Shown here: piece after piece, positions 1-53,785 of the stretch
Numbering within the stretch: position 1 is the first letter of the stretch
Layout of the letters: each line of letters begins with the position of its first letter
DNA from: Anaerolineae bacterium
Lineage (GTDB): Bacteria > Chloroflexota > Anaerolineae > UBA4142 > SHND01
Direction of reading: 5' to 3'
DNA length: 53,785 nt
Assembly: GCA_022072245.1 (NCBI GenBank)
Contig: JAJVIA010000008.1
Coordinates: forward strand, 22,871 to 76,655
Program-made: the position numbers and the translations under genes
The notes under the pieces: model-generated
Seen by the model: the letters and a program-made list of their open reading frames with translations, nothing else
Database searches by the model: none
What the model was told of the DNA's origin: nothing

Positions 1-167
1 TCGGCTTCGGTCACAAATTCTACAAAGCCGAATCCTTTGGAGCGACGCGTTTCGCGTTCCACAATCAACATCACGTCTTGCAATTCACCCGCCTGACTAA
101 ACAAATCGCGCAGGTCTTGCTCCGTGGTTTGATACGAGAGATTGCCGACGTACAACTTGTTATTCAC
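1..167 (-). CDS. RRM-domain RNA-binding protein (3' end outside window)
   Basis: This is a small single-stranded RNA-binding protein of the RNA recognition motif family, as found in cyanobacteria and several other bacteria, where such proteins are linked to cold or stress post-transcriptional control. About 55 residues are visible. The N-terminus carries the RNP2 signature LYVGNL, and the RNP1 signature KGFGFVEF lies about 40 residues further on. The start is GTG at 165-167, preceded at good spacing by a GGAGG Shine-Dalgarno sequence (plus-strand cctcc at 174-178). The gene lies beyond the polysaccharide locus and probably has its own promoter (282-310). A 32-codon reading frame upstream overlaps its start codon. 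The family call is firm; the cellular role is inferred from the family. Confidence 0.9.
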   Translation of the reverse strand, partial: MNNKLYVGNLSYQTTEQDLRDLFSQAGELQDVMLIVERETRRSKGFGFVEFVTEA

Positions 168-258
168 TTGATTCCTCCGCAGCGTCTTGCGCTGCCGCAC
201 GGAACACCTGCTGCGCGCTTGGGTCGCGCACTGGCGCCGTAGTAAAAATTTGGCGCAT
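160..258 (-). CDS. Possible 32-aa leader/upstream ORF overlapping the RRM gene start
   Basis: An ATG-started frame of 32 codons (MRQIFTTAPVRDPS...) ends in TAA, and its last codons overlap the GTG start of the RRM gene out of frame. It begins about 24 bases downstream of the candidate -10 element at 282-287, so it would be the first frame on that transcript. The RRM gene's Shine-Dalgarno lies inside it. It has no recognisable family, no membrane segment and no obvious attenuator hairpin. It could be a coupling leader peptide or chance. Confidence is low because its length is near what random GC-rich DNA yields. Confidence 0.25.
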   Translation of the reverse strand: MRQIFTTAPVRDPSAQQVFRAAAQDAAEESSE

Positions 259-281
259 CCCGACGAACTGTATGCGCGCCC

Positions 282-310
282 ACTTTACTTGAGATTGCGT
301 TTCAGGTCAA
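282..310 (-). promoter_or_regulatory. Candidate sigma-70-type promoter for the RRM gene
   Basis: On the minus strand TTGACC (305-310) is followed after 17 bases by TAAAGT (282-287). Spacing is ideal, with a good -35 and a moderate -10. It lies between the 50-aa membrane-protein gene and the RRM gene, which suggests that the RRM gene is transcribed separately from the polysaccharide genes. Confidence 0.45.
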
Positions 311-339
311 ACCGCGTCACGCGCGACACGGCATCGGCG

Positions 340-492
340 CTAGCGCGCGGCGTACCAATTCAACACGCCAAACGCCAAGCCGCCGCACACGGCAATCCCT
401 ATGCCCAAGTACGCCGAATCTTGGATGAACGCAATCGCCAGCAGCGAGAAAAAAGCCCACACAACCAAGCCGTGCCAACGTTTAATTTTCAT
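340..492 (-). CDS. 50-aa small membrane protein coupled to the upstream ligase/polymerase gene
   Basis: This 50-codon gene starts MKIKRWHGLVVWAFF and ends LNWYAAR. It contains two hydrophobic stretches (roughly residues 8-23 and 28-46), enough for a two-helix hairpin with a positively charged N-terminus. Its ATG lies within the last codons of the O-antigen-ligase-like gene; the 11-bp overlap includes that gene's TAA, a typical translationally coupled arrangement. I recognise no family. The overlap, hydrophobic pattern and lack of other coding content make it plausible as a small accessory subunit of the polymerase/ligase or a generic small membrane protein. Function is unknown. Confidence 0.5.
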   Translation of the reverse strand: MKIKRWHGLVVWAFFSLLAIAFIQDSAYLGIGIAVCGGLAFGVLNWYAAR

Positions 493-1834
493 GCGGCGCG
501 CTCGCTTGGTTCATCGCTATATTTCCGGCTGCCAGCAAACCCACAAAAACCCAATTCCACCCCAACCAAAAAACGTTCGTCACCATGTGACACACCAATA
601 AAGCGCCGCCCGCGATGGCAAGCGCCAATTGAAATGGGCGCAGCGAATTTGAAACGCGCAACGCGCGCCGCGTCGCGACGCCGAGCCACACCAGCCACGC
701 GCCCAATAAAATGGTTCCCACGATGCCCGAATCGTGCAGCGTCAGCAAAACGAGATTGCTTATCCAATCGCGCGTACCTGCCTCTGTGGTGTATTTTTGC
801 GCAAAAGTATTCGCGCCATTGCCGAACAAGGGATTTAGCAAAAAATCGCGCCACGCGCGCGCGAACGCATCGAGCCGAAAAAAAATAGATTTGCTCGTCA
901 ATAAACGCGTCACGCTAAAATCCGCCAGCGCGCCCCCTCCGCCCGCCAACGCGCTGCTCACCGCCAACGCGCCGATTACGAGCGCCGCCGCCGCGCCGCC
1001 AAAAATTAACGCCCACCGTCGCCGTGGACTGGTCACAAAAATTAAAAATAGCCCCGCGCCCAAACCAAGCCACGCCGTGCGCGTCAAGCTCAATGCCACC
1101 GCCAACAGCGTGATGATGATGCCCGCGCCCAACGCGACGCGCCACCGCGCAAATTGCGCGTCGAGAATCAAGACGATTTGCAATAACGCCGTCGCCATCG
1201 CAAACATGCCCAGCGTGTTGGAATCAAATAATGTGCCGTACGCCGAAAACGTTTCAAACGTCGTCAACGCATAGGTTTGCACGCCGAGATTGACGCCGAA
1301 CGGAAACACGAGCCACGCCAAAACGCCAAACGCCGCCGCGGCGACGCCCGCCCCAATCAACGTCCACACGGCGCGCGTGAACGCTTGCGCGCGCGCGCCC
1401 GCCGCGCGGATAAAAATATACAATAACATGCCGAAACCCATCAAGCCCAAAAAATTTAAACTCGCGCGCAGCGACGGCGCGCGCCACACCGACGACGCGA
1501 GCGTCACGCCCCAAAATGCCGCGAGCAATAAATCGGCGCGCGCCAGCTGCAATTGTTTCCAGCCGGGGCGCGTTCGTACAAGCCACGCCAAGCCCACGCC
1601 CAAAAATACAAAATGTTCTACGCGCAAGCCCATGCCTGCAATGTCAAAGCGGTAACGGTCCAACGCCGTCGCCACAATCAACAGCGGCAGCGCCCATTCG
1701 ACGCGCCGCCACGCGACGCCGAACGCGCCCAACGCGAAAAACGCCGGAACGTACCACGGCGTTTGTACAGTCTGCTCCAATTGCCAAGCCATGACGCGCT
1801 GCATCAAACGCGTCCAACCGTTATAAAAATTCAT
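482..1834 (-). CDS. O-antigen ligase / polysaccharide polymerase family membrane protein
   Basis: A 450-residue multipass membrane protein of the Wzy/WaaL superfamily, which polymerises lipid-linked repeat units or transfers finished glycan to an acceptor at the outer face of the membrane. About ten to twelve hydrophobic helices are visible. The family-type core segment SLTRTAWLGLGAG sits mid-protein. It is followed by an extracellular loop containing NPLFGNGANTF and the LTLHDSGIVG motif that commonly precedes the last helices. The ATG overlaps the stop of the upstream sugar transferase (ATGA at 1831-1834). It is one of three such proteins in the window, so polymerase and ligase roles cannot be assigned individually. 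The absence of an outer-membrane export protein favours capsule or EPS over LPS. Confidence 0.82.
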   Translation of the reverse strand: MNFYNGWTRLMQRVMAWQLEQTVQTPWYVPAFFALGAFGVAWRRVEWALPLLIVATALDRYRFDIAGMGLRVEHFVFLGVGLAWLVRTRPGWKQLQLARADLLLAAFWGVTLASSVWRAPSLRASLNFLGLMGFGMLLYIFIRAAGARAQAFTRAVWTLIGAGVAAAAFGVLAWLVFPFGVNLGVQTYALTTFETFSAYGTLFDSNTLGMFAMATALLQIVLILDAQFARWRVALGAGIIITLLAVALSLTRTAWLGLGAGLFLIFVTSPRRRWALIFGGAAAALVIGALAVSSALAGGGGALADFSVTRLLTSKSIFFRLDAFARAWRDFLLNPLFGNGANTFAQKYTTEAGTRDWISNLVLLTLHDSGIVGTILLGAWLVWLGVATRRALRVSNSLRPFQLALAIAGGALLVCHMVTNVFWLGWNWVFVGLLAAGNIAMNQASAPHEN

Positions 1835-3243
1835 GGCGCGCGCGGCGGCGTCAGCACCGCGCCCAAGGTCTTGAACAAAATGAGCGCGTCCAACGACGCC
1901 GATTGATGTTTGATGTAATACAAATCGTACTGCAATTTTACGAGCGCGTCATGGACCGAACGCCCGTATGGAAAACGGATCGCCGCCCAACCCGTCAAGC
2001 CGGGCCGCACAACATGGCGCAAACGATAAAACGGAATTGCGCGCTGCAAATTTTCGACAATCTCGGGTCGTTCGGGGCGCGGGCCCACCAGCGCCATTTC
2101 GCCGCGCAGCACATTCCAAAATTGCGGCGTTTCATCCAATTTGAAGCGGCGCAAAAATTTTCCGACGCGCGTCACGCGCGGGTCGTCGTGTTCCGCCCAC
2201 TGCGGCACGCCCGGACTTTCCGCCTCCGCGATCATCGAACGAAATTTATACAATACAAATACGCGCCCGTTCTGTCCGACGCGCGTTTGGCGCAGTAAAA
2301 TCGCGCCGCGCGAATCGAGCCGCACCGCCAGCGCGAGCAGCGGCAAAAACGGCGCGAGAAGGAGCAAAGCTAACGCGGAAAAAATTATGTCGCACGCGCG
2401 TTTCACCAAACCGTTCAAGCCGCGCGTCGCATCCTGTTCCCATGGCAGCAGCACGCTCCATGTTTTGCCCACATACTCGACCGGCACGCGCCCGGTCAAT
2501 TCTTCAAACACCGCCGCCAGATTGACGATTTGAACGCCCTGCTCGCGCCACGCCGCCAATAGCGCGAGCCATTCGTCATCCCAGTCCGCCGCCGCGCTCA
2601 CCAGCGCTTCGTCCAATTGCGCCGCGTCAATTTGACGCGCGGCTTCGGGCGCGCCGAGCGAATCAAATTGCGCGACGATGCGATAATAATTCGGCGCATG
2701 TTCGCGCAGCGCATCCGCCAACGCCCGCGCGCTGTCTCCGCCGCCAACAATCGCAACGCGCCGCGCCAACGGACCCGCGCCGACCGCGAGCGCAAAGCCG
2801 CCGCGCCACAGCGTTAGAACGAACGCCGCAGGCAGCGCGAAAAACACAATCAAATGACGCGGCAGCGTTTGCGGCGCGGCAATAAAATAAAGCAGCAGAT
2901 AGACGGCAAAGACGCCGAAAACGGCGAGCAGCGCGGCGCGCACAGCGCGGCGCGGCAGAGCCGCAATGCGTAAATCGTACAAATCCAAAATTTGCGCCAT
3001 CACAAACCACAACGCCGATAAAAAAATAAACCACACCAAAAAAATATCCCACGAGGCGACCGCCAACCACCACACGGAACGCTGCACGCCCAACCACAAA
3101 GCGCCGAACGCGACAAGATTCACCAGCGCCAGGTCGCCGAGAATCAGCAACCACCGCACTTGCGAACGCTGCCACGAACGCCGCGCCGCGCGCGCACTAG
3201 AGAGCGCGTGATACTCTTTATGCAAATGATTTTGCGACTGCAT
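1831..3243 (-). CDS. Polyprenyl glycosylphosphotransferase (initiating sugar-1-phosphate transferase)
   Basis: A WbaP/WcaJ-type enzyme of about 470 residues that transfers a sugar-1-phosphate from a UDP-sugar to undecaprenyl phosphate, starting repeat-unit synthesis at the inner face of the membrane. The N-terminal third has four transmembrane helices. A Rossmann-like domain follows (VAIVGGGDSARALADAL), then a re-entrant hydrophobic helix and the catalytic domain with YKFRSM, the intact Asp-Glu dyad in KLDETPQFWN (around residue 370), VGPRPE and RPGLTGW. The ATG at 3241-3243 is chosen because the longer frame runs 90 bp into the preceding GT2 gene, and this start lies 5 bp after that gene's stop. 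It is one of four initiating enzymes here. Sugar specificity cannot be read from sequence. Confidence 0.93.
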   Translation of the reverse strand: MQSQNHLHKEYHALSSARAARRSWQRSQVRWLLILGDLALVNLVAFGALWLGVQRSVWWLAVASWDIFLVWFIFLSALWFVMAQILDLYDLRIAALPRRAVRAALLAVFGVFAVYLLLYFIAAPQTLPRHLIVFFALPAAFVLTLWRGGFALAVGAGPLARRVAIVGGGDSARALADALREHAPNYYRIVAQFDSLGAPEAARQIDAAQLDEALVSAAADWDDEWLALLAAWREQGVQIVNLAAVFEELTGRVPVEYVGKTWSVLLPWEQDATRGLNGLVKRACDIIFSALALLLLAPFLPLLALAVRLDSRGAILLRQTRVGQNGRVFVLYKFRSMIAEAESPGVPQWAEHDDPRVTRVGKFLRRFKLDETPQFWNVLRGEMALVGPRPERPEIVENLQRAIPFYRLRHVVRPGLTGWAAIRFPYGRSVHDALVKLQYDLYYIKHQSASLDALILFKTLGAVLTPPRAP

Positions 3244-3248
3244 AAGTT

Positions 3249-4097
3249 TTAGCCGCGCGCCACAAACGCGCTTTCGGAATCCAATTGTTCGGCTGCGGGT
3301 TGAAGGCGCGGACGCGTAAACAGATATTTGTGTTTCCAAAAAAACCGCGCCAAATCGCGCGCGTGCCGCAGCGCCAATCTCGAAAACAAGCGCCGTTGCG
3401 TCACGCGCTGCTCAATGTGCGTGACAATGGCTTGCGGCGCATACATCACGCGCCAACCGCCTTGCCACATTCGCATACAATAATCCACATCTTCGGGTCC
3501 GTAAAAAAAACGCGCGTCCAAGACGCCCACCATTTCGTACGCCGCGCGGCGGATGATTTGACACGCGCCAATGACGTAATCCACATCACGCGGCACGCGA
3601 TGGTCATACGCTTCCAGCATTTCATCCGCCAATGCTGCCCGCGCCCAACGCGTCGGAATGCGGCGCAGGATTTTGCTCCAGACCGTCGGCAGCTGGCGGC
3701 ACGTCAATTGCAAATTGCCTTGCGCGTCCTGCAAACGCGGCCCCGCCAGACCCACGCGCGGATTCGCGTCCATGAAATGCGTCAGCTGCGTCAATGTGTC
3801 TTGGGTAACTATTGTATCCACGTCCAACAACATCAAGTAACGACCGCGCGCGGCAGCCAAGCCCTGATTGCGCGCCGGCGCGACGCCGCGATTTTTGGCA
3901 TTATGGATATTGCGAATGGGAATCGGGTTTGCGAATTGCGGCAGCGCGTATTCCGCTTCATCGAGCGCAATTCCGTTTTCGACCAAAACAATTTCCAACG
4001 CGAGGTCTTGCTGCGCGCGCGCGATGGCTTCAAGGCACGCGGGCAAATACGCGCGGTCTTGCCAAACCAACAAGATAATGGAAAGGTCCAGTTCCAT
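3249..4097 (-). CDS. Family 2 glycosyltransferase (rhamnosyltransferase-like)
   Basis: A cytoplasmic GT-A fold glycosyltransferase of 282 residues that adds a sugar from a nucleotide donor to the growing lipid-linked oligosaccharide. The N-terminus ([20 protein letters not shown]) is the usual GT2 nucleotide-binding strand-turn. The metal-binding acidic segment is [10 protein letters not shown] (near residue 95). The acceptor-side segment [19 protein letters not shown] (near residue 200) is typical of WbbL-like rhamnosyltransferases. It starts one base after the stop of the upstream GT4 gene and ends 5 bp before the sugar transferase, so it is part of the leftmost cluster of the locus. The fold is certain; donor and linkage are unknown. 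Confidence 0.9.
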
Positions 4098-4098
4098 T

Positions 4099-5247
4099 TC
4101 AATGTTGCGCCGCTTGCGCGTTCAATGTGTCCAACACAATTTGCGCGCTCGCCTGCCACGAAAATTCCTGCGCGCGCTGCAAACCTTTGGCGCGCAATTG
4201 CGCCGCCAGCGCGTCGTCGGTCAATACGCGCGTCATGGCGCGAGTCAACGCGTCTTGGTCGCGCGGCGCCACCGTAATTCCAGCGCGCTGCCCTTGCCAC
4301 AAAGCGCCCAACACTTCGGGCAGCGCGGACACATTCGACACAATCACCGGCGCGCCGCACGCCATCGCTTCCAGCGGCGGCATCCCGAATCCTTCATACA
4401 GCGACGGATACACAAATAAATCTGCGAGCGAATACAGCGCGGCGACATCCGACTCGTCCACAAAACCAATCAAATGAAAACCGGTCGCGTCGCTGCGTTG
4501 GATTTCATCCTCGATAGCGCGCACGCCCCAACCCTGCGCGCCCGCCAAAACCAAATGCTGCGGCAATTCAGGACGCGCGCGTTTCATTGCGCTATAGGCG
4601 CGAATCAAATGCGGCAGATTTTTGCCGGGTTCAAGCGTGCCGAGATACAAAATAAATCGTTCGGGCAATTGGTACGCGTCGCGCACGCGCTGCAATTCCA
4701 ACGCGTCGGTCACCCGCGCAAGCGTCGGCGCTGCGGCGGGATAGGCGAGCTGGATTTTTGCGCGCGGCACGCGCGCATATTGCGCGATTTCGCGGCGCGA
4801 ATTTTCGGAAATCGTAATAACGGCGTCCGCGCGCCGCGCGGCGTACCGCGACATCCACCGCACATATAGATTGCGCGCGCGCGGATATTTTGTCACGTCC
4901 GCATGTTCCGCAATCATATCATAGATGATTGTGACCTGTTTGCCGCGCCATGCGAGGGGGACTGCCACCGACGGCGTGAACAAGAGCTCGGCGGCGCGCC
5001 GTCGCAATTGAATTGGCAGCGCGCATTGTTCATACGCAAGCCGCGCCGCGCGCGCGTCCAAGTTGACCGCTACGCGCGTCACGTTCGCCGCGTCAAAGGC
5101 AAAATGCGCGTCCGCCTGCGGCGTTACGAAAAAAATATATTCATTGCGCGCGTCCGCGCGCGTCACGGCGCGCAGCAGATTTTGCGTATAATGCCCCGCG
5201 CCCGCGAGCTGCGCGCGAAACGGCAAGAGATTTACGGCGATACGCAT
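4099..5247 (-). CDS. Family 4 glycosyltransferase
   Basis: A GT-B fold retaining glycosyltransferase of 382 residues. The N-terminal acceptor domain begins [20 protein letters not shown]. The C-terminal donor domain contains [17 protein letters not shown] and the EX7E signature in [19 protein letters not shown] (near residue 290), typical of mannosyl/rhamnosyl-type GT4 enzymes. It is the first minus-strand gene left of the lone plus-strand propeller gene, so its promoter should lie in 5248-5404, shared with that divergent gene. I see no convincing minus-strand -35/-10 pair there. It runs directly into the GT2 gene. Confidence 0.92.
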
Positions 5248-5329
5248 ACGCAGATTTTACATCGGGTTAAAGATTTGGCGTGCGCTGTGCGCGCGCCTTG
5301 TGCGTATATCCTACAACACGCATATCGTC

Positions 5330-5359
5330 TTGACCGCGCGATCAAAATGGGTGTACACT
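5330..5359 (+). promoter_or_regulatory. Candidate promoter for the secreted beta-propeller gene
   Basis: TTGACC at 5330-5335 is followed after 18 bases by TACACT at 5354-5359. A GGAG Shine-Dalgarno just before the ATG at 5405 completes the unit. This lies in the divergent intergenic region (5248-5404), the only place in the locus where a plus-strand gene begins. Sequence match is good; spacing is one base above the optimum. Confidence 0.5.
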
Positions 5360-5404
5360 CTTGGAGAGGGAGAGTCCATTATGAAAACATAGAATGGAGT
5401 TGCA

Positions 5405-6778
5405 ATGAATCCTTTATTACGTCACATTGGGCTTGGGCTTGTTCTCGGCGCGGCGTTGCTCTTTTGGAATGGTTGGAATTCCGCCCCGCTCGCGCACGCC
5501 GACGCCGACGCCTGTCAACTCGTCTGGAATCATGTCCACGCGCCCCAAGTCAGCGCGCAAGATATTTTGTATAGCGTTCACGCGCTGAACGCGAATGACG
5601 TTTGGGCAGTCGGCAGCGCGGACGGCGCGACCTTGACCGCGCATTGGGACGGGAGCGCGTGGAACATCGTCGCGAGTCCGAACGCCGCATCCGGCGCGAA
5701 TGAATTGCGCGCGGTGTACGGCAGCGCCGCGAATGATGTTTGGGCGGTCGGACACAATCGCATTTCGGACACTGAAACGCGCGCGCTGCTTTTGCATTGG
5801 GACGGCAGCGCATGGAATATGCTTCCCGCGCCGCTTGGCAACGTCAATCACGCGCTTGCCGCCATTGACGGTTTGAACGCCAATAACGTCTGGGCGGTCG
5901 GCTGGTATCAAGACGGCAGCGCCACAAAAAATCTCGTCCTGCATTGGGACGGCAATACGTGGACTCAAGTTGCCGCCGATACGCCGCCGCAAACGCTTGG
6001 CGGTTTGGACGCCATTGATGTTTTTGCGCCAAATGATATTTGGGCGGCTGGCGCGGGCATTTATCATTGGAACGGCAGCGCGTGGCAAAGACAATCCGAC
6101 GTTACGGTTCAGGGTCTCGCGGCGTTCGCGCCCAACGATGTTTGGTTTGTCGAGCAAAACATGAACGGATTTTTGCATTGGAACGGCAAACATTGGAAAG
6201 TTTTTCCGCCGGGCGCATCACCCTATCTCAACGGATTTGTCGCCATTGACGGCGCGGCAGCCAATAATTTGTACGCCATCGGCAGCGCGTACGCGCACGG
6301 TTCGCTGGGCGTGATTCAACACTTTAACGGCAAAGCGTGGCAAGAGATTCCTTCGCCGGCAGAGGCGCGGAATACGTATCTCAACGATTTGAGCGTGGTC
6401 TCGGCCGCCGAGCTGTGGGTCGTCGGTTCGTTTAATAGTTTCTTGCCGCCGCCCAATGCGGGCAGCGAAATTTTGCACGGCGTCATGAATTGCGACGCGC
6501 CGCCCGCCAAAGCGCCGACCTTGCTTACGCCGTCCAATTCGAGTACGGTCACGCAGCGGCGTCCCGTTTTGATGTGGCGCGCGCTGAAAAATGCGACGTC
6601 CTATCGCGTCCAAATCCGCGAGACAGTCGGCGATTGGAAAACGCAAGCGGATGTCAACGACACACAATACAAGACGCCCCGACTCAAATTCAACACGCAA
6701 TATAGCTGGCGCGTCCGCGCGTGCAATCCGGCGGGCTGCGGCGCGTGGAGCGATTATTTTACGTTCACGCTGAAATAG
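5405..6778 (+). CDS. Secreted seven-repeat beta-propeller protein with C-terminal Fn3-like domain
   Basis: A 457-residue exported protein. It has a signal peptide (hydrophobic run at residues 8-22, likely cleavage near AHADA). Seven repeats follow, starting near residues 64, 110, 160, 210, 244, 287 and 336. Each has a core like NDVWAVG and most end in HWDGSAW; the pattern fits a seven-bladed propeller. The last blade lacks the HWxGxxW strand, and residues 37-50 could close the ring. Cys37 and Cys363 flank the propeller and could form a disulfide. Residues 370-457 resemble an Fn3-type sandwich (TPSNSSTV...YSWRVRACNPAGCGAWS). No catalytic signature is seen, so it probably binds glycan or protein outside the cell. 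It is the only plus-strand gene inside the locus, and its 3' end overlaps the convergent GT4 gene by 14 bp. Confidence 0.8.
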   Translation: MNPLLRHIGLGLVLGAALLFWNGWNSAPLAHADADACQLVWNHVHAPQVSAQDILYSVHALNANDVWAVGSADGATLTAHWDGSAWNIVASPNAASGANELRAVYGSAANDVWAVGHNRISDTETRALLLHWDGSAWNMLPAPLGNVNHALAAIDGLNANNVWAVGWYQDGSATKNLVLHWDGNTWTQVAADTPPQTLGGLDAIDVFAPNDIWAAGAGIYHWNGSAWQRQSDVTVQGLAAFAPNDVWFVEQNMNGFLHWNGKHWKVFPPGASPYLNGFVAIDGAAANNLYAIGSAYAHGSLGVIQHFNGKAWQEIPSPAEARNTYLNDLSVVSAAELWVVGSFNSFLPPPNAGSEILHGVMNCDAPPAKAPTLLTPSNSSTVTQRRPVLMWRALKNATSYRVQIRETVGDWKTQADVNDTQYKTPRLKFNTQYSWRVRACNPAGCGAWSDYFTFTLK

Positions 6779-7880
6779 CGCGCGCCCGTTCCAAAACGAT
6801 TTGCATCTGACGCGCCTGCTGCGCGCGCGTAAAGCGCTGCTGCGCGCGCGCGCGGGCGCGTTCGCCCAACGCGTCGCGCGCAGTTTTGTCGCGCAGCAAT
6901 TCTTGGAGCGCGTCCGTCAACGCCGCGACATTGCGCGGCGGCACAAGACGGCCGCACGCGCCATCCGCCAACGCTTCGCGCGCGCCGCCCACATCCGTCG
7001 CCACAATCGCGCGCCCCGCCGCCATCGCTTCCACAAGCGCCACCGAAAAACCTTCCGTGTTTGACGCTAAAACAAAGACATCGCAAATTTGCAGCAGGCG
7101 CGGCACATCCGCGCGCTGCCCGACAAACGCGATGTTGGCGTCTTGAAATTGCGCTTGCAATGACGCGCGTTCGGGACCATCGCCGACGACCAGAAATTTT
7201 ACATCGGGCAGAGTCCGCGCGAGCGCTTGCGCGGCGGTCAAAAAGAGCGCGACATTTTTTTCCGGCGCCAAGCGGCTCACCGTGCCGACCACGCGCGCGG
7301 ACTCGGTCCATCCGAAAGATTCGCGTATCGCGCGCGCCGCGTCCGCGCGAAAATGTTCCGTGTCCACGCCGTTATAAATCACATGAATTTTGTCCGCCGC
7401 GCGCGGATGCGTTTTTACAAATTGCGCGCGAATCATTTCGGTCACGACAATAATTTCGCGCGCGGCGCGAATCAATTGCGCCAACGCCCTGCCGTCCGGC
7501 AACGTCGTATTTTGTTCGTACCACACCGCCGGCACGCGCGCGAGGTTTGCCGCGAGCGCGCTGGCGAGAAACGAATACGCGCCATTGGCTAACAGCACGT
7601 CGGGCTGAAACGCGCGCATGGTTTGCCATAACGCGCGCGTGGGCGCGACGCGCTGCCTGAGATTCCACGCGATGCCGCGCGTTTTTTCAATCGCGCCCAA
7701 ATCCATTTCCGCGCACGGAATTTGCAGCGCGCGCGCGTGCGGCGCAATCGCCGCGCCTTTGGAACACACAACGAACGGCGTAATTTCGGCGCGCTGCGTT
7801 TGCCATTCCGCCAACGCGTTCAACAGCGCGACTTGGCCGCCGCCGAAAACCGTTTTGTGTTCAACGCACAACAAACGCAT
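6765..7880 (-). CDS. Family 4 glycosyltransferase
   Basis: A GT-B glycosyltransferase of 371 residues. The N-terminus MRLLCVEHKTVFGGGQVALL has the glycine-rich acceptor-domain loop. The donor domain has VGTVSRLAPEKNVALFL (near residue 190) and the EX7E region in NTEGFSVALVEAMAAGRAI (near residue 275). The ATG at 7878-7880 was chosen because the longer frame begins with an Arg-rich non-homologous stretch inside the preceding gene; this start gives a 20-bp overlap with it. The gene is the promoter-distal end of the third block, and its stop overlaps the 3' end of the convergent propeller gene, so the two transcripts would collide. Confidence 0.9.
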   Translation of the reverse strand: MRLLCVEHKTVFGGGQVALLNALAEWQTQRAEITPFVVCSKGAAIAPHARALQIPCAEMDLGAIEKTRGIAWNLRQRVAPTRALWQTMRAFQPDVLLANGAYSFLASALAANLARVPAVWYEQNTTLPDGRALAQLIRAAREIIVVTEMIRAQFVKTHPRAADKIHVIYNGVDTEHFRADAARAIRESFGWTESARVVGTVSRLAPEKNVALFLTAAQALARTLPDVKFLVVGDGPERASLQAQFQDANIAFVGQRADVPRLLQICDVFVLASNTEGFSVALVEAMAAGRAIVATDVGGAREALADGACGRLVPPRNVAALTDALQELLRDKTARDALGERARARAQQRFTRAQQARQMQIVLERARAISA

Positions 7881-9045
7881 CCAGCGCCTCTTGATACAAC
7901 GCTTCGTACTGCGCGACAGAATTTTTCCAACTGTGACGTAACGCCCACGCGCGCGCCTTGCGCGCCAACGCGCCGCGCAGAGTTTCATCGCGCAGCGCTC
8001 TAACGCACGCGGCGGCGAATGATTCGGCGTCGTCCGCCAACAAGAATTCCGCGCCGTCGCGCGCGGCGATGCCTTCCATCGCCGCCGAGGTCGCCACCAA
8101 CGCCTTGCCCATTGCCAGCGTTTCCAATACTTTGAATTTCATGCCGCCCGCTTCCAAAATCGGCGCGACCAAAACGTTTTGACTCGCCACATAGGGGCGC
8201 ACATCGTCCACCGTGCTGGTGACGCAAATACGCGGCGTTTGCGCCAGCGCGCGAATTTCGGCGGACGGATTGCGCCCAATCAGCGTAACGGTCGCTTGCG
8301 GCAGTTGACGCGCAATGCGCGGGAAAATCGTTTTGACAAAATACAGCGCCGCGTGTTGATTCGGCGCGTAATCCAGCGCGCCCAAAAAACCGATGCGGTC
8401 CGCCCCAACGGGTTCCGCTTGCGGCGCAAAATACTCTGTATCCACGCCATTGGGAATCACGCGCGCGTTCAAATTGGGCGCGAGCGTTTGCAGCGCGGCG
8501 CGTTCGCGTTCCGTCACCACGCAAAGACGCGTCGCGAGCGGATAATATCGCGTTTCAAAGCGGCGCATCTTGCGCGCCTGCACGCGCATCGCGCCGCGCA
8601 TCCGCCAATCCGCCGCGTGCCGCGCGCGGTCTTGCAATTGCGTCGTCAAAACATCGTGCGGCGCCAGAACCGTCGGCGTATTTTTCAAAGCATCGGCATA
8701 CGGCGCCAACACGCCCGTATCCAGATGCGCGACGTGAATCGCGGCGCGCGCCGCAATTTCGGGCAGCGCCGCGCGCAGTTCCGCCGATTCGTGTACGCGC
8801 GCCCACAATGGGAGCGCGTCAAAAAAACTGTACGTCCATTTGCGCCAACGCGGCGCGACGCGCTGCGAAAAAAAATACGCGTTTTGAAAATACGGCTGCG
8901 GCGCGTGGGCGTCCGACGCCGCGCTCAACGTTGCGAGCGTCAACGTGTGTCGCGCCGCCAAACCGCGCGCGAGGTTGGCTATCATCACCTGCGCGCCATC
9001 GCGCGGCGGAAAGGGCGGCGCGGGCGTAACAAACAAAATGTTCAT
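7861..9045 (-). CDS. Family 4 glycosyltransferase (exosortase-associated/Stp1-like type)
   Basis: A GT-B glycosyltransferase of 394 residues starting MNILFVTPAPPFPPRDGAQ. Features include the donor-domain segment RIGFLGALDYAPNQHAALYF (near residue 225) and the nucleotide-sugar site EAGGMKFKVLETLAMGKALV (near residue 295), in which the usual first Glu region reads EAGGMKFK. That variant is typical of the GT4 subgroup often seen in EPS and exosortase-associated loci. Its stop overlaps the next GT4 gene by 20 bp, and its start overlaps the end of the preceding GT4 by 4 bp (9042-9045). Substrate is unknown. Confidence 0.9.
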   Translation of the reverse strand: MNILFVTPAPPFPPRDGAQVMIANLARGLAARHTLTLATLSAASDAHAPQPYFQNAYFFSQRVAPRWRKWTYSFFDALPLWARVHESAELRAALPEIAARAAIHVAHLDTGVLAPYADALKNTPTVLAPHDVLTTQLQDRARHAADWRMRGAMRVQARKMRRFETRYYPLATRLCVVTERERAALQTLAPNLNARVIPNGVDTEYFAPQAEPVGADRIGFLGALDYAPNQHAALYFVKTIFPRIARQLPQATVTLIGRNPSAEIRALAQTPRICVTSTVDDVRPYVASQNVLVAPILEAGGMKFKVLETLAMGKALVATSAAMEGIAARDGAEFLLADDAESFAAACVRALRDETLRGALARKARAWALRHSWKNSVAQYEALYQEALDAFVVR

Positions 9046-10196
9046 GCGGCGGCAAGCAATTGCGCGTACAAGGTTTGTAGCTGTTTCACGCGTTCAGCCA
9101 ACGTAAAATACTCGAGTACGCGCGCGCGTCCGTTCGCGCCCAGCCGTTGACGCAAGGCGGCGTCCGCGAGCAAAGCGTTGACGCGCGCCGCAAGCGCGGC
9201 GGGATCGCGCGGCGGAATCAAAAAACCGGTTTCGCCATCAACCATCGTTTCCAAAGGTCCGCCGACGTTCGTACTCACGACCGGAATGCCGCACGCCATC
9301 GCTTCGATATTCGCCACGCCGAACGATTCAAAATCGGACGGACAGACGAGAACGGCGCTCGCGTTCAAAATGTCGGCAATGTCGCGGCGAAAACCGGCGA
9401 ATATCACGGCGCGCCGCAAACGTTCGTCCGCGTTTACACGCGCATAAATTTCGGCGCGCGTCGCGCGCGCGTCGGGGGTGTTGAATTCCGCGTCGCCGAC
9501 GAGCAGAAAACGCGTTTGAGGAAAGGCGTCGAGAATGCGCGGCGCGGCATCGAGCAAGACGGCGTGACCCTTGACGGACTGGAAACGCGCGAGCATCGTC
9601 ACGAGCGGCGCGTCCGACGCGATTTGAAATTCCGCGCGCGCACGTTCCGCGTGCGGCTGCGGCGCAAACGCTAACGTGTCCACGCCGAACGGCAGAACCG
9701 TTACGCGCGCGCGCAAACGCGCGTTGGCGTCCGTGAGGCGCTGCTGAATAGATTGCGTCGGCGCGAGGATGCGCGCGACAAATTTTTCGACAAACGTCAT
9801 TTTCCAACCGCGTTCCACGCTCCACCAACCATGACAGGTCCACACCAACGGCGCGCGCAGCCAACGCGCAACGGGCGCGGCATAATACACAGTCTCTAAA
9901 TCGTTGCAGTGAATCAAAGCGATCCGTTGGCGACGCGCATACGCATAGAGGCGGCGAAAAAAGGACGGCGTAAGCACAGGCAAAAAACCATATTTGAAAT
10001 ACGGCAGCGCGAACGGAAAAATCTCTACGGGTACGGCGCTTGCGCGCAGCGCGTCCACAAACGCGCCCGGTTCCGCGCAAATAACATGCGGCGAAAATTG
10101 CGCGCGGTCGAGCGCGGTAATATCGGCGCGCAGCGCGCTTTCGCCGCCGCCCAAACCGCCAAGCGTCGAGAGATACAAGATATTTTGCGGCGTCAT
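9042..10196 (-). CDS. Family 4 glycosyltransferase
   Basis: A GT-B glycosyltransferase of 384 residues. The N-terminal domain begins MTPQNILYLSTLGGLGGGES with the acceptor-side glycine-rich loop. The C-terminal donor domain includes LVTMLARFQSVKGHAVLLDA and the EX7E site in SDFESFGVANIEAMACGIPV. The start at 10194-10196 shares one base with the stop of the flippase gene (TGATG). A longer frame reading from 10232 lies inside the flippase gene and is rejected. It is first of three consecutive GT4 genes, which presumably add successive sugars of one repeat unit. Confidence 0.92.
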   Translation of the reverse strand: MTPQNILYLSTLGGLGGGESALRADITALDRAQFSPHVICAEPGAFVDALRASAVPVEIFPFALPYFKYGFLPVLTPSFFRRLYAYARRQRIALIHCNDLETVYYAAPVARWLRAPLVWTCHGWWSVERGWKMTFVEKFVARILAPTQSIQQRLTDANARLRARVTVLPFGVDTLAFAPQPHAERARAEFQIASDAPLVTMLARFQSVKGHAVLLDAAPRILDAFPQTRFLLVGDAEFNTPDARATRAEIYARVNADERLRRAVIFAGFRRDIADILNASAVLVCPSDFESFGVANIEAMACGIPVVSTNVGGPLETMVDGETGFLIPPRDPAALAARVNALLADAALRQRLGANGRARVLEYFTLAERVKQLQTLYAQLLAAA

Positions 10197-11758
10197 CAAA
10201 ACCAAATCATCCGCGTCCGCACATTTCGCCACTGTGCGCGCACCGCAGCGACGTTCAAGACCATGCTCGCGCCGACAAAGCTCAAGCCCCCCGCCGCCGC
10301 GCCCAAACTCACCTGAAGCAACGCCAAAATGATTTCATTGGCAGAGCTATTTGCGGCGAGCCATTGCGCGCAGCCAAACGCGACGATGCCGCCAAGCGCC
10401 GCCGCGCACAACAGCTTGAAAAATTCCAGTATCGTCGCGCGCGCGTCTGTCGCGCGCAAACGCCGCCAAAACTCGGTCGCGCCGACGCCGACAAAGAGAA
10501 TGTCGCCAAGCGATGCCGCCAACGCGACGCCGAATACGCCCCACACGCCGAGCAGCGCGAACGCCAACAGGATACTCGCGCCGGACGAGAGCGCGCTCAA
10601 GATCAAGGGCAAGCGCCGCGTCTTGAACGCGGGCATCCCGCGCACAAGCAAGCCGCCCACGCCGCGCCACGGCAAACCGAACGCGAGTCCCGCCAACGCC
10701 AGCGCGCTATAGCGCGTTGCCGTCGCGTCGAATGCGCCGCGCTGAAACAATAATGCGATGAACGGCGCGCCGAGCGCAATCAAAAACGCGGCGATGGGCG
10801 CAAGCCACAGCGTCACGCGCAGCGCGGTACGATTCCATTGCGCGCTCGCCGCGGCGGTTTTTCCTTCCGCCACTTGGTCGGCAAATTCGGGCAGGTACGT
10901 TGTCCCAATCGCGCCGCCCAAAACCGCGAGCGGGATTTCGGCGAGACGCTGACCGTAACCCCAAGCGGCGACGCTGCCCGCGCCCAGCGTTGAAACCAGC
11001 GCGCGATTCACGAGCAATTCGAGTTGACCGCTCAACGCGCCAAACATGTAGGGCGGCAAATACGTCAAGAGCTGCCACACGCGCGGCTGGCGCAGTTGAA
11101 TTTTTGCCGCCACGCGTTTCCAACGCAAGGTGCGCGCGAGTAAAAAAATTTCCAGCGTTATCAAAATCAATAAACGGCCCACCATCAAGCCGCGCACGCC
11201 CTGCTGCAACCATTCTACAAAAATAAAAAACGCCAAGAGGTTCAACAGCGCGACCAAAAAGGTATTTAACGCCGCCGTCGCAAAATCGCGATAGGCATAA
11301 CAAATTCCCAACAGCAAGCCCGCCGTCGCGTAATAGATCAAGCCCGGCAAAATCAAGCGCGTCAATTCCACCGCGAGCGCGCGCGTGGCGGGCGCGAAAC
11401 CGGGCGCGAGCCATTCCATCAACCACGGCAGCGCCCACGCCAAAAGCGGCAGCGCCAGCGCCACCGCGCCCGCGACGAGTAACAGCAGCGACAATGCCAT
11501 GCTCCACGCGTCCGCTTCGCCGCGCTCTGCGCGCGCTTGGATAAACATTGGCGTAAAGACGACGCTCAACGTGGCAAGCATCAGCACATATTGCAAAGAT
11601 TCGGGAATCGAAACGGCGAGCGTGTACGCGTCCATTTGCGCGGTCGCGCCGAACGCGCGCGCGATGAGGATGGTCGTGAAAAATTGCAAGACCAGCGCGC
11701 TAGCGTTGGCTAATGCCAACAACGGCGTCGCGCGGCGAAAAAAATGCAACACAGACAT
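10196..11758 (-). CDS. MurJ/MviN-family lipid-linked oligosaccharide flippase
   Basis: A MOP-superfamily flippase of 520 residues with about fourteen hydrophobic helices. The N-terminus carries the family pattern NASALVLQFFTTILIARAFG followed by MDAYTLAVSIPESLQYVLML, and the first loops contain VFTPMFIQ, both characteristic of MurJ rather than Wzx. MurJ flips lipid II for peptidoglycan. In the middle of a GT cluster this copy is more likely a repeat-unit flippase using the same polyprenyl carrier, although a housekeeping role cannot be excluded. It lies between a GT2 gene (5 bp gap) and a GT4 gene (1 bp overlap). The window's other flippase (42531-44024) is of the Wzx type. Confidence 0.85.
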   Translation of the reverse strand: MSVLHFFRRATPLLALANASALVLQFFTTILIARAFGATAQMDAYTLAVSIPESLQYVLMLATLSVVFTPMFIQARAERGEADAWSMALSLLLLVAGAVALALPLLAWALPWLMEWLAPGFAPATRALAVELTRLILPGLIYYATAGLLLGICYAYRDFATAALNTFLVALLNLLAFFIFVEWLQQGVRGLMVGRLLILITLEIFLLARTLRWKRVAAKIQLRQPRVWQLLTYLPPYMFGALSGQLELLVNRALVSTLGAGSVAAWGYGQRLAEIPLAVLGGAIGTTYLPEFADQVAEGKTAAASAQWNRTALRVTLWLAPIAAFLIALGAPFIALLFQRGAFDATATRYSALALAGLAFGLPWRGVGGLLVRGMPAFKTRRLPLILSALSSGASILLAFALLGVWGVFGVALAASLGDILFVGVGATEFWRRLRATDARATILEFFKLLCAAALGGIVAFGCAQWLAANSSANEIILALLQVSLGAAAGGLSFVGASMVLNVAAVRAQWRNVRTRMIWF

Positions 11759-11762
11759 TCAT

Positions 11763-12650
11763 TCAAAAACACGCGCGGGCTATTTTATGTTTCAAACGAT
11801 GCGCCGCCATGCGCGTTTCAAATAAACCGCGCACCAGCCAGTACGCCGGCGCGCCGAAATGTTTGCGATAGTAATACAAAAAACTGTCCCAATAAATCCG
11901 GTGAAATTTTTCTGGCGCGCGCGCCGCCGTACTCGAGCCGCCGTAATGAATCAATTGCGCGTCGGCGACGTAAAACGTTTTCCAGCCGCGCTGCCGCAAA
12001 CGCAAACACCAATCCACCTCTTCGTGATAGATAAAAAATTGCGGGTCGAGCAAACCGACTTGGGAAATCGCGGCGGCGCGCACGAGCAGCGCCGCGCCGG
12101 AAACCGCATCCACTTGGCGCGTTGTCGCGCGGTCCCATTCGGCATACGTATTCTGTCGCCAAACCGGATTGTTGGGAAACAAACGATTGAGCGCCAGCGC
12201 TTCACAGACGCCAAACGCCAGCGTAGGAAAACGATTGGCAGTGCGCTGAAGCGAACCGTCGCCATTCCACAAACGCGGACCGCACGCGCCCGCGTCGGGA
12301 TGCGCGTCCATGAACGCAATCAGAGTATCCAAACAGCGGGGCAAAAGTTTGGTGTCCTCGTTGAGGATCAAGAGATAACGGCCCGCGCCACATTCCAACG
12401 CGCGATTGTGACTTGCGGCGAAACCGGCGCGCGTTTCATTTTCCAAAAGCGTGACTTGGGGAAATTCGCGCTGCACCCGCGCGGCGCTGCCGTCGGTGGA
12501 GGCATTGTCCACCACAATCACTTGCATTTGGGCGCGCGTCGTTTCAAACAGCGAATACAGACAAGTTTGGAGAAGGTCGCGATTGTTGGTATTGACAATC
12601 GAGATTGTCACATCGGGCGGCGCGGCGCGCTCAGGGGTTGACGACGACAT
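11763..12650 (-). CDS. Family 2 glycosyltransferase
   Basis: A GT-A glycosyltransferase of about 295 residues. Visible features are the N-terminal nucleotide site VTISIVNTNNRDLLQTCL, the metal-binding region LLILNEDTKLLP (near residue 100), and the acceptor segment FFIYHEEVDWCLRLRQRGW (near residue 205) of WbbL-like enzymes. The C-terminal basic amphipathic tail suggests peripheral membrane attachment. The ATG at 12648-12650 gives a 20-bp overlap with the end of the upstream glycoside hydrolase; longer starts would extend further into that gene. Its position directly after three secreted hydrolases and before a flippase ties the hydrolases to this block's polysaccharide. Confidence 0.9.
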   Translation of the reverse strand: MSSSTPERAAPPDVTISIVNTNNRDLLQTCLYSLFETTRAQMQVIVVDNASTDGSAARVQREFPQVTLLENETRAGFAASHNRALECGAGRYLLILNEDTKLLPRCLDTLIAFMDAHPDAGACGPRLWNGDGSLQRTANRFPTLAFGVCEALALNRLFPNNPVWRQNTYAEWDRATTRQVDAVSGAALLVRAAAISQVGLLDPQFFIYHEEVDWCLRLRQRGWKTFYVADAQLIHYGGSSTAARAPEKFHRIYWDSFLYYYRKHFGAPAYWLVRGLFETRMAAHRLKHKIARACF

Positions 12651-14097
12651 ATTGCGGCGAACCATCCAACGCAAGACGAATGCGTCCCGGGCGCGGATTC
12701 AAATCGCCGGCGTGATTGTCGCGGATAATTTTGGCGTTGCCGTACAGGTCGGTCACGCTCAAACGTTTCGCGCGAAAATTCATGCGGGCTTTTTTACGCG
12801 GATACGCGCACGGCGATTTTCCGTCGGATTGCGCGCGATTGGACCATGCCACCCATTTCTTTTTGCCGCCCAGCGTAAAGAGATACGCTTCGACGGATTT
12901 ATTTTTTTCCCACCGTTTACTATACGTCCAGCCGTTCATTTGCTGAAACAGGGTTTGATACGCGGTATAAGAGGGCTTCAAATTTTGATTCACGTCCACC
13001 AAACCGTAATACCAAGTCTTGACGGGATTGTCCACAAAGGTCCACCAAGTCATCAATTGCAATCCGCTCGCCATGCCGCGCACATGCGAAATGGCTAAAC
13101 AACGGCTCTGCCCGTCCGCGCCAATCCATCCCGCTTGCGAATCATCGCCCGTTTCGACCACCAAAAGCGGCATGGCAATACCCGCATCCTGCATCCGTTT
13201 TCGAATCGCGGCGGCTTTGGCTTGGATGCCGTGCGAACCCGCGCCGCTGGATTGTCTTTCCCAATACGGGCCGTAAATGTCGTAATAGGTAAACGCGAGC
13301 GCGTCGGCATAGGGCGCGCCACCGGGGCGGGGATGCGCCGCCATATATTGAAAAAGGTTCGGCAAAAAATGATAATCAAAGTGAGAAGGCGGGAGACACG
13401 TGTAACCGGGGGGACACGTCGGAATATCAAAATCGTCAAAGGCGACCGTGATAAAGAGTTGAGCGTCGGGATTGGCTTGATGCACTGCGTCGCGCGCAAT
13501 GCCCGCCATCTCGGCGTATTCGGCATAATCGGGAACGCCATTGGCGTTCAAGTCGCCGTTCACCGTATCGCCAAAACAGCCGCCGGTGTGCAAATCCACG
13601 CGGCTGCCGTCGGATTCATTGTACAAGCCCCAGCGTTTGATTTGCGGATAACGCGCCGCGAGCGCGCCCACAAATTCCGCAAATTCGGCGCGCAGGGTTT
13701 CGTTTGTCGTATCAATGGGACCACACGCGGTATTTGCCGCCCATGACGGATTTTCGGCAACGTACGCCAGCGGAATAATGTCCGCGCTAAATGCGCGATT
13801 AAAATAAGAGTCAAGCAGCGACCAATTGTAATTGGCGGGCGTCGTATTGGTTGGTTCCACCGCGCTCCAATAAACCGCCGTCCGCAAATAGGGCGCGCCC
13901 GTCGCGCGAGCCAACGCCGTGAACGCGGGATTCGCCAAAGTTACGCCGCCGTCGTCCATTGAAAAAAAATCGGGCGTGATGGGCCCATCGGCGAACGCGG
14001 CGCGCGGCAGCGTCATCAAACTCAAGCCCAGCGCGCCCAAAAGCAACCAGCGCCAAATCGTCCAGCCGCGCAATGAATTATTGAACTGTTTGAACAT
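12631..14097 (-). CDS. Secreted clan GH-A-like glycoside hydrolase (PslG-like), paralogue 1
   Basis: A 488-residue exported TIM-barrel hydrolase-like protein, first of three tandem paralogues from the left. A signal peptide or N-terminal anchor spans residues 14-36 (ending AAFADG). The barrel carries the clan A pair: acid/base in WGLYNES (Asn160-Glu161) and nucleophile in LLVVETGDDS (Glu315). Residues 182-193 form a perfect EF-hand-like loop (D-x-N-x-N-G-x-x-D-x-x-E), which is likely to bind calcium. Cys125 and Cys174 are conserved in all three copies; Cys333/Cys430 and Cys228/Cys234 may be extra disulfides. The C-terminal 90 residues look like a beta-sandwich. EPS-operon hydrolases such as PslG trim or release the polymer, so cleavage of the locus's own glycan is the best guess. 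It overlaps paralogue 2 by 20 bp. Confidence 0.78.
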   Translation of the reverse strand: MFKQFNNSLRGWTIWRWLLLGALGLSLMTLPRAAFADGPITPDFFSMDDGGVTLANPAFTALARATGAPYLRTAVYWSAVEPTNTTPANYNWSLLDSYFNRAFSADIIPLAYVAENPSWAANTACGPIDTTNETLRAEFAEFVGALAARYPQIKRWGLYNESDGSRVDLHTGGCFGDTVNGDLNANGVPDYAEYAEMAGIARDAVHQANPDAQLFITVAFDDFDIPTCPPGYTCLPPSHFDYHFLPNLFQYMAAHPRPGGAPYADALAFTYYDIYGPYWERQSSGAGSHGIQAKAAAIRKRMQDAGIAMPLLVVETGDDSQAGWIGADGQSRCLAISHVRGMASGLQLMTWWTFVDNPVKTWYYGLVDVNQNLKPSYTAYQTLFQQMNGWTYSKRWEKNKSVEAYLFTLGGKKKWVAWSNRAQSDGKSPCAYPRKKARMNFRAKRLSVTDLYGNAKIIRDNHAGDLNPRPGRIRLALDGSPQYVVVNP

Positions 14098-15658
14098 AGG
14101 TTGGATTTTGATTCAATTGCAAGGCGATGCGCCCCGAATCCGGATTATGGTCTTCGGGCGAACCATCGGACACGGCGCGCACTGCGCCGTACATATCGGT
14201 CACATTCAACACATTGCCCACGAACGAAACAGAAATCGGCTCTGCGGACGACGACCAAAGGACTGCGACCCCCGCGCCGTCTTTGTTGAATAGATATCCT
14301 TCGCCGCCCCGAACGTTCAACGGTTGAACAAATTGCGCGTCGCCAAGCAGTTTGGCGACGGTTTGAAACGCGCTGTACGAAGGTTTCGGTTTGGCGTTTT
14401 GGTCAATCAAACCGTACTTCCACGTATTGGACGGAGGAGGAGCGGTATCGGGAAAATCTTGGAACGTCCACCAAATCATGTGCGCGATATTACTCCCCAT
14501 GCCGCGCACAAACGTCTTGGCGAGAAAAGCGCTTTGCGCGTCATCGCCAATCGTCCCCGAATCGTCGCCGGTTTCGCTCACCAGCAGCGGCGCAGCCAAG
14601 CCGTACTGCTGCATCAACTTGGTCAACGCGTTCGCTTTGGCGCTGACGCCCTTGCCCTCGGAACGTCCTTCCCAATACGGGCCATAGATGTTGTAATAAT
14701 TAAAACCCAACAGGTCGAAATATTTTTCGCCGGGCGGCGGCGGATTCGCTTGCATATACGCAAACAGGTTGTCGAGAAACTTGGCATTGAAAATGCCGCC
14801 GTTCCCGCCGCCGGGATAACCGGGCGGCGCGGTGGCTTGGTCAAAATTGTCAAACGCAATCGCGCCAACAACCAACTTGGCATCGGGGTTGCCGGCATGA
14901 AGCGCGCGCCATGCCACTTGAAGTTGAGCGGCATAATCCGCGTAATCGGGTTTGCCATTGCCGTCCACATCGTCGCCGCCAAAACAGCCGCCCGTAGAAG
15001 CCGCCTCGCCGTACGCATTATCGGGTTCGTTATACAACGCCCAGTATGTTACATTCGGATACCGCGCGGCGAGTTGGCGCAAAAATTGGTCGTATGCCAA
15101 CAAATCGGAAACGGGTCCGCATTTTGTGGACGCGCCCCACTCGGTATTGTCCATAATTAATACCAGCGGTTCCAGATTGTTGTCAGTCAAAGCGTGAAAC
15201 GCGCTGTCGGCATAGCGCCAATCGTATTTGCCCTGCGTCGGTTCGACTTGGCGCCACGCGATGCTGGTTCGCACCATCTGCGCGCCGCTCAAAATTGCCA
15301 GCGCGCGAACCTCATCATTGGCGGCGACTTCGCCATTTGAACTGACGCCAAAGTAATGGGTCAGCGGCGGCGCGACGGGGACAGCGGTGGGCGGAGGGGT
15401 CGCGGTGGCGGGCGCGGTAGTGGGCGAAGGAAGCGCGGTGGCGCGTTCTGTCGGCGGCGCTTGCGTGGGCAAAGAGGGCGCGGCGGTGGGCGAAGAAAGC
15501 GCAGTGGGTGTGTCCGGGAGCGCGGTGGGCGAAGAAAGCGCGGTGGGCGATTCAGACGCTTGCGGCGGCGCCAGGACAACAGGCGTGGAGGGCGCAGCGC
15601 ACGCGACCACAATGCTCAAACACGCGATACATGCTGTGAATAAAAGAGTACGAACCAA
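14078..15658 (-). CDS. Lipoprotein clan GH-A-like glycoside hydrolase (PslG-like), paralogue 2
   Basis: A 526-residue paralogue anchored as a lipoprotein. A hydrophobic signal ends in the lipobox VVAC (Cys20), followed by a Thr/Pro/Ala/Ser-rich linker of about 75 residues (to residue 98) made of degenerate SPTALPDTPTA-like units. The catalytic barrel has ALYNEPDN (Asn210-Glu211) and LLVSETGDDS (Glu362). An EF-hand-like loop D-x-D-x-N-G-x-x-D-x-x-D occupies residues 230-241. The Cys pair at 180/225 is conserved, but the second pair (Cys333/Cys430 of paralogue 1) is missing from both positions. The start is TTG at 15656-15658, with a GAGGAAG Shine-Dalgarno upstream. Surface tethering distinguishes it from its neighbours. 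The repeats in the linker are coding, not a DNA repeat array. Confidence 0.78.
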   Translation of the reverse strand: MVRTLLFTACIACLSIVVACAAPSTPVVLAPPQASESPTALSSPTALPDTPTALSSPTAAPSLPTQAPPTERATALPSPTTAPATATPPPTAVPVAPPLTHYFGVSSNGEVAANDEVRALAILSGAQMVRTSIAWRQVEPTQGKYDWRYADSAFHALTDNNLEPLVLIMDNTEWGASTKCGPVSDLLAYDQFLRQLAARYPNVTYWALYNEPDNAYGEAASTGGCFGGDDVDGNGKPDYADYAAQLQVAWRALHAGNPDAKLVVGAIAFDNFDQATAPPGYPGGGNGGIFNAKFLDNLFAYMQANPPPPGEKYFDLLGFNYYNIYGPYWEGRSEGKGVSAKANALTKLMQQYGLAAPLLVSETGDDSGTIGDDAQSAFLAKTFVRGMGSNIAHMIWWTFQDFPDTAPPPSNTWKYGLIDQNAKPKPSYSAFQTVAKLLGDAQFVQPLNVRGGEGYLFNKDGAGVAVLWSSSAEPISVSFVGNVLNVTDMYGAVRAVSDGSPEDHNPDSGRIALQLNQNPTYVQTVQ

Positions 15659-15699
15659 AAGACTTGCTTCCTCTCTCGAAATATGATGACGCGATGTTA

Positions 15700-17205
15700 T
15701 CAGGGATTGACTTGGACAATCTGTGGGTTGGCGTTCACATTGATAGTGATTTTACCAACGGCAGGGTCTTTGTCCTTTTTACTATTGTCCTGAATCGTTT
15801 TCACTTTGCCCAAATAGCTTACGACGCGCAGCGAAGTGGCTTGGAATGAAGCGGTCGCCGCGTTGCGGGGCCAAGCACATTCGGGTCGCACCCACGGGTC
15901 GGGCGGATTCGGTTTGCTAAAAGTCCACACGACATATTTTTTCAAGCCGCCGCCGGCAAAGTAATATGCCTCCACGCCTTTGAACCCGTTCTTGTTGCTC
16001 CTGTTTTTGGCAAAATCCAAACCGTTCAATTCGGCGGCAAGGGTCTGAAGCGCCGTATAAGATGGTTTCGGTTGGAGATTTTGGTCCACAATGCCGTACT
16101 TCCATGTATTTCTCGGATAGGTCGCGTTATCGGGAAAATCGCGAAAGGTCCACCAAACGATGCCGGATAATTTTGCCGCCGCGCCGCGCACCATTGTCAT
16201 GTTCAAACAACGCGCTTGGGTTTTGGCGTTGATCCAACCCGCATTGGAAGATTCGCCCGTCTCGCTCACAAAGAGCGGAATCGTTGCGATACCGGCGTTG
16301 CTCATCAATTTACGCAAAACTTTGGTCTTGGCTTGAATCCCATAGCCCGACGCTTTCTTTTGCCAATACGGTCCATAGAGGTTGTAGTAATTGAACAACA
16401 ACATGTCCATATACTTTTCGTCGTTAGGCAATGGATTGGCTTTCATGTACTTGAATAAATCGGCGGCGAAATTGGAATTGAACAAGCCGCCTTGCCCATG
16501 CCCGGGATAGTCGGACGGAGCCGTGCCAACATTAAAATTGTCGTACGCCACTGCGCCGCTCGCCAGCCGCGCATCGGGATTCGCCGCGTGTACCGCGAGC
16601 CATGCCGCCCGCAGCATTTCCGCGTACTCGATATAATCGCGGACGTCGTTATTGTTGACGCCGCCTTTGCTGCGCGCGCCAAAACAGCCGCCGGTGTGTT
16701 GATTCAGATCGGTATAATCAAAATCTACTTCGTTGTACGTCGCCCAAACTTGGACCTTCGGATAACGCGCTGCCAGCGCGCCCAGCATATCGGCAAACGC
16801 TTGGACGTCGTTGACGGGGCCACAGGTCGTATTGGAAGCCCAACTCGGATTTTGTTCCAAATACACAATCGGCGAGAGGTCCGCCGCCAATAACGGTGGG
16901 ATAACGGCATCCGCCGAAGCAAAATTGTAATTGCCCGGCGTCGGTTCGAGACTACTCCAATAGACCGAAATGCGTTCCCAATTTACGCCGGTGGCGGCGG
17001 CGAGCGCGCGCGCGGCGTCAGAATTCGCCAACACGCCGCCGTCGTCAATGCCAAACAAACTCGCGGCACCGGTGGTCGCAGCCGCTGGCCGCGCGGGCGC
17101 GCTTGCCAGCACGGGCGCGGGCGTATTCATGGCAACCGCCAAAAAAATCAGCCCCGCCAACCCCAATCCGCGCGCGAACCATTTCTGAAACATTTGTTTT
17201 GTCAT
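15700..17205 (-). CDS. Secreted clan GH-A-like glycoside hydrolase (PslG-like), paralogue 3
   Basis: A 501-residue exported paralogue. The signal peptide (residues 10-36, ending APVLASAPA) is followed by a short Ala/Pro linker. The barrel carries WATYNEVD (Asn158-Glu159) and LFVSETGESS (Glu315). The EF-hand-like loop at residues 182-193 keeps N-x-N-x-x-x-D-x-x-E but has Gly in place of the first Asp. Cysteines 128/174 and 333/443 correspond to paralogue 1. A strong AAAGGAGCG Shine-Dalgarno lies 6 bases before the ATG at 17203-17205. It is the promoter-proximal copy of the trio and follows a multipass membrane protein by 24 bp. Active-site conservation suggests that it is an active endoglycosidase; the substrate is inferred only from context. 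Confidence 0.78.
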   Translation of the reverse strand: MTKQMFQKWFARGLGLAGLIFLAVAMNTPAPVLASAPARPAAATTGAASLFGIDDGGVLANSDAARALAAATGVNWERISVYWSSLEPTPGNYNFASADAVIPPLLAADLSPIVYLEQNPSWASNTTCGPVNDVQAFADMLGALAARYPKVQVWATYNEVDFDYTDLNQHTGGCFGARSKGGVNNNDVRDYIEYAEMLRAAWLAVHAANPDARLASGAVAYDNFNVGTAPSDYPGHGQGGLFNSNFAADLFKYMKANPLPNDEKYMDMLLFNYYNLYGPYWQKKASGYGIQAKTKVLRKLMSNAGIATIPLFVSETGESSNAGWINAKTQARCLNMTMVRGAAAKLSGIVWWTFRDFPDNATYPRNTWKYGIVDQNLQPKPSYTALQTLAAELNGLDFAKNRSNKNGFKGVEAYYFAGGGLKKYVVWTFSKPNPPDPWVRPECAWPRNAATASFQATSLRVVSYLGKVKTIQDNSKKDKDPAVGKITINVNANPQIVQVNP

Positions 17206-17229
17206 GTCTAGCGCTCCTTTATTACAATT

Positions 17230-18237
17230 TTACGCCATCGGCGGCGTGACCGGGCGCGGCGTTTCGCTCCACACCCCCATCAAAACGAGAATTACAACGC
17301 TCGGTATAAAAATTCGCAATTCGCTCACGATACCAAACAAAAATGAAATCAAGATTAAAAACAACGCCGCATACACGAGCCGACGCTGCAACCAAATCGT
17401 CGTCCGCCAATTGACCGCCAACCACAACAGCGGCGGAATGAAAAGCGCTATCGCCAACGTGAGCCAGTTGAATGGCGTGAAATAATCGGTCAGAATTTTG
17501 ATGTCATTTTGCAGACTCGTCAACGCCGTCACCATTTGCGTACTGGAGCCCACCGCGCGCGCGCCGCCGAACGCATAACGCAGCGCTAGCGCCGCCGCAT
17601 AGGGCGCGACAATCAAAATAACGGCGCGGCTGATTTCGCCAAACTGCACGCGCCGTTTTTCATCCAGCGCGTAACAAAACGCCCACAACACGCTCGCAAA
17701 CGCGGCTGATTCACGATTGAGCGCCGCCACGAGCGCAATTCCCAACAAGAGCAGCAGACGTTTTTGAACCGTCGCCAGCGTCATTAACGCGACAAAGAAA
17801 ACATCCAGCAGGTCGGTGGGATGTTCCCATGCAAATTGAAAGGTGAAAATCAAACTAAAAGCCAAAAGCAGCGCGCCGCCCGCCGCCAGTTTGGGCGAAC
17901 AATTGGAAATACCGCGCGCTGCCCACCACATGGTCGCCAGCGCCAAGAACGCGGTCAGCAAACGCAACAAGAGAAACGCATCGTTCGCATCCAACAACTT
18001 GCTCTGGGTCACGGCATAGAGCGCCAAAGGGAACAGCACGCGATTTTGAAACGCGGGCAGGTACATCGGGCGACCATTCAATACGTAATCCTTGCCTTGC
18101 AGTAAATCAAATTGCATCTGGATAATTTCGCCGCGAAATTTTTGGCGGTCGCCCAAATAACTGGACACAAAAACAACGCCAAGCGCAAGGCACGCCACAA
18201 AGACCAAGCTGACGATGATTTCTCGAGTGCAACTCAT
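17230..18237 (-). CDS. Multipass membrane protein, possibly GT-C-like
   Basis: A 335-residue integral membrane protein with about eight hydrophobic helices. After the first helix, a periplasmic loop contains LNGRPMYLPAFQNRVLFPLALYA. The asparagine-arginine segment QNRVLFP and the later LNRESAAFASVLW recall a group of membrane proteins found next to glycosyltransferases and thought to be GT-C-like polyprenyl-sugar-dependent transferases or glycopolymer assembly proteins. I do not recognise a named family with certainty. The ATG at 18235-18237 starts where hydrophobic, family-like sequence begins. The longer frame to 18663 is an Arg/Cys-rich shadow of the neighbouring gene. It lies 11 bp after the large membrane protein gene upstream. 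Confidence 0.7.
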   Translation of the reverse strand: MSCTREIIVSLVFVACLALGVVFVSSYLGDRQKFRGEIIQMQFDLLQGKDYVLNGRPMYLPAFQNRVLFPLALYAVTQSKLLDANDAFLLLRLLTAFLALATMWWAARGISNCSPKLAAGGALLLAFSLIFTFQFAWEHPTDLLDVFFVALMTLATVQKRLLLLLGIALVAALNRESAAFASVLWAFCYALDEKRRVQFGEISRAVILIVAPYAAALALRYAFGGARAVGSSTQMVTALTSLQNDIKILTDYFTPFNWLTLAIALFIPPLLWLAVNWRTTIWLQRRLVYAALFLILISFLFGIVSELRIFIPSVVILVLMGVWSETPRPVTPPMA

Positions 18238-18248
18238 AGTGCGCGACC

Positions 18249-19736
18249 TCACGCGCGATAAAACGGCATAATGACCAGCGCCAAGACGATTACATTGTAA
18301 AGCGCTAGCGCAATGGTCAACGCGCCGAACCATACCAGATAGCGCACGCGCGGAACAAATCCGCGCAAGCCCAACAAAAAGAGGGTGGCAAGCGGAATCA
18401 ACACCGGAAATAAATAGCGCCCTTGCGGGTCGCCGCCCCAGCCCAAATCCCAATAGCGCACTTCGAGCGCAATAATCGCGCCGAGCGCGACGAGAATACT
18501 CGCGCCAAATACAAACAGGACGGCGCGCCGCCACGCTTCCCATTGCGGCAATGTCTTGAACGCAAACCACGCCAAACCCGCAAAGGCAAATACGGTGAGC
18601 GCGGCGAACGCCCAATACGCTTGGACGCCGAGCGTGATATTCATCCAGCCGAAATGCCCCCACGTACTGATAAACAGATATTTGAAATAACTCGCGTACA
18701 GCGGCAGCGCGGCGGGCGACAAAACGCGCGCATACGATTCAAAGGGAAATTGTTCCGTCGGCAAAAACAAAAAAAGGCGCACGATATAATCGTGGAATTG
18801 CGGTTGATTGACGCTCACCCAATTCCACGCAAACAGCAGACCCATCGCGCCGAGCGCAAGCATAATGACGGTCAGCGCGAGCCGAATGCTTTTTTGCGCC
18901 GTCGAGAGCCGCGCGCCGCCCCAATGCGTGAACGCGTACGTCAAAAAAGCCACGCCGAGAATGGGCAATGCGTACAAACCGCTGCGTTTTGCGCCCAACC
19001 CAATTGCCACGCACAACAGCAAGCCCACGCTGCGCGGCAGCGACAAACCCAAGCGGAACACGCGGACAAGAATGACAAACATCCATGCCAGCGCGGCTTC
19101 GACCAGATGGTCGTTCATTATCGTGCTGTGCAAAAATAAATGCTGCGGCAAGAGCATGACAAACACCGGCAGCGCGAGCGCCATCGTCGGGTCGTTGCGA
19201 AACAGTTCACGCCCCGCCACGTACGCCGCCAAAACCACCGCCACATTCAGCAAAATTGAAAGCAAGCGCATCGCATACAACTGCGCCGTAATGCTGCTCG
19301 CGCGCGTCAATTCCAGCGGAATCAAGTACGCCAAGTACGCAAGCGGCGGTTGATGCAGTTGATGCGCGTTTTGCGGATAAATTTTTGCAAAATCATCCGG
19401 CAGCGGCGATTGACCGTCCGGTTTCCATTCCGAAACGCCCCACTTCCAATATCCCACCGCATCCATCGAACGCACAATTTCCGCCATGATTTTTTTATCG
19501 GCGTCGCTCCAACTCACCAACCGCCCTTTATCGTACAAGAGGCGCGCGTATTCATAATGACGCGGCTCGTCCGGTCCGCCCCACGGCGGAATAACCGCCA
19601 AATAAATCAATCCCAGCGCGAGGGTGATAATGGCAAGTAGCGCGGGCGCCGCGCGCAGATTGAACAGCGCTTGTTCGCGCGCGTCCAGCGCGGGGGCGTC
19701 AACCGCCGACATTTCATTCGATGAATTCATAACCAT
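18249..19736 (-). CDS. DUF2142-like multipass membrane protein (putative GT-C glycosyltransferase)
   Basis: A 495-residue polytopic membrane protein with roughly ten to twelve helices. Shortly after the first helix comes IPPWGGPDEPRHYEYARLL, an acidic first-loop motif (D-E-x-x-H) of the kind found in DUF2142 and GT-C proteins, where such acidic residues are catalytic or bind metal or polyprenyl-phosphate sugar. It would transfer a sugar from a lipid donor outside the membrane, for example a side branch on exported glycan. The first ATG (19734-19736) lies only 4 bases past a good -10 element, so translation may really start at the third or ninth codon (ATG at 19730 or 19712), possibly without a leader. 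Function is an inference from fold type. Confidence 0.75.
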   Translation of the reverse strand: MVMNSSNEMSAVDAPALDAREQALFNLRAAPALLAIITLALGLIYLAVIPPWGGPDEPRHYEYARLLYDKGRLVSWSDADKKIMAEIVRSMDAVGYWKWGVSEWKPDGQSPLPDDFAKIYPQNAHQLHQPPLAYLAYLIPLELTRASSITAQLYAMRLLSILLNVAVVLAAYVAGRELFRNDPTMALALPVFVMLLPQHLFLHSTIMNDHLVEAALAWMFVILVRVFRLGLSLPRSVGLLLCVAIGLGAKRSGLYALPILGVAFLTYAFTHWGGARLSTAQKSIRLALTVIMLALGAMGLLFAWNWVSVNQPQFHDYIVRLFLFLPTEQFPFESYARVLSPAALPLYASYFKYLFISTWGHFGWMNITLGVQAYWAFAALTVFAFAGLAWFAFKTLPQWEAWRRAVLFVFGASILVALGAIIALEVRYWDLGWGGDPQGRYLFPVLIPLATLFLLGLRGFVPRVRYLVWFGALTIALALYNVIVLALVIMPFYRA

Positions 19737-19739
19737 TCG

Positions 19740-19767
19740 AGTATAACCGACTCAATACGTACCGCAA
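19740..19767 (-). promoter_or_regulatory. Candidate promoter at the head of the third block
   Basis: On the minus strand TTGCGG (19762-19767) is followed after 16 bases by TATACT (19740-19745); shifted by one base it reads TTTGCG with 17-base spacing. It lies in the 54-bp gap between the sugar transferase stop and the DUF2142-like gene. The predicted start of transcription would fall at about 19733, inside the annotated first codons of that gene. Confidence 0.45.
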
Positions 19768-19790
19768 ACTATCAGCCCCCAATCTTCCAC

Positions 19791-21212
19791 TCAATACGCC
19801 CCTCTCCCGCTCAACACCGTCGGCACCGTTTTTGCCAAAATCGTCAGGTCGCGCCAGATGGAATAATTTTCAATATAATCCAACTCTAATTTCATCCATT
19901 CATCAAACGAAAGGTCGCCGCGGCCGTTCACTTGCATCGCGCCCGTGATGCCCGGTTTCACCAGCAAACGCTGCCGCTGCAACGGCGAATACTGCGACGC
20001 CAAACGCATCATTTCGGGACGCGGACCGACGAGCGACATGTTACCCCACAGCACGTTGAAAAATTGCGGCAGCTCGTCCAGCGAAGTGCGCCGCAGCCAT
20101 TTGCCGGCTCGCGTCACGCGCGGGTCTTGGCGCAATTTGAAATGCGGCTCGGTCAATTCATCCAGCTTGACCACCTGGTCGAGCAGCGCTTCGGCATTTG
20201 CCACCATCGTGCGAAATTTATAAATGCGAAACGGTTTGCCGTACTGTCCCGCGCGTTCTTGGGTGAACAAAATGGGTCCCGGCGAATCGAGCCGAATCCA
20301 CACCGCCAACGCCAGCATCACGGGCCCAAAAATAATCAAACAGAACGCCGCGCCGACCACATCCAACGCGCGTTTCATCACGCCATTGATGCCCGTAATC
20401 GCAGGTTCGCGCAGCGTAATCATTGGCACGCCGCGCAGCGTTTCGATGCCGGTTCGCACCGTCACCACTTCGAGCAAATCGGGCATGAGCCGCACGCGCA
20501 CATGCCGCTCGCGCAGCGCCAAAATCAATTCCGCCAATTCCGCGCGGCCGCGCGCGTTCTGCGTCAAAAATACGTCGTCAATCTCCCAGCGCGCGACCAG
20601 CCGCATCGTGTCCGCCAATGTTCCCAACACGGGAGCGTCGAGCGCCAACGCTTTAGCCGGCTCGGCGCGGTCGCTCACAAAACCGACCAGCGTATAACCC
20701 TCCCACATCTGCACATGCGCCGCCAATTCCTGCGCCGCCGCGTCCACGCCAATCACCAGCGCGCGACGTGAATCTATTGCCCCCGCGCCGCGCCGCGTGC
20801 GCCACGCGCGCAAACCGGCGCGCCACGCCAACGTCAACGCCACGTCCAAAACAAAAAAATAGGCAAACAGCGCGCGCGAAAACAATTCGACTTTGAAAAA
20901 ATAAAACGACGCCGCGAGCGCGCACACGGCAAACACGCACGCCAACAAAATCGCGCGCGCTTCATCGCGCCATTCTTCGCGGTTGCGGCGTTCGTACGCG
21001 CCGAGAAAATAAAAGACGAGACCCCACACGAACGCGACGAGCGCCAACACGCCCGGCGTCACGTACGCGCGGTCAGGCGTCACGCCAAACGGCAGCAGGA
21101 CGCGCACGCCTGCCGCGAGCGCCATCGCCAGGACCGCGCACAGCACATCGCCCGTCCATAAAAGCAAGCCGCGCCACCGGCCGCGCGACGGCGCGCGTTC
21201 AATCCAATTCAT
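19791..21212 (-). CDS. Polyprenyl glycosylphosphotransferase (initiating sugar-1-phosphate transferase)
   Basis: A WbaP/WcaJ-like enzyme of 473 residues. Four N-terminal helices are followed by the Rossmann-type central domain (RALVIGVDAAAQELAAHV) and the C-terminal catalytic domain. Key motifs are SPGPILFTQERAGQYGKPF, IYKFRTM, the intact Asp-Glu dyad in SLDELPQFFNVL (around residue 377), LVGPRPE and KPGITGAMQVNGRGD. It loads the first sugar phosphate on undecaprenyl phosphate at the cytoplasmic face. Its ATG overlaps the stop of the upstream GT4 by 4 bp (21209-21212). It ends the second block; the next gene to the left has its own candidate promoter. Confidence 0.94.
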   Translation of the reverse strand: MNWIERAPSRGRWRGLLLWTGDVLCAVLAMALAAGVRVLLPFGVTPDRAYVTPGVLALVAFVWGLVFYFLGAYERRNREEWRDEARAILLACVFAVCALAASFYFFKVELFSRALFAYFFVLDVALTLAWRAGLRAWRTRRGAGAIDSRRALVIGVDAAAQELAAHVQMWEGYTLVGFVSDRAEPAKALALDAPVLGTLADTMRLVARWEIDDVFLTQNARGRAELAELILALRERHVRVRLMPDLLEVVTVRTGIETLRGVPMITLREPAITGINGVMKRALDVVGAAFCLIIFGPVMLALAVWIRLDSPGPILFTQERAGQYGKPFRIYKFRTMVANAEALLDQVVKLDELTEPHFKLRQDPRVTRAGKWLRRTSLDELPQFFNVLWGNMSLVGPRPEMMRLASQYSPLQRQRLLVKPGITGAMQVNGRGDLSFDEWMKLELDYIENYSIWRDLTILAKTVPTVLSGRGAY

Positions 21213-22303
21213 CGCGCATCCTCATACTTGCAAATCATTTCGTGCAACCGCGTCTTGAAATTTGGAATCGAAAACTGCTGCGCGTGCGCGTTCAAAAATT
21301 TTTCGTCGAATGAAATGGCGGCGGCGCGCGTCAGCGCATCCGCAATCGCATCGGCATTTTGGGCGTGAAACAAAACGCCGGTTTCGCCATCGCGCACCGT
21401 TTCCATCGCGCCGCCCGCCGCATACGCCACCACCGGACAGCCCATCGCTTGCGCTTCGACCAGCGTAATGCCAAAATCTTCGACGCCGGGAAACAATAAC
21501 GCGCGCGCGCCCGCCAATTGTTCCCGAATTACCGCGTGCGATTGCAAACCCAAAAATTCCGTGCGCGGGCCCGCCAATTTTTCCAACGCCGCGCGTTCCG
21601 TGCCGTCGCCAATGACGCGCAGCGGCGCATCCAATTTTTTGCACGCTTCGACGGCTAGATCAAAACGCTTGTAACGCACCAAGCGCCCCACAATCACATA
21701 ATACTCACGCCTGCGAGTTTCGAGCGGCGCGAATAAATCCAAATCGGCGGGCGGATGCAGCGCCTCAGCCGTGCGCCGATACAATTGTTCGATGCGTCGC
21801 GCGACAAAATGCGAATTGGCAATAAAGCGGTCCACCCGCTGCGCGGCGGCGACATCCCACAAGCGCAAATGGTGCATGTACATTTCCGCGAACGGGCGCA
21901 AAAAAAAGGGCAGCGTGCGAATATAGGCGTAGGATAAATCCCACGCGACTCGCTGCCGCGATTGCGTGTAGGAAATATGCAGCGCGTCCGGCGGCGGAAT
22001 CAAACCTTTGGCAATCAAACTCGACGACGACAAAATCAAATCGTAACCGGAAAAATCAAAATGTTCAATCGCGTACGGCAAAAGCGGCAAAAACATTTCG
22101 TGCGTGCGGCCCGCGAACGGCAGCCGCTGTACGAACGAAGTCCGCAGAGCCATCCCCTTCATCCACGCATGGCCGCGATTGCGGTCATAGATTTGCAGCG
22201 TGTACACGGGCGCGTCGGGAAACATTTCATGCAGGACGCGCGCCACCAATTCCGCGCCGCCCATGTTGCAAAAATATTCATGCACCAACGCCACACGTTT
22301 CAT
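21209..22303 (-). CDS. Family 4 glycosyltransferase
   Basis: A GT-B glycosyltransferase of 364 residues starting MKRVALVHEYFCNMGGAEL, a start typical of mannosyltransferase/WbaZ-like GT4 enzymes. The donor domain shows YYVIVGRLVRYKRFDLAVEA (near residue 200) and the EX7E site in GVEDFGITLVEAQAMGCPVV (near residue 285). Both ends overlap neighbours by ATGA (21209-21212 and 22300-22303). It sits between another GT4 and a sugar transferase and is probably an early-acting enzyme on the lipid-linked sugar, although no specificity can be read. Confidence 0.93.
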   Translation of the reverse strand: MKRVALVHEYFCNMGGAELVARVLHEMFPDAPVYTLQIYDRNRGHAWMKGMALRTSFVQRLPFAGRTHEMFLPLLPYAIEHFDFSGYDLILSSSSLIAKGLIPPPDALHISYTQSRQRVAWDLSYAYIRTLPFFLRPFAEMYMHHLRLWDVAAAQRVDRFIANSHFVARRIEQLYRRTAEALHPPADLDLFAPLETRRREYYVIVGRLVRYKRFDLAVEACKKLDAPLRVIGDGTERAALEKLAGPRTEFLGLQSHAVIREQLAGARALLFPGVEDFGITLVEAQAMGCPVVAYAAGGAMETVRDGETGVLFHAQNADAIADALTRAAAISFDEKFLNAHAQQFSIPNFKTRLHEMICKYEDAR

Positions 22304-23484
22304 TTTGCCGTTTCCCGCAGTCGTTGCGCAATGAGTTCGTTCAACGCCTCAAAACGCGCGTCCCATGTATTTGCGTGTGCCTGCGCGCGTCGCGCCGCAA
22401 TGTTCGCAGCATTGCGCGCCGCGTCGTTTTTTTCGTTCAACGCGCGCTGCATCACATTCGCAAAATCATCGGCATTCGACGCCAAATACATCACCTCGCG
22501 ATATTCTTGAAACACGGGCAGCCCCAGCGCCGCAATCGGTTTGCCCGTTGCCAAACACTCGTAGATTTTCGCGGGCTGAATATATTGCGAAAAAATTGTG
22601 CGCACGTACGGCAAGAGTAAAACGTCGGCATGATGCAAATACGCGGGCAGTTTGTCGTGCGCGATGTGTCCGAGAAAATGCGCGTTGGGCAATCTTTGCA
22701 GCGCCGCGACATCGGTTCGCACAATCCCCAAAAATACAAACTGCCACGCCGGATGCGCTTGCGCCGCCTGCGTCAATAGTTCCAAATCCACCCGTTCGTC
22801 AATGCCGCCAAAAAAAACGAGGCGCGGGGTCGGAATCTTTTGCAGCGCGGGCGGTTCCGCCCACGCCCCATCCGCGAATTTTTCAAAATCCACGCCGGGC
22901 GGCACGTAATAGGTATGCGAATTCGCGGGGCGATGCTGCGCCAATAAGCGCGGCGAAGTCGTTAGCACCATGTCCGCCGCGCGCACCAACGCGCGCTCTG
23001 ATTCGGCATAAAACGAAAAGACGCCTTTCGGGTTTTCGCTGTACGCATCCACACAATCATAAATCACCAAGCGCGGATGCAAGCGCGCCGCCGTCGCGCG
23101 CGCCAACGGCGTCGGCGCATACAACCATGCCAGCGGCTCGGCGCCGCCCACTTGCGCGAGCGCGTTTTGCAGCTGCGTCGTCAAAGCCGACACGTTGCGG
23201 CGATGCGCGAAACCAATTTGCTGAAACGGATTCACCAACGGGTCCAGCGCCCACACATTTTCCATCACGCCGCGCAAACTTTGGCCGCGCGCGCGCGAAC
23301 GATTTTTCAAGCGCGCGACGATGCGATGACGGTCTTGCCAGCTTGGCATCCGAATCCCAATCGGTTCAACAAATAATACACGATTGTCCGCGCGCGCAAA
23401 ACGCGACATGAATTCTTGATGGCGCTGCCACAAATAATCCCAACTGATGGTCGAGAAACAAACCAAGACCTGATTTCGAATCAT
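22300..23484 (-). CDS. GT-B fold glycosyltransferase
   Basis: A glycosyltransferase of about 394 residues in the GT1/GT4-like group. The N-terminal segment MIRNQVLVCFSTISWDYLWQ with the nearby QEFMSRFARADNRVLFVEP is typical of GTs that act in teichuronic/EPS loci. The donor domain has RLVFFGGIDERVDLELLTQ and the sugar-nucleotide region SQYIQPAKIYECLATGKPIA. The ATG at 23482-23484 is preferred because it overlaps the upstream stop by 4 bp (ATGA), the arrangement used throughout the locus; ATG at 23496 is a near alternative. The long frame to 24039 is a shadow of the upstream gene. Confidence 0.88.
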   Translation of the reverse strand: MIRNQVLVCFSTISWDYLWQRHQEFMSRFARADNRVLFVEPIGIRMPSWQDRHRIVARLKNRSRARGQSLRGVMENVWALDPLVNPFQQIGFAHRRNVSALTTQLQNALAQVGGAEPLAWLYAPTPLARATAARLHPRLVIYDCVDAYSENPKGVFSFYAESERALVRAADMVLTTSPRLLAQHRPANSHTYYVPPGVDFEKFADGAWAEPPALQKIPTPRLVFFGGIDERVDLELLTQAAQAHPAWQFVFLGIVRTDVAALQRLPNAHFLGHIAHDKLPAYLHHADVLLLPYVRTIFSQYIQPAKIYECLATGKPIAALGLPVFQEYREVMYLASNADDFANVMQRALNEKNDAARNAANIAARRAQAHANTWDARFEALNELIAQRLRETAK

Positions 23485-24503
23485 GAACGACGCCATTGCG
23501 CGCTCACCAACGCGGTCAAGCGCGCGCTTAACGGCAGCGCGCACGCCGCGCCAAGAAACGCGGGCAAGATAAAGACGACGAGATGCAGCAAAATCGCGTA
23601 CGCCAGCGCATCGCTTTCCGGGATACGATACACGCCGAGCGCCAAAATCACGAGATAATGAAATACGCCCAAATTTGCGGGCAGCGCCGGCACGCGCGTG
23701 CCAATTTGCAAAACGACCAAAATAAATATCGCCGCGCTCCAAGGCAAAACCAAACCCAGCGCCAAAAATAAAACGTAATTGACCGCGATGCCGAGCGTCC
23801 AAATCATGGCGGTCCACAGCAAAACCGAAAACGCTTCGCGCCGTCCGCGCAAGTTTGCCAAACTTTCCAACATGCCGCGCGCAAAAGCGGTGAGACGCTG
23901 TGAACGCGCGCCAAATAATTTGACTTCCCCGCGCGCCAAGACGCTCAACAATGGTTCGCGCACGCGGCTGACGCTTGCCAACACAACAACGCCGAGTAAA
24001 ACGACCAAGACGCTCGCGCCCAACGCATCGCGCGCCCATTCCGGCAGCGGCGCGAACGGCGCGAGGACGAGAAACAAAACTAGCATCACAAGTGTATCCA
24101 AAACTTTTTCCAGCGCCACCGAGCCAAACACAAAACCGACGTTCAATTTTTCCTCTTCAGCCGCCAAGAGGACGCGCGCCACCGTGCCAAGTTTCGCGGG
24201 CAACAAGGTATTTAACAGATGCGCCACAAATAAAATTTGCGTCAAGCTCCAAAAATGCGTCGGATACGGCTGCAATAAAATTTGCCAGCGGCGCACCGAC
24301 GACAAGGTCGCGCCGATTTGTAAAATAAACGCCAGTAAAACCCAACTCAATTGGCTTGACGCGAGCGCGGCAAGCGTCGCATCCAAATTCACGCTGCGCG
24401 CAATCAACCAGAACGCGAGCGCGCTCAAGAACGCGCCGAGACCCAACGAAAGCCACGCGCGTCGCGGCTTGGCTTGCTTGCCCGCGTCATCCATACGATT
24501 CAT
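23481..24503 (-). CDS. AglD/lysylphosphatidylglycerol-synthase transmembrane-domain protein
   Basis: A 340-residue integral membrane protein of the UPF0104/LPG-synthase TM region family, with about eight helices. The N-terminal part has LSLGLGAFLSALAFWLIARS followed by SWVLLAFILQIGATLSSVRRW. Further on come the family-like LLNTLLPAKLGTVARVLLA and LPALPANLGVFHYLVILALG, whose proline/glycine-rich turns are diagnostic. Relatives next to glycosyltransferases act in glycolipid assembly or as putative flippases. Both ATG 24503 and ATG 24494 overlap the upstream ligase gene; neither has a clear Shine-Dalgarno, so the start is uncertain by three codons. Its role in lipid-linked sugar transport is inferred. 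Confidence 0.82.
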   Translation of the reverse strand: MNRMDDAGKQAKPRRAWLSLGLGAFLSALAFWLIARSVNLDATLAALASSQLSWVLLAFILQIGATLSSVRRWQILLQPYPTHFWSLTQILFVAHLLNTLLPAKLGTVARVLLAAEEEKLNVGFVFGSVALEKVLDTLVMLVLFLVLAPFAPLPEWARDALGASVLVVLLGVVVLASVSRVREPLLSVLARGEVKLFGARSQRLTAFARGMLESLANLRGRREAFSVLLWTAMIWTLGIAVNYVLFLALGLVLPWSAAIFILVVLQIGTRVPALPANLGVFHYLVILALGVYRIPESDALAYAILLHLVVFILPAFLGAACALPLSARLTALVSAQWRRS

Positions 24504-25776
24504 CGCGCAAGACGCTGCGATACAACACGCCCAAGAACGCAACCAGCATCCACACGACCACGCTCACTTTGGCGCTGACCGCCACCGCATCGAGCATGCC
24601 ATGTACGAGAAATACAAGATAGCCGCCGACGAGACCCGCGGCGAGTAATTCGTTCGGCGTACCGCGCGTGCGCCGCAAGACGGCGATGCAGAGCGCGAAC
24701 ATTGTCGCCACAATTCCAATAAACGCAACGAATCCACCCATGCCATAATCCACCGCCATTTGCAAATACATGTTGTGCGCGTGCGGCAGCGGCGCGTCGG
24801 GACTATTGATAAAAAGCGGATACATCACGGGAACGACTTGGGAAAATGTACCCAAGCCGATGCCGGTAAAGGGAAAATCTTGGGCAATATAGAGCGCGCG
24901 CTGCCACAATTCAAATCGTCCCGCCGCCGTAACGGTGGAATTATCGAGCAGCGACGAATCCACAAGGCGATTTGTTTCCGCGACTCCAAAGAGCGCCGCG
25001 GCGCCAATGAGCAAAACGACGACAATCCATCCGACGCGCGGCTTGAGCCAAAGCGCGCCGAACGCGAAACTCACGCCGAGCCCAATGATTGCGCCGCGCG
25101 ATTGCGTCAGCGCGACAACGAGCGATAAAAACAATGCAATGCCAAATAACGCGCGCCGCCGCCAGCGCGATTGACGCCAACCCCAAAACCAACATAGCGG
25201 AATGACCGGCGCAATAGCGCCCGCGACCAGATTCGGCGTGAAACCGCGCGGATTGAAAATGGAAAAATCGAGTTTGGGCAGATACGGATAAAGTTGCGCA
25301 GGCAAAAATTTTTCAGAAAAACGCAAACCCAATGCGCCGACCAAACCCATGACCAAAGCAAGCGCAATTAAAATCCAGAGCGCGCTTGTGAAACGTTTCG
25401 AGATGGGACGCTGCCCGCTTTTTTTAATTTCGGTTTCGCTCAAACCATTGAGGAGGCCAAAATACAACGCCACGCCGCCAAAAAGTTCGGCATACAATCT
25501 CGCACTGAGCAATGGGTCAATCGAAACCGCCACGCCGACCAAACCCAAAAGCAACAGCAACGCGAGCGGCACATCCAGCGGCGCGGCAACGGACCAGCTA
25601 CCGCGCGCGCTGCGCCGCGCGAGCCAAAAAAACGGCACGGCGCACAACGCGCCAGCCAAAAGCCACAGCGGCAGATTGCTTGAAAGCAAAAGCGGCGCGC
25701 CATAGACCCATAACAGCCAAAATTCATTATCGGCAATCAGGGTCGCGACGCGCCGCAAAAACGAGGTGCGAGCCAC
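24487..25776 (-). CDS. O-antigen ligase / polysaccharide polymerase family membrane protein
   Basis: A 429-residue Wzy/WaaL-superfamily protein with about eleven helices. The core VVALTQSRGAIIGLGVSFAFG is the typical Wzy_C helix start. The large outer loop carries GIGLGTFSQVVP and the signature PHAHNMYLQMAVDYG, whose histidines are functionally important in ligases. I chose GTG at 25774-25776, four bases after the stop of the upstream gene and preceded by GAGAG; a GTG at 25791 is an alternative, and the longer frame is a shadow. It sits between the Wzz-like protein and an AglD-like protein, so it is the best candidate for the Wzz-partnered polymerase. Confidence 0.87.
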   Translation of the reverse strand: MARTSFLRRVATLIADNEFWLLWVYGAPLLLSSNLPLWLLAGALCAVPFFWLARRSARGSWSVAAPLDVPLALLLLLGLVGVAVSIDPLLSARLYAELFGGVALYFGLLNGLSETEIKKSGQRPISKRFTSALWILIALALVMGLVGALGLRFSEKFLPAQLYPYLPKLDFSIFNPRGFTPNLVAGAIAPVIPLCWFWGWRQSRWRRRALFGIALFLSLVVALTQSRGAIIGLGVSFAFGALWLKPRVGWIVVVLLIGAAALFGVAETNRLVDSSLLDNSTVTAAGRFELWQRALYIAQDFPFTGIGLGTFSQVVPVMYPLFINSPDAPLPHAHNMYLQMAVDYGMGGFVAFIGIVATMFALCIAVLRRTRGTPNELLAAGLVGGYLVFLVHGMLDAVAVSAKVSVVVWMLVAFLGVLYRSVLRDESYG

Positions 25777-25780
25777 TCTC

Positions 25781-28156
25781 TCAACCCGCACGCGGTCCGA
25801 CCAAAGCAAACAACCGCGTTCGCAAACTCGTCCACAGCGTTTGCGCAGGCATTGCGTCGGACTGGGCCGCATCGGACGCGGCGCCGCGTCCAACGCGATT
25901 CAACAAAACGCCCAAGATTGGCGTACCCGAAGCAGCCAACGCGGATTGAGCTTGAACGGCTGCCGCGCGCGCGGTATGCGCGCCGTCAATCACCAACAAC
26001 GCGCCATCCGCCGCGCGCGCGATTTCCACGGCGTCAATCATGCCGTTGACCGGCGGCGCGTCAATGATGACGGCGTCGAAATTTTCACGAACTTGGCGCA
26101 GCCAGAGCGCGACTGCTTTGCGCTGCAACAGCGCCGCCGGGTCGGCGACGGACGCTCCGGCGGTGAGAACGGTGAGATTTGGATTGACGCTGTGCGCGTA
26201 CACATTTAGGTTTATCTCGGTAGCGTCGAGCATTTCCGCCAAACCGGGCGCGCGTTCCAGCTGATAGCGCGTATGTACCATCGGTTGACGCAAATTGGCG
26301 TCTATGAGCAAAACCTTCATGCCGCCTTGCGCGCTGATTGTCGCCAAATTGGTCGCGCTGGTTGTCACGCCTTCGCCCGCCAATGCGCTTGTGAACAGCA
26401 CAACGCGCGCCGTTTGGCGTTCGAACAATTGATAGCGCAAGCCGCGCAGCGCCTCCAACATCGTTTGCGGCAAATCCGCTTGGTCAGGCGCGCGCGTAAA
26501 TACGGGAAGCGTGGCGAGCGTCGCAAGCCCGAGCGCGTTTTGTACGTGCGCCGCGTCGGACAAGCCGGTCGCAAAAAATTCGAGCAGGAACGCCAAAACG
26601 ACGCCAACCAGCAAGCCCAAGAACAAGCCCAATGCGACACGGGTCAGCCCCCCGCCGGTTGGTTGCGTTGGCGGAACTGCCGCCGTAGCGAGCCGCACAA
26701 TGCTTGCGCCGGCGTCCGCCGTCACTTGCGACTCGGCAAGTTTGCTGGCGAGCGCGGCGTATGTATCCCAAGCCAAATCGCGGGCGCGCGTCAAATCGCG
26801 TTTCTTTGCCTCTTCCACTTCAATTTGCGCGTCGAGCGCGTTAATCTCTTTTTGCAGTTTGTCTATTGCGGCGACGACGGCGGCATCCGATGTTTCGAAC
26901 GACGCAATATCTTCCAAGCCCTGTAGATTCAAAAGCGCTTGCGCGCGCTGCTGAATCGCGGCGCTGAGCGGCGATGCGGCATCAAACGTATTCTCGCCCA
27001 AATAGGCGTACCCCGAATCGCCGAGCAATTCTTGGGAGGCATCGTCAATTTGAGTTTGCAGGGCGGCGCGTTGTTTTTCGATTTCGGCAATCAAACTATC
27101 GAGCGTTTGCCGCTGTTCCGCAACCGTGTTTCCATTCTCTAACGCGCTCAAGGGAACTTGCAGACTGACCGGTAAATCCGCCCACGTCGTGAACGCGCTC
27201 GCCTCGAGCAGCGTCAAAGCCAAGTTGTCGCCCGCTTGAGCTTGGGGTAAAGATTGCGCCAACCGCGCGCGCAGGGCTTGGGCATTGCTCGTCAAGCGTT
27301 CGAGTTTGAGGCGGAGCGCGTACAAGTCTCTGAGTTTTTGCACGCGCGCCTGCGCTTGCTGCGTAAAGACGGCGGAACGCGTGTCGCCCACCGCGTTCAA
27401 ATAGTCGCGCAGCAGGCGAATCTGCGTCTGTTGCGTTTCGGTAATTACAGCTTGGACTGCAATCGTTTTGCCTTCCGCCAGCGTATTGAGAATTTCCACT
27501 TTTTCATCGCGCTGGCGCTGCAAGCTGGACGCTTGCCCATCGCGGACAAAGGCGACCAACGCGCGCTCTTGGGCGTCATAATCGCCGCGCGCCGCTTGCA
27601 ATTGTCCCGCTAACGTATCGAGTGAAATTGGGCTCTCGCCGTAAATGGCATTGGCGCGCGTGATAAATTCTTGCGCCCACGCATTGGCAATCAGAGCCGC
27701 TTGCGCCGACGATGGAGAACGAACGGCGATTTGAAACGTATCGCCGTCATTGGTAATTTGAACCAAAGAATGCAAGGCGGACGGGTCCATGATATTGGAA
27801 GCCAATTGCGTCCGCAGCGCGCCAAAGACCGACTGCGCGAGGTCTTCGCTGTCCGCCAGCAAAGTCAAGGTTTTGCGTAAGGATGCCAAGTCCACCGTCT
27901 GACCGGAGGTCGGGTCCGTATTCGATACGCTGCGAATTTTGGAATCGAGATTGACCACCGTCCCCGTACGCATCAGCACTACGTACGAGTTGGCTTGGTA
28001 CGATTTGGCGCTCAAAAGACCAACAAGCAACGCAGCCAACCCGCCTAAAATAGCGCACAGGACGATAAGGCGCCACCAGCGGCCAAGCGCGGCGAGATAG
28101 CGCCCAATGTCAATTTCATCATTCAACGTTGCTTGCAAAGTTTCCGTATCGTTCAT
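25781..28156 (-). CDS. Wzz-type chain-length determinant fused to a degenerate BY-kinase domain
   Basis: A 791-residue polysaccharide co-polymerase. An N-terminal helix (residues 27-47) is followed by a long coiled-coil extracellular domain, a proline/glycine-rich segment and second helix (about 505-530), and a cytoplasmic ParA/BY-kinase-like domain. The kinase domain is unusual. The Walker A region reads AGEGVTTSATN, with Val597 where the nucleotide-binding Lys belongs. Walker A' reads LLIDANLRQP, with Asn621 replacing the second Asp. Walker B IIDAPP (Asp699) is intact, and there is no C-terminal tyrosine cluster. ATP hydrolysis and autophosphorylation are therefore doubtful; it may act as a structural regulator of chain length. 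The start has an AGGA Shine-Dalgarno. It follows the sugar transferase gene by 61 bp. Confidence 0.9.
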   Translation of the reverse strand: MNDTETLQATLNDEIDIGRYLAALGRWWRLIVLCAILGGLAALLVGLLSAKSYQANSYVVLMRTGTVVNLDSKIRSVSNTDPTSGQTVDLASLRKTLTLLADSEDLAQSVFGALRTQLASNIMDPSALHSLVQITNDGDTFQIAVRSPSSAQAALIANAWAQEFITRANAIYGESPISLDTLAGQLQAARGDYDAQERALVAFVRDGQASSLQRQRDEKVEILNTLAEGKTIAVQAVITETQQTQIRLLRDYLNAVGDTRSAVFTQQAQARVQKLRDLYALRLKLERLTSNAQALRARLAQSLPQAQAGDNLALTLLEASAFTTWADLPVSLQVPLSALENGNTVAEQRQTLDSLIAEIEKQRAALQTQIDDASQELLGDSGYAYLGENTFDAASPLSAAIQQRAQALLNLQGLEDIASFETSDAAVVAAIDKLQKEINALDAQIEVEEAKKRDLTRARDLAWDTYAALASKLAESQVTADAGASIVRLATAAVPPTQPTGGGLTRVALGLFLGLLVGVVLAFLLEFFATGLSDAAHVQNALGLATLATLPVFTRAPDQADLPQTMLEALRGLRYQLFERQTARVVLFTSALAGEGVTTSATNLATISAQGGMKVLLIDANLRQPMVHTRYQLERAPGLAEMLDATEINLNVYAHSVNPNLTVLTAGASVADPAALLQRKAVALWLRQVRENFDAVIIDAPPVNGMIDAVEIARAADGALLVIDGAHTARAAAVQAQSALAASGTPILGVLLNRVGRGAASDAAQSDAMPAQTLWTSLRTRLFALVGPRAG

Positions 28157-28217
28157 TCCATTTTCCTGATGGATAAATCCTGAAGCAAATTTTCAAGACG
28201 CGTTTCGGCGAACGCGC

Positions 28218-29687
28218 TCAATGCTGCGAAGGGAAAATCGAGACGTACCAATCCGGACGCGCCGGTTCTTGCGGCGACACATCGCTGGCGCGGGCAACGC
28301 GTTCGCGTCTCAAAATTCGCACGAACGTCTGAAACAAGATTTGCAGATCGAGCCAGATGGAATAATTGCGCGCGTAATACAATTCGAGACGCATCTCTTG
28401 CTCCAAGGTCAGGACGCTCTGCGAACTCGAAGCGCGCGCGCCCGTCATGCCCGGCTTGAGCGAAAGCAAATTCGGCAGCCATTCCTGATACATTGACGCA
28501 TCGCGCGGGTCCACCGGGCGAGGGCCCACCAGGGAGGTTGTGCCGCGCACTACATTCCACAACTGCGGTAATTTTTCCAAACCGGAATCGTACAAAAATT
28601 TACCGAACGCGCGGCCGCGCGGCCACGGTTCTGATTGCGGACGTTCCGCTTGAAAACGGCGCGAGGTGTAGGGAACGCCATTCTTACCCAAAACCGCCAA
28701 GTCTTGGATAATCGGACGCCGACCAATGAGATAGAGTCCAGCCGCGATAAAAAGCATCAGGGGCAATGAAAGCGCCAGCGCCAGGCAGCCGACGCTATAA
28801 TCGAGCGCGCCTTTGAGCAGCGCGTCAATGCCCGTAATCGGCGCGCGTTCAATCTCCAAAAGCGGCACGCGATTTTTATAGCTCACGCGCACGCCCGTCG
28901 TCAACGTCTCGTACATGCCCGGCGAAACTTTGATGGCGTAGGTGTCTTGTTTGGAAAGCGTAATGCCGCGCAGCAATTGGTCAAGACTTTCCCATGTCAT
29001 TGCGCCGGAAACCAAAATCACTTGGTCAATGGCGAGTTCGCGCGTAATGACATGTAAATTCGAGGTGGACGCGACGACGCGCCAATGCTCCACCGGCGTT
29101 TGCACCGGCAGATATTCGTCCACAAACCCGACAACTTCCACTCCGGTTTTAGGCGCGGGACTCAGCTGGCGCGCAATCGCGCGGGCGTCGTCATTGGCGC
29201 CGACAATCAAGGCGCGCTGGATGAACCAACCATTTTGACGCAGCGAATAAAAAACGCGGCGAGCGAGAAAACGCGCGACGCCGACAAATGCCGTCGTCAA
29301 GACCAAGCCAAGCAGCAGCCATCCACGCGCAAAGTCCGCCGGACGCATCAAAATCGAAACGCCGACCATCACCGCAAAGCTAATCAAGCAGCCCTTGACG
29401 ACATTGCCGTACTCTTGCGGGCCCCCCAACAATTCTTCGCGGTCGTACAAACGACATAAACCAAAAATAATAATCCACAGCGGCAGCGCGTACAAAACTA
29501 TATTGCGATATTGTTTCGGGTCCGCAGTGGGATGGTACGGTAAAATCTCGCCCGTGATGCGCAAATGATACGCTATCGCCCAGGCGGCAATAATCATCGT
29601 CACGTCCAGCAATACAAGCGTTCCAATCAGAACAACTTTTTGCTTTCGCATAGCTTGCTTTGGTTCACCTGCCACGTCGCGCATCAT
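28218..29687 (-). CDS. Sugar transferase family protein with altered catalytic dyad
   Basis: A 489-residue polyprenyl glycosylphosphotransferase-like protein. It keeps the N-terminal helices, the Rossmann-like domain (RALIVGANDDARAIARQL), the re-entrant hydrophobic helix, LVGPRPVDP, LKPGMTGARASSSQS and the closing ELYYARNYSIWLDLQILFQT. However, the nucleophile region reads GLEKLPQLWNVV, so the expected Asp-Glu dyad is Glu371-Lys372, and the usual GDMSLVGP is GTTSLVGP. The preceding substrate region (GRRPIIQDLAVLGKNGVPY) is also divergent. It may be a variant enzyme or have a non-catalytic role. The start ATG at 29685-29687 overlaps the kinase gene stop (ATGA). The other three transferases in the window have normal dyads. 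Confidence 0.85.
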   Translation of the reverse strand: MMRDVAGEPKQAMRKQKVVLIGTLVLLDVTMIIAAWAIAYHLRITGEILPYHPTADPKQYRNIVLYALPLWIIIFGLCRLYDREELLGGPQEYGNVVKGCLISFAVMVGVSILMRPADFARGWLLLGLVLTTAFVGVARFLARRVFYSLRQNGWFIQRALIVGANDDARAIARQLSPAPKTGVEVVGFVDEYLPVQTPVEHWRVVASTSNLHVITRELAIDQVILVSGAMTWESLDQLLRGITLSKQDTYAIKVSPGMYETLTTGVRVSYKNRVPLLEIERAPITGIDALLKGALDYSVGCLALALSLPLMLFIAAGLYLIGRRPIIQDLAVLGKNGVPYTSRRFQAERPQSEPWPRGRAFGKFLYDSGLEKLPQLWNVVRGTTSLVGPRPVDPRDASMYQEWLPNLLSLKPGMTGARASSSQSVLTLEQEMRLELYYARNYSIWLDLQILFQTFVRILRRERVARASDVSPQEPARPDWYVSIFPSQH

Positions 29688-30733
29688 TTTTCCAAGAGTA
29701 TCGGATTGCTCTCTAGCCGCAGTCCCGCATTCATCAAAACTTTGGCGCCGCCGGCTTCGAAATGAAAAGCCATCCGTTTGAGCCCCGTCTGTTCCAAACC
29801 GCGCGTCACAGCGTCTTGGTACTCGGGCGCGCAAAACAACATCAAGAAACCGCCGCCGCCGGCGCCCGCAATTTTTCCGCCGCGCGCGCCGAGCCGCCGC
29901 GCCAGCGCATACAGCTCGTCAATGCGCGCGTTCGAGACATTCTTGGCAAACTTTTTCTTGCGCTCCCACGATTCATGCAAAATATCGCCGAGCGCCGCCA
30001 CGTCGCCGCGCTCGAGCGCAGCTTGCACCGCCGTCGTCAATTCCTTGACCGCGTGCAGAGCATTCATCACATTTGGGTCTTGATTTTCGGACGCTTTTTT
30101 CTGCTGAATCAAAATATCGGATGCCGCGCGCGTGCTGCCGGTGAAAAAAAGCATAACGTTTTGTTCCAGCGCGGCGCGCGTTTTGACCGTCAATTTGAGC
30201 GGCAGCACGCGCGTGTCCTCGCGCGTAAATTCAATCCGATTCAATCCGCCAAATGCGGCGGCATATTGGTCTTGCTTGCCAATCGGCATCCCCATTTTCT
30301 GAATTTCGATGTAGGAAGCCAGTTCGGCGATTTGGTAGGGCGTCGGTTTGAGCCCTTTAGCCGTCGAAATTGCTTTGACGATGGCGACCGTGACGGTGGA
30401 CGACGAGCCGAGCCCGGTGCCCGGCGGAATCTCGGAAGCGAGGAACATCGAAACGCCGCGCGTTACACCAAAGTGATGCAGCACCGCGCGCGGCAGCGCC
30501 AAAGCGCCTTCCCAGAAAAGCGACGCCTCGGGGTCCGCGTCTTGACGAAAAAAGGTCTGAAAATCTGAAGAGGTAATTTGCAGAGTCGGGTCAGGACTGG
30601 ACTGCAAAATCACATAAAAATATTTATCAATCGAAGCGTTAATGACACAGCCGCCAAATTGTTCATAATACGCGGGAAGGTCGGTGCCACCTCCCGCAAA
30701 TGAAATTCGGACTGGAGCGCGTGCGATCAACAT
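29684..30733 (-). CDS. GHMP-family sugar kinase (heptose-7-phosphate kinase-like)
   Basis: A 349-residue small-molecule kinase of the GHMP family, close in layout to D-glycero-D-manno-heptose-7-phosphate 1-kinases (HddA) and related EPS sugar kinases. The N-terminus RAPVRISFAGGGTDLPAYY holds the substrate-binding loop. The ATP loop is PPGTGLGSSSTVTVAI (near residue 105). A C-terminal glycine-rich motif, GKIAGAGGGGFLMLFC, completes the family pattern. HddA makes heptose-1,7-bisphosphate for GDP-heptose, but no isomerase, phosphatase or guanylyltransferase partner is in the window, so fucose or another sugar remains possible. It heads the second block, downstream of a probable promoter. An AGGT sequence precedes the ATG. 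Confidence 0.85.
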   Translation of the reverse strand: MLIARAPVRISFAGGGTDLPAYYEQFGGCVINASIDKYFYVILQSSPDPTLQITSSDFQTFFRQDADPEASLFWEGALALPRAVLHHFGVTRGVSMFLASEIPPGTGLGSSSTVTVAIVKAISTAKGLKPTPYQIAELASYIEIQKMGMPIGKQDQYAAAFGGLNRIEFTREDTRVLPLKLTVKTRAALEQNVMLFFTGSTRAASDILIQQKKASENQDPNVMNALHAVKELTTAVQAALERGDVAALGDILHESWERKKKFAKNVSNARIDELYALARRLGARGGKIAGAGGGGFLMLFCAPEYQDAVTRGLEQTGLKRMAFHFEAGGAKVLMNAGLRLESNPILLEK

Positions 30734-30820
30734 CGTTACCTAGAACAGCTTCCAATTTGACGCAGAGCGACCCTATCTTGTACCAGAGGTTAGCCCTGAA
30801 ATCAAATCGGAATTCGCGCA

Positions 30821-30849
30821 AGAATACGTCTTTTTTCAAAAAAGAGCAA
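30821..30849 (-). promoter_or_regulatory. Candidate promoter with palindromic spacer upstream of the sugar kinase
   Basis: In the only sizeable gap of the middle locus (30734-30915, 182 bp), minus-strand TTGCTC (30844-30849) is followed after 17 bases by TATTCT (30821-30826). The spacer holds a perfect A/T palindrome of two 7-base arms around one base (30830-30844), which could be an operator or intrinsic bend. A weaker alternative pair lies closer to the kinase gene. The leader would be about 80 bases. Confidence 0.35.
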
Positions 30850-30874
30850 TAAAAAGGCGCCCCAAATTTTCTCG

Positions 30875-30898
30875 AAAAAATAAGGCGTGGGACCCGCC
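30875..30898 (-). terminator. Probable intrinsic terminator after the epimerase gene
   Basis: Reading the minus strand past the epimerase stop, GGCG and CGCC flank a 7-base loop (30884-30898), followed by TTATTTTTT (30875-30883). The stem is short (4 GC pairs), so efficiency is uncertain. With the candidate promoter just beyond, this marks a likely transcription-unit boundary. Confidence 0.45.
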
Positions 30899-30915
30899 AT
30901 AACGGCGCACGCGGT

Positions 30916-32064
30916 TCAACTTGCCGCGCGCAAAGCGCCGCGCGCCAACATACCTTCTTCTGCCGCCGCGTAATAGTCGCGCAAATCGGGCTGCGTCACC
31001 GCCCACGCGATATATTCGTCCGCAATTTCGTCCACCCGTTTCGTCGGCGCCCAGCCCAGCGCCTTTAATTTTGACACATCCGAGACAATGTGCCGCGTAT
31101 CGCCAAACCGATACAGCCCCGGCACTTGGGGCGCGATGTTGGCGTTGATTTTGCGCGCGAGCAATGCGGCATATTCCAAAACCGTTACCGAACGCTCGCC
31201 GCCGACGTTATACGCTTGATAGTTGGCGCGCGCATCTTGGAGCGCCAACAGATTCGCGCGCGCCACATCGCCGACGTACACATAATCGCGCACTTGCAAA
31301 CCATCTTCATAACACACGGGCGCATTGCCTGCAAGCAAACGTTGCGTGAAATTGCGGAGGATGCCCGAATACGCGTTGCGAAACGATTGGCGTTTGCCCT
31401 GCACAATCGAATAACGCAGGCAGGTTGTCGGAATCTGATAGCGCGCGCCAAAATTCAGCGCGACCATTTCTTGGGTGTACTTGGACATGGCGTATTGATT
31501 GTGGGGATTCACTTGCGCTTCATCGGTGGGAATCCACTGCATCACTACGCCGCACACGGGACAGCGCACATCCCAGTCGCGCTGTTTGAGCTGCATCTCG
31601 GGACGCAAGGGCGGATAAAAAACCTCCGCATGGGACTCGTGGCTGCCGTTGCGCCGGTCCGGATGTTGGCGACAAACATATTTACCTTCGCCATACGCAG
31701 CTTGCGAACTCGCGACGACAATTTTTTGAATCGGCAGTTTGCGCTCGACGATGGTTTCATACAACAGCGCGGTGCCGACGGTGTTGACGTGAAAAAATTT
31801 GGAAAAGTCGGTGAGGTAATCTTGATAGGCGGCGAGATGAATCACCGCGTCCACATCTTGCAGCGCGCGCTGCCATGCTTCGGCATCGCGCACATCGCCG
31901 CGCACAAATTCCGCCGCGCGTGGCAGATATGCGGGAATGACGCCATCCTCATGTACTGGCGCGGTAAGCGAATCCAACACGCGCACCGCGTACCCCTTTT
32001 GCAAAAGCAAATCTACCGTATGCGAACCAATAAAACCGGCGCCGCCGGTAACGAGAATTTTCAT
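30916..32064 (-). CDS. NAD-dependent nucleotide-sugar epimerase with zinc-ribbon insertion (dTDP-L-rhamnose 4-epimerase-like)
   Basis: A 382-residue extended SDR enzyme. The dinucleotide site is TGGAGFIGSH at the N-terminus. Catalytic residues are in SSQAAYG (near residue 120) and YAMSKYTQE. Between them lies an insertion of about 60 residues with Cys131, Cys168 and Cys171 (RCPVCG) plus nearby histidines, forming a probable zinc knuckle. This insertion is typical of dTDP-L-rhamnose/6-deoxytalose 4-epimerases (WbiB/Tll group), which interconvert dTDP-L-rhamnose and dTDP-6-deoxy-L-talose. No rhamnose pathway genes (rmlABCD) are in the window, so the substrate must come from elsewhere, or the specificity differs. 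It is the last gene before a probable terminator. Confidence 0.85.
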   Translation of the reverse strand: MKILVTGGAGFIGSHTVDLLLQKGYAVRVLDSLTAPVHEDGVIPAYLPRAAEFVRGDVRDAEAWQRALQDVDAVIHLAAYQDYLTDFSKFFHVNTVGTALLYETIVERKLPIQKIVVASSQAAYGEGKYVCRQHPDRRNGSHESHAEVFYPPLRPEMQLKQRDWDVRCPVCGVVMQWIPTDEAQVNPHNQYAMSKYTQEMVALNFGARYQIPTTCLRYSIVQGKRQSFRNAYSGILRNFTQRLLAGNAPVCYEDGLQVRDYVYVGDVARANLLALQDARANYQAYNVGGERSVTVLEYAALLARKINANIAPQVPGLYRFGDTRHIVSDVSKLKALGWAPTKRVDEIADEYIAWAVTQPDLRDYYAAAEEGMLARGALRAAS

Positions 32065-32110
32065 TGTCTCAACTCGCCAAGAAATTTTGCGCGCGTGATG
32101 CGCGCCTTGA

Positions 32111-33133
32111 TCACAATTCGACGCGCGCCGAATGATTTTCGATGGACGCGCACGCCGCCTCTAAAATTTGAACGACGGCAATGCCTTCGTCCGCGCTCGC
32201 ACGGGGTTTGGCGCCCGTGCGAATACATTCCAAAAAATGCGCGCACTCGGCGCGCAGCGGTTCGTCGGCGGGCAAAGCAACGACCTTGATTTCGCCCGGC
32301 TTGTAATACAGTTCTTTGCTCTCGGTATCGCTCAAACCGATGCGGCTGTCTTGACCCTGGTCAATGTGGCGCAGTTTTGCTTGCGGCTGCATATCGTCAA
32401 AATGCAGCGAACCCTGACTCCCCGCGACAAAAAAACGGCGCACTTTGTCCGGCGAAAGCCAACTCACGTGATGCTGCGCCATACTGCCATCCGCAAAGTG
32501 AATGTGCAGGAACGCCGCATCAATCAAATGCGGATGCAAATAGCGATTGCCGAACGCGGTCACCGCAACCGGTTTTTGACGCCATACGTCGAGCAGAATC
32601 GCAATGTCATGCACCGCCAAATCCCAAATCACATTCACTTCGGACGCGGGCGGGCCCAAATTGACGCGTGAGGATTCAGCATAGCACAATTTTCCAATCG
32701 CGCCAGAATGGACGAGCTCGCCCATTCGCACAATCGCGGGGTTGTACACAAAAATATGTCCGACGGCGACAACGCGCTTGGCGGCGCGCCCCGCGTCGGC
32801 AATTTCTTGCGCGCGCTGCGTTGTATCCGCCAATGGTTTTTCGACAAAGACGTGTTTGCCCGCTTCGAGCGCGCGCAAGGCAAGGTCGCGGTGGGTGGAA
32901 ACGGGCGTCGCCAAGACGAGCGCGTGAACGCGCGGGTCCGCGAGAACTGTATCGAAATTATCGGTCAGCGGCAGGTGGGGAAAACGTTCGTGGATGAATT
33001 GCAAACGTCCGGGTTTTTTATCGCACACCCAATATACAAAACAATCGTCCAGCGCATTGAAATTGCGAATGAGATTGGGGCCCCAATAGCCCGCGCCGAC
33101 CAGCGCAATCCCAAGCGGTTCACCTTGAGCCAT
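32111..33133 (-). CDS. Gfo/Idh/MocA-family oxidoreductase (UDP-sugar acid 3-dehydrogenase-like)
   Basis: A 340-residue NAD-dependent dehydrogenase. The N-terminal Rossmann motif is ALVGAGYWGPNLIRNF. The family signature VFVEKPLAD carries the Lys of the catalytic EKP motif. The second domain includes ESSRVNLGPP and WDLAVHDIAILLD, the conserved D-x-x-x-H-D segment. Its closest functional type is WbpB/WlbA, which oxidises UDP-GlcNAcA at C3 before transamination. A second copy occurs at 46856-47854. Here the neighbours are an initiating sugar transferase (7 bp away) and, one gene further, an acetyltransferase of the WbpD type, but no aminotransferase. It probably works together with the aminotransferase at 45122-46225. 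Confidence 0.88.
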   Translation of the reverse strand: MAQGEPLGIALVGAGYWGPNLIRNFNALDDCFVYWVCDKKPGRLQFIHERFPHLPLTDNFDTVLADPRVHALVLATPVSTHRDLALRALEAGKHVFVEKPLADTTQRAQEIADAGRAAKRVVAVGHIFVYNPAIVRMGELVHSGAIGKLCYAESSRVNLGPPASEVNVIWDLAVHDIAILLDVWRQKPVAVTAFGNRYLHPHLIDAAFLHIHFADGSMAQHHVSWLSPDKVRRFFVAGSQGSLHFDDMQPQAKLRHIDQGQDSRIGLSDTESKELYYKPGEIKVVALPADEPLRAECAHFLECIRTGAKPRASADEGIAVVQILEAACASIENHSARVEL

Positions 33134-33139
33134 GCTAAA

Positions 33140-33967
33140 TTATTTGCCGCCTTCCCCGCGCAGCATCACGCGCAGCGTTTCCCACATCAATTTAAAATCG
33201 CCGCCGAACGAACGCGCATAGTTATAATACACATCCATCGCCAATCCTTCTTGCAACGAAACGCGTGCGCGGCCCGCCACTTGCCACACGCCCGTCAAAC
33301 CCGGGCGCACATCAAAACGCCGCGCCGCCCACGCAGGAAACATTTCCGCTTCGTACGGCAAACAGGGACGCGGCCCAACCAGCGCCATGTCGCCCTTGAA
33401 TACATTCCACAGCTGCGGCAGTTCGTCGAGCGAATACTTGCGGAGGAACGCGCCGATGGGCGTCACGCGCGACGCATCAATCACTTTGCCTTGATGCTGC
33501 CCCTCTGCAAACGCGCGAAATTGTTCGCGGCGCGCGGTTTCATCTTGCGCTTGGGACAGCGCGCGCATCGAGCGAAATTTGCGCCACACAAAATGGCGTC
33601 GTCCTGCGCCCACCACCGTCGTCGCGTAAAAAACGGGGCCCGGCGACGAACGTTTTACCAAAAGCGCGAGCAAGAGAAAAAATGGCGCAAGTACAAGCGA
33701 GGCGGCGCCGGATACAAGCGCATCGCGCGCGCGATACAACCATTCGGCTTGTTTGGGGCGCGGCGCGAGCAAGAGCCATTTTTGCCCATCGCGTTCCACG
33801 CCCAATCGTTGGGTTAAATTCGCAAACAGCGCGCCGCGCAGCCAAACGCAATGCCCCGCCGCAAGTTCGGTTTGGACGCGCGCCCAAACCGCTTCCGGGT
33901 CAATCCCGTCCGCGTCGAGAAAAATTTCCGTCGCCATTGCGCGCGCGGCAGGCGCTGACTCTAACAT
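33140..33967 (-). CDS. Sugar transferase (short-form polyprenyl glycosylphosphotransferase)
   Basis: A 275-residue initiating transferase lacking the four-helix N-terminal domain of its long paralogues. Instead, an 85-residue soluble N-terminal extension (residues 1-85, no recognised fold) precedes one hydrophobic re-entrant helix (VSGAASLVLAPFFLLLALLV). The catalytic core has SSPGPVFY, WRKFRSM, the intact dyad SLDELPQLWNVF (near residue 181), LVGPRP and RPGLTGVWQVAGRARVS. It attaches a sugar-1-phosphate to undecaprenyl phosphate. Its start overlaps the end of the acetyltransferase gene by 7 bp. Sitting between a WbpB-like and a WbpD-like gene, it may use the sugar they help make. Confidence 0.92.
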   Translation of the reverse strand: MLESAPAARAMATEIFLDADGIDPEAVWARVQTELAAGHCVWLRGALFANLTQRLGVERDGQKWLLLAPRPKQAEWLYRARDALVSGAASLVLAPFFLLLALLVKRSSPGPVFYATTVVGAGRRHFVWRKFRSMRALSQAQDETARREQFRAFAEGQHQGKVIDASRVTPIGAFLRKYSLDELPQLWNVFKGDMALVGPRPCLPYEAEMFPAWAARRFDVRPGLTGVWQVAGRARVSLQEGLAMDVYYNYARSFGGDFKLMWETLRVMLRGEGGK

Positions 33968-34533
33968 GTTTCAAATTCCAAACGCGCGTCGGTGAGTTTG
34001 TACGCGCGTTGACACTGTGGACACGTCACGGCGTCCGCTTGAATTGTCGGCAAGGGATTTCCGCACATACACGCCCAACCATGCTGCCGCGCGGGATTGC
34101 CGTACACGAGCGCGAACGCCGGCACATCGCGCGTCACCACCGAACCCGCGCCAATCAACGCATAGCGCCCAATCGTGATGCCGCACAAGAGCGTCGCGTT
34201 CGCGCCAATGCTCGCGCCTTCGCCGAGCCAAGTGTGTTCGTATTCGGCGCGATAAATTTTTGCGCGCGGAAAAATATCGTTGGTGAAGGCGACGTTCGGT
34301 CCGATAAACACACGGTCTTGGAGCGTAATGCCTTGCCACAACGCAACGCCGTTTTTCACCACCACATCATTGCCAATGACGACGCCGCTTTCGACGAAAC
34401 AGTGGTCGCCGATATTACAACCCGCGCCAATCACCGCGCCCTTTAGGATATGTGCGAACGCCCAAATGCGCGTGCCGTCGCCGATGTTGTCGGTTTCGAC
34501 AAGCGCGGTGGGATGGTCAAAGCGATTCGCCAA
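33961..34533 (-). CDS. Left-handed beta-helix acetyltransferase with C-terminal zinc ribbon (WbpD/WlbB-like)
   Basis: A 190-residue hexapeptide-repeat acyltransferase. Coils run from about residue 10 to 145 (VIGAGCNIGDHCFVESGVVI..., ending IGAGSVVTRDVPAFALVYG). The family acetylates the 3-amino group of UDP-2-acetamido-3-amino-sugar acids. NPARQHGW is the usual end of the helix domain. A zinc ribbon follows, with CMCG (near residue 158) and CPQC (near residue 172), intact here but lost in the paralogue at 46222-46854. It overlaps the upstream GT4 gene by 17 bp and the downstream sugar transferase by 7 bp. Together with 32111-33133 it forms a second, incomplete copy of the diacetamido-sugar cassette. 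Confidence 0.88.
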   Translation of the reverse strand: MANRFDHPTALVETDNIGDGTRIWAFAHILKGAVIGAGCNIGDHCFVESGVVIGNDVVVKNGVALWQGITLQDRVFIGPNVAFTNDIFPRAKIYRAEYEHTWLGEGASIGANATLLCGITIGRYALIGAGSVVTRDVPAFALVYGNPARQHGWACMCGNPLPTIQADAVTCPQCQRAYKLTDARLEFETC

Positions 34534-35653
34534 GCTGCACCTGCCCGCGCGCCAAAATCAATTTTGCCGAGAGTTGTTCATACGCGTCGGCAACGCGATC
34601 CCACGAGAAATACTCGATGATACGCTGGCGCGCTTTATGTTTATAGAGTTGTACTTGGTCGGGCTGGGCAAGCATACGCGCCATCTCGGCGCGCAACGCG
34701 TTCGCGTCGCCGACGGGGAAACGCGGACCCGCGTCGGCGAGCGTGCCATCTATTTCGGGCAAGTCGCTGCCGATGATACAACAACCATACGCCATCGCTT
34801 GCAAGAGCGCGGGCGATGTTCCATCAATTAACAATGGATGAATATACAAATAACTGTTTGCCAGCAATTCGCGGTACGCTGCGCCATATACATAGCCGAG
34901 AAATCGAATGCGCGGGTCTCGGGTGCTTGTGACACGCGCTTTGTATTCCGACAGATATGGCGTATCGCCGACAATCACAAGCGGCAGATCGGTCTCTAGT
35001 TTTTCGTACGCTTCGACTAGCGTATGTACGCCTTTGTCCGGCACAAGCGCCGCGACTTGCAAAATGTATTTGTTCGGCTCTAGTCCATATTGCGCCAGCG
35101 TCGCGCGCGATAAAGGCAAAACGAGGTCGGCGCCATATCCGACGAGCGCCGTTTCGCGATGATATGCCGACCGAAATAATTCTTGCACCTGTACATTGTC
35201 GGAAATGATTTCATCGGCAAAGCGCGCGGCGGCGGGAAACGAGGCGCGGAAGGCAAGCCGCGCGGCTTTGCCCCATTTCGGACGCTGCCAATCGGGTCCA
35301 TCCACAATCAATAATGATTTTGCGCCGCGCCCGGTCACTTTGAACATGGGAAACAAGAGCGCATTGCCGACGCCGTGAAAATGTACGACATCGAATTGCC
35401 GACGCAACATATCCAAAAGCGCTAAAAAAGAGTGACTCAGTAAATCTAGATTGAGCGTATTGAGCGATGGCAGAATAATTCGCTCCATCCCTTTGTAACG
35501 CGCTTGGCCGCGCAATGAATCGCGATGCCTGCGACAGTACACTGTAACGTGATGGCCGCGTTCCGCCAACCGCGCGCCAATTTCTTCGACGGCCGTTTCC
35601 GAGCCGCCAAAATTCGCGGGAATTCCGCGAATTCCCAACATACCGATCCGCAT
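34517..35653 (-). CDS. Family 4 glycosyltransferase with DUF1972 N-terminal domain
   Basis: A GT-B glycosyltransferase of 378 residues. The N-terminus MRIGMLGIRGIPANFGGSET is the DUF1972 signature found in rhamnosyl-/galactosyltransferases of capsule loci. The donor domain has YILQVAALVPDKGVHTLVEA (near residue 190) and PLLIDGTSPALLQAMAYGCC in the EX7E position, where the first Glu is replaced by Asp-Gly-Thr as is usual for this subgroup. The start at 35651-35653 has GGAG seven bases upstream; a longer frame from 35671 lacks this. The gene follows a 77-bp gap after the next GT4 gene. Confidence 0.9.
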   Translation of the reverse strand: MRIGMLGIRGIPANFGGSETAVEEIGARLAERGHHVTVYCRRHRDSLRGQARYKGMERIILPSLNTLNLDLLSHSFLALLDMLRRQFDVVHFHGVGNALLFPMFKVTGRGAKSLLIVDGPDWQRPKWGKAARLAFRASFPAAARFADEIISDNVQVQELFRSAYHRETALVGYGADLVLPLSRATLAQYGLEPNKYILQVAALVPDKGVHTLVEAYEKLETDLPLVIVGDTPYLSEYKARVTSTRDPRIRFLGYVYGAAYRELLANSYLYIHPLLIDGTSPALLQAMAYGCCIIGSDLPEIDGTLADAGPRFPVGDANALRAEMARMLAQPDQVQLYKHKARQRIIEYFSWDRVADAYEQLSAKLILARGQVQLGESL

Positions 35654-35730
35654 TATTTTGCTCCATACCAAGAATATGCTGGATATTCTCGGACATTGGT
35701 TATAAAAAGAATGGTCTTGCAGCTTGCGCG

Positions 35731-36861
35731 CTATGCCGCCAAAACATGTTCATAGACCGCCAACGCTTGGCGCGCCGAGCGCGTCCACGAAAACATTTGC
35801 GCGCGGGCGAGTCCTGCGGCAGCCGCTTGCGTACGCGCCGTTTCCGAATCAAGCATGCGCTTCAAGGTACGCGCCAATGCGTCAACGTCCCCCGGCTCGA
35901 ACATCAATTCCGTATCGCCCATCACTTCGGGGAGCGCGCTCGCGTTCGTGGTGATTACGGGCGTTCCGCACGCCATCGCTTCGAGCGCCGGCAAGCCAAA
36001 TCCCTCAAAGATGGAGGGATACACCACGCACGTTGCGGCAGAGATGACGCCCGCTAAATCTTGGTCGGGAACGATGCCGATGAAACGGACGCGCGCGCCA
36101 AGTCCGCCGTTCTGGACAAGCGCGCGCAATGCCGCGTCCGCGCTGCCGGCGCGTCCGGCAATAATGAGTTCTGAATTGATTGCGCCTTGCGCCAACAGTT
36201 TTTGATACGCTTGAATCAATACATCGGCGCCTTTGCGCGGGTCGGTCCGCCCATAAAATAAAATAAAAGATTGCGGCAAAGCGTACCGCGCGCGTATTGC
36301 GTCGAGAATTGCGGCATCTTGAATGGGCTTGAAATGCGGTTCGATGCCCGGCGCGACGACATGAATTTTAGCCGCGTCCACGCGATAACGCTGCGCGATA
36401 TCTTGTTTTGAAAATTCAGAAAGAGTCAAAATCTCATCCGCCCGCCGCGCGGCGGCGCGGACGAGCCGCGGCAAAAGCGCTCTTTCTGACAAGCGAAAAA
36501 ATTCAGGATAATGTTCAAAGCAAAGGTCGTGGATAGAAACGACGGTTTTACAATTCAAGCCAAGCGGCAAAAAAAACTGTCCATGATACAGATCCAGACC
36601 GTCCAGGCGTTGGGCAAGCGGAACGCTAAATACATTCCGCGCCAAAGCGGAATGTAAATACAGGTTCCGAACAGAAAAATTTTTTGCCGCGCGATTGATT
36701 ACGTCAAGCGGCGCGCGGGCAGCATCATAAAGCAGATATTTATTTTTCGGGTCAACTTGCGCCAGCCCCTCGATCAAGCCGCGAAGATAAGAATGATTGC
36801 CGGTCCCCACCGCCGCCAGCGCATGCGCGTCGAGGCCAATTTTGTAAATGCGCTTGGACAA
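35731..36861 (-). CDS. Family 4 glycosyltransferase
   Basis: A GT-B enzyme of 376 residues. The N-terminal domain begins MSKRIYKIGLDAHALAAVGT. The donor domain shows FILFYGRTDPRKGADVLIQA (near residue 195) and the EX7E motif in IFEGFGLPALEAMACGTPVI (near residue 285), resembling the enzyme at 4099-5247. Translation starts at TTG (36859-36861) with GGAGAAAG a few bases upstream. It follows the methyltransferase gene by 14 bp. It is likely mannose/rhamnose-type from family resemblance, but this is not provable. Confidence 0.92.
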   Translation of the reverse strand: MSKRIYKIGLDAHALAAVGTGNHSYLRGLIEGLAQVDPKNKYLLYDAARAPLDVINRAAKNFSVRNLYLHSALARNVFSVPLAQRLDGLDLYHGQFFLPLGLNCKTVVSIHDLCFEHYPEFFRLSERALLPRLVRAAARRADEILTLSEFSKQDIAQRYRVDAAKIHVVAPGIEPHFKPIQDAAILDAIRARYALPQSFILFYGRTDPRKGADVLIQAYQKLLAQGAINSELIIAGRAGSADAALRALVQNGGLGARVRFIGIVPDQDLAGVISAATCVVYPSIFEGFGLPALEAMACGTPVITTNASALPEVMGDTELMFEPGDVDALARTLKRMLDSETARTQAAAAGLARAQMFSWTRSARQALAVYEHVLAA

Positions 36862-36875
36862 AGAGCTTTCTCCGA

Positions 36876-37691
36876 CTAGATTTCATCTGGAACGACCATA
36901 AAAGCAAGCGAGCTGCCGGGAACGCAATAGACTGGATGCGTCCGCGCAAATTCGAGAATCCATTTGGATACGCCGTTAACGCCAACCCGGCCAAAGTCAT
37001 GCCACACTATTACACTGCCCGGATGACAGCAAGCAAGCGCGTTAAGCGTATCAGAGCGAACATATTCAAAAGAATGTGCGCCATCAATGAAAAACAAATC
37101 CACTTGATTATGAAATGGCGAAAAATCAAATGCAGCGCTGTCCCCAAATAAACACGTGATATTTTTTGCTTCCGCAGTGTCCTGAAACGCATAGCGCTTT
37201 TGCTCCAAATGCGATTCGATATGCGTTCCATCCACCATTGTAGTTTTCAACTGGGGCGCGAGCTTGCCGTTCATGGGCAAATCTAATGTATAAATCTTGG
37301 CATCCGCCGGACTATTCAAGGCAAAATGAAATGCAGTATATCCCGTCAACGTCCCAATCTCAAAAACAACTCGGGGCTGAACAAGACGGCATAAAAGGCA
37401 AAGATTGACAATATCCGAAGCAAAAGCTGAAAAGGACCAGAACCAGGTACCGCCCGTTTGCAAACTGCCGAGTCGAATCTCTTCGACGTTATGCGCCGTT
37501 AAAACGTCAAAAACATTTTTTTGCGGAATCCCGCGCCGCGCATTAAACGTTTTATACAAGAACAACGTTTCCGAAACATAATGCAGCATCCTTTTTGGAT
37601 TTTTCGCCAAAGCCAACGAAACCACATTACCGCCTAAAAGCAGGTTTCTCAGCGCTACCCCGGCAATCTCAATCGCTTGAAGCGTCCGCAT
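36876..37691 (-). CDS. Class I SAM-dependent methyltransferase
   Basis: A 271-residue predicted methyltransferase of the Methyltransf_24 type. SAM-binding motif I is VVFEIGTLTGYTAFHFAL (near residue 108). Motif II is the acidic strand end KIYTLDLPMNG. A later motif, VDLFFIDGAHSFEYVRSD (near residue 200), is typical of sugar O-methyltransferases and cephalosporin hydroxylase-like relatives in EPS loci, and WHDFG follows. The hydrophobic N-terminus (residues 8-28) could be a membrane-association helix. It probably O-methylates a sugar of the repeat unit, capping or decorating the chain. It lies between a GT2 gene (6 bp) and a GT4 gene (14 bp). Codon usage here is slightly less GC-rich than in neighbours. 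Confidence 0.82.
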   Translation of the reverse strand: MRTLQAIEIAGVALRNLLLGGNVVSLALAKNPKRMLHYVSETLFLYKTFNARRGIPQKNVFDVLTAHNVEEIRLGSLQTGGTWFWSFSAFASDIVNLCLLCRLVQPRVVFEIGTLTGYTAFHFALNSPADAKIYTLDLPMNGKLAPQLKTTMVDGTHIESHLEQKRYAFQDTAEAKNITCLFGDSAAFDFSPFHNQVDLFFIDGAHSFEYVRSDTLNALACCHPGSVIVWHDFGRVGVNGVSKWILEFARTHPVYCVPGSSLAFMVVPDEI

Positions 37692-37697
37692 TTCGCA

Positions 37698-38630
37698 TTA
37701 TTCCTTTCGCGTCAAGCCGCTCAATTCCAACGCTTCACGAATATAACCCCAATGCTTGGTAAGCATACAGCGATAAAAAAATTTTTGAGCGGGGCGACCC
37801 GTTGCCAAAATTTGCCCAGCTGCCGCCAACGGAATCGCGCCTACAAAACGAGCCGCAGCGCGCAACAAAATCGAATTGCCCCACGCTTGGTCAGTCCGCG
37901 CAATCGAACGCCCATTCCAATTCATACGCTCGCGAATATAGGGTTTCGTCAGGCGTTCCTTTGGGACCCAATGGCTTATCGCCATACGTGGATTATATAC
38001 GATGGATTCGCCGTGCGCGCGCAGCCGATTACAAAATTCTACCTCTTCAGCCGCCAACAAGGACAAGCCCGTTCGACCCAAGTTGGTCAAAAAATTGCCT
38101 CGCCGTTCAAAAACTTGGCGGCGGAACGCCATATTACAACCCAGCACGCTCTCGTGGCGTTCCATCAAACGCAGCGTTTCGCCAAATTCGCCGACGGAAA
38201 TCGCGCACAAAAGGTCCGTGGCGAGCCAATCCGGCCGCGCGCTTTCGTATTCGCCTTTGACCGCGCCGCCCATACCAGCCGCTTGCGGGAAAAGCTGAAA
38301 GCCGTTTTGAATTTCTTGGACCCACGACGGCTCAGCCACCGCATCATCGTCAATAAATGCGATAATGCTTCCGCGCGCGGCTTGAATTCCGACATTGCGC
38401 GCCAGAGATAAACCCATCTCTTTGAGAAAGATATATTGAAAGGGCAGCGCGGTCTCTCGACGCGCCTCCGCCACAACTTGTGCCGTATCGTCGGTTGAGT
38501 TGTTGTCAACTACCACAATCTCGAACGGCGGAAAGTTTTCTTGATTCAACAAGCTAGCCAAACACTTGCGTAAAAAAACAGCGCGATTGAATGTGCAGAC
38601 CACAACGCTGACCAAAGGCGGCTCGCTCAT
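37698..38630 (-). CDS. Family 2 glycosyltransferase
   Basis: A GT-A glycosyltransferase of 310 residues. VSVVVCTFNRAVFLRKCL is the nucleotide-binding start. EIVVVDNNSTDDTAQVV is the classic second strand. IIAFIDDDAVAEPSW (near residue 95) is the DxD metal site. LAAEEVEFCNRLRAHGE (near residue 200) is the ED-type acceptor motif. A hydrophobic C-terminal helix region may associate with the membrane. The ATG overlaps the upstream ligase/polymerase stop by 4 bp (38627-38630). It is followed by the methyltransferase. Confidence 0.93.
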   Translation of the reverse strand: MSEPPLVSVVVCTFNRAVFLRKCLASLLNQENFPPFEIVVVDNNSTDDTAQVVAEARRETALPFQYIFLKEMGLSLARNVGIQAARGSIIAFIDDDAVAEPSWVQEIQNGFQLFPQAAGMGGAVKGEYESARPDWLATDLLCAISVGEFGETLRLMERHESVLGCNMAFRRQVFERRGNFLTNLGRTGLSLLAAEEVEFCNRLRAHGESIVYNPRMAISHWVPKERLTKPYIRERMNWNGRSIARTDQAWGNSILLRAAARFVGAIPLAAAGQILATGRPAQKFFYRCMLTKHWGYIREALELSGLTRKE

Positions 38631-40126
38631 TTTCGCTCTAGCCCTCGGTGGACTCGGTCAAAAGACCCGTGTTTTTGAGACGCGTACGCACGAGTCCCGT
38701 CCTTGCCGCGCGCGCCCATCGTCCACAACGCCGCCGCGCAAGTCCAAAAAATATATGCCGTTACTTCGGTTTCCCAAATCGGTAAATAATAAATGCCCAG
38801 CACAAATAAAACCGTAATGCCGCCAAAACTCCACGCGACGCCGCGCCAAAAATCATCGAACGCGCCCCGTTTGAATCGAGAACGCACCGCGCGATACACC
38901 GCCAAGATCGCAAACAGATAAGTTAGCAAACCCGCCAAGCCCCATTCGAGCAGCGTCCGACTCAATTGATGAAATCCCAAAAAGATTCCCAAATCGTGGG
39001 TTTGGCGCAATTCGCCCGTGACGCCCAAAAAAGTCGTTTCGACCGATTGCGCGGGACCAAAGCCAAACAACAAATGGAATGGATTGGCGGCGACCAACTG
39101 CCAGGCGAATTGCAAATCGCCCAAGCGTGACATTGGCGCCCCCTCCGTTTTCTCAAGGGGTCGGTCGTATTCGGTAATGATGCGTTCGGGCGATTGCAAA
39201 AATTGAACCAATTGGGAGCGCGGGTTAATGGTCGGCATCAATTGAACGCCAATGAAAAAAATGCCTACAAACAAAATGATCAAGAGCCACGTCCGCACGC
39301 GAGTCAGATAACGGAACACGTTGCCGGAAAAGAGATAGAGCAGCATCAACGGCGCCATGAAAAAACCCGCTTTGGCTTCGCCCAGAATAATTGGAATAAA
39401 CAAACTGGCGCCAAGCGCTCCGTAAAACACGACGCCGCGACCTTTTTTGGATTGGGCGACGGCTTGGCCATACAATAGCGCCATGATGCTTAGCGCCACA
39501 ATGGTAACGGGCCCTGTTGCAAAGTAACCCAACGTGCCGGTGACAAAATCGCCGCCGCCGCCGTACAAGCGCACTTGGACGAGCATGACCGGAATTTGGA
39601 ACAATCCTAGCGCAATTAAAAAATAAATCAACCGTTTTAGCGTCTGCGAATTCAAATCCAGATAAACCAAAATATAAAAAAGCAGAATGGGTTTAAAGAG
39701 GGTCCGAAAACCCGCCAACGTCAACAACCAGGGGTCGTTATTGCCGAGCGCAGAAATGATGCCGATGACGACCAAGCCAAGCAATGGCGCATCAAGCGGC
39801 GTCCGTCGCAGGCGCTTGGCACCACTCAGTAACCTCAAAAGCGCCGCCACGAGCAATAGCGCCAAGACGCCATCTGTGAGATAACGGCTCGCGCTGGGAA
39901 TAACTTGGAGCACGCGCGCAAACCAATCGAGAAAAAATACGCCGAGAAATAAAAGATATAAACCTACAACCGGAAACCGAATAATGATAAAACCGGCGCA
40001 GAGCCCTATTGGCACAAGCGCAAACGCCGGGTTGAGCGCCGCCAACGCGCCCACGAGCAGACTGAGCGCCAAGCCGCCAAGCAAAAGCTGCGGCTCGTTA
40101 AAGCGCGGTCTAACGCCCGTCTTCAT
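38627..40126 (-). CDS. O-antigen ligase / polysaccharide polymerase family membrane protein
   Basis: A 499-residue multipass protein with about eleven helices. The mid-protein segment SLFIPIILGEAKAGFFMAPL replaces the more usual Wzy_C helix start. The large outer loop includes PTINPRSQLVQFLQSPERII and HLLFGFGPAQSV, then the distal LLEWGLAGLLTYLFAILAVY helix typical of Wzy/WaaL proteins. It is the third such protein in the window, coupled at both ends by ATGA overlaps to a TPR-containing secreted protein (upstream) and a GT2 (downstream). The TPR partner suggests a polymerase-accessory pair. Confidence 0.85.
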   Translation of the reverse strand: MKTGVRPRFNEPQLLLGGLALSLLVGALAALNPAFALVPIGLCAGFIIIRFPVVGLYLLFLGVFFLDWFARVLQVIPSASRYLTDGVLALLLVAALLRLLSGAKRLRRTPLDAPLLGLVVIGIISALGNNDPWLLTLAGFRTLFKPILLFYILVYLDLNSQTLKRLIYFLIALGLFQIPVMLVQVRLYGGGGDFVTGTLGYFATGPVTIVALSIMALLYGQAVAQSKKGRGVVFYGALGASLFIPIILGEAKAGFFMAPLMLLYLFSGNVFRYLTRVRTWLLIILFVGIFFIGVQLMPTINPRSQLVQFLQSPERIITEYDRPLEKTEGAPMSRLGDLQFAWQLVAANPFHLLFGFGPAQSVETTFLGVTGELRQTHDLGIFLGFHQLSRTLLEWGLAGLLTYLFAILAVYRAVRSRFKRGAFDDFWRGVAWSFGGITVLFVLGIYYLPIWETEVTAYIFWTCAAALWTMGARGKDGTRAYASQKHGSFDRVHRGLERK

Positions 40127-41214
40127 TTTGCCCCCAACCGTTCAAGCGCTTTTTGCGCCGCGCTCAGATTGGGATTGAGACGCAATGCCTTTTGATAGTT
40201 TGCCAACGCTTGCGGCAGCTGGCGCTTTTGCTCCTGAAGTTGCGCCAGCGCCATGTAAAGCCATGGGTCATCTGGATTGTACTGCACCGCCTGCGTATAA
40301 CTGTCGAGCGCCCGGTCGAGTTCGCCCATTGCAACATACCAGTTGGCTAACTTGGCATAAACAATCGCGCGCTGCGCTTGATCCGCCGCCAAATCAAGTG
40401 CGTCGGTATAAGCTTGATGCGCGTCCGCCCAAGCGCCCTGGGCGAATAAAACATCGCCCTTGCCGACCAATGCGGCATAGGTGGGCCAACCGGGTTTTTG
40501 AAATGTGTCGAGCGCGCGTTGATAATACGCCGCGCTCGGCGTCCATTTTTTTTCGCCGCGATAAATCTCGGCGATGTAAAAAAATAAAATTTGCCTTTGC
40601 CAATCCGACAGGACGCGCGCCGAGTCATCCGCTTGCTCGGCGCGTTGAAACGCGGCGAACGCTTGGTCCATCTGGCGCAATTGAAAATAGAGCGTTCCCA
40701 AACGCAAATAGCCCTCCGCCGCTTTGGCGGGTTGAGCGCGGATTCCGTCGTTAAATGATGCCGCCGCTTTGTCCGATATTTTATTTTCGACAAAAAAATC
40801 GCCGCGCAGATACCAAAAGGTCGCATCATACGGCGCGATTTTTACGGCAAGGTCATAGGCAGCGCGCGCTATCTCAAAAGGCGGTTTGGTTTGAGCCACA
40901 CGGATAAGGCGCGCCCCCCAAAAGCGGGAGCGTTCGTACTGCGCGTGCGCAGCCAAAAAATTTTCGACGGCATCCGCTACGGGTTCCAGTTCGCCTGCCG
41001 CGAGTTGGTCCATCACGCGCAGTTCGACGGCAGCCGACGAGGAACCGCAAGCCCAATCCTTTGTTTCCAAGACTGCATTGGGCTTTTCGGTTAAAAATTT
41101 CAAGACGCGTTGCGCGCGCATATTTTGACATGCCGCGTTTGCCAGCGCGGGCGTTGCAAAAACGCCAAACCCAAGCGCGAAAAGAACGCACAGCGCCAAG
41201 ATTATTTTTTTCAC
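40123..41214 (-). CDS. Exported tetratricopeptide-repeat protein
   Basis: A 363-residue TPR protein with a signal peptide or N-terminal anchor (MKKIILALCVLFALGFGVFA, then TPALANAAC). At least five TPR units can be seen, for example near residues 150-180, 230-260 and 290-355. The final one includes NPDDPWLYMALAQLQEQKRQ and LANYQKALRLNPN. TPR scaffolds on the outer face often help polysaccharide polymerases, ligases and exporters to assemble. The start is GTG (41212-41214) without a strong Shine-Dalgarno, and the 3' end overlaps the ligase/polymerase start by ATGA. Function as an assembly factor is inferred from this coupling. Confidence 0.85.
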   Translation of the reverse strand: MKKIILALCVLFALGFGVFATPALANAACQNMRAQRVLKFLTEKPNAVLETKDWACGSSSAAVELRVMDQLAAGELEPVADAVENFLAAHAQYERSRFWGARLIRVAQTKPPFEIARAAYDLAVKIAPYDATFWYLRGDFFVENKISDKAAASFNDGIRAQPAKAAEGYLRLGTLYFQLRQMDQAFAAFQRAEQADDSARVLSDWQRQILFFYIAEIYRGEKKWTPSAAYYQRALDTFQKPGWPTYAALVGKGDVLFAQGAWADAHQAYTDALDLAADQAQRAIVYAKLANWYVAMGELDRALDSYTQAVQYNPDDPWLYMALAQLQEQKRQLPQALANYQKALRLNPNLSAAQKALERLGAK

Positions 41215-41260
41215 AATCGTTCAGTCTGACTTGCCGGGTCAGGGAAAAACAACGCGCGCC

Positions 41261-42415
41261 TCAAGCGTCCCTTGACCAGGCATGTTTCCAGTATATCTGC
41301 GCCAGAGCGCGCGCCATGTCGCTTAGATTATAGTCGTCAATAATTTTTTTGCGCGCGGCAAAGCCCATGCTGCGCCGCTTGGCCTCGTCGCCGAAAAGTT
41401 CAAGCGCGCGTTCGGCAATCGCTTGGCTCGTTTGCGGCGTCCGAAAGCCGGCGACGCCATCGTCCACAATTTTCTCGCCATCTTGGACATCCGAAATAAT
41501 TGCCGGCACCCCGCGCTCCATGGCTTCGAGCAAACTAAAATTGCAGAAAACCAAATCCGACGGAAATAAAAAAACCCATGCCTGCTCATAATATTGCATT
41601 GGGTCATCGGTAAAATCGAAAAACTTTACCTGCGAACCGACGCCCAACGCTTCCGCTTGCGCCTGCAATTCGGCTCTGTCAAAATAACTCCACACCGAAT
41701 CGCGATGTTTATCCGTCGCCAGCTCGCTGTTTGGAATGTCTCCGACCAGCCAGAATTCTGCATCCGGGATTTGTTGACAGACCCACGCGGCGGCTTGGAC
41801 ACACAAATCGGGTCTCTTCCAACGCCTAAAATTATTGAGATACAGCGCTATCGGTTTGCCGGAACGTTCGACCGATGGCTCGGCTCGCACTTGGACGCGA
41901 TTATGCACCAGCGCGAGTTTGTTCGCCTCAAGCCCATACGCTTTAATAAAAAGCGCCTTCATATACAACTCTTTGTAAATGACGCAGCGCGCGTCATGAT
42001 AGAGTCGCGCCAACCACAATTTCTTTTGCGGGCTCTGTTCGTCATATCCAAAAGCGCCGCCGCGATTGAGGATAACCAGCTTAACTCGCAATCGCCGCAA
42101 GAGTTCGATGCAGGCGGACCAAAAACGGCCCGCAATCTCCGGGTCATAGACTTCGACATGGCGCGGTCTAAACCAGCACAATAAAAAAATTAAAAAAGGA
42201 ATTCCAACGAGCCAACGCGACACGACGCCCAAAAATTCAGGCACAAAAAATACGCGCACGCCCAATTTGGCGCGCATTTTGCGCGTCAGACCAAATTGGT
42301 CCAGAGAATAGATAACCGTATGAATATTTTCGGCCTCTAACGCAGCATACCAATTTGCCACCTTGGGGAGTACATGTTCCAACCCAATGACGAGGATATC
42401 AATCTTGTGCGACAT
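41261..42415 (-). CDS. GT-B (GT4-like) glycosyltransferase
   Basis: A glycosyltransferase of 384 residues. The N-terminus MSHKIDILVIGLEHVLPKVA begins the acceptor domain; a hydrophobic segment near residue 80 (WLVGIPFLIFLLCWF) may anchor it to the membrane. The donor domain has ALYLNNFRRWKRPDLCVQAA and the sugar-nucleotide region SDLVFCNFSLLEAMERGVPA (EX7E position, near residue 295), followed by IVDDGVAGFRT. The ATG at 42413-42415 is preferred over the frame's earlier ATG, since homology-like sequence starts there. The 115-bp gap to its right (42416-42530) shows no convincing promoter or terminator. Confidence 0.88.
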   Translation of the reverse strand: MSHKIDILVIGLEHVLPKVANWYAALEAENIHTVIYSLDQFGLTRKMRAKLGVRVFFVPEFLGVVSRWLVGIPFLIFLLCWFRPRHVEVYDPEIAGRFWSACIELLRRLRVKLVILNRGGAFGYDEQSPQKKLWLARLYHDARCVIYKELYMKALFIKAYGLEANKLALVHNRVQVRAEPSVERSGKPIALYLNNFRRWKRPDLCVQAAAWVCQQIPDAEFWLVGDIPNSELATDKHRDSVWSYFDRAELQAQAEALGVGSQVKFFDFTDDPMQYYEQAWVFLFPSDLVFCNFSLLEAMERGVPAIISDVQDGEKIVDDGVAGFRTPQTSQAIAERALELFGDEAKRRSMGFAARKKIIDDYNLSDMARALAQIYWKHAWSRDA

Positions 42416-42530
42416 TTTGACGAATTCTCGACTTGGCTTGCGCTGAAACGCCAATCACAATGCTGTGCGCTAAAAAATTCTCGTCATAAATCCAAGCGTC
42501 CCATGATGCGCGCTAACGCGCAAGCTCGAT

Positions 42531-44024
42531 TCATTTTTGCCGTTCATATCTCGCAGAAAACATTGTTTGCATAAAAGACTGTCGAAATATCCAAAGATAA
42601 TAGAGCGCGCCCAAGCCCAAGCTAGCCAAGAGTACAAAAACGGGGTACGCGTCGCCAAAAAATTTAACGAGCGCAATCGCCGCGGCAAAAAGTAGCGCCA
42701 TAGGACCACGCCGCGCCAATATATCCAAGACCGCGCGAGAAGGAACGCCCGCCAACCGCATCACCCAAATCAACATTCCGCCATACACAACCAAGCCCGA
42801 AATCGTAAAGAGCAGTAACGCCAGTACGACATTCTGATTCAAACCGCCCAGAATGAGCGACGCGACGCGGGAAACGAGTATTATGATGTTCACCAAGAGC
42901 GCGCGTCCTTGATATTCCAATGTCAAAAATAGAACGGTAAAGGGCGATGCGATGAACCAAATCAAAGTCCACAAGCCAAGAATTTGAACATAAAAACCCG
43001 CTTCCTCCCATGCTGGTCCCAGAACCACCAGAAATAGCTCGCGTCCAACCAGCGTAAGCAAAAGCGCCGGGATGAGCATCATTGTCACCAATCTGTCAAA
43101 GGTTGACACGATAACCGCAACCAGCGCGGCGGAATCCGCGCGCACTGCCGAAGCGCGTTGATAAAACACTTGGCTGATAGAAGCGCCAATCAACGCCATA
43201 GGCAGCTGAATCACCCGATTCGCCATCGCGTAATAGCCGACGACGCTCTGCGTGAAAAAGATGGACAACAAAAGCGCGGGCAACTGCCACGCCAAATTAT
43301 TGAGCAGCGCGCCCCAAGCATCCACCAATGGGAATTTGCGAAAGCGTTTGGCATTTTCCCACATGCGGCGCGGACGGATGACGCGGCGAAATAAACTATT
43401 TTGGTCGCGCCAGATTAGAATTCCCAGAGCGCTCGTCGCCATCGTCGTCCCCGCCGTCGCGCCCACAATCAAACCGCCGGCGGTTGTTTGTCCCGCGATG
43501 CCGGCGCCGAGCTGCAGCGCGCTCGATGTGGCGGACGCGGCGACCAACACCACCGACACGCGCCCAAACCGCTTGCGCCGGGTATTCCAATAATTCAACG
43601 CCTGAAACATACCGGCAAGCGCCAGCGCAATCGGCAGCAGCCAGAGATAATCTAAAAGCGCCGGCGCATTCAAAAACGCGACGAGTCTAGCGCCAGCCAC
43701 CGCCAACCCTATCGCGCTTGCTCCGGCAAAGACCAATGGCAAGCTCAACGCAATGCCAAAAACGTTCGCGGCTTGCTCATCACTCTCTGGCAACATGATT
43801 GCAAATTCGTATCGCAAACATGAAACCACCGCGCCGATGGCGACGAGCGAGGTAAAAAGACCCGCAGCGCCAAACGCGTCCGGCGGAAAAAGCCGCGCGA
43901 GAAGAGGCAAAGACAATACCGTAATGGCTTGCGCGCCGGTCGTCCCGCCCGCTAGCTTGAGGACATCGAGTCCAAAGCCGCCGCGCTTGCCGCCCAACCA
44001 ATTACGCGCACGCCGTAAAAACAT
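42531..44024 (-). CDS. Wzx-type repeat-unit flippase (polysaccharide biosynthesis protein)
   Basis: A 497-residue MOP-superfamily flippase with about twelve to fourteen helices. The N-terminal pattern LDVLKLAGGTTGAQAITVLSL with PLLARLFPPDAFGAAGLFTS is characteristic of the Wzx/RfbX group (Polysacc_synt_3). SVVGYYAMANRVIQLPMALI in the middle is also typical. It carries lipid-linked repeat units across the membrane. It stands 8 bp downstream of the UDP-sugar 2-epimerase gene and before a GT. This position links it to the aminosugar-acid-containing polymer of the right-hand block, separate from the MurJ-like flippase of the third block. Confidence 0.92.
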   Translation of the reverse strand: MFLRRARNWLGGKRGGFGLDVLKLAGGTTGAQAITVLSLPLLARLFPPDAFGAAGLFTSLVAIGAVVSCLRYEFAIMLPESDEQAANVFGIALSLPLVFAGASAIGLAVAGARLVAFLNAPALLDYLWLLPIALALAGMFQALNYWNTRRKRFGRVSVVLVAASATSSALQLGAGIAGQTTAGGLIVGATAGTTMATSALGILIWRDQNSLFRRVIRPRRMWENAKRFRKFPLVDAWGALLNNLAWQLPALLLSIFFTQSVVGYYAMANRVIQLPMALIGASISQVFYQRASAVRADSAALVAVIVSTFDRLVTMMLIPALLLTLVGRELFLVVLGPAWEEAGFYVQILGLWTLIWFIASPFTVLFLTLEYQGRALLVNIIILVSRVASLILGGLNQNVVLALLLFTISGLVVYGGMLIWVMRLAGVPSRAVLDILARRGPMALLFAAAIALVKFFGDAYPVFVLLASLGLGALYYLWIFRQSFMQTMFSARYERQK

Positions 44025-44031
44025 CCAAAAC

Positions 44032-45108
44032 CTACATTCGCTGCAGATTGGCTTCCAAGAGCGCTACACAGCGCGCCGCCGCGTGACCATCGCCAAACAC
44101 GGCTGGCGGCTGTCCCACCGGAGCAAATTGTTTTACCGCCCGCCAAATTTCTTGGGCGACAGGTTGTACCAGAACATTCCACCCCGCTTGAAGCGTTTCT
44201 ACCCATTCTGTCTCGGGGCGAATTGTCACGCAAGGCGTCGCAAAGAAAAATGCTTCTTTTTGAATACCGCCCGAATCAGTCAAAATCAAGCGCGCGTTTT
44301 GTTCCAGCGCCAACATATCCAAATATCCTACCGGTTCGATCATCAACACATTAGCGCTTGGAACGCGCGCGCCGAAATGTAATTCTTGGATTTTTTTCCG
44401 GGTCCGTGGATGAACCGGAAAAACAACCCTCTCATCCAATTTTTCCAGCGCAGTCAAGATATTTTCAAGATTGGTTGGCATATCCGTATTGTACGGGCGA
44501 TGAATGGTTGTCAACACAAAATTTTTAGGTTTCAAATCGAGTTCATGCAGAATCGTCGAACGCTGACGGGCGACCTCTGAAAATTGTCGAACGGCATCGT
44601 ACATCGTATCGCCGACCAGATGCACGCCGCGCGTGATTCCCTCTTTCGCCAAAAGGTCCACCGCATTTTGAGTGGGACAAAACAGCAAATCGGAACAATG
44701 ATCCGTCAAGACGCGGTTGCGTTCTTCGGGCATTTGTCTATTGAACGAACGCAAACCCGCTTCGACATGCGCGAGCGGAACTTGGGCGATGCGCGCCGCC
44801 AATGCGCCGGCTAGAGTAGAGTTGGTATCGCCATAAACGAGAACCCAATCGGGCTTGGCGTTTTGGATTACCGTCTCAAGCCGCGTCAACATTTCTCCAA
44901 TTTGCCAACCGGGTTGTCCCGACCCGACGCCCAAGTTCATATCTGGTTCGGGCAGCCCCATTTCACTAAAAAAAATTTGCGACATTCGCAAATCGTAATG
45001 TTGACCGGTATGCGCCAAAATTTCAGTATGCTTTTGCCGTAACGCCCAACTCACGGGCGCCGCTTTGATAAATTGCGGACGCGCGCCAACGATGGAAACG
45101 ACTTTCAA
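44032..45108 (-). CDS. wecB: Non-hydrolysing UDP-GlcNAc 2-epimerase family protein (WecB/WbpI-like)
   Basis: A 358-residue UDP-sugar 2-epimerase. The start KVVSIVGARPQFIKAAPV is the family signature. LVYGDTNSTLAGALAARI, HVEAGLRSFNR and the late LTDSGGIQKEAFFF complete the active-site pattern, including the acidic and serine residues that bind the UDP phosphates. Next to dehydrogenase, aminotransferase and acetyltransferase genes it most likely performs the last step of a WbpI-type pathway, turning UDP-GlcNAc3NAcA into UDP-ManNAc3NAcA, rather than simple UDP-ManNAc synthesis; both are possible. Translation starts at TTG (45106-45108), 13 bp after the aminotransferase stop. Confidence 0.9.
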   Translation of the reverse strand: MKVVSIVGARPQFIKAAPVSWALRQKHTEILAHTGQHYDLRMSQIFFSEMGLPEPDMNLGVGSGQPGWQIGEMLTRLETVIQNAKPDWVLVYGDTNSTLAGALAARIAQVPLAHVEAGLRSFNRQMPEERNRVLTDHCSDLLFCPTQNAVDLLAKEGITRGVHLVGDTMYDAVRQFSEVARQRSTILHELDLKPKNFVLTTIHRPYNTDMPTNLENILTALEKLDERVVFPVHPRTRKKIQELHFGARVPSANVLMIEPVGYLDMLALEQNARLILTDSGGIQKEAFFFATPCVTIRPETEWVETLQAGWNVLVQPVAQEIWRAVKQFAPVGQPPAVFGDGHAAARCVALLEANLQRM

Positions 45109-45121
45109 GTCTCGCTATCCT

Positions 45122-46225
45122 CTAACGCGCCTGATAAAAGTCGCCAATGCTTTGTGCAATTTCTTGTTGCTGCGACGCCGTCAATTCGGGATACATGGGC
45201 AAGGACAGCGCTTCCGCGCTTGCGCGCTCGCTGACCGGAAAACTTTTTTCTGGATAGCTGAGCGAAGCATACAATTCTTGGAGATGAATCGGTATGGGGT
45301 AATAAATCATCGAACCGATACCGCGCTTTTTCAGGTGCGCGACCAGCGCGTCGCGCTGGGGCGCGCGAATGGTGTACTGATGATACACATGCACGCACTC
45401 GGGCGCTTCAAAAGGTGTAACAACGCCCACATCCTTCAAAAGGCCGTTGTATTGCTGCGCCAATGTACGCCGCTTTTCATTCCAGCCCTCTAAATAATCC
45501 AACTTGACATTCAAAATTGCCGCTTGAAGCGAGTCGAGGCGGCTATTAAAGCCCAATATTTGAGCATGATACTTTTGCTTGCCGCCTTGACGGCGCAAAA
45601 TATCCACTTTTTCTGCCAGCGCGCTGTCGTTTGTCACAACCATGCCGCCGTCGCCATACGCGCCTAAATTTTTGGTGGGATAAAAACTCAAACAACCAAT
45701 GTGACCGAAACTCCCAACGCGTCTGCCGTGATAGCGCGCGCCAATGGCTTGGGCGCAATCCTCAATCACATAAAGCCCATGCGCGGCGGCAATTTCCAAA
45801 AGCGCGTCCATCGCGGCAGGATGACCGTACAGATGAACCGGCACAATCGCCTTGGTGCGCGGCGTGATAGCGGATGCAATCTGTTCCGGTTGGAGATTAA
45901 AAGTTTGCGGATCAATATCTACAAACACAGGCGTCGCGCCGCAATGCGAAATTGTATTGGCGGTTGCGATAAAGGTGAACGGCGTCGTAATGACTTGGTC
46001 TCCGGGTCCCACGCCAACCGCGGCGAGAGCGAGCCGCAGCGCATCCGTCCCCGAAGCCACGCCCACGCCAAATTTACATTCGCAAAATTCCGCAATTCTC
46101 TGTTCGAGCCGCCGAACTTCGGGCCCAAGAACAAATTCCGTACTATGCAAAACGTGTTTAATAGCCGCGTCAATATCCGCTTCTAACGTTTGATACTGCG
46201 CTTTCAAGTCGAGAACCGGTATCAC
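45122..46225 (-). CDS. DegT/DnrJ/EryC1-family sugar aminotransferase (WbpE-like)
   Basis: A 367-residue PLP-dependent aminotransferase that converts a nucleotide 3-keto sugar to the 3-amino sugar using glutamate. [19 protein letters not shown] is the cofactor-phosphate region. [13 protein letters not shown] holds the PLP-ring Asp. The Schiff-base lysine is Lys185 in [16 protein letters not shown]. The length and motif set match WbpE/WlbC. The GTG start overlaps the acetyltransferase stop by 4 bp (GTGA at 46222-46225), as expected for a dehydrogenase-acetyltransferase-aminotransferase cassette. It is the only aminotransferase in the window and could also serve the second cassette at 32-34 kb. 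Confidence 0.93.
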
Positions 46226-46854
46226 AAGTCTTTACCATTCTGCAAAGGCAAGGCGCGATCCTCGTCAAAATCCAAGCATCGCAACAACCCATCCTCCCCT
46301 TGCGTGTAACGCCATCCACTTTCAGGACAAATCATTACGCCCTCTTTGTCCGGATTCGGCAAACGATGACCGTGACGGCTCATCCATCCGACTTGGCGCG
46401 CGGGAACGCCCAAAACCAACGCATAGTCGGGGACATTCCGCGTAACGACGGCGCCCGCGCCGATAAAAGCATAACGTCCAATCGTCACGCCGCAAACGAT
46501 GGTTGCGTTTGCGCCAATCGTCGCGCCGCGCCGCACGCGCGTCGGTTCATAGAGCGAGTGTCGCACAATCTGCGAACGTGGATTTGAGACGTTTGTAAAA
46601 ACGCACGAAGGTCCGCAGAATACATCATCTTCTAATTCGACTCCGGCGTACACCGACACATTATTTTGGATTTTTACGTTATTGCCAATCCGCACATCAT
46701 TTGCGATAAAAACGTTTTGACCTAAATTACATCCTTCGCCAATGTGCGCGCCGCGCATGATATGACAAAAATGCCAAATCTTGGCGTCTCGACCAATCAC
46801 GCACGGCTCGTCAACAATCGCGGTAGGATGTACAAAATATTCTCGAGCTGCCAT
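46222..46854 (-). CDS. Left-handed beta-helix acetyltransferase (WbpD/WlbB-like)
   Basis: A 210-residue hexapeptide acyltransferase predicted to acetylate the 3-amino group of UDP-2-acetamido-3-amino-2,3-dideoxyglucuronate. Coils start at [19 protein letters not shown] and end [35 protein letters not shown] leads into a C-terminal tail of about 40 residues ([14 protein letters not shown]...) that aligns with the zinc ribbon of the 33961-34533 paralogue but has lost three of the four cysteines, a common form in this family. The ATG at 46852-46854 lies one base after the oxidoreductase stop. The frame's earlier ATG would start inside that gene. Confidence 0.9.
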
Positions 46855-46855
46855 G

Positions 46856-47854
46856 TTATGCCTCAAGCGGTAAATTGACAGCCATTCCATTTGTGCCTAG
46901 CGAACGCTGCGCCGCTTCCAGCACTTTGAGCACGCGCAGCGCGCTGACGCCATCCGTCAATGGCGCGCGGCGCGTCGCAATGGCGGCGAGGAACGCTTCA
47001 CATTCGATACGCAAGGGTTCGTCGGCGTCAAAAGGCACCTGCTCGCCCGCGCCTTTGATTGGAATCGGCTGCCCTTGATGAATTTCCACGTGTTGGTCAA
47101 AGAGCGTGAGCTGTTTTGCCACGTCGTCAAAACTTGCCATTCTCTCGGAGCCAATGACCACCAGCCGTTGCTCTTTGAAGGGATGCAGCCATGAAACGTA
47201 AAGATGGGCGCGCACTCCATTGTCAAAAAGCAAATTGGTCACCGTCACATCCGCGATATTGGGTTGGATATAACTTCCGCCGCAAGCAATCACTTGAAAT
47301 GGCAAAGCTCCCATCAGGCGCAAAATCACCGCCACATCATGCGGCGCAAAGCTCCACAATATATTTTCTTCGCGTCGAATTTTGCCGAGACTCAGGCGAT
47401 TGGAATAAAGATATTGTATCTTGCCAAGTTGCCCCTGTTCCATCAACGTCCGCAATTTGCGGATGGCAGGATGATATTCAAGCACATGCCCAACCATGAG
47501 AATTCGAGAATTGGCTTGGGCGCGTTCGACGAGGCGAGAACCTTGAGCGTAGGTCAATGCCAATGGTTTTTCGACCATAACATCCTTGCCCGCTTCGAGC
47601 GCGCGACAAGTGATTTCATAATGCGTTTCAGCCGGCGTCGCTATGACCACGCCCGCCACATCGCTTGCGAGAACCTGATCCAAATCCGCGACAATTTGAG
47701 CTTGCGGCGCGAGGGTTTGGGCTAGCGCGCGAATGTTCGGGTCGGCATCGCAAACCATGCTCAAAGAGCCAAGCGCCTCAAAGTTACGCACAAGGTTCTT
47801 GCCCCAATAGCCGCTCCCAATGACTGCAATGCGAATGTTTTTGGTTTGGTCCAT
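46856..47854 (-). CDS. Gfo/Idh/MocA-family UDP-sugar acid 3-dehydrogenase (WbpB/WlbA-like)
   Basis: A 332-residue NAD-dependent oxidoreductase. The N-terminal Rossmann motif is [29 protein letters not shown] carries the EKP lysine. The second domain has [18 protein letters not shown] and [15 protein letters not shown], the conserved HD segment. By family and neighbours it oxidises C3 of UDP-GlcNAcA, the first step after UDP-GlcNAc 6-dehydrogenation (enzyme not in the window). It is followed one base later by the acetyltransferase, then the aminotransferase and the 2-epimerase, the same content as the wbpB-E-D-I/wlb cassettes. It begins 40 bp after nadE. Confidence 0.92.
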
Positions 47855-47894
47855 CTTGGTCTGCCTCTTTTAGCTAACGGCGCAATGCGCGCAA

Positions 47895-49841
47895 CTAGAT
47901 TTTTTCCAGCTGCTCCAACCACAACGCCGCGCTCGCGTCGCTTGGCATCCGCCAATCGCCGCGCGGCGAAAGCGCGACCGAACCGATTTTCGGGCCGTCG
48001 GGCATCGCGGAACGCTTGAATTGCTGCGAAAAAAAGCGTTTGTAAAATACGCGCAGCCATTTCAAAATGGTTGACGCGTCGTACTCAGCGCCGAACGCTT
48101 GCTGCGCGAGGAAAAAAATCTTGCGCGGCGCGAATTGATGGCGTACCATATAATACAAAAAGAAATCGTGTAAAACGTACGGCCCAATTGTTTCTTCGGT
48201 ATTTTGCGCTTGCGCGCCTTGGACATCGAGCGGCAAAAGTTCGGGCGTAATGGGCGTCGTCGCAATGTCGCGTAAAATTTTTGCAACATCACCGGAAAAT
48301 TCCGCGTCCGCCGCCCATTCCACCAAATAACGCACTAGCGTTTTTGGCACGCCCGCGTTCACATCATACATGGACATGTGGTCGCCATTGTACGTTGCCC
48401 AGCCCAGCGCAAGTTCCGACAAATCACCCGTGCCAATCACAATCCCATTGACTTGATTTGCAAGGTCCATCAAAATTTGCGTGCGTTCGCGCGCCTGCGC
48501 GTTTTCGTACGTCACATCGTGCAAATTTTCGTCGTGTCCAATATCGCGGAAATGCTGCCGCACGGCGTCGGTAATGGGAATCGTATGAAATGCGATGCCC
48601 AAATTTTGCGCCAGTTGCTCCGCGTTCGATTTCGTGCGCGCGGTGGTGCCAAAACCGGGCATTGAAATCGCATGAATTCCATTGTGGTCCAAACCCAAAA
48701 CATCGAACGCCTTGAGCGTGACCAACAACGCGAGCGTGGAATCCAAGCCGCCAGAAACGCCAAGCGTCACATTTTGGATGCCAATATGTTTCAACCGTTT
48801 TGCCAAACCCGTCGCTTGCAACGCGAAAATTTCGCGGCAGTGCAGCGCGCGGCGTTCGGGGTCGCTCGGCACAAAAGGCATTTGCAAAAGCGCGCGCTGT
48901 AAAACGTATGGCTGTGTTTCGCGCGGCGGCGGCAACTCGAATTCAATCGTCCGATATGTATGATGCGGCGCTTGCGTAGCGAAACTCGTATTCTTGGCGC
49001 GCTCGTTGGCAAGGCGTTCGACATCCATGTCCGCAAGCGCCATTTGCGTTTCAAACTGAAAACGCTTTGTGATTGCCAAAAGCGTTCCATTTTCCGCAAT
49101 CAAAGAATGACCCGCAAACACAACATCGGTTGTGGATTCGTTGGGACTCGCGCCCGCATACAAGTACGCGGCGAGACAACGCCCCGACTGATGCGTCACC
49201 AAATCAGTCCGATATTCCGATTTACCGAGCGTATCATCGCTCGCCGATGGATTCAGCAAAATCGTCGCGCCCGCCAATGCCTTGTCGCTGCTCGGCGCGT
49301 TGATTGCCCACAAATCCTCGCAGATTTCGATGCCCAACGTCAAACCCGCGACATTTGTCGCGCGAAACAATAAATCCGCGCCGAACGGCACGCGCGCGCC
49401 GTGGATTGTCACCGCGTCAAATCGCGCATAGCGCGCCGAGGCGAACCAACGCGCTTCGTAATACTCTTGCGTATTGGGCAAATAGGTTTTTGGCACAATG
49501 CCGACGACCGCGCCCCGATTCAAAAACGCCGCGCAATTATAAATTCTGCCATCCTGCAATAACGGCAACCCGACCACGCCGGCGGTGCCCAGCTCTGCCG
49601 TTGCGCGCGCCAGAGTATCCAACGCCGCGCGCGCGCGTTCCAAAAGCAGCGTTTGATAAAATAAATCGCCGCACGAATAACCGGTCACGCTCAATTCGGG
49701 AAACAGCGCGAGCGCCGCGCCCGCGTCCGCCGCCTGCCGCAGCGCTACAATGATTTCGTTGACATTAAAAGTCACGTCCGCGACGCGCAAGTTCGGACTC
49801 ACCGCCGCCGCGCGCACAAACCCAAATTCAAAGGGCTGCAT
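47895..49841 (-). CDS. nadE: Glutamine-dependent NAD(+) synthetase
   Basis: A 648-residue two-domain NAD synthetase that amidates deamido-NAD+ using glutamine. The N-terminal nitrilase-fold glutaminase has the Glu-Lys-Cys triad: Glu49 in [10 protein letters not shown], Lys118 in [18 protein letters not shown] and Cys174 in GIEICEDLW. The C-terminal synthetase has the pyrophosphatase loop [14 protein letters not shown] and later [20 protein letters not shown]. The length fits the long mycobacterial-type enzymes. The start ATG at 49839-49841 has a GGAG upstream. It is a housekeeping enzyme placed between an antiterminator gene plus terminator and a set of NAD-dependent sugar dehydrogenases, an unusual location. 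Confidence 0.95.
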
Positions 49842-49856
49842 CACATTTCGCTCCGC

Positions 49857-49906
49857 AAAATAAAAAATGACGGGCGCAAAATCCGGCAAGCGTTAGCGCC
49901 CGTCAT
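49857..49906 (-). terminator. Strong intrinsic terminator between the NusG-like gene and nadE
   Basis: On the minus strand an 11-bp perfect stem (49896-49906 pairing with 49867-49877), mostly G/C, closes an 18-base loop and is followed directly by TTTTTTATTTT (to about 49857). It lies 40 bp after the NusG-like stop and 16 bp before the nadE start. It would end basal transcripts, or act as the checkpoint read through by an antiterminated polymerase. Confidence 0.85.
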
Positions 49907-49945
49907 CTTTGGACCGCTGTTGTATGTCCAAAACCCGCGCTGCGT

Positions 49946-50482
49946 TCACGGACGCGCGTTTTTTTTCCGCACCAGCTGCGCGTCCAATTCTAATGGAATC
50001 AAACGCTCGACGCGTTTGCGTTCCAACCGATGTTCTTCCAGATAACGCAAAAAGACGCGCACCCGTTCATTGGGCGACAACGTACGGTCAAACACCGCAT
50101 CCACGCCCTGAAATGATTCGTCCAAAATTTCAACCGCGTCGCCCGCCCGAAGCGGTTTGCCCGCTTTATCCCATTGCTGCAACTGCGTCAATTGGTCGCG
50201 GATGCGCGCCACATCTTGGTCCGGCACAATCGCCGCTTCGCCGCCAAACCTCACAATACTTTGCAAACCCGGCGTATATACGATGCGTCCAATGCCCCAC
50301 GCCTGCAAGTCATAATGCACAAAAACATAACCGGGGAAAAAAGGTTTCTCGGTTGGACGGTCGCGACGCGGCTGCGCCACCGAAATCAGGGGCAGATACG
50401 TTTCATAGCCCAAATGGGCGAGATTCGTCGCCAACTGTCGTTCGGCGTGAACTTTGGTGTACAGCAAATACCATTGCAGCAT
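49946..50482 (-). CDS. NusG-paralogue transcription antiterminator (RfaH/UpxY/LoaP-like)
   Basis: A 178-residue NusG-family protein. The NGN domain begins WYLLYTKVHAERQLATNLAH and contains the hallmark KPFFPGYVFVHYDL (near residue 65). The C-terminal KOW-like domain begins LRAGDAVEILDESFQGVDAV and departs from the canonical NusG KOW motif, as is usual for specialised paralogues. Such proteins bind RNA polymerase at specific loci and prevent pausing and termination across long polysaccharide or antibiotic operons. This gene has its own extended -10 promoter and is the first gene upstream of a locus of some 45 kb. The true start is ATG 50480-50482, preceded by GGGGGG; the longer frame covers the promoter. 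Confidence 0.9.
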   Translation of the reverse strand: MLQWYLLYTKVHAERQLATNLAHLGYETYLPLISVAQPRRDRPTEKPFFPGYVFVHYDLQAWGIGRIVYTPGLQSIVRFGGEAAIVPDQDVARIRDQLTQLQQWDKAGKPLRAGDAVEILDESFQGVDAVFDRTLSPNERVRVFLRYLEEHRLERKRVERLIPLELDAQLVRKKNARP

Positions 50483-50528
50483 TTTATCCCCCCGCGCGCG
50501 TCGGACGGCGCGCGAAATTCGGCAAACG

Positions 50529-50556
50529 ATTATAACATACAGAAAAAAGTTGCCAA
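50529..50556 (-). promoter_or_regulatory. Extended -10 promoter for the NusG-like gene and probably the whole locus
   Basis: Minus-strand TTGGCA (50551-50556) is followed after 16 bases by the perfect consensus TATAAT (50529-50534), preceded by TGT, which gives an extended -10. Start of transcription would be near 50522, with a leader of about 40 bases. It lies right behind the transketolase terminator. It is the strongest minus-strand promoter seen in the window with the tkt one. Confidence 0.75.
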
Positions 50557-50582
50557 ACCGCACGGACTAGCATTAACCGCCA

Positions 50583-50613
50583 TAAAAAAAGCGCTCTGCG
50601 TTTGCAGAGCGCT
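50583..50613 (-). terminator. Strong intrinsic terminator of the transketolase gene
   Basis: Immediately after the transketolase stop, a perfect 10-bp stem (50604-50613 with 50590-50599) closes a four-base loop and is followed by a run of seven T on the minus strand (50583-50589). This isolates transketolase from the polysaccharide locus. Confidence 0.92.
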
Positions 50614-50617
50614 CAAG

Positions 50618-52681
50618 TTAAACCGCGCGTTGCAAAAGTTGTTTGGCGCGCGCCGCGACATGCTCGGCCGTGAAACCAAATTTTTCAAACAACACTTGGT
50701 ACGGCGCCGACGCGCCATACCGTTCGATGCCCAATATCGCGCCTTGCGCGCCGACGTATTTGTGCCATCCTTGCGGCACGCCCGCTTCCACCGCGAGCCG
50801 CGCGTGAACGGACGGCGGCAGAACGCTGTCGCGGTACGCTTGCGGCTGCGCCTCAAACAAATCCCAACTCGGCATGGAAACGACGCGCGCGTGGATGTTT
50901 TCCGCCGCCAATTTTTCGCGCGCCTGGACGAGCAAACTCACTTCCGAGCCGCTGGCAATTAAAATCAGGTCGGGCTGTCCGTTGGGCGCATCGGCAAGAA
51001 TGTATGCGCCGCGCCGCAATTCGGACGCGGGCGCAAATTGCGTGCGGTCGAGCGTCGGCAGATTTTGACGCGTCAAGACGAGCGCCGTCGGTTGATGCGT
51101 TTGTTGTATGGCGACGCGCCACGCTTCCGCCGTTTCATTCGCGTCGCACGGACGAATCAACGACAAATGCGGCAGCGCGCGCAGCGCGGCGAGCTGCTCA
51201 ATCGGTTGATGCGTGGGCCCATCTTCGCCCAACGCGATGCTGTCGTGGGTGAAAACAAAAATGACGTGCAGCCCCATCAACGCCGCGAGCCGAATCGCGG
51301 GCCGCATGTAATCCGAAAAAATAAAAAAGGTGGCGGTGAAAGGAATCAAACCGCCATGCGCGGCTATTCCATTCGCGGCGGAACCCATCGCATGTTCGCG
51401 TACGCCGAAATGAATGTTGCGTCCCGCAAAACTCCAACCACCGCCGACGGAACCCTGCGTATCGCCATGCTCAAGCGCCGCCGCTTGAAAATCGCCCATG
51501 CCTTTTAACGCGGTCATGGTCGAAGGGTCGAGGTCGGCGGAACCGCCGATGAGATTTGGGATATTTTTCGCGATGGCGTCAAGAACTTGGCCGCCCGCGA
51601 CGCGCGTCGAAATTCCTTTCGCGTCGGGTTTGAAAGTCGGAATGTCCGCATCCCACTTGTCCGGTATTGCGCCGCGCATAATCAATTCAAATTCGCGCGC
51701 GAGTTCGGGATACGCCGCCGCGTACGCGGAAAATTTTACATTCCATTCATTTTCCGCAAGCTGTCCTTGCTCCAACGCGGCGCGAAAATTTTCCAACGCC
51801 GCGCCCGGAATGAAAAACGCGGGCTCTTCGGGAAAACCCAAATTCTTTTTTGTCGCCTTGACTTCTTCCACGCCAAGCGGCGAACCGTGCGCTTCAAAAG
51901 TGTCCTGCTTGTGCGGCGAACCAAAACCGATATGCGTGCGGACGATAATCAGCGAGGGGCGCGTGGTTTCGGCTTGGGCGTTTTCGAGCGCGGCTTGCAG
52001 CGCGGGAAGGTCATTGCCGTCGGCGACGCGCTGCACATGCCAATCGTACGCTTCAAAGCGTTCGCCAATGTCTTCGGTAAAGGTGAGATTGGTGGTCCCC
52101 GCGAGCGAAATTTTATTGTCGTCGTACAGATAAATCAGTTTGCCGAGTTTGAGATGCCCGGCGAGCGACGCGGCTTCGGACGCGACGCCTTCCATCAAAT
52201 CGCCGTCGGTGACAAGCGCGTAGGTAAAATGATTGACGATTTCGTGCGCGGGACGATTGTAACGCGCGGCGAGATACGCTTCCGCAATCGCCATGCCGAC
52301 GCCATTCGCAAAACCCTGTCCGAGCGGGCCGGTGGTCACTTCGACGCCGGCGGTAAGCCCGCGTTCAGGATGGCCCGGCGTGAGCGAATCCCATTGACGA
52401 AATTGTTTCAGGTCGTCGAGCGTCAAGGGATACCCGGTGAGATGCAACAAGGCGTACAACAACATCGAACCGTGTCCGCCGGACAAAATGAAACGGTCGC
52501 GGTCGCACCATTGCGGATTCGCGGGATTGTGTTTTAACAATCGCGTCCATAATACATACGCCATCGGCGCCGCGCCGAGCGGCAAACCGGGATGTCCGCT
52601 ATTGGCGTTTTGAATGCCGTCAATCGCGAGCGCGCGCAGCGTATTGATCGAGAGCTGGTCGAGTTCAGAAAAGTTTGACAT
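50618..52681 (-). CDS. tkt: Transketolase
   Basis: A 687-residue thiamine-diphosphate enzyme of the pentose phosphate/Calvin pathways, moving two-carbon units from ketose to aldose phosphates. It spans the N-terminal ThDP domain ([20 protein letters not shown]; ThDP/Mg site [20 protein letters not shown] with [12 protein letters not shown]), the pyrimidine domain ([40 protein letters not shown]) and the C-terminal domain ([16 protein letters not shown]). The ATG at 52679-52681 has AAAGGA upstream; an extended frame to 52906 covers the promoter region. It is monocistronic, with its own TATAAT promoter and terminator, and divergent from the choline-kinase-like gene. Confidence 0.96.
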
Positions 52682-52692
52682 GGGAAAATCCT

Positions 52693-52759
52693 TTACGCAA
52701 CTGAATTGAAAAATCGAGTCGGGTGCGATGCAGCTTTTATTATAACGCAAGTTACGCAA
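52693..52759 (-). repeat. Three TTGCGTAA-like octamers around the transketolase promoter
   Basis: Minus-strand octamers of the form TTGCGT(A/T)A occur at 52693-52700, 52743-52750 and 52752-52759. The first and third are identical (TTGCGTAA) and the middle one is TTGCGTTA. Two of them cover the -10 element and the upstream spacer, and the third lies just before the Shine-Dalgarno. They could be operator half-sites or chance. Confidence 0.35.
52739..52744 (-). promoter_or_regulatory. Consensus -10 element of the transketolase promoter
   Basis: A perfect TATAAT on the minus strand lies about 58 bases before the transketolase ATG. No good -35 is present at 16-18 bp; the nearest is TTGGAT at 14 bp. 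Activation by a bound regulator is therefore conceivable. Confidence 0.6.
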
Positions 52760-52868
52760 TCCAATTCGAGTTGGTGATTTCCCATCTCGCGCGCGTAGAA
52801 CACATTCTCTAATGCGCCCCGTTACCGTCGCCCCTGTTGCCGCGATTTCTAATCGCTCGAACGCGCCT

Positions 52869-52897
52869 TTGCCACAGAGAGCGCGGCTTGTTATAAT
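52869..52897 (+). promoter_or_regulatory. Near-consensus promoter of the choline-kinase-like gene
   Basis: TTGCCA (52869-52874), 17 bases, TATAAT (52892-52897). The predicted start of transcription is at about 52904, only some ten bases before the ATG at 52914, and no Shine-Dalgarno is visible in between, so the mRNA would be almost leaderless. Confidence 0.75.
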
Positions 52898-52913
52898 CTC
52901 GCGCACATTTCAC

Positions 52914-53785
52914 ATGTCCACTGACCATTCTTTCATCCTCCAACGCGTGCCCACATTTCGCGGACGCAACGACATTCACACGACTTTTCTCTCTGGCGGC
53001 ATCACGAATCAAAATTATCGCGTGGACGTGGGCATTGGAGAACATGCCTACGAAAGTTTTGTGCTGCGAATCGGCGGCGCGAAAACGGAACTGCTCGGCA
53101 TTGACCGCGCGAACGAATACGCGGCGACAAAAGCGGCGGCGGAAATTGGGATTGCGCCAGAGGTTGTTGATTTTATCGAACCCGAAGGATATTTGGTTGC
53201 GCGTTTCATTCGCGGGCGCGAAATTTCGATTGATGAAATGCGTCAAGCAAACACGCTTGATGAAATCGCGCGCGCGTTGAAAAAAGTTCACGCCCTCGCG
53301 CCAATTCGCGCGACGTTCTCACCCTTTCAAGTCGTGCGCGACTATGACAAACTGGCGCGCGAAAATGGCGTCACAACATTTCCCGAAAATTACAAATGGC
53401 TGCGCGAACGCATGGCAGAGACCGAAACAGCGTTCGATCGTTACAAAACCACCCCCGTCCTCTGCCACAACGATTTGCTCAACGGCAATTTTTTGCGCGA
53501 CGAAAACAATCACATTCGCATCCTCGACTGGGAATACGCGGGCATGGGCGATTTATTTTTCGACCTCGCCAATTTTTCCGCGCATCACGAATTGAGCGAC
53601 GCGCAAATTTTAGAATTGCTCGCTGCGTATTTCGACCATCCCCTGCCCGAACATTTCGCGCGTTTGAAATTGATGCAATGTATGTCCGATTTCCGCGAAG
53701 CGATGTGGGGCGTATTACAGCAAGGCATCAGCGAACTCGACTTTGACTTTCGCGGCTACGCCAATCAATTTTTTGAAAAACTCAC
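52914..53785 (+). CDS. Choline/ethanolamine kinase-like (aminoglycoside phosphotransferase fold) protein, 3' end outside window
   Basis: About 290 residues of a protein-kinase-like small-molecule kinase are visible, running off the right edge. The N-terminus has the glycine-rich LSGGITNQNYRVDV, as in LicA/choline kinases. The ATP-binding Lys region is weak (SFVLRIGGAKTE). The catalytic loop is CHNDLLNGNFL with the expected His-x-Asp-x4-Asn, and the metal site is LDWEYAGMGDLFFDLAN. The closest families are choline kinase, ethanolamine kinase and thiamine kinase. It phosphorylates a small alcohol with ATP, possibly supplying phosphocholine for surface decoration, although no LicC/LicD partner is in view. 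It starts at ATG 52914 right after a consensus promoter, divergent from transketolase. Confidence 0.85.
   Translation, partial: MSTDHSFILQRVPTFRGRNDIHTTFLSGGITNQNYRVDVGIGEHAYESFVLRIGGAKTELLGIDRANEYAATKAAAEIGIAPEVVDFIEPEGYLVARFIRGREISIDEMRQANTLDEIARALKKVHALAPIRATFSPFQVVRDYDKLARENGVTTFPENYKWLRERMAETETAFDRYKTTPVLCHNDLLNGNFLRDENNHIRILDWEYAGMGDLFFDLANFSAHHELSDAQILELLAAYFDHPLPEHFARLKLMQCMSDFREAMWGVLQQGISELDFDFRGYANQFFEKL

Follow-up and report, generated by a model that had tools for sequence, protein, structure and literature searches.

An EPS assembly locus of an Anaerolineae bacterium carries three adjacent genes for predicted exported glycoside hydrolases, A, B and C, related to PslG of Pseudomonas. 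Comparison of their sequences across the genus indicates that this array reflects an old division by cell address that has been retained, in which B has the signal of a lipoprotein and the other copies have none. The triplication appears to predate the radiation of the genus and to have been kept by selection. The genes lie in a stretch of 53,785 nucleotides (contig JAJVIA010000008.1, positions 22,871 to 76,655), which we call the window; all coordinates below are positions within it.

The three genes are on the minus strand and are transcribed in the order A, B, C. Hydrolase A (15700..17205, minus strand, 501 aa) consists of a signal peptide, a GH39-like (beta/alpha)8 barrel and a C-terminal beta-sandwich. 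Hydrolase B (14078..15658, minus strand, 526 aa, TTG start) and hydrolase C (12631..14097, minus strand, 488 aa) have the same catalytic unit behind a lipoprotein signal and a signal peptide, respectively. Pairwise identity is 43-49% and the alignments run end to end, thus the three are true paralogues. An earlier note on this DNA had described three adjacent paralogues at 12631-17205 that share Asn-Glu and a later Glu in ETG but differ at their N-termini, one being a lipoprotein with a Thr/Pro linker and two having ordinary signal peptides. Its coordinates are exact, YNE and ETG are found in A, B and C, and the N-termini differ as it said. A starts 25 nt past the upstream stop codon with an AAGGAG ribosome-binding site in front, B follows A after 41 nt, and 20 nt are common to B and C. 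Terminator patterns are not in excess in the array region (43 versus 49 in shuffles). The spacing and overlaps are consistent with a single transcription unit.

We compared six genomes of the genus (that of the window and five others), which encode 19 of these hydrolases. The array occurs in all six, with three and sometimes four copies. In the tree the proteins form four orthologous groups with bootstrap values of 98-100: A and B are present in six genomes each, C in four and D in three, and A and C are sister groups. No other Anaerolineae homologue in this tree, tandem pairs included, falls within the clade of groups A-D (100/100), and the positions of the groups within the locus are nearly fixed. 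Between the window and its nearest relative dN/dS is 0.19-0.26 for A, B and C. It is because the groups are common to the six genomes and dN/dS is low that we regard the triplication as older than the genus radiation and selectively kept. The same orthologous groups rule out a recent duplication in the window genome or an assembly artefact, and intact catalytic residues together with low dN/dS rule out dead copies. The array is therefore not a peculiarity of one genome but an old family of orthologous groups.

A hydrophobic segment and a signal-peptidase-I-like site, but no lipobox, are found at the N-termini of A and C, as expected of soluble secreted forms. In B the motif is VVAC, with the Cys at position 20, and about 90 residues rich in Thr, Pro and Ala link it to the catalytic unit; a short signal, a lipobox Cys and a downstream linker are what marks a bacterial lipoprotein, and B is the predicted membrane-tethered form. 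The aligned lipobox Cys is present in 6/6 B orthologues and in none of the A, C or D proteins; in one genome (G005) the lipobox of B is imperfect (TNAC). LspA was found in all seven related genomes searched. Omp85 was found in 0/7 of them, while the same search found it in 7 of 14 control genomes. The cells thus likely have a single membrane, so that B is expected on its outer face and A, C and D would be released outside. The confinement of the lipobox Cys to the six B orthologues, together with the dN/dS values given above, argues that the copies and their addresses are not due to chance. The suggestion that soluble and tethered forms coexist is thereby borne out at the level of prediction, with the lipobox confined to group B and signal peptides in A and C.

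The AlphaFold model of A, for which a 28-row alignment was the input, has a mean pLDDT of 89; a single-sequence model of B (pLDDT 39.5) was set aside. The best VIA-align match of this model in the PDB is BcGH39 of Bacteroides cellulosilyticus (5jvk; Z 31.8 over 377 residues, aligned through the C-terminal domain, 18% identity), PslG has Z 30, and the next are GH30 and GH5 enzymes with Z 24.7 and lower. Foldseek with the model gave the PslG match an E of 1e-24, in accord with the ranking by Z-score. A profile of 28 homologues run against the PDB returned PslG first (E 8e-24) and a Bacteroides GH39 enzyme next (E 6e-23). By sequence PslG ranks first in the PDB and by fold it is one of the top two, and members of the PslG branch of GH39 are the nearest relatives by both. 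Model and profile together place A, B and C in clan GH-A, closest to that branch, in agreement with their earlier description as PslG-like enzymes of this clan.

The predicted catalytic residues of A are N158-E159 and E315. The former pair follows strand 153-156, at the end of strand 4 of the (beta/alpha)8 barrel, where clan GH-A enzymes have the acid/base, and aligns with Asn164-Glu165 of PslG; E315 is at the end of strand 311-316 (strand 7), the place of the nucleophile, and aligns with Glu276. W352 aligns with Phe319 of PslG, which stacks on the sugar (for the residue roles in PslG see PMC11912335 and PMC9075953). The Asn-Glu pair is present in 19/19 genus proteins, and so are both catalytic Glu residues, including group D, where the motif around the later Glu is TEMS, TELS or SEIS. 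Pfam and NCBIfam gave nothing over the cut-off for A, B and C; against PF01229 (GH39, gathering score 26 bits) A scored 15.2 bits and B and C had no match. PslG itself was not run against PF01229, and the shortfall concerns the Pfam model rather than the CAZy family; therefore we name the proteins GH39-like and not GH39.

Two further features of the proteins may be mentioned. A Cys128/Cys174 pair occurs in 19/19 genus proteins, and an extra pair, Cys 333/443, is present in every A and C and missing in B and D. The latter was considered as a sign of secretion but not used, because a single inherited event in the sister groups A and C may account for it. Ahead of the helix that follows the acid/base Glu, all 13 proteins of groups B, C and D have D-x-[DN]-x-N-[GS]-x-x-D-x-x-[DE]; in group A the first position of this loop is mostly lost, and remote homologues are without it. 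The loop in B, C and D is EF-hand/dockerin-like and may bind calcium.

The surroundings of the array form a Wzx/Wzy-type EPS locus. A single cluster, all on the minus strand, includes an initiating polyprenyl glycosylphosphotransferase (19791..21212, TIGR03025 over the cut-off), a MurJ-type flippase (10196..11758; the genome encodes about six proteins of the MurJ family), a Wzy-type polymerase/ligase (24487..25893, Wzy_C) and a Wzz/Wzc chain-length protein with a BY-kinase domain (25781..28156, TIGR01007 over the cut-off). In total the locus has four initiating transferases, two flippases and two Wzy-like proteins. A GT2 glycosyltransferase (11763..12674, minus strand) comes immediately after C. 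On the other side of the array is a polytopic membrane protein (18249..19736, minus strand), whose relatives adjoin related hydrolases across the class. It has no Pfam match of its own, but a 30%-identical homologue (L050:7586-9079) matches DUF2142 and PMT_2, and so it is probably a GT-C-fold glycosyltransferase (DUF2142/PMT-like). A second polytopic membrane protein (17230..18243, minus strand, likely start ATG near 18237) lies between the GT-C gene and A and was found only in the window and in G004.

The gene order in the six genomes is, with small differences, Wzz/Wzc - Wzy - LPG_synthase_TM-like - GT4 - GT4 - initiating transferase - GT-C-like - hydrolases - flippase - GT4s, where the stretches compared for G001, G002 and G004 stop within or before the Wzy/Wzc part. 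The window is syntenic with G003 over nearly its whole length. The location of the hydrolases inside an EPS assembly locus, previously read from the window alone, holds for 6/6 genus genomes.

Remote homologues, with identities below about 33%, are widespread in the class: 203 of 296 class genomes have a match at E<=1e-20, but many of these are weak matches to other large GH-A proteins, and the count is not one of membership. With EPS genes recognised by their similarity to proteins of the window, at least three of them were found in 7/19 remote neighbourhoods versus 0/19 arbitrary same-class regions (Fisher p 0.004), and a relative of the upstream GT-C gene in 8/19 versus 0/19 (Fisher p 0.0015). 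Since EPS genes are near only 7/19 remote homologues, other substrates occur in the wider family. The possibility that homologues lie mainly away from polysaccharide loci, raised in the earlier note, thus does not hold for the close ones, all of which are in the EPS locus, and for the remote ones the result is mixed. Many remote homologues away from EPS genes, some of them large multidomain proteins, might suggest that A, B and C are scavengers of foreign polysaccharides that reached an EPS locus by accident. We consider this very unlikely, because in six genomes with strict synteny the hydrolases keep a fixed place between the initiating transferase/GT-C and the flippase, modules of GT-C and hydrolase recur in other families, and among the neighbours examined we identified neither a transporter nor a gene for sugar use.

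These modules often contain two hydrolases. The order PGT - GT-C - GH - GH - GT2 - GT4 in L124 and L125 is much like that of the window; L061 has GT-C - GH - GH - GT2 - GT4, L123 and L126 have GT-C - GH - (LPG_synthase_TM) - GH, L127 has a GH39-like tandem pair beside a GT-C gene, and in L122 no GT-C was recognised beside the pair. According to the tree, the tandem pairs of the class go back to several independent duplications. The view that an EPS locus usually has at most one such hydrolase is not supported by this recurrence in Anaerolineae. No lipobox was found in the tandem-pair copies of these loci, and one lipoprotein-like homologue (L069) was seen outside the genus; the tethered form is characteristic of the genus of the window. 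Searching the literature turned up no account of these hydrolases from Chloroflexota.

The third hydrolase of G001 and G004 is D rather than C, and it is followed by an extra PMT_2 membrane protein (GT-C) missing from the other four genomes; in G005, D is elsewhere in the locus. With six genomes, the exchange of C for D together with the extra GT-C gene is only a hint. It bears on the main rival to the split by address, namely that the copies have become specialised for different linkages or repeat-unit variants in the polymer or polymers of the locus, with the address being of little weight. The coupled exchange in the two genomes fits such a divergence, and so do a deletion at strand 5 in C and residue 160, next to the acid/base Glu, which is fixed in each group (V/P/S/V in A/B/C/D). 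However, the extra GT-C gene is missing from G005 although D is present there, the split into lipobox and no-lipobox copies is perfectly kept, and 40 residues, the core active-site set included, are the same in every group. The catalytic face is not enriched in group-diagnostic positions (1/5): when group-specific active-site residues were considered as a sign of differing specificity, residue 160 alone stood out as a clean marker there. The common active-site core with this single marker favours a shared chemistry of the copies, and we regard divergence in specificity as a rather unlikely explanation of the array.

In our opinion A, B and C are probably exported PslG-type endo-glycosidases, with B working at the site of synthesis and A, C and D on released polymer. 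Fold, catalytic residues, export signals, orthology, synteny and selection were observed, and the substrate, the bond cut and the step performed by each copy are what we infer. As GH39-related retaining glycosidases of the PslG branch, the enzymes would cut beta-linkages, most likely internal ones, in the EPS produced by the surrounding Wzx/Wzy-type machinery. A lipid anchor would hold B to the outer face of the single membrane, with a flexible Thr/Pro stalk carrying the barrel, and B would act where the nascent polymer exits the assembly complex, in control of chain length, clearance or release. A and C (or D) would be released and act on polymer already outside. The two addresses of PslG would here be separate, permanently retained genes. 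A dedicated remodelling or release system for the neighbouring polymer is plausible.

In another reading, A, B and C join nascent polymer to an acceptor or cross-link chains instead of hydrolysing it. Retaining clan GH-A enzymes are capable of transglycosylation, and a tethered form near the polymerase would suit attachment of the polymer to the cell. On the other hand, PslG, the nearest characterised relative, degrades its polymer as a retaining endo-beta-glucosidase (PMC11912335). We identified no mark of transglycosylation in the sequences of A, B and C, and consider this reading very unlikely.

Anaerolineae are credited with structuring wastewater flocs and granules, and tandem GH39-like hydrolases beside a GT-C transferase are recurrent in their EPS loci. 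What an EPS cluster gains from a hydrolase that breaks down the polymer it makes is still an open question, on which the data for PslG conflict because one protein is in two places. In Pseudomonas PslG is mostly at the inner membrane, where the protein and its activity help Psl production, and a periplasmic fraction was proposed to degrade Psl (PMC6813494); earlier studies cited in that paper dispute that PslG is needed for synthesis. Where the tethered and the free enzymes have separate genes, as in this lineage, the two roles become testable gene by gene. We tentatively suggest, as a possibility rather than an expectation, that duplication split the two places of PslG into a tethered hydrolase of the synthesis complex and secreted ones for matrix turnover throughout the genus, the third copy being exchanged together with the glycosyltransferase set.

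PslG (P. aeruginosa, GH39, psl operon) resembles A, B and C in its clan GH-A barrel with a beta-sandwich, the aligned NE and later Glu, its export and its gene inside a Wzx/Wzy-type EPS cluster, at 17-20% identity. It has membrane-associated and soluble pools (PMC6813494), as tethered and soluble forms are predicted here, but in PslG one gene gives one product in two places, whereas the genus has three or four genes with fixed addresses. Unlike PslG, the trio belongs to a cell with a likely single membrane and has a lipid anchor with a Thr/Pro stalk, an EF-hand-like loop that follows the acid/base Glu, and two Cys that are invariant. The endoglucanase EngXCA2 of Xylella, which controls EPS length (PMC10653819), and the BcsZ/WssD-type hydrolases of synthase-dependent EPS are likewise self-made enzymes that trim the cell's own EPS; theirs is a different system, and the trio differs in its multiple copies and distinct addresses. 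The tandem GH39-like pairs of other Anaerolineae share the GT-C neighbours of the window, but their copies are outside the A-D clade and have no lipobox. The array is real, conserved and well placed, and it is a variant on the theme of PslG-type EPS hydrolases rather than a new kind of system.

Several assembly functions are present more than once in the EPS locus. Two Wzy/ligase-like genes (482-1834 and 24487-25893) are accompanied by two flippases of separate families, one MurJ-like (10196-11758) and one Wzx-like (42531-44024), and by four initiating sugar-phosphate transferases (Bac_transf), at 1831, 19791, 28218 and 33140. With these two Wzy/ligase-like genes, two flippases and four initiating transferases, the locus looks as if at least two polymers were produced, or as if two loci had merged. 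Genome-wide, there are approximately six MurJ-family proteins per genome in G000-G004, and among the full-length ones the EPS-locus copy has the lowest score.

An additional PMT_2-type GT-C glycosyltransferase gene immediately follows the gene of hydrolase D, the fourth orthologous group, in G004 (L055:5554-7143) and G001 (L058:3683-5353). These are precisely the two genomes that have D in place of hydrolase C; no such extra gene was found in the remaining four genus genomes.

In the hydrolases of the array (12631-17205), two disulphide pairs are predicted. The predicted pair Cys128/Cys174 (numbering of hydrolase A) is present in all 19 hydrolases of the genus, and the predicted pair Cys333/Cys443 is restricted to the secreted groups A and C. 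Outside the EPS locus, G005 encodes an 852 aa protein with a PA14 domain fused to a group-A-like hydrolase (L059:9541-12099). A remote homologue from a relative of the same order (G011, L069:475-2040) has a lipobox, MAAC, and a Pro/Thr-rich N-terminal start; it is possibly a tethered form of independent origin.

A single gene within the locus runs against the locus strand (5405-6778, plus strand). Its product has weak Rax2 propeller and fn3 matches, and the gene is retained in G003 with 61% identity. The locus is headed by a NusG paralogue (49946-50563, minus strand) that matches TIGR01955 with 88 bits, which is under the cut-off; this RfaH/UpxY-like protein is likely a locus-specific antiterminator.
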